Of a stretch of 27,127 bases of DNA, positions 1 through 27,127 are shown one piece after another. Positions within the stretch are counted from its first letter, which is position 1, and the number at the start of each line of letters is the position of its first letter. A model generated the notes under the pieces. That model ran no database searches, was not told the DNA's origin, and saw nothing but the letters and a program-made list of their open reading frames with translations. The stretch comes from a virus. Position numbers and translations under genes: made by a program. Location: positions 1-27,127 of IMG/VR virus record IMGVR_UViG_3300031245_000008; one strand, 5' to 3'.

Positions 1-1
1 T

Positions 2-232
2 GTACTACTAGGAGATATTGGCAGAAATCTCCAAATCCAGGGGGAAACTCCTGAGGAGTTGATTGAGGCATTGCGTCTGATAAGTTTCAACCCGGGACGC
101 GTCCGGCAGGAATTTATGGATATGGTTGCGCAGAATTGCTATCTTTATAATCGTACAATTATCAATACTGATTATCCTGAGAAATTCATTGAGGATTTAG
201 AGAAGAATGGGTTCATTATTAGAATAGAATAA
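2..232 (+). CDS. C-terminal end of an unrecognised protein (truncated by window edge)
   Basis: An open frame of 76 codons runs from the left edge to a TAA at 230-232, and its start lies outside the window. The visible part is rich in charged and helix-forming residues (for example ETPEELIEALRLISF), followed by NTDYPEKFIEDLEKNGFIIRIE-like sequence. That tail suggests a small alpha/beta fold ending in a strand. I do not recognise the family. It converges on the head operon, and its stop is one base from the stop of the virion morphogenesis gene. It could be the last gene of a rightward early phage operon or a host gene. Coding is plausible because the frame is open to the edge and ends exactly where the opposing gene begins. 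Confidence 0.55.
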   Translation, partial: VLLGDIGRNLQIQGETPEELIEALRLISFNPGRVRQEFMDMVAQNCYLYNRTIINTDYPEKFIEDLEKNGFIIRIE

Positions 233-233
233 T

Positions 234-809
234 CTATTTCAAAAGCGCCTTTGCAATTCTTTCTAAAATCACCTTAATATCCTCATCTTGTAAAACCAAA
301 TATGGCCGTGCTGGCATTTTGATTTGATAAGCCCCGAATGTATGACCTTTGCCGATTTTCGATTTTTCTCTTTCAGACATTTTTTTGAATTTGCCTTTGT
401 TGGGCCCTCGAGTATATCTTTTTTGAACGGTCAGACTAGAACGAGGCGACCTGTTTATCACTCCGCCAAAATTATGTATCGCTGCATATGGCAGGTTTGA
501 ACCAGCAATGATTTCAATATCGTTGCCATTTTGATTTACTTTAACTTGGATTGACGAGACGAGTCTTCCAGTGTCAAGCAATGTTTGTCCTTGTTGTTTT
601 TGTGCCCTTTTCGATGGAAGCCATTTGTTGCCTCCGCCACCAAAAAGCCCATTGCCATATCGCCCACCAGCACTGAAGTTGAGATCAATACTAGTTCGAA
701 CATCGTTTTGAATCTCTGCTAATATAGATGAATAATCAGGATTTTCAATTCTGCGTATAAGTTCCGCTTGGAACTGCTGAAGAGAGTTTTCTATTTCTGG
801 ATCATTCAT
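234..809 (-). CDS. Mu gpG-like phage virion morphogenesis protein
   Basis: This 191-residue protein resembles the Mu gpG / phage virion morphogenesis family, which acts in head completion and head-tail joining. Visible family features are W63 before a basic patch, LLDTGRLVSSI at 77-87, YAAIHNFGG at 108-116 and MPARPYL at 165-171 near the C-terminus. I chose the ATG at 807-809 rather than the upstream one at 863. It overlaps the stop of the preceding gene as ATGA, and a GAGGAG ribosome binding site lies just upstream. It is the last gene of the leftward head operon, directly after the gpF-like gene, as in Mu order. A glycine-rich loop (AGGRYGNGLFGGGG) at 47-60 is a local peculiarity. Family assignment rests on recalled motifs. 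Confidence 0.85.
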   Translation of the reverse strand: MNDPEIENSLQQFQAELIRRIENPDYSSILAEIQNDVRTSIDLNFSAGGRYGNGLFGGGGNKWLPSKRAQKQQGQTLLDTGRLVSSIQVKVNQNGNDIEIIAGSNLPYAAIHNFGGVINRSPRSSLTVQKRYTRGPNKGKFKKMSEREKSKIGKGHTFGAYQIKMPARPYLVLQDEDIKVILERIAKALLK

Positions 810-1501
810 TTCAGTTCTCCTCTTAATTCTTTTGGATAATTTCGCAGGTCGGGTTGCCACCAATCAGCAGGGTTGGTTTCAAAACCCGGGTCTGGATTGA
901 TGTTTTTGAAATCGCTCCCTGAACTAACTCGTAAACCCATTGATTGTACTTGTTCCTCCGTTAATGCTCGGACTCGGCAACGGCAGTTGTATCCATTTGG
1001 GGGGTAGTGAGTTTTCCAAAATGGGTCATCAGCACGGAAAACCTTTCCATTCAATTCTGCATGAGATGGCCTTGTTCTAACATCCATCACTGCTACATAT
1101 TGCCAATATGGAGCGCTTTTTGCGTTCTTCATTTCCTCATATCTTCCCGCTTGATATGCAGATTGCAGATTTGTTCGGAAGATAGTATCTTTTCGCCAAG
1201 CTGAGCCATCGTCTCTTTGTTGGTATCCTTTTTGTTGTAAAACTACATCGATTTGTTTTTTCCAATCATTATAAGTCATTCCTGCGTCAAGTGCTTTTAC
1301 GAGGGCATCTTTTATTGCAATCAGAACATCAGCTTTTGTAACCTTTGCAACAGTGAATGCGTGCTGTTGTATTGCTTTCAATTGTTCTCGCCAATTCCAA
1401 GTAATTTTGTAGCCCATTGATTCGAGGTATTTCACTGCCTTATCCGGTGAAAGTGTGAACAAGGTTTGCAATGAAATCGTAACTCTTTGTTTCTTAGCCA
1501 T
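806..1501 (-). CDS. Mu gpF-like minor head protein (SPP1 gp7 family)
   Basis: This 231-residue protein carries the C-terminal signature of the Mu F / SPP1 gp7 head morphogenesis domain. RTRPSHAELNGKVFRADDPFW spans 142-162 and YPPNGYNCRC spans 166-175, with paired cysteines at 173 and 175. Proteins of this family are minor capsid components associated with the portal and thought to take part in head assembly or DNA ejection. The N-terminal half is helical. The ATG at 1499-1501 gives MAKKQRVTIS and overlaps the portal gene by eight bases. An in-frame start further upstream at 1540 would lie deep inside the portal gene and is less likely. It is translationally coupled on both sides, portal upstream and gpG-like downstream. 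Confidence 0.9.
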   Translation of the reverse strand: MAKKQRVTISLQTLFTLSPDKAVKYLESMGYKITWNWREQLKAIQQHAFTVAKVTKADVLIAIKDALVKALDAGMTYNDWKKQIDVVLQQKGYQQRDDGSAWRKDTIFRTNLQSAYQAGRYEEMKNAKSAPYWQYVAVMDVRTRPSHAELNGKVFRADDPFWKTHYPPNGYNCRCRVRALTEEQVQSMGLRVSSGSDFKNINPDPGFETNPADWWQPDLRNYPKELRGELK

Positions 1502-2957
1502 TGGTGTTCCCCAACTCTTGTTGCACAGAAATTCTACCAATCAAATATGCTGCGAAAAGTCGATTTGTTAGTTCTTGTTCAAGTTGCTTTGTCGGTATAT
1601 CAGGGAATAAATCGAATATTTTTTTAATTGCGGAATCGAAATCATCTTGTTTCTCTAAAAAATCTTTAACCTTGTTTATGATAACATCGAGACCCGTTTG
1701 GTCTGATACAGAACTTTCAACTTCCGAATCAATTACTTGTTGGTCTTTGGGAATATCATTTTCTGCGAATAGTTGGTTTGGTGAATTAGCGTTTCCTTGC
1801 GAAGAACTATCGAGGATTTTGAACTCGTTCTTTTGGAGCCCCAATCTTCTAACAATGAAAGGTTCCAGAACCTGTATGCCTGCATCTTTGAGTGTTTTAA
1901 TCGTTTCAGCTAGTGGTTTATCAACATCTTCTTCTTTGAAAATAATGAGTTTTGGATATTCGGTTTGTTTGCCGAAATTAAGATCTACAAACCATTTTAT
2001 TATTTGATTTAAGCCTTTTTCAATAAGCATTCTATCGGATTTGACAATTTCTTCTCTAACAACGAAATGAACCTTTGATGCAGCGTAACTTCCAACATTG
2101 CCAAGTTCCGTTGTCAGAGTTTGTGAGAGAATTGCTTTTGAAATTTCTGCATTGCAAAAATCAATGAACTCTTTGTAGATTTGAGCCGAGCTCACAGTAT
2201 TTGCGTTTAATATTTCAATTGTTTCAGTATTGGAGATTACAGCCGAACCATCCTGGATGAGATTGTCAAGGATTTCGAGGAATTTGTCATAATCCTCAGT
2301 GGTAGCGACCGAATCTGTTTTGCCAACGAAATGTGGCATTCCGAATTTCTCAGCGAACTTTGCCCAAAATGTTACAATTGCTTTTTTGAAAACCACTGGC
2401 CATAAACATTTAGAAAGAATGGCTTCGCCATAGGGGTTTTCGTATGTAGCTTGATATTGCAGAACAATAAACTTATAAGGAAGCAGAATCTCGTCATTCT
2501 TTGTTTCAAAATTCTTGAATCTCGGGATTCCAAGCGGGTCAAAAGAGAACCATTTTTGTGGCTTTCCCTGAACAACTGCTGGAACTATCAATCGAACCCC
2601 TGAGATGTAATCGATTTTCCAGACGATTTCCAATACCTGGAATCCAAACAAAGGTGCATTCAACATTTCCGAAATGATTTTATACAGGTCCAGCCGATTA
2701 AAAACAAGCTGAGCACTTGTGCTGATAAAATCATTAATCTCTGATGCTGGCTGGATTTCCCAAGTTTGCGAAAGAACGCCTGATTTCCTCGATTGGATGC
2801 AGCTTGCAACATGCGGGTCATTGGCAATGTTTTCCAAGGTTGCCTGCCTATCGCCAATGGTTGCAATGGTAAGATTTGGATTTGGTAATGCTGCGAAAAA
2901 CTTATTGAGCATTTGCTTGTTTTGAGTTGCAATGATTTTGAAAAGATCTTCTTTCAT
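1494..2957 (-). CDS. Portal protein, Mu gp29-like (DUF935 family)
   Basis: At 487 residues this matches the usual size of Mu gp29-type portal proteins, which form the dodecameric DNA channel at one vertex of the head. The stretch DPHVASCIQSRKSGVLSQTWEI at 47-68 is the typical early motif of the family (a DPH, RK, WEI pattern). The central region has aromatic-rich beta segments (FGFQVLEIVWKI, WFSFDPLGIPRF) and a later AILSQTLTTELGNVGSYAASKVH region, also typical. The C-terminal 100 residues are acidic and look loosely ordered. The ATG follows an AAAGGA ribosome binding site, with the terminase stop one base upstream of the start. Its position between large terminase and gpF-like gene is the canonical Mu order. 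Confidence 0.9.
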   Translation of the reverse strand: MKEDLFKIIATQNKQMLNKFFAALPNPNLTIATIGDRQATLENIANDPHVASCIQSRKSGVLSQTWEIQPASEINDFISTSAQLVFNRLDLYKIISEMLNAPLFGFQVLEIVWKIDYISGVRLIVPAVVQGKPQKWFSFDPLGIPRFKNFETKNDEILLPYKFIVLQYQATYENPYGEAILSKCLWPVVFKKAIVTFWAKFAEKFGMPHFVGKTDSVATTEDYDKFLEILDNLIQDGSAVISNTETIEILNANTVSSAQIYKEFIDFCNAEISKAILSQTLTTELGNVGSYAASKVHFVVREEIVKSDRMLIEKGLNQIIKWFVDLNFGKQTEYPKLIIFKEEDVDKPLAETIKTLKDAGIQVLEPFIVRRLGLQKNEFKILDSSSQGNANSPNQLFAENDIPKDQQVIDSEVESSVSDQTGLDVIINKVKDFLEKQDDFDSAIKKIFDLFPDIPTKQLEQELTNRLFAAYLIGRISVQQELGNTNG

Positions 2958-2958
2958 T

Positions 2959-4287
2959 TTAAAATCCTTTAAATTTATCTTCTTTTGTTCTTGTTCTAAC
3001 TATTTCAATGTTTGATTTTTTGAGCCAATGTTTGCCACCATAGGTCTGAATTGCATATCGAATTGCGTCCATTGCGTGGTCATCAATTTTGACTGGCTCA
3101 TCGAGCAGTTTCCCTTCTTTGTTTTCTTTCCAAATATAGCTCTGAATTTCTGTTATGATATTCGTTGAATCTTTTGTTATGTTCCAATCAAATCTTTTAC
3201 ACAAAAGAATTCCCGAATATACCGAGTTAGGACCTTTCACGGCTGGAAGCGCATTGAACCCAGCCCTACGAAGTTCGCTAATCAATGCGGGTTCTTCTGA
3301 ATCAACTACGATAGGTTTATTCCTAATCAATTGCCGAAATTCCGCATTTATTAGGTTCACCAGTTGGGAATGAGTGTGATGAGTAACGTATAATAATTCT
3401 CGAATATACAACTTACCTTCGTGAAATGAAAGATGAACCAGCGCTGATGGGTTATTAAACCCATAATCAAGACCGAATACTTCGTCGCCTCGTTCGTATG
3501 GAAACTCGTCAATAGCAGTCCAATCGGGATAGATTAATCCTTTCAAAGCTCCGCCCCAAAGTCCAAGGGTATTGACTTTGTATAAATTCGTATCCTGATA
3601 TTTTAATGATTCAAGCAAGGCTGCACGGTCTTGCGTGCAAAATCTATTGTCTTTGTAAGTTGTATGCAAAATGGTTGTGTTGGGGCGTGTGGATTTAACC
3701 CAATGAAAGTTGCCATCTTCTCGTTCATAGGTATGTTTTGGTGGAAAGAAAAAGGAATTCAGCCAAGATTGTTCTTGTCTCGGGTTGAATGTTATCCATT
3801 CGGTTAACCTTTGTGTTCGAGAGGAGCGCAATGTCAGGCTTGTTTCAATAAATGCAGATTCAGATATTTGGTCTGCTTCCTCATACCAAATGGTTGTTGG
3901 GTCTTTGATGGATTTAGTATTATCTGGTTGGTCCAATCCTTTGGCAAGCACCTGGTTACCATTGAGTTTGCAAACAATTTGTAATGGATTTATGGTGATA
4001 TGGAAAACATCGGACAGTTCCCATAATCGAACATAATCGACAATGGTTTGAAATTGTGTTGCTTTGATGTTAGCGTAGTATTTTCTCACCAAAATTCCTC
4101 TGAAAAATTCATCTCTGAGAAGTTCGATAATGATTGCTTGAGCCACAAAATCAGATTTCCCGCTATCACGACCGCCGTAGAGAACTTTGTATCGATTGTT
4201 ATCGTATAGCAAAGGGACATAAACTGGATTAAACAAGTTGATGTCGCTAAAATCATATATCATCGTTCTTATCGTTGGATAAATCAT
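2959..4287 (-). CDS. Phage terminase large subunit (ATPase-nuclease packaging motor)
   Basis: This 442-residue protein powers DNA packaging and cuts the concatemer. The ATPase half has a Walker A GGRDSGKS at 38-45 and a Walker B with catalytic glutamate TIWYEEA at 132-138. The nuclease half has three acidic clusters: FGLDYGFNNP at 271-280 (D274), VVDSEEP at 327-333 (D329) and DDHAMDA at 402-408. This arrangement fits PBSX/Mu-like large terminases. Two in-frame ATGs are possible, at 4287 and 4263. Neither has a strong ribosome binding site, and both overlap the end of the small-terminase-like gene. The later start would lose only eight residues. The gene sits between the small terminase-like gene and the portal. 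Confidence 0.93.
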   Translation of the reverse strand: MIYPTIRTMIYDFSDINLFNPVYVPLLYDNNRYKVLYGGRDSGKSDFVAQAIIIELLRDEFFRGILVRKYYANIKATQFQTIVDYVRLWELSDVFHITINPLQIVCKLNGNQVLAKGLDQPDNTKSIKDPTTIWYEEADQISESAFIETSLTLRSSRTQRLTEWITFNPRQEQSWLNSFFFPPKHTYEREDGNFHWVKSTRPNTTILHTTYKDNRFCTQDRAALLESLKYQDTNLYKVNTLGLWGGALKGLIYPDWTAIDEFPYERGDEVFGLDYGFNNPSALVHLSFHEGKLYIRELLYVTHHTHSQLVNLINAEFRQLIRNKPIVVDSEEPALISELRRAGFNALPAVKGPNSVYSGILLCKRFDWNITKDSTNIITEIQSYIWKENKEGKLLDEPVKIDDHAMDAIRYAIQTYGGKHWLKKSNIEIVRTRTKEDKFKGF

Positions 4288-4828
4288 CTTGATTCAAAGA
4301 AATTTTCGGCAGAATAATTTTAATAGGTTCACCATCGCTGGTTATGTCTTGTTTGCTTATTTCGTTTGGTTCACCACGAGATTTTCGTTCAATGTCAACA
4401 AGTTTGTTAAAGACCTGTGCAGCTGCAACGGATTTGTCGAATAGTTTTTCCAAAGGTAGGCGTTCAAAAGACTCTTCTCCGTTTCGGATTTTCTTTATTA
4501 GAGCCTCGGCGGGGCGGATGAGAACTTGTTGGAAGATCATTGATTGCTGAATATGGCGGCGAGCCATTTCTTCAATTTCTTTTTTCATTGCCTCGATTTT
4601 AATCTGGTCGAGATAGTCTTCAAAAGCTCGAACCCTTTCCTCCCATCGCCATTTGACCGCAAGATTTTTTATCCAGCCGTAGCCTTTTCCAAGTTGTTCC
4701 GCAACTTTAATTCTGGATCGCCGTGGTCCCATATCACGAAAGATAGTAAAAGCCCTGAAAGCCGAGCTGGGTTCTCTTGGCAAGCGTTCCCAGATTGGTT
4801 TTTCCTGTGCTTCCTTATTTTGACTCAT
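4253..4828 (-). CDS. Small terminase-like DNA-binding protein
   Basis: This 191-residue basic protein probably recognises phage DNA for packaging. A helix-turn-helix-like segment lies at about 36-60 (RRSRIKVAEQLGKGYGWIKN), followed by a tryptophan-rich WRWEERVRAFE stretch. A long amphipathic helical region at about 70-160 could oligomerise. This pattern is seen in small terminase-like proteins next to Mu-like or PBSX-like large terminases. The start is one base after the stop of the ParB-methyltransferase gene, and its 3' end overlaps the large terminase start, so translation is probably coupled. The function is inferred from position and the HTH, as small terminases diverge greatly in sequence. 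Confidence 0.75.
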   Translation of the reverse strand: MSQNKEAQEKPIWERLPREPSSAFRAFTIFRDMGPRRSRIKVAEQLGKGYGWIKNLAVKWRWEERVRAFEDYLDQIKIEAMKKEIEEMARRHIQQSMIFQQVLIRPAEALIKKIRNGEESFERLPLEKLFDKSVAAAQVFNKLVDIERKSRGEPNEISKQDITSDGEPIKIILPKISLNQDDLSNDKNDDI

Positions 4829-4829
4829 A

Positions 4830-6260
4830 TCAATCTCTTATTTTTACAACATTTTCAGGATAATCGAAATAAGACTTGTCAATAAGTTCCCCGTTTAATT
4901 TTATTTCGTAGGGGATATTATTATTTTCACAGTATTTGATGAATCGCAAGACAATCATATCACAAAATTTGGGTTCCAGTTCCATACCATAGCATTTCCT
5001 TTTCATATGGTCACAGGCTATCAGAGTTGAGCCTGAACCCAAGAATAAATCCAAAACAATTTCGTTAGGTTGTGAACTATTTTTCAATGCCCGACTTGCA
5101 AGTGAAACAGGTTTCTGTGTAGGATGAATATAATGACCGTTATGGTCTCGTGGTTCTTGCCAAATGTTTACATCATGGTTACCCCCGAACCAACGGGAAT
5201 TTTCACCCGTGCCATTTACAGCGTTTTTTCCACCAAAAAGACAAGGCTCGTACAATTTCCAATAGTTGGTCCAGGAAATCGGAGCAACTTGTTTCACCCA
5301 AATAATTGGGATTGTATCATAAGAAATTTCGTTTGTTTCAAAGGCTTTGCAAAGAGCGGGATAATAGCGTAAAGCGTGCCAGACATAATAATGAGCAAGT
5401 TCAATAAGATGGTTTTTGGCATTTGCAAGGAATGAAATCAAAAAGTTTTGATATTCTTCTTCGGACATTGAATCTTGCCAATCTGAGCAATACTCTTCTG
5501 TCCAATCTTTCCCTTTATTACTTCGCCGACTTTTATTCAATTCTGCATAGTTCACATTGTAAGGCGGGTCGGTAAATAATAGATGTGCTTTTTCGCCATT
5601 CATTAGCTTTGCAACGTCTTCGGGGTTCGTAGAATCTCCGCAAAGAAGTCGGTGATTATTCATTTCATATAAATCTCCCCGTTTGGTTTTTGGTGCTATG
5701 GGTTCTTCAATATCAGGCGAGTCTTCGAAATCTTCGTCAAGCACAGTTTCTGCGGAAATGTTTGATAATAACTCATTGAATTCATCTTCAGTGAAGGGTA
5801 TTGTTTCAAACAAATCAGCCTCTGGAAAATCTTCTTTGAGGTCTTTTAGCAGTGTTCCTAGTTTTAAAGGGTCGGCATTAAATTTGGTTTCATTGGTTTC
5901 AATTGCAATTCGTTGGGCTTGTGAAAGAGGGATTTTCCCGTGGTCATAAACAATGACATATTCTTGCCCTAACTGCCGAAGAGCCTGTAATCGATGGTTG
6001 CCATCAACAACCTCATAAAAACCTGTTTCGAGTTGACGGACTTGGCAGGTTACAATCTGGCCGTTTCGTTTAAGATTGTTTAGTAGCTGTTTTGACATAA
6101 ATTCGTCATCGGCTTTGTAATTCCAATCTGCTGGAACCAGAAGGTCAATAGGTATAAATTTGTAGTTTTTGAAAACTTGTTTTTCCCCTTCTGGTAAACT
6201 TTGTAATATCGAGTCGGGAATTTGTTTGATTTGCTTTTTGAGGTCTCGAACTTTACTCAT
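4830..6260 (-). CDS. ParB-like nuclease domain fused to beta-class DNA methyltransferase
   Basis: This 476-residue fusion has an N-terminal ParB/Srx-like domain at about 34-125, with the core GFYEVVDGNHRLQALRQLG at 80-98. A linker leads to an adenine or N4-cytosine DNA methyltransferase from about 195. The catalytic DPPY is at 231-234, HPTQKP at 379-384, and the S-adenosylmethionine-binding FLGSG at 406-410. DPPY precedes FLGSG, which is the beta-class order. Phages use such enzymes to methylate their own DNA against host restriction, and some affect packaging or gene control. The specificity cannot be read from sequence. An AGGAG ribosome binding site precedes the ATG. It is the first gene of the leftward operon, so its product would be made together with the packaging proteins. 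Confidence 0.9.
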   Translation of the reverse strand: MSKVRDLKKQIKQIPDSILQSLPEGEKQVFKNYKFIPIDLLVPADWNYKADDEFMSKQLLNNLKRNGQIVTCQVRQLETGFYEVVDGNHRLQALRQLGQEYVIVYDHGKIPLSQAQRIAIETNETKFNADPLKLGTLLKDLKEDFPEADLFETIPFTEDEFNELLSNISAETVLDEDFEDSPDIEEPIAPKTKRGDLYEMNNHRLLCGDSTNPEDVAKLMNGEKAHLLFTDPPYNVNYAELNKSRRSNKGKDWTEEYCSDWQDSMSEEEYQNFLISFLANAKNHLIELAHYYVWHALRYYPALCKAFETNEISYDTIPIIWVKQVAPISWTNYWKLYEPCLFGGKNAVNGTGENSRWFGGNHDVNIWQEPRDHNGHYIHPTQKPVSLASRALKNSSQPNEIVLDLFLGSGSTLIACDHMKRKCYGMELEPKFCDMIVLRFIKYCENNNIPYEIKLNGELIDKSYFDYPENVVKIRD

Positions 6261-6353
6261 TTCACTCCTTTTTCAAAAAATTCACAAAAATCCAAAAGCA
6301 AAACAAAGAATTTCAAAACTTTTTTTGTAGAAACATTAGGTTCACTTTTGTGC

Positions 6354-6400
6354 TACCACAATGTAGTATACTAATGTGGTATACTAATGTTGTTACCACC
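6354..6400. promoter_or_regulatory. Operator-like repeats in the divergent control region
   Basis: Between the leftward packaging operon and the rightward capsid operon, GTATACTAATGT occurs twice with a 13-bp period (6366-6377 and 6379-6390). The first copy includes the perfect palindrome TAGTATACTA at 6364-6373. Flanking arms TACCACA (6354-6360) and TGTGGTA (6375-6381) are inverted repeats of each other, and a further TACCAC sits at 6394-6399. Such nested repeats are what a dimeric or tandem-binding regulator would need. The role is inferred; no binding protein can be named. Confidence 0.55.
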
Positions 6401-6417
6401 TGCATTTGCTATCCCTG

Positions 6418-6425
6418 TATTTTTG
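6418..6425 (+). promoter_or_regulatory. Candidate -7 element (TAnnTTTG type) for the capsid operon
   Basis: TATTTTTG matches the TAnnTTTG -7 element known from Bacteroidota primary sigma promoters. It lies about 25 bases upstream of the capsid-operon ATG and just downstream of the operator-like repeats. The nearest upstream TTG (6390-6392) is 25 bases away, longer than the usual spacing of about 19-23. A transcript from here would have a very short leader containing the AGGAGG ribosome binding site. A match this short can occur by chance. Confidence 0.3.
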
Positions 6426-6450
6426 CACCCGAATTTTTAGGAGGCTGTGA

Positions 6451-7962
6451 ATGTGGATTGAGGTTTTTAAGACCGGGGTTCACACAGATTCATCAGGGAA
6501 CACGCGGGAGTGGACTGAACAGGATCTTGACAAAATAGTAGAAACCTACAACAATCAACCTAGCGAAGAGAAACACGAAGCACCTGTTGTTATTGGTCAC
6601 CCAGTAACAGATTCCCCTGCGTATGGTTGGGTGGAAAAACTTGAACGCAGAGGAAATGTTCTTTTGGCGAAGTTGAAAGATCTTTCCAAAGAATTTGTAG
6701 ATTGGGTCAAGAAGGGATTATACAAAAAACGCTCAATTGCTTTGTACGAAAACCTCTTATTGAAACACATTGGTTTTTTGGGGGCGGTGCCACCTGCTGT
6801 AAAAGGCTTGGAAGATCCAGTGTTTGCCGAAGGTCCCTCTATTGAGATTGAATTTCCAAACTTGGAGTTCAATCAAGGGACAGAGAATGCTCAAGTCTCC
6901 CCAGAAAAGATACATCAGGAAAAAAGGAAAGAGAAGTATGGAATACAAATCAAAGATGGTTTAAGATTCACCAAGCCTGATGTTTACAAAGAGCTTCAAG
7001 ATGATGATTTTGGTGACCCTGTGCATTATCGTTTTCCATTGACAAAACCATATATTTTAGCATCTCTTGCGACTTGGTCTCGCCCATCCGTGCAAAAGCA
7101 TTATTCGGAAAGCGAAGCGCAGATTATTGTGGCCAGACTGCTAAAGGCTGCAAAAAATTATGGCATCAACCTTACACCTTTCAAATGGGCATACTCACAA
7201 TATGTGGATGTGCCCATTGAGAGTTTGACTAAGCAACAACTTTTAGATCTTTTACAAAGACAAAATCAACCACAAACATATCAGGAGACCATTATGGATG
7301 AGAACACATTCAATCAATTCGTAACCGGCCTTTTGGGTTGGTTATCGGAAACCTTTGGGGAGGAGGTAAGTGCTCAAACCTCAGCCTATATTGATGAGAA
7401 TAAGAGCAAATACTTACAATCCCAGTCTGCGTCCGCTGGAACAACTCCCCCGCCAAACAATCAAACGAACAACAATCAAGCGAACAACACTCAATCGCAA
7501 AATTCTCAGATGAGCGAAAATCCCGAGATAATCAAATTGCAGAACCGTATCGCCCAGCTTGAAATGGAAAATCGACTCAAAGACTTCAAATCCTATACCG
7601 AAAAACTAATTCAAATGGGCAAACTTCTGCCGGCTCAAGAAGATGCTGTCATTTCGCTATTGGAGATGGCACATAAGCAAGGTGCAATCAAATTTGCCGA
7701 GAAAAACAAAATCACTGATGTTCAGGGCGTTGAGTTGGTGAAGCGATTGCTGGAAAGTTATCCCGAATTTGGGCTTTTTAAAGAGCAAGCCAAAGCAACG
7801 GGTAACGAGTATAAAAGCAATGAGTTCGCAGATTTGCCAGTCGACGAAAAAATGCTAGAGCTGCATTTGAAAGTTAAGAGTTATCAAGAAGAAATGAGAA
7901 AGAATGGGAAGGAGATTTCTTACAAAGAAGCTTTGTCAATTGTAACTAAAGGAGGTCAATAA
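6451..7962 (+). CDS. Mu gpI-like prohead protease with scaffold domain
   Basis: This 503-residue protein combines a Mu I-like serine protease and a scaffold, needed to assemble and mature the prohead. The protease region is at about 1-130: PVVIGHPVTDSPAYGW at 45-60, a likely catalytic serine in KKRSIALYE at 92-100, and HIGFLGAVPPAVKGL at 106-120. An additional module at about 164-246 (DPVHYRFPLTKP and later KAAKNYGIN) resembles the DUF6582 type and is not part of Mu gpI. The C-terminal third has a Q/N-rich linker and a coiled coil (residues about 358-420), typical of scaffold. AGGAGG lies ahead of the ATG. An internal start at 7294 may give free scaffold. It is directly followed by the capsid gene through a TAATG junction. 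Confidence 0.88.
   Translation: MWIEVFKTGVHTDSSGNTREWTEQDLDKIVETYNNQPSEEKHEAPVVIGHPVTDSPAYGWVEKLERRGNVLLAKLKDLSKEFVDWVKKGLYKKRSIALYENLLLKHIGFLGAVPPAVKGLEDPVFAEGPSIEIEFPNLEFNQGTENAQVSPEKIHQEKRKEKYGIQIKDGLRFTKPDVYKELQDDDFGDPVHYRFPLTKPYILASLATWSRPSVQKHYSESEAQIIVARLLKAAKNYGINLTPFKWAYSQYVDVPIESLTKQQLLDLLQRQNQPQTYQETIMDENTFNQFVTGLLGWLSETFGEEVSAQTSAYIDENKSKYLQSQSASAGTTPPPNNQTNNNQANNTQSQNSQMSENPEIIKLQNRIAQLEMENRLKDFKSYTEKLIQMGKLLPAQEDAVISLLEMAHKQGAIKFAEKNKITDVQGVELVKRLLESYPEFGLFKEQAKATGNEYKSNEFADLPVDEKMLELHLKVKSYQEEMRKNGKEISYKEALSIVTKGGQ
7294..7962 (+). CDS. Internal in-frame start: putative free scaffold protein (Mu gpZ-like)
   Basis: Within the protease gene, AGGAG at 7283-7287 stands six bases before an in-frame ATG at 7294-7296, which is codon 282. 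Translation from here would give a 222-residue protein containing only the Q/N-rich linker and the coiled-coil scaffold part. Phage Mu and relatives make scaffold gpZ exactly this way, by internal initiation inside gene I, with the protease-bearing long form later removing it. The site falls at the boundary between the protease-side modules and the scaffold, where one would expect it. The ribosome binding site and frame are seen directly; use in the cell is inferred. Confidence 0.65.
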   Translation: MDENTFNQFVTGLLGWLSETFGEEVSAQTSAYIDENKSKYLQSQSASAGTTPPPNNQTNNNQANNTQSQNSQMSENPEIIKLQNRIAQLEMENRLKDFKSYTEKLIQMGKLLPAQEDAVISLLEMAHKQGAIKFAEKNKITDVQGVELVKRLLESYPEFGLFKEQAKATGNEYKSNEFADLPVDEKMLELHLKVKSYQEEMRKNGKEISYKEALSIVTKGGQ

Positions 7963-8879
7963 TGGGACAATTAGCAGATTTAAGACTGGTTGACCCAGTT
8001 TTAACAACGATAGCGAGGGGCTATTCTAACGCCGAATTCATTGGAGATAAACTTTTCCCGTTTGTCACAGTGGACAAAGAAGGCGGGCGAATACCCAAGT
8101 TTGGGAAAGAGAGTTTCCGTGTCTATGATACTGAACGTGCAATTCGTGCGGATTCCAATCAAATGCAGGCTTGGGGAATTGAGACTATAACCTATGAAAC
8201 AACCGAACACGATTTGAAATATCCGATTGATTATCGAGAGCTTAAAGAATCCGCTTTGGATTTAAAAACTCGAGCTACGGAGTCAACGACCGAAGCAATA
8301 CGATTGAAGCACGAAAAGATTTGTGCTGAGCTAGCTCAAGACGATAATCTTTATCCAGCATCGAATAAAGAAATCATAACTACCGATAAGTTCAATCTTC
8401 CCAATACTGACCCGATCAAAATTATCGAAGAGAAGAAAAGTGCTTTGAGAAGCATCATTGGAAAAAGACCCAACACAATGGTGATGGGAGCTAGTGTCTA
8501 TGATGCATTGAAAAACCATCCGAAAATTATTGAAAGAATAAAATACTCGCAAGTGGGTGTTATCACGCTTGATTTGCTCAAAGCCGTATTTGGCATTCCC
8601 AATATTTTTGTCGGCGAGTCAGTTTTCTCTGATGACGGAATTAACTTCTCTGATATTTGGGCTGATAATGTCATTCTTGCCTATGTTACTAATCCTTCGG
8701 GAATGGCAAGTACACCATATGAACCCTGTTTCGGTTACACTTTGCGAGTTCGAGGCTTTCCTTTCGTAGATACTTGGGAAGAGAACGGTGGAAAAATCAC
8801 AGTAGTTAGAACAACTGATAATTTCGATGTTAAAATCGTTGGAATTGAATCTGCATTCCTGATTAAGGATGTTTTGTAA
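7962..8879 (+). CDS. Major capsid protein
   Basis: This 305-residue protein is the likely major head subunit. It follows the protease/scaffold gene immediately, sharing the A of the TAATG junction behind a strong AAAGGAGG site, which fits the very high expression a capsid needs. The N-terminal stretch NAEFIGDKLFPFVTVDKEGG at 23-42 is typical of HK97-fold phage capsid proteins with this kind of N-arm. The following FGKESFRVYDTERA is also common in them. The later part has alternating beta segments (PNTMVMGASVYDAL, PNIFVGESVFS, ILAYVTNPSG) consistent with the P and A domains. No cysteine pair or membrane segment is seen. The exact capsid family is uncertain, but size and context leave little alternative. 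Confidence 0.88.
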   Translation: MGQLADLRLVDPVLTTIARGYSNAEFIGDKLFPFVTVDKEGGRIPKFGKESFRVYDTERAIRADSNQMQAWGIETITYETTEHDLKYPIDYRELKESALDLKTRATESTTEAIRLKHEKICAELAQDDNLYPASNKEIITTDKFNLPNTDPIKIIEEKKSALRSIIGKRPNTMVMGASVYDALKNHPKIIERIKYSQVGVITLDLLKAVFGIPNIFVGESVFSDDGINFSDIWADNVILAYVTNPSGMASTPYEPCFGYTLRVRGFPFVDTWEENGGKITVVRTTDNFDVKIVGIESAFLIKDVL

Positions 8880-8888
8880 GAGGTTGAT

Positions 8889-9092
8889 ATGAAAGCACGA
8901 GCTTTGGTTCCATTGCGATATAAAGGAGCTCGATATGAGACGGGGCAGATTCTCGAAATTGATGAAGAGTCGTTTGATTTGGTTAAAAATTTAGTTGAAA
9001 TAATTGAAAAAATAAAGGAGGATAATAATGCCAACCCAAAACGCAAACAAAAGAATGAAAACTCAGCAAATACTTCAACGGATTTCAGTTAA
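8889..9092 (+). CDS. Small phage protein with SH3-like N-terminus, unknown function
   Basis: This 67-residue protein has an N-terminal segment (RALVPLRYKGARYETGQILEI) of the short beta-barrel type often encoded just after the capsid gene in Mu-like phages. The second half is helical, then a lysine/asparagine-rich tail. An AGAGGT ribosome binding site precedes the ATG. The last 65 bases overlap the next gene in another frame, so the low-complexity tail may simply be what that overlap permits. It may be a head-completion or decoration accessory. I cannot name a family with confidence. Confidence 0.6.
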   Translation: MKARALVPLRYKGARYETGQILEIDEESFDLVKNLVEIIEKIKEDNNANPKRKQKNENSANTSTDFS

Positions 9093-9390
9093 AGCTGAAA
9101 GTGATTTGTTGTATACAAAAAGGTTCGTTGGTTTCAGTGGGACATATGCCGGGAATGGGGCGTCCGCACTAGGGGTTCTTGATGCCACTGCTAGCACGGG
9201 CGAAATGGCCCCTGTTATTACTTATGGCGTGGTGCTTGTTGAAGCTGGTGGCGCTATAAACAAAGGGGCAGGGGTGCAAAGCGATGCTAATGGCAAAGCG
9301 GTAGCAAAGACAACAGAAGGGACACTCCTAGGATATGCACTTGATAGTTCTGCTGCCGACGGGGATATTATTAGAGTGAAATTGCTATGA
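9028..9390 (+). CDS. DUF2190-like capsid decoration protein
   Basis: This 120-residue glycine/alanine-rich protein shows the DUF2190 pattern: EAGGAINKGAGVQSDANGKA followed by a G-x-ALDSSAADGDIIRVKL ending. These small beta-barrel proteins decorate heads or stabilise the capsid in many Mu-like and lambdoid phages. AAGGAGG at 9016-9022 places the start at 9028, although this lies inside the preceding gene. A later ATG at 9055 has no comparable site. It sits directly downstream of the capsid region and overlaps the next gene by four bases, a usual position for this family. Confidence 0.75.
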   Translation: MPTQNANKRMKTQQILQRISVKAESDLLYTKRFVGFSGTYAGNGASALGVLDATASTGEMAPVITYGVVLVEAGGAINKGAGVQSDANGKAVAKTTEGTLLGYALDSSAADGDIIRVKLL

Positions 9391-9815
9391 GATATTGCAC
9401 TCTAAACGACATAATAGACGATATTGGGAATCGGGCGGTTCTTGAGCTAACAGATGACCGAGATCCGCCCGTTGCAATCAACGAAACCCTGGTCAATAAG
9501 AAAATTGACGAAGCAAGCACCTATATTGATTCCTATATTTTTGAACGCTATCCAATGCCAATTACCGATACCGACGATCTCGCTCTATTAAAAAAGATTT
9601 GTGTCGCATTGGTTGTCACCGAGCTTTACTTTCGCCGTTTAGGTTTGGATTATTCCGATTCAATCCAAGCAAGGCGTAAGGAGGCAATGGATAACCTTGA
9701 CAAAATTCAGAAGGGCATCATCAAGCTTAAATCAGGAAACACAAATAGCAAACCATTGTTTTATCGAGTAAGTCAAACGATAAGAAGTTTTGGTGATGAA
9801 TTGAGAGATTATTAA
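9387..9815 (+). CDS. DUF1320 / Mu gp36-like head-tail connector protein
   Basis: This 142-residue protein matches the DUF1320 family (Mu gp36-like), thought to act as a head completion or adaptor protein below the portal. Typical features are the opening MRYCTLNDIIDDIG, the ELTDDRDPP stretch, KIDEASTYIDSYIFERYPMP, and a helical C-terminal half with LYFRRLGLDYSDSIQARRKEA. The ATGA start overlaps the preceding stop. The next gene begins two bases after its own stop, so the head-tail joining genes are closely coupled. Confidence 0.85.
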   Translation: MRYCTLNDIIDDIGNRAVLELTDDRDPPVAINETLVNKKIDEASTYIDSYIFERYPMPITDTDDLALLKKICVALVVTELYFRRLGLDYSDSIQARRKEAMDNLDKIQKGIIKLKSGNTNSKPLFYRVSQTIRSFGDELRDY

Positions 9816-9816
9816 A

Positions 9817-10269
9817 ATGCTGGAATATCTGAACCGACTAGTACAATATCTTTCCGAGGAAATCACAGAGGTTGCGGTGAAAGGAAGTCCGCAAGCCCTA
9901 TGGGCTCCCCAATCCTATGATCTACTGAATTATAGTGGTATCGTCTTGGTTTGGATTGACTCGGTTCCATCATATGTTGATAAAAGCTTAAAGCTTGAGC
10001 CTGGGGATACGCTTCCTCATAAATTCATTCAGAACATTCGGATAGTGATTAGCGTTGGGTTGCGAACAATGGTTGATGCTCCTGACCTTGATTTGTTAGT
10101 AGAAAAAGTTTCAAACAAGTTGATTCATCTGAAAATCGGGGATTATTCGGGATTGCGCCCAATATCGATTTCCAAAATCAATGTGGATGCAAATTCTGTG
10201 TATTGGAGACAATTGTATTTTGAAACAAGCAAACAAATATTAGTGGAACCAGTGATTTTGGCATTATAA
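9817..10269 (+). CDS. Mu gp37-like putative tail terminator / connector protein
   Basis: This 150-residue protein lies exactly where Mu-like phages encode their gp37-like (DUF1834-type) protein, after the gp36-like connector. It has an N-terminal helix (MLEYLNRLVQYLSEEI), an alternating strand/helix middle (IVLVWIDSVPS, IRIVISVGLRTMVDAPDLDLLVEKVSNKLI) and a closing beta segment (VYWRQLYFETSKQIL). That topology fits tail terminator or tail completion proteins. The similarity is structural and positional rather than motif-based. It is the last head-tail joining gene before the lysis cassette. Confidence 0.6.
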   Translation: MLEYLNRLVQYLSEEITEVAVKGSPQALWAPQSYDLLNYSGIVLVWIDSVPSYVDKSLKLEPGDTLPHKFIQNIRIVISVGLRTMVDAPDLDLLVEKVSNKLIHLKIGDYSGLRPISISKINVDANSVYWRQLYFETSKQILVEPVILAL

Positions 10270-10283
10270 CGAAAGGGAAAAAG

Positions 10284-10715
10284 ATGGAGGCATTTACAAC
10301 TTGGTTTACAATCCTTTCGAGCATTGCAACGATAATTTCAGTTGTTTTGCTTTTGAAGTTTGAGCACCAAAAGCGGCATCAGGAATTAATCCAAGTGATA
10401 ACCAATCAAAAAGATAAGGAATTTGAGAAAGAAAAAGAATGGATTACGAAGTTCAAAGAATTTGAGATTTCGTATGATGAAGAGTTAGAAAGGATTAAAA
10501 TGAGCATACAAAAAGTAGAGAGCGAAAAGGCAATTGATATGGAAAAGCTACGAGCCTCGCTCGAAAAATTAATGGTAAGTGTTGAAGCTTTAAATGCGAA
10601 GGTAACAGAATTAGTTCAAAGAATCTCTGACCTCGAGAAATTCACAAAGACTATTCACGAATTTATAGGTTTTACCAAAGGTGAAAAATCATCAAGGAGG
10701 AAAAATGTTGAATAA
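10284..10715 (+). CDS. Membrane-anchored coiled-coil protein of the lysis cassette
   Basis: This 143-residue protein has one transmembrane helix at about 8-25 (TILSSIATIISVVLLLKF), then a long charged coiled coil at about 40-130. The basic residues right after the helix (KFEHQKRH) suggest by the positive-inside rule that the coiled coil faces the cytoplasm. That would argue against a classic i-spanin. It precedes the holin-like and endolysin genes, so a role in lysis timing (antiholin-like or holin partner) is plausible. A GAAAGGGAA ribosome binding site is present. No family was recognised. Confidence 0.7.
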   Translation: MEAFTTWFTILSSIATIISVVLLLKFEHQKRHQELIQVITNQKDKEFEKEKEWITKFKEFEISYDEELERIKMSIQKVESEKAIDMEKLRASLEKLMVSVEALNAKVTELVQRISDLEKFTKTIHEFIGFTKGEKSSRRKNVE

Positions 10716-11028
10716 TCAATCAATTTGGATGTGGCTCAAAAACGAATCTTGGGATTTTATCAAGCGACACTTAGTTCTAATTATAGTTGGAACCTTGTTC
10801 CTTTATTTCCTTTCCCCTTCATTGCCAGAAATACGGACATTGCTGCTTTTAGGCGTGTTGGAATGTTTTGCCATTTTTATGTCAGGATTTGCGCAGTGGG
10901 TTTTTACAAAAATCAATTTTGTCAAAGCTGGGGAGACGAGAGTTTTAGGACATATATTTATTGGAGTTCATCTCCTTTTCGGGTTATGCATTTTCGGAGT
11001 TTACTTTGTGATGTTTATTAAGCCGTAA
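10705..11028 (+). CDS. Putative holin, three transmembrane segments
   Basis: This 107-residue protein has three hydrophobic segments at about 23-37, 45-67 and 81-104 and short charged tails, the layout of class I holins. Holins form the inner-membrane lesion that triggers lysis. The ATG at 10705 follows a perfect AAGGAGG site, whereas an upstream in-frame GTG at 10681 has none. It overlaps the coiled-coil gene by 11 bases, and the endolysin gene starts two bases after its stop. The call rests on topology and neighbourhood; no holin family motif was identified. Confidence 0.65.
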   Translation: MLNNQSIWMWLKNESWDFIKRHLVLIIVGTLFLYFLSPSLPEIRTLLLLGVLECFAIFMSGFAQWVFTKINFVKAGETRVLGHIFIGVHLLFGLCIFGVYFVMFIKP

Positions 11029-11029
11029 A

Positions 11030-11599
11030 ATGAGAATAATTTTATTAATCATATTGTTTTTCCTTCTTTCTGGGTCTACACCCCAGAAATATAATGTTCC
11101 AGCGAAGGAATCGGTTTTGCGGGAGTCATATAAAATCCTCGTGGCGCAAGTAGGGGTAAAAGAAGAAGGTGAAAATCGAGGGAAAAAGATTTATGAATAC
11201 CAGAAGACTGTGGGTATACCACCGGGGGCACCCTACTGCGCCGCGGGACAATATTATTGTTTTAAAATGGCTGTGCAAAAATTAAATCTTGATGAGAATG
11301 CGATTCCAATCAAGAAAACTGGACTGGCAAATGAGATTTTCAATGATGCAAAGAAGAAAGGAGAAAAAGTTGAATACAAACCATTTATTCACGATTTGAT
11401 AGTTTGGCGGAGAGGCAGAACAATCTTTGGTCACATTGAGAGAATCGTTGAGGTTTTTGGTTATGGCTGGGTGAAAACCGTAGCATTCAATACAAATAAT
11501 GGGAACGAGGCAGGAGTTTTCTATAAAAAGAGGAATATTTATCACCCATTGCAACAAATGGCAATTGTAGGTTTGGTGGGTTTTAATCGTTATGAATAA
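11030..11599 (+). CDS. Exported CHAP-like endolysin
   Basis: This 189-residue protein appears to be a peptidoglycan-cleaving CHAP/NlpC-like cysteine hydrolase. GIPPGAPYCAAGQYYC carries the candidate nucleophile C70, GHIERI the histidine H135, and FNTNNG an asparagine near 154-156. The order Cys, His, Asn fits the CHAP fold. The N-terminus (MRIILLIILFFLLSGS) is a hydrophobic signal peptide or signal-anchor, so the enzyme may be exported by the host Sec pathway rather than leaving through holin holes. It follows the holin-like gene, and its last bases overlap the next gene's start. Substrate bond specificity cannot be read from the sequence. Confidence 0.75.
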   Translation: MRIILLIILFFLLSGSTPQKYNVPAKESVLRESYKILVAQVGVKEEGENRGKKIYEYQKTVGIPPGAPYCAAGQYYCFKMAVQKLNLDENAIPIKKTGLANEIFNDAKKKGEKVEYKPFIHDLIVWRRGRTIFGHIERIVEVFGYGWVKTVAFNTNNGNEAGVFYKKRNIYHPLQQMAIVGLVGFNRYE

Positions 11600-12038
11600 A
11601 TTCCTTTCATACATAGTCTTGTTTTTGCTTGGAGCCATTGGCTGGATTTTATGGTATTATAAAAATCCACCTGTGATTGAAAAGAAACTTTTTGTAAAAG
11701 ATACCATAATCGTTCGTGACACAATCAAGCTTATTTCTTATGGGAAAATCATTCGTTACAAAATAGATACTCTTTGGGTTTCTGATACAGCATATTTAAA
11801 ACCTGAATTCATTTCCCGTTTGGATACAACATTGAAAAAGACAGAGATTGCGATTTCTTATTCTTATCCCCAGAATGTTTTCGAGATAGAAAAAATATTT
11901 GTTCAGCCCGATACAATAACATTAGTTCAATATATTCCGCAACTTATCCAATACAACAAGCCCGAGCCTTGGTATGTAAAGCCATCGATTGCTATTGGTT
12001 CTTTCCTTGTTGGATATGTATTGGGGAAGGGAAAATGA
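11592..12038 (+). CDS. Two-TM periplasmic protein, spanin-like
   Basis: This 148-residue protein has a transmembrane helix at about 5-22 and a second at about 131-145 (PSIAIGSFLVGYVLGKGK). Between them lies an extracytoplasmic domain with repeated DTI/DTL strands (KDTIIVRDTIKLISY, RYKIDTLWVSDTAY, QPDTITLVQY). Located directly after the endolysin, it is a candidate for the envelope-fusing spanin step of lysis in a Gram-negative host. It lacks a lipobox, so it is not a classic u-spanin or o-spanin. The start overlaps the endolysin stop, and its own stop overlaps the next gene as ATGA. Confidence 0.6.
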   Translation: MNKFLSYIVLFLLGAIGWILWYYKNPPVIEKKLFVKDTIIVRDTIKLISYGKIIRYKIDTLWVSDTAYLKPEFISRLDTTLKKTEIAISYSYPQNVFEIEKIFVQPDTITLVQYIPQLIQYNKPEPWYVKPSIAIGSFLVGYVLGKGK

Positions 12039-12316
12039 AACTCATTCAAAAATTTGACCCTACTGATGGAAAAGAATACTTAGGCAAAGTCAAATTAGAT
12101 GAGTTAGAAAGCGGTATTGCCGATGCCCGTTATATTCACGAACAAATCGTTCCAGCATCGACTTGGGCTATTCAGCATAATCTTGGGAAATATCCATCAG
12201 TTACGATTGTGGATAGTGCAGGAAATGTTCAAATTGGAGATATAGAATATATTGATACAAACAATTTGACTGTATCTTTCACAGGTAGTTTCGGTGGAAG
12301 AGCATATTTAAATTGA
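12035..12316 (+). CDS. Small tail-fibre-type protein with HNLG beta domain
   Basis: This 93-residue protein is almost entirely one domain often found at the C-terminus of phage fibres and appendages: STWAIQHNLGKYPSVTIVDS, then GDIEYIDTNNLTVSFTGSF and a closing GRAYLN. The N-terminal 30 residues (KFDPTDGKEYLGKVKLDELE) may bind a partner. The ATG at 12035 overlaps the preceding stop as ATGA behind a GGGGAAGGG stretch. An upstream in-frame ATG at 11969 lies inside the previous gene and is unlikely. It probably forms part of a fibre or adaptor with the large fibre gene eight bases downstream. Confidence 0.7.
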   Translation: MKLIQKFDPTDGKEYLGKVKLDELESGIADARYIHEQIVPASTWAIQHNLGKYPSVTIVDSAGNVQIGDIEYIDTNNLTVSFTGSFGGRAYLN

Positions 12317-12323
12317 GGGAAGT

Positions 12324-13856
12324 ATGAAGTTTTTAACAAACATTGATTTAATAAAAAACGAGCTTCAGAATGCTCGTATTCAAAACCTTGCCACAGACCC
12401 TTCAAGTCCTGTTGCTGGACAAATTTATTTCAATACAACAACGAACCGAATCAGATATTACGATGGAGCACAATGGGTGGATATTAATGATACCGAGGTT
12501 ATACAAGATATAATTGGAGCTGCTCTTGTCTCTACCAATACAATTAATTTACAATATGATGATGCAAACAATCAAATCAAAGCAGATGCAAGATTAAAGA
12601 GTTCGCCTGGAACGAATGAAGGTTTAATTTCTTACGACGCAAATGGAATGTTCGTGGTTTTAGGGACAGGAGCCAATCAAGCTGCACCGGGAAATCATAC
12701 TCATTTATCCAGCAGTATAACAGATTTTACTGAGGCGGCTCAGGATGCCATTGGGGCTGCACTAACCAACACGAACTCCATTTCTCACACATATAACGAT
12801 GCGGCCAATACAATATCCTCAGCATTAAGGCGAAAGACAAGCGGTTTAACGTCTGGTAGTCAAGGCTCATTAGGAGAAGATACCAATGGTGTTTATGTAG
12901 ATCTCGGGCTTAACGATGGGACGAAAGCAATGCCCGGGAATACCCCATTAAACCAAATTCCCGCACCAACAGCCGATGTTTCACTAAATTCCAAAAAGAT
13001 AACCAATTTGGCAGACCCAGTTTCGCCGCAAGACGCTGCAACCAAAAATTATGTTGACAACGCAGTTCAGGGAATAAGTGCAAAAGCAAGTGTAAGGGCA
13101 GCAACAACGGCCAATATCACTTTGTCGGGAACACAAACAATTGATGGTGTGGCCCTTGCTGTTGGAGACAGAGTTTTAGTCAAAGACCAAACCACAACAA
13201 GCCAGAACGGAATATACGTTGTTGCAAGCGGGGCTTGGTCAAGAGCAACAGATGCTGATACTTGGGCAGAATTGGTTTCGGCTTATGTTTGGGTTCAAAG
13301 TGGAACGCAAAATGGCGATACAGGTTGGTTGTGTACCGTTGACCCCGGAGGCACGCTTGGGACAACTGCTGTTACTTGGGTGCAGTTCTCTGGGGCTGGG
13401 CAGATAAACGCTGGGAACGGTCTATCAAAGACAGGAAATACCCTCGATGTGAATGTAGACAATTTTACCATTGAAATAAATTCAGACATACTTAGGGTCA
13501 AAGATGGCGGAATAACCGGGGCAAAAATTGCGAATGGTGCTGTTGACTTAACTACAAAAGTTACAGGCACTTTGCCTATTGCCAACGGTGGGACTGGTGC
13601 TACAACCGCCGCGCAAGCAAGAGCGAATTTGGGATGTATTGGGAAATATGCAACAAGTGTAGGAAACGGAGCTGCAACACAGATTACTGTCACACACAAT
13701 CTTGGGACAACCGATGTACAGGTTTCGGTCTGGCGAGTTGCCTCTCCCAAAGATATGGTTATGCCAGATATACAAATTGTGGATGCAAATTCAATCAAAT
13801 TAATTTTTGCAACAGCACCAGCGAGTGGTGAGTACAGATGTGTAGTTGTTGGATAA
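12324..13856 (+). CDS. Tail fibre protein
   Basis: This 510-residue protein is built of typical fibre pieces. An N-terminal AGQIYFNTTTNRIRYYDGAQ motif lies near 31-50. Two related segments follow (IGAALVSTNTINLQYDDANN and IGAALTNTNSISHTYNDAAN). Then come SKKITNLADPVSPQDAATKN and a widely shared block with SVRAATTANITLSGTQTIDG and VGDRVLVKDQTTTSQNGIYV. Near the end are LPIANGGTGATTAAQARANL and a terminal HNLG beta domain. These blocks occur in fibres of many unrelated phages and mediate trimerisation and receptor contact. A GAGGGAAG site precedes the ATG. The gene lies before the tail tube gene, away from the tail tip genes. The receptor is unknown. Confidence 0.85.
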   Translation: MKFLTNIDLIKNELQNARIQNLATDPSSPVAGQIYFNTTTNRIRYYDGAQWVDINDTEVIQDIIGAALVSTNTINLQYDDANNQIKADARLKSSPGTNEGLISYDANGMFVVLGTGANQAAPGNHTHLSSSITDFTEAAQDAIGAALTNTNSISHTYNDAANTISSALRRKTSGLTSGSQGSLGEDTNGVYVDLGLNDGTKAMPGNTPLNQIPAPTADVSLNSKKITNLADPVSPQDAATKNYVDNAVQGISAKASVRAATTANITLSGTQTIDGVALAVGDRVLVKDQTTTSQNGIYVVASGAWSRATDADTWAELVSAYVWVQSGTQNGDTGWLCTVDPGGTLGTTAVTWVQFSGAGQINAGNGLSKTGNTLDVNVDNFTIEINSDILRVKDGGITGAKIANGAVDLTTKVTGTLPIANGGTGATTAAQARANLGCIGKYATSVGNGAATQITVTHNLGTTDVQVSVWRVASPKDMVMPDIQIVDANSIKLIFATAPASGEYRCVVVG

Positions 13857-13864
13857 GAAAGATT

Positions 13865-14818
13865 ATGGATTTTTTACATAGCAAAGCAAAGCAATTTTCA
13901 ATAGAAACGGTAAGTAGCCTACCGACCGGATTGGGAACTGCCCAAAGGGGCAGATTGGTAATTTACAAAGGTGTTTTGTTCTGGTGGGACGGCAATGTTT
14001 GGATATCAGTTGGAAGGAAACCCATCTACACCCTAACGGAACTTGTTGGGGCTGGGGCTACTTACGAAACAGACGCAGATTATTCATTATGTGATAATAA
14101 TATCGATGCAGTTTATTGGCGAGATTATGTTCGAACCATTGGCAGAAATGATAAAAAAGGTACTATTGGCACCATAAATTGGATTGGCAGGTTCAATCAA
14201 CCTGCCGGGGATACTGCTCTTTGGAATGGAATGAGAGTAATTGTAACAGCTAAAGATGAGACTTGGTTCAACATTGGCAACGATGTAAGCGTTCCAACCT
14301 TCCTCAATGAAATAGCATTCCCAATTTTGACTGGCACAGCCAATACGATTTGGAGAGTTAAGAAAGCAGAATTCATTTTCGATGCCAATGTTGGAAAATG
14401 GCAGTTATATTCATACGAAAGAGCAACCTTTTCCGTACGAATCTGGTTTTATCCAGTTGAAACCACCCAGACTATTATAAATAAAACATTTAGCCTTCCT
14501 TACCCTGGCGCTTATCAGTTCGATGTTTTTGCTAAAGTTAGAGAATTAGATGCTCAATTCAACGAAGTTCCAGTTCTTACATCAAGAATGCTTGAAATTT
14601 TTTCTTCTCTCGATAATCCGATAACTATTTATTATGGAGACCAAGGTGGAATTTTTGAAAGAAGTATGAACGGAGGGGGAATAATTCGTTCCGCAGGCAG
14701 AGATGATACGATTTACCTTAGATTTACATTGCCAAATGGGACGTATAAGCATATCGATTATGGATATATTCATCTACAATTATTAGAAAAGGAGGTTGAC
14801 AATGAATTCTATATTTAA
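13865..14818 (+). CDS. Putative fibre-associated or appendage protein, unknown family
   Basis: This 317-residue beta-rich protein follows the fibre gene by eight bases. Its N-terminus contains RGRLVIYKGVLFWWDGNVW, a variant of the IYF..YYDGAQW motif at the start of the preceding fibre, which suggests a similar attachment or folding unit. The middle (WIGRFNQPAGDTALWNGMRV, VTAKDETWFNIGND) resembles a lectin-like or capping domain in composition but matches nothing I can name. The ATG at 13865 is chosen because the earlier start at 13838 overlaps the fibre gene; the ribosome binding site is weak (AAGAAAG). A role in the fibre or adsorption apparatus is inferred from position and the shared motif. 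Confidence 0.6.
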   Translation: MDFLHSKAKQFSIETVSSLPTGLGTAQRGRLVIYKGVLFWWDGNVWISVGRKPIYTLTELVGAGATYETDADYSLCDNNIDAVYWRDYVRTIGRNDKKGTIGTINWIGRFNQPAGDTALWNGMRVIVTAKDETWFNIGNDVSVPTFLNEIAFPILTGTANTIWRVKKAEFIFDANVGKWQLYSYERATFSVRIWFYPVETTQTIINKTFSLPYPGAYQFDVFAKVRELDAQFNEVPVLTSRMLEIFSSLDNPITIYYGDQGGIFERSMNGGGIIRSAGRDDTIYLRFTLPNGTYKHIDYGYIHLQLLEKEVDNEFYI

Positions 14819-14852
14819 TCCATCATATGTTTCACCAATAAAGGAGGCGTAA
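14802..14852 (+). CDS. Very short ORF (16 codons) with perfect ribosome binding site
   Basis: AAAGGAGG at about 14788-14795 precedes an ATG at 14802 that opens a 16-codon frame, MNSIFNPSYVSPIKEA. The frame ends at TAA 14850-14852, one base before the tail tube ATG. The frame overlaps the end of the preceding gene in another phase. Its last codons themselves form the ribosome binding site of the tail tube gene. It may be a leader peptide that couples translation to the tube gene, or a true micro-protein. Confidence 0.4.
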   Translation: MNSIFNPSYVSPIKEA

Positions 14853-14853
14853 A

Positions 14854-15486
14854 ATGATATCAGGCGGCCAATCACTAACAGATTTCTACAGAGTTGCAAA
14901 GAACACAGCCGGCGACGACTATGTGATTCTTAAAGGGCTTACGGGAACAACCGCTGCAACCGCTCGCGCCGATAAGGCATTTTCTCTCGTCGAATTAGTG
15001 GACACAAAACCAGCGTTCCAGGAAGATGGAACAGTCAAGATAACGTTCGAAAACTATCAAGACGACCCTGAATTATACGATTTCCTCGACGCAGTCAATC
15101 CGCCAGCAGTAGCAGGTGGAAGCAAACTTCCCGATGTTCTGTTGGAAAACGGAGTGAAAAAATTAGGTTCAGGTGGTGCCAATGATTCATTGGTATTAGC
15201 AATCTCTTACGGAGCATACTCTGCCGATGGAACGAAAATCAAAGTCCTTGTAGCGCTAGGTAATGTTAGCAGAACGTCTGGATCTTGGAGCCAGAAAGCC
15301 GATGATTACTCAAAACCTTCGTTTGAATTCACAGGAACGAAAGCCGAGTTCGATTTAGAAATTGACGCTGCATTGTTCCACTCTGGGACTGGCGGGCTCG
15401 TGGATGCAACCGATGTGGCAGCAAAAATCCCCAAGATACCAAAGAATGCAGGGTTCGTAAGGAAATTTGTTGCAAAGAAAACATAA
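14854..15486 (+). CDS. Putative major tail tube protein
   Basis: This 210-residue protein is the best candidate for the repeating tube subunit. It stands immediately upstream of the frameshifted chaperone pair and the tape measure, the conserved place for the tube gene in long-tailed phages. It has no cysteine, is rich in Gly, Ala, Asp and Lys, and alternates beta segments (KAFSLVELVDTKPAF, TVKITFENY, LVLAISYGAYS, TKIKVLVALGNVS) as expected of the tube fold. A strong AAAGGAGG site precedes the ATG. No sheath gene is seen nearby, which argues for a non-contractile tail. I do not recognise the exact family. Confidence 0.7.
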   Translation: MISGGQSLTDFYRVAKNTAGDDYVILKGLTGTTAATARADKAFSLVELVDTKPAFQEDGTVKITFENYQDDPELYDFLDAVNPPAVAGGSKLPDVLLENGVKKLGSGGANDSLVLAISYGAYSADGTKIKVLVALGNVSRTSGSWSQKADDYSKPSFEFTGTKAEFDLEIDAALFHSGTGGLVDATDVAAKIPKIPKNAGFVRKFVAKKT

Positions 15487-15499
15487 TTAGGAGAGGAAG

Positions 15500-16027
15500 A
15501 TGGGTGAGACCTTTGAATTAGAATATTACGATGGGGATGGTGTAAAAACCATCCCTATCCGTCTTAAATTCTTGACTCCTGCCCTTCGAGTCAAGATAAT
15601 TCAGCACGATACAGCTTCGCAATTGGCGTTCAAAAAATATGAACAGGAAATTTTAAGTCAAGAAGCATTAAAAAAAGAAAATGAGATTCAAGAGAAAATT
15701 AATGTGAAAATCAACGAGATTTTGAAAACCAACCCTGCCATCTCCCCCGATGAAATCGAGCTAGAAAAAACAAAATTCTTATTGGAATTAATAAAAGACA
15801 CATCAGAAGAAGAGATAAAGGAACGGGAAGCTGTGCTTATTAAGAACTGGGCGTATAATGATGAATGGAACATCAAACTTTTCAAACTAATTGTGGACAT
15901 CTCAGGCTTGTCAGAAGAAGAGAAGAAACTAATACAGAGCAAGGAGGATTCGCACTTTTGGAAAAATGTAAATATTGGAAAGGTGGTGGAAATCAACCGC
16001 TACTTTCGCCGAACTAATTCGCTCTGA
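15500..16027 (+). CDS. Tail assembly chaperone, upstream frame (gpG-like)
   Basis: This 175-residue acidic, helix-rich protein lies between the tube and tape measure genes, where tail assembly chaperones reside. It starts with a beta segment (FELEYYDGDGVKTIPIRLKF), then a long charged helical middle and a conserved-looking end (WNIKLFKLIVDISGLSEEEK and FRRTNSL). It overlaps the next frame by about 53 bases with no good start for the second frame, implying ribosomal frameshifting to produce a long gpGT-like fusion. An AGGAGAGG-type site precedes the ATG. The role is to bind the tape measure during tail assembly; it is not part of the virion in well-studied phages. Confidence 0.72.
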   Translation: MGETFELEYYDGDGVKTIPIRLKFLTPALRVKIIQHDTASQLAFKKYEQEILSQEALKKENEIQEKINVKINEILKTNPAISPDEIELEKTKFLLELIKDTSEEEIKEREAVLIKNWAYNDEWNIKLFKLIVDISGLSEEEKKLIQSKEDSHFWKNVNIGKVVEINRYFRRTNSL

Positions 16028-16322
16028 GAACGAGAAAATTAAGTGGTTGTTAGATGTTCCAGCGTTCAATGTTGAAAAGAATTATTCTGACGAAGAACGC
16101 AAGTTCTATGAGAAACGAAAGAATGCACGATGGAATTTATGGAATTTGATACCAAACATTGCAGAAGGCTATGAGTTTGATGAGGAGATTGAATATCAAT
16201 ATAAAACTTTATGTTATATCGCTGCGAAAGGTATTTATTCTGAAATGAAAAGGTTATACGAGACAGCATCGTTGGTTGAAGTTTTTGAAATATTGATGAT
16301 ACAAAAAGCTTTGGATTGGTAA
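15975..16322 (+). CDS. Tail assembly chaperone, downstream frame (gpT-like, probably made by frameshift)
   Basis: This frame, 115 codons when counted from a TTG at 15975, has no ribosome binding site and begins inside the first chaperone gene. The frame is closed by TAA at 15969-15971, so ribosomes must enter between about 15972 and 16025. It would extend the first chaperone with AELIRSENEKIKWLLDVPAF and a helical, tryptophan-rich domain (NARWNLWNLIPNIAEGYEFD). Its stop overlaps the tape measure ATG. The arrangement fits the gpG/gpGT pair of long-tailed phages, but the needed shift is +1 (or -2), not the common -1. Confidence 0.65.
   Translation: MERWWKSTATFAELIRSENEKIKWLLDVPAFNVEKNYSDEERKFYEKRKNARWNLWNLIPNIAEGYEFDEEIEYQYKTLCYIAAKGIYSEMKRLYETASLVEVFEILMIQKALDW
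16004..16007 (+). promoter_or_regulatory. Candidate +1 slippery site (TTT C) in the chaperone overlap
   Basis: In the upstream frame the codons read TAC TTT CGC CGA. A phenylalanine tRNA on TTT can re-pair with TTC one base forward, after which reading continues GCC GAA CTA into the downstream frame. It is the best re-pairing site I found in the overlap window. A -2 shift elsewhere in the window would give the same frame. Confidence 0.35.
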
Positions 16323-19300
16323 TGGAAGGTTTCCAAGTATCATTTACACTTAATCCTGTTTTTAATGTTCAGGCATTCAATTCAATCCTTAACGGGATTA
16401 GAGATTCTCTTGGAGAACTTGGTAAAAACCTTAACTTAAAACCAATAGATGAAACCAAATTCAATTCAGCATTAAACTCGGTCAAAACCCAAACCGAAGG
16501 TGTTGCACAATCTTTTCAAAAGGTAAACGAAAACGCAGAAAATGCAAAAGAAACAACTAAACAGCTGGGTAATGAAGGTACCAAGGCTGCTAATTCGTTA
16601 AAACAATCTTTTCTCAACGCCTTTGAAAGCCTGAACAGCCGAACCAAAGATTTGCTCAGCACAATGCTGGGGGTGTTTGGCGGAGGCGCCCTTTTGAAAG
16701 GAGTTAGTGGGCTTTTTGGTGGGTTCTCGGATATACTCTCCAAAGGTAAATCCTCTATCGAATCAATAAACAATATGAAGGTTGCTTTTGCCCAAGCAGG
16801 TAAAAGCGGAGAGGAGCTAAACAGAACCATAAAAGAAACGATGGCCTATGCGAGCGAACTAGCTAATAGATTCGCAATGCCTACCAGTGAGATAAGAAGG
16901 TTTAGTCAAGTTGCGGCTGCCATTGGAGGGGCTACGGGTAAGGCAAATCAGGATTTGACAACTTTGGCAATTGCGGTCGAAAAAACTACGAACGGACTTG
17001 TCTCTGGTGAAATGGCTATTCGTTTGTTTTCTAAGGGCGTAACTGACCCTGAGGCTCAGTTTGCACTTGGGAGATTAACAAAACAATTCCCAGCATTGGC
17101 TAGTGCATTGAAAGATGTAAAATCCCCAGCCGAGGCAACTCAAAAAGCCTTGCAATTTTTTGGTCCTGCTCTGAAACAAATCGAAGAAAATGCTGATGGA
17201 CCCATTGGTGCGTCAATAAGATTAGAAAACGCATTGTCCCGATTAAAATCAAGTCTGGGGAAAGTGATTGTCGAAGCAATTGCACCTTTTATTACTTCTT
17301 TTACAAACAACATTCTTCCTGTTCTCCAATCTGGCGCGTCAGCTTTTGGAAGTTTAATTAATGCTATTAAACCTTTGCAACCTGTTCTTATGGGGTTAGG
17401 CGTAGCAGTTGCTGGCGTGGTGACTGGATTACTTGTTTTGCAAGGAATCAAAGTCTTCACAGGGCTGGCAACAAGTGCCACTCAATTTGGATTAAGTCTT
17501 TTGCAAAAAGTCATACCAGCATTAGTGGCAGAAAACGCTGCTACCGGAGCTTTGGTGTTCCAAAAAGAAGCACTAACAGTGGCCACCCTCAAAGAATCTG
17601 CCGTGACAATGGCAAATACTGCGGCCAAAATGGCTTTAACTGGTGCTACAACTATTCTTACAGCAGCTCAAACCGCACTTAATGCAGCTTTCATTGCTTC
17701 GCCTATTGGCTGGGTCGTTGTTGGCATTGGTGCGTTGGTTGGGGGGATGATATTGCTGTATAAGAATGTTCAAGCAGTGCGGAATTTCTTTGATAGTCTT
17801 TGGGCAGTTATCGTCAAAGGGGCTACTTATGCTTGGGAAATAATCAAAAAGCTGTTTGAGATAATATTTGAGATAGGCAAAACCATTTTTAACATTCTTA
17901 TCACCCCATTTAGAATGTGGTGGACAACAATTAGTGCCATTGGTAAAGCAATCGGAGAGTTAATAGGTGGTGCAACTTCATTAGGAGAACGTGGTACCTT
18001 CTTATCAAAAATAATGAACGGATTGTCCGAAGCCTTTACTACTGTTATGAATGTATTGAACGGGGTTCTCTCGGTTGTGAAATCGGTAACATCGGCAATT
18101 GATTCCTTTATCAGTGGTTTCGGTTCGGCAATTGGGAAACTTCTATCGGGAGATTTTAAAGGCTTTATTGACGGACTTGGGAAAGCGGGAGAAGATGCTG
18201 GAAAGGCGTTTACATCGAAAATGACCGAGGTGTTAGAGTCTGCTAATTTCGAGTTGGCTGGCAAAAAAATTAAGGAAAGTATAGAATCACAAACACAAAT
18301 CCAAATTCAAATTGATAAGCAAGCTACTTTACAAAATCTAATTCAAAGTTATGAAGGAATCCAAAATGAAATTGCTTCTTTATCCCAAAAATCTGCTACC
18401 GTAGGCCTTTCCGACGATGAGAAAAAACGACTCCAAGAATTGCAAACAAAATCAATCGAAACAGCAAAAGCAATAACCGATATAGTCCCGCAGGCAAAAG
18501 GGGCAATGAAAACCATCGTTGACGAGACTGGACGATTGCAGACTGTCTGGGATGTAAACATATCCAAAGCAAAGGAATTTGCAAAAACCTCATCTCTATT
18601 TGCAGATTCGGCTACTGCTGCCAAAGTATTTACTAATGCTCTTGGTAGTCAAGCCAATGTGATTGAAAACCAAAAGCAAAGATTGAATGAATTAAAAAAT
18701 CAAATAAATCAGACAACTGACCCAGAAGAAGTTCAAAAACTTATTGCAGAGTATAATAAACTATCAGATACAATAAACCAAAACAAGGATGCATTGGTTC
18801 AAAACTTCCTTGCCGGTGCAATGGCTGGCAATCTTACTGAAGAGGCATTGCAAAAGGTTGCAAAAGCACTGGGAATATCTACCGAAGAAGCCAAAAAGAT
18901 GGCGATTGCAAAGGAACTTGAAGAAGCCAATAAGCAGGGCAAAGTAACTCCTGAATTAATCCAAAAAATAGCAGGGAAGTATAAGGAGTCAGGTTCAACC
19001 GTTGAGCAGATTTATGAAGCTCAAAAGAAAGTTACAAAGGAATTAGAAGCCTCCAAAATCGAAGCTCTTGGTTTGGCGGATGCAGTCTCGCTTGCTCAAC
19101 AGAAACAGAAAGAGGGACGAGATATAATCATAAAAGCTATTGCTGATTTAAAAGCTGGTAGAATAAATCAAGAAGAGTATAATAAAAGAATAGCCGAAGG
19201 CACTCAAAAGCAAAAAGAGGGTGCTCAACTACAACAGGAATTAAACGACGCTGCGAAAGAGGCAACAAGACAAAAACTAATACAAAATATTGTTGCTGAC

Positions 19301-21472
19301 GAAACGGCCGAAAAGGAAAAGAAGACCACGGGCGAAGTTAAAAACCAAATAGATAAATATTTAGAGCTTTATGAGTTAAAGAAAAAAGCCAATGAGAACG
19401 AGATAACCGCTTTTGAAAAACAAATTGAAAGACAAGCTCTGCTTGCAGGTCGAACAGAAAAGACTGCAGAAGAAGAACTGTTGATTATTAATGAAAAGCA
19501 AAAGAGAAATCAAGAAGCTTATAACGAACTTCTTTCTTTGGTGGAAAAATACAAAATAAAGGTATCCGAAACTGGACAAATTTCTTTCGCAGGGAAAATT
19601 AAATCTGACCAAGCACAGAAAATATATGAAGAATTTACAAGGCTCAAAAACGAGATTGAATCGAATGAAAACAGCAAAATAAGAATTGAACTTAAAATCA
19701 AACAAGACAAAGCCAAGTTACAGGAGGAAATAAAGAAAGCTCGAGAAGAGATTGCTAAGATCATGGCGGACATGAAATTATCTGATATTGAAGTAAAAGT
19801 AAAATTAGGTCTTGTAACCGAATCCGAACTCACCAAGGCCAAAATTGCCAAAATGAGAGAGGAATTACAAGCATTGCAACTGCAAGCCGCCTCTTTTAAT
19901 TTTGCTACCGCAACTCCTGAAACCTTGGTTAAATACAATGAAACCATAGCAGCCATTCAAAAACTCAATCAAAATATTCTACTCGAAACTCAAAATTTAA
20001 ATAAGCAATTAGAGAACGAACGGATAAATTCAATCATTGATGAAGCCGAGAAGGAAAGAGAAGTTGCCATTGCCAAAGCAAAGGAAATTTATGAACAGGA
20101 TTTGTTATATGCCAAAGATAATAACAAAAAGAAATTGCAAGCTTATTTGAAATACCTCGATGCGATTGAAGCTGCAAACCAAAGTTACCTAGCCAAGCAA
20201 AAAACTTTTACCAAAGAATTCCAAGATGCTTTGTTCTTGTCTCTTCAAGGATTTTCTCAAGCGCTGTTTGAAACAAGTCTGGACCCGCTAACTGAGAGAT
20301 TAGAAGAACTTCGCTCTCAATTGCAAGCTATAAAAAATACAAAAACAGGCGATGAACTAAATAAATTCAAAGAAGAGGAGAAGCAATTAATTAAATCTCT
20401 CCATAATAGAGAAATTTCAACCACGGATTATTACAAGAAGGTCAACGAGCTGGAACGCAAACGGCACGAACTACTAATGAAAAATGGACAAGAAGAAGCT
20501 GAGTTTTCTTTAAGATTAAAATATGGACTTACCCAAGGCTTCACGCAAATGGCAAAGCAATGGGGGCTGGCCGCAGACCAAACACTGGATAAAATAAAAA
20601 GTAACTACTCAAAAATTAGTATCCTTGAAGACAAACTTCAGAAAAATCTCTTTAAAGATGCCAAAGAAAGAGAAGAAGCCGAAAAAGGATTGGTCGAACT
20701 ACGGAAACAAAATCTTGACGACCTGCAAAAATATGCGGAAGAGGCAACGGCGATGTCAATTAGCTCTTTCGTTGCTATGCTCGCCTCCGGGGCAAGCTTA
20801 ATGGAAGCATTCAAAAAAGGCTTGTTGAAAAATGTTCTTGATATCGCCGAAAAATCTATAATGGCAAATATACCCGAGATATATGCTAAATATTTTGCCA
20901 CTTTGGGTCCTTTTGCAGGCCCTGCCGCTGCGGGAGTTGCCATTGGATTGATTATGTCTTTGTTGGAAGCCGCAAAGTCGGCTATTAGTGCTTATAAAGG
21001 TGCTGTTGATATACAGGGTCCTGGAACAGAAACATCTGATAGCATCATTGCAAGGGTTTCTAAGGGTGAATCAATTGTCACGGCGAAAGCAACCAAGACA
21101 GGCGAGAATAAAGAACTTCTTCAATGGCTTAATCAAACAGGCAGACCGGCAATTGAGTTCTATATTACAAAGAAACCTGATGTATTGAAATCGTTAACAA
21201 CCAAATTAATCACACAGGAAAAGGAAATCACAGAGAAGCAGAAAGAATTAATCTTCCAAAAATTGGTGTATGATAATTTGGAAGCAAGCAGAAAAATCCA
21301 GCAACTTGGTGAAAATCTAAACAAAGGTATTGAGGAACTGAAAAATGCAATCAGGAATTCAGGCTATGTATCTAAAACTTACAATCAAGTCAGCGTTGAT
21401 GTTGATTTCAATACACGAGAGATAATCAAAAAAGTGAACATTGAAAAGAATTGGAGGATTAAAAGATTATAA
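16322..21472 (+). CDS. Tape measure protein
   Basis: This 1716-residue protein is by far the longest in the window, follows the chaperone pair and has the expected make-up. There is a long charged coiled-coil region through the second half (for example KIRIELKIKQDKAKLQEEIK). Hydrophobic blocks lie near 110-135, 345-375 and 460-560 (ASPIGWVVVGIGALVGGMIL). Near the end are a glycine/alanine-rich segment (GPFAGPAAAGVAIGLIMSLL) and a SDSIIARVSKGESIV motif seen in many tape measures. It sets tail length and is ejected ahead of DNA. At roughly 1.5 angstrom per residue it implies a tail near 250 nm. The ATG at 16322 forms a TAATG junction; an upstream TTG at 16316 is less likely. No separate lytic domain was recognised. 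Confidence 0.93.
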   Translation: MEGFQVSFTLNPVFNVQAFNSILNGIRDSLGELGKNLNLKPIDETKFNSALNSVKTQTEGVAQSFQKVNENAENAKETTKQLGNEGTKAANSLKQSFLNAFESLNSRTKDLLSTMLGVFGGGALLKGVSGLFGGFSDILSKGKSSIESINNMKVAFAQAGKSGEELNRTIKETMAYASELANRFAMPTSEIRRFSQVAAAIGGATGKANQDLTTLAIAVEKTTNGLVSGEMAIRLFSKGVTDPEAQFALGRLTKQFPALASALKDVKSPAEATQKALQFFGPALKQIEENADGPIGASIRLENALSRLKSSLGKVIVEAIAPFITSFTNNILPVLQSGASAFGSLINAIKPLQPVLMGLGVAVAGVVTGLLVLQGIKVFTGLATSATQFGLSLLQKVIPALVAENAATGALVFQKEALTVATLKESAVTMANTAAKMALTGATTILTAAQTALNAAFIASPIGWVVVGIGALVGGMILLYKNVQAVRNFFDSLWAVIVKGATYAWEIIKKLFEIIFEIGKTIFNILITPFRMWWTTISAIGKAIGELIGGATSLGERGTFLSKIMNGLSEAFTTVMNVLNGVLSVVKSVTSAIDSFISGFGSAIGKLLSGDFKGFIDGLGKAGEDAGKAFTSKMTEVLESANFELAGKKIKESIESQTQIQIQIDKQATLQNLIQSYEGIQNEIASLSQKSATVGLSDDEKKRLQELQTKSIETAKAITDIVPQAKGAMKTIVDETGRLQTVWDVNISKAKEFAKTSSLFADSATAAKVFTNALGSQANVIENQKQRLNELKNQINQTTDPEEVQKLIAEYNKLSDTINQNKDALVQNFLAGAMAGNLTEEALQKVAKALGISTEEAKKMAIAKELEEANKQGKVTPELIQKIAGKYKESGSTVEQIYEAQKKVTKELEASKIEALGLADAVSLAQQKQKEGRDIIIKAIADLKAGRINQEEYNKRIAEGTQKQKEGAQLQQELNDAAKEATRQKLIQNIVADETAEKEKKTTGEVKNQIDKYLELYELKKKANENEITAFEKQIERQALLAGRTEKTAEEELLIINEKQKRNQEAYNELLSLVEKYKIKVSETGQISFAGKIKSDQAQKIYEEFTRLKNEIESNENSKIRIELKIKQDKAKLQEEIKKAREEIAKIMADMKLSDIEVKVKLGLVTESELTKAKIAKMREELQALQLQAASFNFATATPETLVKYNETIAAIQKLNQNILLETQNLNKQLENERINSIIDEAEKEREVAIAKAKEIYEQDLLYAKDNNKKKLQAYLKYLDAIEAANQSYLAKQKTFTKEFQDALFLSLQGFSQALFETSLDPLTERLEELRSQLQAIKNTKTGDELNKFKEEEKQLIKSLHNREISTTDYYKKVNELERKRHELLMKNGQEEAEFSLRLKYGLTQGFTQMAKQWGLAADQTLDKIKSNYSKISILEDKLQKNLFKDAKEREEAEKGLVELRKQNLDDLQKYAEEATAMSISSFVAMLASGASLMEAFKKGLLKNVLDIAEKSIMANIPEIYAKYFATLGPFAGPAAAGVAIGLIMSLLEAAKSAISAYKGAVDIQGPGTETSDSIIARVSKGESIVTAKATKTGENKELLQWLNQTGRPAIEFYITKKPDVLKSLTTKLITQEKEITEKQKELIFQKLVYDNLEASRKIQQLGENLNKGIEELKNAIRNSGYVSKTYNQVSVDVDFNTREIIKKVNIEKNWRIKRL

Positions 21473-21475
21473 ACG

Positions 21476-21940
21476 ATGGACGGCTGGTTAATTGCCCTAT
21501 TTGGAACGGATAATTACTATGAAATAGACCAAAATAGCGAGGTTTCGCTCTCTACTTTGGGAACAACAGACCCAATGACCGATGCTAACTGGCTTAAAAT
21601 AGGAATATCAGGAATGTCACCAGGAAGAGAAAATCTTAATGATGGTGAAGAAAGGGTTGGAGGCATCATTGTTCATTCACCAGCCCAAAAACAAATATTT
21701 GAAATTCATCTTTTACCTCTTGTCTTTCCTGATGATATGGATAAATATGAAGCCCTTTGTAATTTGCTTTTGAAAAAATACATTTATCTTTTTAAAGGCA
21801 CTTATTCCTTTGATAATTGGAAGATACATCCTGATGGTAAGGCAATTAGAGTGGCAGTGAATATAGAAACTGAACATAATTACGAAAATGGCACCAAAGA
21901 AATCACATTGCAAGCAAGGAAAGAAAGACCAAAACTATGA
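21476..21940 (+). CDS. Putative distal tail protein (Dit-like)
   Basis: This 154-residue protein lies directly after the tape measure and before the hub protein, the usual place of the distal tail protein that caps the tube and anchors the hub. It is beta-rich, with segments such as RVGGIIVHSPAQKQIFEIHL and KAIRVAVNIETEHNYENGTK, and it has no membrane segment. Its stop overlaps the next start as ATGA. The call is positional; sequence identity to any named Dit family was not recognised. Confidence 0.55.
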   Translation: MDGWLIALFGTDNYYEIDQNSEVSLSTLGTTDPMTDANWLKIGISGMSPGRENLNDGEERVGGIIVHSPAQKQIFEIHLLPLVFPDDMDKYEALCNLLLKKYIYLFKGTYSFDNWKIHPDGKAIRVAVNIETEHNYENGTKEITLQARKERPKL

Positions 21941-23757
21941 GCAATGTAATCTATGTTTATCAATGGCAAGGGATAAGAACCAAATGGAATTATCAATTAG
22001 AGATAATACCATCAGATGATTCTGAATTAACCTCACCAACAATCATCCAACTTCCCGAAGGATTTATTAAAAACTTAGAATTCAATTTTGCTTACGATAA
22101 ATATCCCATAGGTTTTCCCGAAGCGCCTACCCTTTCGTTGACAATTGATTTTAAGAGAATCACCAATGCAGATACTCAATACAATGAACTTAAAAGAGCA
22201 ATTTTTAATCCAATCACCACAACGACCCTTGATGTCGGGGATCCATTCCCCTTCCCAATCAATGTGAAAGTTAAATTAGGAACTATTGTTAATCTAAAAA
22301 TACAATTCCCGGGAACAAATGATTTAATAACAATTTTCCGCGGGATTTATAGAGCTGACAGTAAAGTTAAATATAACATTTTAACAACCGAATGCTCTTT
22401 CGATGCCATAGCAGCGGAAAAAGTAATATTAGAATCTTTTGATTTCAAAACTATCAAACTTATTAGCGAGTTTAAGGATTATTTTACAAACGATAAGTAC
22501 ATTAAAACTGAAGACGTTATCGAACTACTGATTAAAGATGGTTCTTCGTATAAAATGGTCTCACAATGGAACTATCGACATTGGTTTTTTTTACGACCTT
22601 TCTCTTTCCTTTTAGAACAAATAAACAATGTTGCAGCGAAAATTGCTAAAAAAGTTCTGCGTTCTCAATCTGCCACAATTGGAATTCCTCAGTTACCTAA
22701 TATCACTTTTTACAAACAACACTATTCAGGCGATGGGTCACTAGGAAACCAACCAGTATTCATTTATTATATAGAGAGAATTGGACGTAAAATCAATTAT
22801 AATCCCGAATCTTATGAATTCATTGGGGGTTTATTAGATCTCTATGATGAGAGAAGCTTGATTAATATTTATAAAAACAGTGTCTGGGATTTTTTGCGTG
22901 ATTATTGTGAATGGCAACTCTCAAAAGGTTTTATAACTCAAAATTTCGTTTTCTTTTCTTATATGCTTGGGGATGAACAGAATTACATTGAAATAAAAAA
23001 AGACTCAATAATAAACATAGAAATTGAATTATTTAGTAGGATTCCTAAAACAATTACTGCTTCAAACTTTGAATACTATTCAGACGATAAGTTCTCTGAT
23101 ATTGAAAAATTTGAATTAACAATTGAAGGAACATATAATGAAGAAGAAATCACTATACCAATGGTTTTTAATAATATACCTGCTTGTGTAGATTACGAAA
23201 TATTCAAACCCTCCAATGGAATTCAAGCAGTAAGTTTCTTCCCTCATTATCACAATTTTTACTATTCCGAAACCCTCAGTCTTTATCCGGGCGGACCGGA
23301 AAAAGAACGATTTATTAGAATTCACGAATATTGCAATTTCCCAATAAAATCAAATCTTATGTCTTCAGCTCTTCCGGGTTGTGAATTTCAACCCTTTAAT
23401 TTTAATCAACAGGATTTTGAAAACGGGATAAATTATATCATTGCTGCCTCACAAGTTGAAACAGGAATGCCTTTTTGGATAACTAAAATATTAAATACAA
23501 TATTCACAAATCCAAATCAAACCTATATTAGCGATTTAACCGTACCCATTGACCACGTTACAAGTTTTTCACCCGGAAATCTTTGGTATTTCAACTCCAA
23601 AATTCCGTGGTTAATACCTTGGACCAATATAAAGTTGAACCTAAATGATCTTAATAATTTTATTACAATTCCTTTCCAATATTGGTCAGTTATAAGCAGT
23701 AAGGTTGATTTTAAAGATGAAACTGTTACTTTTGAACTTTTGTCAATAAATGTTTGA
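21937..23757 (+). CDS. Putative tail hub / tail-associated protein
   Basis: This 606-residue protein has the size and place of the central tail hub (Tal-like or gp27-like) that closes the tube at the host-facing end. The first 170 residues look like a tandem beta-domain hub: KNLEFNFAYDKYPIGFPEAP, LSLTIDFKRIT, IFRGIYRADSKVKYNILTTE. The rest is aromatic-rich (YYSETLSLYPGGPEK, FNFNQQDFENGINYI) and could contact the cell surface. No lysozyme or peptidase motif was found. It overlaps the preceding gene by four bases. The assignment is from position, size and beta-rich character. Confidence 0.6.
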   Translation: MSNVIYVYQWQGIRTKWNYQLEIIPSDDSELTSPTIIQLPEGFIKNLEFNFAYDKYPIGFPEAPTLSLTIDFKRITNADTQYNELKRAIFNPITTTTLDVGDPFPFPINVKVKLGTIVNLKIQFPGTNDLITIFRGIYRADSKVKYNILTTECSFDAIAAEKVILESFDFKTIKLISEFKDYFTNDKYIKTEDVIELLIKDGSSYKMVSQWNYRHWFFLRPFSFLLEQINNVAAKIAKKVLRSQSATIGIPQLPNITFYKQHYSGDGSLGNQPVFIYYIERIGRKINYNPESYEFIGGLLDLYDERSLINIYKNSVWDFLRDYCEWQLSKGFITQNFVFFSYMLGDEQNYIEIKKDSIINIEIELFSRIPKTITASNFEYYSDDKFSDIEKFELTIEGTYNEEEITIPMVFNNIPACVDYEIFKPSNGIQAVSFFPHYHNFYYSETLSLYPGGPEKERFIRIHEYCNFPIKSNLMSSALPGCEFQPFNFNQQDFENGINYIIAASQVETGMPFWITKILNTIFTNPNQTYISDLTVPIDHVTSFSPGNLWYFNSKIPWLIPWTNIKLNLNDLNNFITIPFQYWSVISSKVDFKDETVTFELLSINV

Positions 23758-23763
23758 CGAAAA

Positions 23764-24228
23764 ATGCCTACAAAAGAATCCATTGCTGCAAACAAAATAA
23801 CAGAAAGAATGCTAGTGCCCCATCTCCGGTGGCGACAAGCAGGCGGAAGAGCTGTTTTTGCCAGTGTTAAAGGCGTCGAAGATGTGATTCAGGGAATATG
23901 CGGAGAAACCATAGAACAGGGCGATGCCGTCTTCCTGGGTGACGATAATAAGATTTATAAAGCCGATGCTCTCAATCAAAAACCCGCTTTTGGATTTGCC
24001 CTGATTGGGGGCATTGCTGACCAAGAAATTTCAATAAGAGTTCGAGGCAAAATAAATATTGAGCTCGACCCCAATATTCCAATAGGCAGTATCATCTTTC
24101 TGCGCTCACAGGGGCAGGTTGGACAAATTGAGAGGCTAAACTCAGGTGATTTGATTCAATATGTAGGTCTTAAATTAGACTCAAACGAATTATATATTAT
24201 AATCGAAAATTTTTATGAAATTGAGTAA
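23764..24228 (+). CDS. Tail-tip beta-barrel protein, distantly like the DUF2190 decoration protein
   Basis: This 154-residue protein ends the rightward operon. Its C-terminal two thirds (GETIEQGDAVFLGDDNKIYK, KPAFGFALIGGIADQEISIR, SIIFLRSQGQVGQIERL) show the same order of motifs as the DUF2190-like protein at 9028-9390. Both have an acidic E-x-G-D/A turn, a D-N/G-K turn, a G-x-AL strand and a closing I-x-VR/K strand. This small barrel is reused in phage fibres and decoration proteins. The first 25 residues (TKESIAANKITERMLVP) may form an attachment helix. A ribosome binding site is not evident, so it may rely on coupling from the hub gene six bases upstream. Confidence 0.6.
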   Translation: MPTKESIAANKITERMLVPHLRWRQAGGRAVFASVKGVEDVIQGICGETIEQGDAVFLGDDNKIYKADALNQKPAFGFALIGGIADQEISIRVRGKINIELDPNIPIGSIIFLRSQGQVGQIERLNSGDLIQYVGLKLDSNELYIIIENFYEIE

Positions 24229-24265
24229 GAATTTTTTGGGCAAAAAGACAAAATTTTTCAAACTA

Positions 24266-24288
24266 TTGCTTACATTTTGCATAATTTC
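24266..24288 (+). repeat. 23-bp direct repeat, copy 1 (candidate att or integrase arm site)
   Basis: This copy contains GCTTACATTTTGCATA followed by ATTTC. It matches the second copy at 24429-24451 over 23 bases with one A/G difference. It lies in the gap between the tail operon and the integrase gene, both of which point into the gap. Confidence 0.6.
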
Positions 24289-24428
24289 CAAAAGTAACAA
24301 CGTAAGTCTTTGAAAATAAAGCAACAAATTAAGTCCCCCAAGGAGCACAACAATACTTTACACTTCTTGATTTACAAATACTTACAATGTCATTTCAATT
24401 CAAATTTTTGTTTTTTGGGGTTCTTATT

Positions 24429-24451
24429 TTGCTTACATTTTGCATAGTTTC
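24429..24451 (+). repeat. 23-bp direct repeat, copy 2 (candidate att or integrase arm site)
   Basis: This second copy, GCTTACATTTTGCATA plus GTTTC, ends four bases before the integrase stop codon. It is 163 bases from copy 1 with a single substitution. Confidence 0.6.
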
Positions 24452-24454
24452 ATT

Positions 24455-25513
24455 TTAAATTTTTGTTATGTTCCCTATTCGACTTTCTAATAATTCAATG
24501 TCAGGTACAGAAAGATAATGTTGCCGTTCAATTGCACTTGTATGTCCTGCCAAGATGTTCCTAACCTCGGTATCAATACCCAGACGACGCCAGTTGTTGA
24601 TAGCGCCTTTTCGTATGACGTGGAAAGTTACACCATCAAATTTTAAATCAGGATACTTATTATTCAAAATTCTGTTTGCTCGTCGCAATTTCTTTGCTAA
24701 AGTTGGTTGATACTTAACAGGAACAGGTTTATAAAAACCCATTCGCTTTAATTCATCAAGAATTTCCGCAACCCTCGGGAATGGTGACAAAGGGAAAATT
24801 CTATCCCTCGACCCTTTACCTTTAACAATAAAATAACGAGGGGTAACATCCTCCCACTGCAAATCAATTAACTCCTGGATGCGAAGACCAGTTAAAAAAT
24901 CAAATTCAATAATTAAACCGATATGAACTTGCCCATCCTCTTCGAAAAACTTTTTATATGCCTCAATATGTTCAGCGGTTACAATTTTAATTTCCTTTTT
25001 CTTTACTACCGGCAACATTGAACTAACGACTGGATTTTTATCCATCCATTCCAATTCAATCGCATATTTAAAAATTCCTTTCAAATCGGAGAGAAGTTTT
25101 TTTAAAGTACTTGGTGATAAATGAAGTTTCTCAATGGCTTTTAATATGTTCATTCTAATTAGTTGAACATCATCAAGCAGAAGGTCCTCATAGAGGAAAT
25201 ACCTATAAATCCGTTTGTATCTCAAAATTGAAGAGCGGCTTAGATGCATTATTTTATCTTTATGAAATTGTTTAATTAAATCTGAAATATACTTGTTCGA
25301 AGGAGCTTTTACTTTAATAACCTCTTCTCTAATTCTTTGGTCCAAGATCTCCATTGCCAGCTTTTTATTCTTTGGGGTCCATACCAACCCAGTAGCTTTG
25401 CGAACGGAATTGACACTGGTGTAAACCAAGCCATTCCTATACCGATAACAATAAGCCTTCTTATAGGTTGGATGAACCCATCTGTCTTCCCGGGGTTTTG
25501 AGTATCGTGGCAC
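24455..25513 (-). CDS. Tyrosine-type site-specific integrase
   Basis: This 352-residue recombinase should integrate and excise the element. The N-terminal part is basic. A SAM-like core-binding domain spans about 72-160 (SDLIKQFHKDKIM, SPSTLKKLLSDLKGIFKYAI). The catalytic domain carries R211 in TGLRIQEL, a lysine in VKGKGSRDRIF (231-233), H298 and R301 in FHVIRKGA, H324 in LAGHTSAI, and the nucleophile Y333 in RQHYLSVP. The full R-K-H-R-H-Y set is therefore intact and the enzyme is probably active. The start is GTG at 25511-25513, with AGAG just upstream. It lies beside the repeat-bearing gap, as expected for an integrase next to its attachment site. Confidence 0.93.
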   Translation of the reverse strand: MPRYSKPREDRWVHPTYKKAYCYRYRNGLVYTSVNSVRKATGLVWTPKNKKLAMEILDQRIREEVIKVKAPSNKYISDLIKQFHKDKIMHLSRSSILRYKRIYRYFLYEDLLLDDVQLIRMNILKAIEKLHLSPSTLKKLLSDLKGIFKYAIELEWMDKNPVVSSMLPVVKKKEIKIVTAEHIEAYKKFFEEDGQVHIGLIIEFDFLTGLRIQELIDLQWEDVTPRYFIVKGKGSRDRIFPLSPFPRVAEILDELKRMGFYKPVPVKYQPTLAKKLRRANRILNNKYPDLKFDGVTFHVIRKGAINNWRRLGIDTEVRNILAGHTSAIERQHYLSVPDIELLESRIGNITKI

Positions 25514-25527
25514 CTCTAATAAGCTAA

Positions 25528-25538
25528 TTGTCCGACAA
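25528..25538. promoter_or_regulatory. Palindromic operator-like site upstream of the integrase
   Basis: TTGTCCGACAA has perfect 5-base arms around a single central base. It lies 15 bases upstream of the integrase start, just downstream of a TATAAT on the minus strand (25549-25554). A matching -35 is poor. The position would let a repressor block integrase transcription. The site is seen directly; the binding protein is unknown. Confidence 0.35.
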
Positions 25539-25574
25539 ATTGATTTTTATTATATAAATTTTCCCCTTATCTTC

Positions 25575-26144
25575 TTAAGGTTTTAAATTAGACATTGGAT
25601 TTGTGTAATAATATACTTTTTCAATATTCTGAATCGAAAAAACAAAGTAATATTCTAACAGATCTTTCCCTTTTAAAATAGGGAAGTAAACTCCAAAGGT
25701 TTTATTATAATAAATCCGTTTGTCCTCTCCTGGAAACAAAGTAAGAACAATCCAATCTTTTAAATATTCACCAAAATATATATTTTCAGCAGGAAGAATG
25801 AAGTCTTTGTATTTTGCAAATGCAGGTATTACGGTAGTGGCTTGTGGTTCAAAGCGATTTACAATTTTAACCGAGGAATGAACAACCCTTTTAGCATATC
25901 CGAACGGATCAATGTATGCTAAATCATCCCAGTTGATTTTCAACGGCGTTCCTGTTTTGTTTTTAATGGTGAAATTGATAAGCTTGTCATCCAACGCATA
26001 AGTAATTTCAATGTTATCATCCGAATATGTAAGATCTTTGGAAACATCAGGGCGTTCCATCCTAAAAGTATACTTATAATAATAAGGATAAGAACAACCA
26101 AACAAAGACAAAATAATAAACGAGAAAAGTAAAACTCTTTTCAT
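25575..26144 (-). CDS. Lipoprotein of unknown function, possible lysogenic-conversion gene
   Basis: This 189-residue protein starts with a lipoprotein signal: basic MKR, a hydrophobic stretch, then lipobox LFGC with the lipidated cysteine at 17 followed by serine. In a Gram-negative cell that favours the outer membrane. The mature part is tyrosine-rich and beta-rich (YYYKYTFRMERPD, NIEITYALDDKLINFTIKNK, YYFVFSIQNIEKVYYYTNP) and may be an immunoglobulin-like sandwich. A GGGAGG site precedes the ATG. It lies among lysogeny genes between the nuclease and integrase, suggesting expression in the prophage state and a change in the host surface. No family was recognised. Confidence 0.7.
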   Translation of the reverse strand: MKRVLLFSFIILSLFGCSYPYYYKYTFRMERPDVSKDLTYSDDNIEITYALDDKLINFTIKNKTGTPLKINWDDLAYIDPFGYAKRVVHSSVKIVNRFEPQATTVIPAFAKYKDFILPAENIYFGEYLKDWIVLTLFPGEDKRIYYNKTFGVYFPILKGKDLLEYYFVFSIQNIEKVYYYTNPMSNLKP

Positions 26145-26174
26145 TTGGACCTCCCATTAAATTATTAGAATAAC

Positions 26175-26639
26175 TTACTTTTTATAATATCTTTTTCTAT
26201 TTATAATCTTAGCACATAATGTTTCCAACGAATCAGCCAAATAATATCCATCGACCCAAACCTTCCGCAACAGCCTGCCATAAACATCAAAATTGTTCTG
26301 GGTATAATCCTTGAACAGTAAAACCTTCTTGTTTTCAATCTTATCTCTTACAAATCTCAAAGCCTGCCAACCTAAATCATATGCTTTATCAATGTCAATC
26401 CCTGCCCCATCAGCTTGCTTTTGCAATCGGTTATTCCTATGAATTTCAAAACAATCAATTCCTACCAACCGTATCTTATATCGCTGCGAATCATAATAAA
26501 ACTCATAAGTATCTCCATCAATAACCCGGGTTATAGTAACCCAACAAGAGTCGTCGTAAACTGGATTTTTTGTCTGAGCTTGCGCTAACCCTAATAGGGT
26601 TATGAAAAACAAAGGCATTAGAAATATTTTTGCTTTCAT
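26175..26639 (-). CDS. Secreted staphylococcal-nuclease-like enzyme (thermonuclease family)
   Basis: This 154-residue protein has a signal peptide (residues 1-21, ending AQA before Q22) and an SNase domain. DGDT is at 41-44, and the catalytic set R57, D62 and E65 in RLVGIDCFE keeps the spacing of the Staphylococcus aureus R35-D40-E43 triad. R122 in YGRLLRKVW corresponds to R87. It is therefore probably an active calcium-dependent nuclease working outside the cytoplasm. I chose the ATG at 26639, one base after the stop of the UmuD-like gene, with AAAGGTGG upstream. A start at 26747 would run through that gene and lacks a signal peptide. It is probably co-transcribed with the UmuD-like gene. 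Confidence 0.85.
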   Translation of the reverse strand: MKAKIFLMPLFFITLLGLAQAQTKNPVYDDSCWVTITRVIDGDTYEFYYDSQRYKIRLVGIDCFEIHRNNRLQKQADGAGIDIDKAYDLGWQALRFVRDKIENKKVLLFKDYTQNNFDVYGRLLRKVWVDGYYLADSLETLCAKIINRKRYYKK

Positions 26640-26640
26640 A

Positions 26641-27120
26641 TCAATTAACCACCTTTGTTTCCATATACTTATCATCAAACACCCCCAACTCCCGATAGTA
26701 ATTAAATGAATGGTCAGTAAGATTACGACACATTCTGACAGCCACACCGATTATACGGAAATTATCGAATGAAGTTATATTTATAATTGGATAGTTTTTG
26801 TTTGCAGACAATAGAGATACTTGCCCATCAAGAACTTGCAAACGTTTGATAAGATAGTTGCCATTGAGATAACAAATCACTATACATCCGTTAATGGGTT
26901 TCCGTTTAAAGTCGCCTATAATCACATCTCCCGGGGCAAGAAGAGGCACCATTGAGTCTCCGCTTACTTCTACAATGAATGGTGACTCAATGTCTGCAAT
27001 AAGTTTTTCAGGAAGGTCAACATACTCCATTCCATCAGCAAAGGGCGTTCCCTCGCCGCATTGGAAATTAGAGATAAATTTGGGAACTCTTATCCAAACC
27101 TTAGGAACTGTGATAACCAT
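26641..27120 (-). CDS. UmuD-like self-cleaving S24 peptidase
   Basis: This 159-residue protein is close in layout to UmuD, the SOS-induced partner of DNA polymerase V. The Cys-Gly cleavage site is at 21-22 in NFQCGEGTPFADG, the nucleophile is S56 in VSGDSMVPLLAPGD, and the general base lysine is K92 in NYLIKRLQ. Spacing matches UmuD (Cys24-Gly25, Ser60, Lys97) within one or two residues. There is no N-terminal DNA-binding domain, so it is not a CI/LexA repressor by itself. An in-frame stop directly before the ATG confirms the start. The C-terminus is about 20 residues longer than in UmuD. No umuC follows; the nuclease gene does. Confidence 0.85.
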   Translation of the reverse strand: MVITVPKVWIRVPKFISNFQCGEGTPFADGMEYVDLPEKLIADIESPFIVEVSGDSMVPLLAPGDVIIGDFKRKPINGCIVICYLNGNYLIKRLQVLDGQVSLLSANKNYPIINITSFDNFRIIGVAVRMCRNLTDHSFNYYRELGVFDDKYMETKVVN

Positions 27121-27127
27121 TTAAACA

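What the first reader, a model, noticed from the sequence alone, without database searches (positions are those of the whole stretch)
25575..26639. Lipoprotein plus secreted nuclease: possible envelope-based phage exclusion or conversion module
Two exported proteins with intact signals lie among the lysogeny genes, away from virion genes. An active periplasmic nuclease could cut DNA of infecting phages during entry while the lipoprotein alters the surface. This would be a new type of superinfection exclusion, but it may equally serve nutrient use or biofilm release.
Basis: inference. Interest (0 to 1): 0.55.

Follow-up and report, generated by a model that had tools for sequence, protein, structure and literature searches.

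The report
Phage-borne exported nuclease, unpaired lipoprotein
A bacterial virus that can settle in its host carries an intact-looking gene for an exported DNA-cutting enzyme next to an unrelated lipoprotein gene; both look like ordinary passenger genes, and they do not form a conserved two-gene module.

Summary
Between an S24/UmuD-like gene and the integrase of a temperate phage lie two intact exported proteins: a staphylococcal-nuclease-type (SNase) enzyme with a cleavable signal peptide and all active-site residues, and a lipobox lipoprotein with a beta-sandwich fold. The module idea fails. The SNase gene alone is shared at 93-94% DNA identity with three contigs of a distant phage lineage (structural proteins 25-47% identical), at another genome position and without the lipoprotein. 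Related phages carry other exported SNases in other slots, some inside the early helicase operon. The lipoprotein family turns up without the SNase: beside the S24 repressor of a Bacteroides phage, in large viral contigs and in Ignavibacteria-class genomes; 0 of 294 genomes had both. I read them as two independent passenger (moron) genes lodged in the immunity-integration operon. The nuclease most likely degrades DNA outside the lysogen's cytoplasm, as mobile-element DNases YokF, Dns and IdeA do, limiting transformation and releasing nutrients. Superinfection exclusion is possible but untested. Kind: new member of a known kind. More unusual, and noticed in passing: these phages carry type IV-B CRISPR effector genes, one lineage with a 36-nt periodic array.

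The parts
26641..27120 (-). S24 peptidase domain protein, UmuD-like, no HTH; upstream gene, probably of the same operon
   Evidence: PF00717 74.7 bits; NCBIfam UmuD-type model 67.7 bits, below its cut-off of 110; its stop lies 1 base before the nuclease ATG
26175..26639 (-). exported SNase-type nuclease, 154 aa
   Evidence: PF00565 over cut-off, SNase fold, catalytic residues invariant in 24 of 24
26577..26639 (-). signal peptide of the nuclease (aa 1-21, cleavage AQA|QT read by eye)
   Evidence: sequence and hydropathy; the first 20 aligned codons differ from the L002 gene at 22 of 60 nt, the other 133 codons at 19 of 399
26177..26612 (.). tract shared at 93-94% DNA identity with three contigs of another phage lineage
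   Evidence: only match of window 24300-27127, found in 3 of 7 records searched; similarity ends at the stop codon
25575..26144 (-). lipoprotein, 189 aa, beta-sandwich, family without a Pfam, PHROG or NCBIfam match
   Evidence: no family match; model pLDDT 88.9; lipobox Cys invariant in 20 of 20
26097..26144 (-). lipoprotein signal (aa 1-16), lipobox LFG|C
   Evidence: sequence, read by eye
24455..25513 (-). tyrosine integrase, downstream of the lipoprotein
   Evidence: PF00589 36.7 bits, phrog_1 integrase 1.6e-41; 59% identical to the integrase of the G229 prophage

Best explanation
Two independent passenger (moron, lysogenic-conversion) genes have been inserted between the S24 gene and the integrase of a temperate phage, most likely of Ignavibacteria-class bacteria, and are co-transcribed with the immunity-integration genes of the prophage. 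The first makes a secreted, soluble SNase-type nuclease; the second an unrelated lipoprotein with an Ig-like beta-sandwich. In the lysogen the nuclease is exported and degrades double-stranded DNA in the periplasm or outside. Its most likely benefit is the one shown for other mobile-element DNases (YokF, Dns, IdeA): less naked DNA is taken up, so the prophage is less often replaced by transformation, while nucleotides and phosphate are released for the cell. Shown: gene order, export signals, intact active site and fold, selection on the mature enzyme, transfer of the nuclease gene alone between phage lineages, lack of pairing. Inferred: operon expression in the lysogen, enzyme activity, the benefit.
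For: SNase family, fold and active site. Purifying selection on the mature part: dN/dS about 0.10 against L002 and 0.09 against L004. The nuclease gene alone is shared at 93-94% DNA identity with records whose other matched proteins are mostly 25-47% identical, so it moves and is kept as a single gene. Relatives lack this insertion: in the G229 and G244 prophages S24 runs straight into integrase, in the L004 phage only a 105-aa ORF lies between. Spacing is tight: 1 base between S24 and nuclease, 30 bases with a Shine-Dalgarno-like GGGAGGT before the lipoprotein, 61 before the integrase. The lipoprotein family sits directly after the S24 repressor of Bacteroides phage BS-TP2 and directly after an integrase in genome G086, i.e. 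in lysogeny slots without an SNase. Precedent: secreted DNases of prophages and ICEs lower transformation by one to three orders of magnitude (PMC4774983, passages; also PMC11472951, passages). An exported thermonuclease homologue of YokF is needed for growth on DNA in Haloferax (PMC3929857, passages). ComEC is present in 5 of 5 genomes of the likely host group.
Against: In three related records (G244 prophage, and L153 and G302, which carry the same gene) an exported SNase overlaps the stop of the early helicase gene by 1 or 4 bases, which suggests expression in lytic growth, when blocking transformation is of no use to the phage. Competence of the host is not shown: ComEC also rings in 10 of 14 control genomes, E. 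coli among them. Host-group genomes often carry their own SNase (53 of 294), so one more may add little. The protein lacks the C-terminal helix of classical SNases (Pfam match covers 61 of 107 positions; alignment), so activity is not certain. No activity, export or expression data.
Confidence: 0.45

Rival explanations
1. Superinfection exclusion: the exported nuclease cuts DNA of other phages or of conjugating and transforming elements while it crosses the periplasm.
For: Exported SNases recur in this phage group in at least four slots and three sequence lineages; one of the slots is an early lytic operon, where excluding a second phage would pay. Cutting of phage DNA at entry by a membrane nuclease is now shown for SNIPE (PMC13190303, passages).
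Against: Tailed phages pass DNA through a protected channel; one review says that T5 fuses the membranes and so keeps its DNA from periplasmic nucleases (PMC10975011, passages). SNIPE cuts on the cytoplasmic side and is steered by binding the tape measure protein; nothing here shows such targeting. No pairing with the lipoprotein. Among 80 helicase-bearing viral loci only 2 carry an exported SNase.
Confidence: 0.15
2. Nutrient or matrix role: the enzyme releases phosphate and nucleotides from extracellular DNA, or thins DNA-rich matrix or lysate, to the gain of the lysogen or of the phage in lytic growth.
For: YokF-type nucleases support growth on DNA (PMC3929857, passages). Fits both the lysogeny and the early lytic placements. 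The host group keeps exported SNases at fixed chromosomal places beside an SMC gene in 4 genomes and beside a DivIVA-like gene in 3 (both gene names are recalled from the sequence, not from a call).
Against: No phosphate gene came up among the window proteins scanned; nothing tells this benefit from transformation control.
Confidence: 0.3
3. The SNase and the lipoprotein form one envelope module acting together.
For: Adjacent, same strand, 30 bases apart, both exported.
Against: No co-occurrence found in either direction; the SNase moved alone.
Confidence: 0.05

Closest known systems
YokF / Nuc-type exported thermonucleases (YokF of Bacillus subtilis, called prophage-encoded in PMC4774983)
   Same: SNase-type domain, exported, on a prophage; homologues act on extracellular DNA
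   Different: 24-29% identity to SNase structures; I did not align it with YokF itself; soluble by its signal peptide rather than a lipoprotein; lacks the C-terminal helix; other phage and phylum
Dns of Campylobacter CJIE1 and IdeA of a Vibrio ICE (transformation-blocking DNases of mobile elements, PMC4774983)
   Same: mobile-element gene for an exported DNase
   Different: I tested no sequence relation to them (that they are another nuclease family is recalled); no transformation data here
SNIPE (PMC13190303)
   Same: nuclease linked to the envelope
   Different: SNIPE is a GIY-YIG nuclease held in the inner membrane and facing the cytoplasm; this one is an SNase with a cleavable signal peptide
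DUF4352-type lipoproteins such as B. subtilis YjhA (for the lipoprotein; family name of YjhA recalled)
   Same: lipobox and Ig-like beta-sandwich; YjhA among the matches (Foldseek E 1.9e-3; Z 6.9 over 108 residues, rmsd 3.9)
   Different: no Pfam match; the match is no better than many unrelated sandwiches

Membership tests
SNase (PF00565) nuclease | profile score over the curated cut-off | tested here: met
   26 bits against 21
SNase (PF00565) nuclease | active-site residues (Asp, Asp, Arg, Asp, Glu, Arg) | tested here: met
   D41, D43, R57, D62, E65, R122 invariant in 24 of 24; their roles are recalled from staphylococcal nuclease
SNase (PF00565) nuclease | SNase (OB-type) fold | tested here: met
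   the 50 Foldseek rows shown are all staphylococcal nuclease, E 1.3e-6 and weaker
SNase (PF00565) nuclease | complete domain with C-terminal helix | tested here: inconclusive
   profile match covers positions 1-61 of 107; the ~155-aa subfamily lacks the last helix
SNase (PF00565) nuclease | nuclease activity | not testable with these tools
   needs a biochemical assay
Mobile-element DNases that block transformation (YokF, Dns, IdeA) | exported nuclease encoded on a mobile element | tested here: met
   signal peptide and phage setting
Mobile-element DNases that block transformation (YokF, Dns, IdeA) | naturally competent host | tested here: inconclusive
   ComEC domain in 5 of 5 likely host-group genomes, but also in 10 of 14 controls
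Mobile-element DNases that block transformation (YokF, Dns, IdeA) | lowers transformation | not testable with these tools
   needs an experiment
   0 lipoprotein hits in 15 loci of SNase-carrying phages, several of them fragments; 0 of 294 genomes with both
SNIPE | GIY-YIG nuclease domain | tested here: not met
   only SNase found by Pfam
DUF4352 lipoproteins | Pfam match | tested here: not met
   no Pfam family at E 0.001
DUF4352 lipoproteins | Ig-like beta-sandwich fold | tested here: inconclusive
   YjhA Z 6.9 among many other sandwiches

The most novel reading that the evidence does not exclude
A mobile class of phage-borne, signal-peptide SNases works as a portable periplasmic DNA barrier: it has been swapped between phage lineages and put both under the lysogeny operon and in early lytic operons, so that infected or lysogenised cells destroy incoming phage, plasmid or transforming DNA before it reaches the cytoplasm.
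Probability: 0.15. Interest if true: 0.65.

Novelty: new member of a known kind. Interest (0 to 1): 0.3.

Why it matters
It adds an environmental phage group (hosts most likely of the class Ignavibacteria) to the phages that carry exported DNases, shows one such gene passing alone between two phage lineages, and shows relatives of it in an early lytic operon. That last point questions whether transformation control can be the whole story for phage DNases. The two-gene exclusion module proposed at first can be set aside.

Tried and rejected
Lipoprotein in viral contigs by single protein: no relative. S24 gene and integrase in viral contigs: no relative. PADLOC gives for the nuclease only a hit to a candidate model 'SNc+LTD' (1e-11); not used as evidence of defence. 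Promoter and terminator scan of 24200-27127: 11 promoter-like sites against 11.6 in shuffles, 2 terminator-like against 1.7; no information. A link between SNase and the type IV-B genes was considered, since the SNase lies beside cysH in the L002/L004 phages; rejected as a rule because it is convergent there, lies elsewhere in the window phage, and in the G244 prophage is present where my csf markers found none. A fold-based function for the lipoprotein was rejected: best rows are beta-sandwich proteins of many unrelated kinds at Z 8.5 and below; viral models give four matches at E under 0.001, one named lysis protein, one DUF4352, TM-scores under 0.5. Papers: 'periplasmic nuclease' + phage + superinfection returned one review, thermonuclease + prophage + superinfection one paper of which I saw only the listing, phage-encoded / secreted nuclease / extracellular DNA / lysogen a list of which I read only the listing; in these three searches I found no report of a periplasmic SNase as an exclusion system. 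In the portal survey two further SNase-like hits were not counted as phage cargo: L121 (G047, some 14 kb from a 21% portal) and L130 (a 450-aa ORF, E 2e-6). In the helicase survey three contigs have SNases without a signal peptide, not counted.

Full report
Setting. The window is a whole virus record of 27,127 bases, classed linear, a fragment of a tailed temperate phage. It holds neck, head, portal, terminase and methyltransferase genes (234-6260), head protease, capsid and tail genes (6451-24228), then on the minus strand integrase, lipoprotein, nuclease and S24 gene. A contig with 100% identical portal, terminase and neck proteins (L016) continues past the left end and adds early genes. The likely host group is the class of an Ignavibacteria MAG (record title): two genomes of that class carry portals 63-64% identical, and one of them, G229, holds a related prophage with 35-82% identity in the proteins that match the window's structural proteins.

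The nuclease. The ORF from ATG 26639 to 26175 scores over Pfam's SNase cut-off. Its AlphaFold model matches staphylococcal nuclease structures in all 50 rows shown. Against 23 relatives its active-site residues never vary. It has a signal peptide with an AQA|QT cleavage site, while many relatives show a lipobox. Like the host-chromosome relatives of about 160 aa it lacks the last helix of classical SNases.

A gene that moves alone. In viral contigs three relatives were found, 88-90% identical. A 2,828-base stretch of the window matched these records only over 26177-26612, at 93-94% (3 of 7 records). The phage behind L004 (53 kb) has portal, terminase and integrase proteins 27-34% identical to the window's. 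There the nuclease sits next to cysH, in the opposite direction, with a ribbon-helix-helix gene upstream. Its own integrase-S24 locus has a 105-aa ORF in place of nuclease and lipoprotein. So the gene passed between phage lineages by itself. The mature part shows dN 0.019 and dS 0.184 against L002, and 0.025 and 0.269 against L004; the first 20 codons differ at 22 of 60 bases, so the signal peptide may have another history.

Other exported SNases in related phages. The G229 prophage has one of another lineage, alone on its strand (L080:11343-11894). The G244 prophage (L083:9998-10456), L153 and G302 have lipobox SNases that overlap the stop codon of the early helicase gene by 1 or 4 bases; L153 and G302 carry the same gene. 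A tree puts phage SNases in three places (10 of 26 inner branches are open). The cargo is uncommon: clear in 2 of 25 portal sites that I chose from the 52 genomes with a portal, none at three further helicase sites, and in 2 of 80 helicase-bearing viral loci, one of them the L004 record. SNases are common in the host group, 53 of 294 genomes; most of those read out have a lipobox or another N-terminal hydrophobic run, and four sit beside an SMC-like gene.

The lipoprotein. No family model matches. Relatives occur in 32 of 294 genomes of the class, in Bacteroides phage BS-TP2 directly after the S24 repressor, in three large viral contigs that hold nearly the same stretch, directly after an integrase in G086, and in three plasmid records. 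The model is a beta-sandwich with no telling structural match. It looks like a lysogeny-slot cargo of its own.

No pair. The lipoprotein profile found nothing in 15 loci (232,224 bases) of SNase-carrying phages and prophages, nothing in 50 portal- and helicase-site loci (819,605 bases) and nothing in 80 viral helicase loci (1,047,008 bases); it did find the window's own gene and the viral relative. Several of these loci are fragments, so absence in one of them is weak. At genome level 0 of 294 had both, against 5.8 expected if independent (shared ancestry makes the computed P of 0.001 too small, and the thresholds were 1e-8 and 1e-3).

Reading. In the G229 and G244 prophages S24 runs straight into the integrase. 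The window phage has two cargo genes lodged in that joint, with spacing that suggests one transcript. I take them as lysogenic-conversion cargo. For the nuclease the closest working precedents are prophage and ICE DNases that cut transformation by one to three orders of magnitude (PMC4774983, passages) and exported thermonucleases that let cells use DNA as food (PMC3929857, passages). The early-operon copies in relatives weigh against transformation control as the only benefit and leave room for a lytic-phase role. Superinfection exclusion would need the enzyme to reach DNA that tailed phages pass through a channel; SNIPE, the system shown to cut at entry, works from the cytoplasmic side (PMC13190303, passages). 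I give it 0.15.

Limits. Signal peptides were judged by eye; no expression or activity data exist; the gene upstream of S24 is off the window; the host is inferred from relatives.

Noticed in passing
L016:5570-8916 (contig of the window's phage species), L015:6110-9490, L017:4111-7455, L080:18105 to L081:2084: Temperate phages of this group carry a type IV-B CRISPR effector set (csf1, cas11, csf2, csf3, cysH). PADLOC type IV models hit the five proteins tested of L015 (not cysH) and L016 at 1e-40 to 1e-74; the others were matched by similarity to these. Virus-borne type IV-B is known from Bathyarchaeia viruses (PMC10848311, passages).
   Followed up: partly
L017:2863-3476 and L015:5115-5511: A 36-nt periodic array lies upstream of the csf genes on their strand: 17 and 11 units with a [TG]CGAG motif, spacing 36 save one of 37; only some units are shared by the two phages. 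The frame is also open as a 12-aa repeat, so CRISPR-like array or coding repeat is undecided. No such periodicity in L016 or the G229 pieces.
   Followed up: partly
window 26641-27120; L081:8685-9104; L100:10771-11193: A short S24-only, UmuD-like gene lies at the integrase in three related phages; in the G244 prophage it overlaps a longer S24-related, repressor-like gene upstream.
   Followed up: partly
L082, L084, L085, L088: Exported chromosomal SNase beside an SMC-like gene in four genomes of the class (G187, G229, G218, G194), a conserved place of unknown meaning (gene name recalled).
   Followed up: no
L091:5987-6829: A two-domain exported SNase in which the first domain has lost its active-site motif and the second keeps it.
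   Followed up: no
L015:10076-10504 and L016:5112-5546: A ribbon-helix-helix gene 94% identical between the two phage lineages, a second recently shared gene.
   Followed up: no
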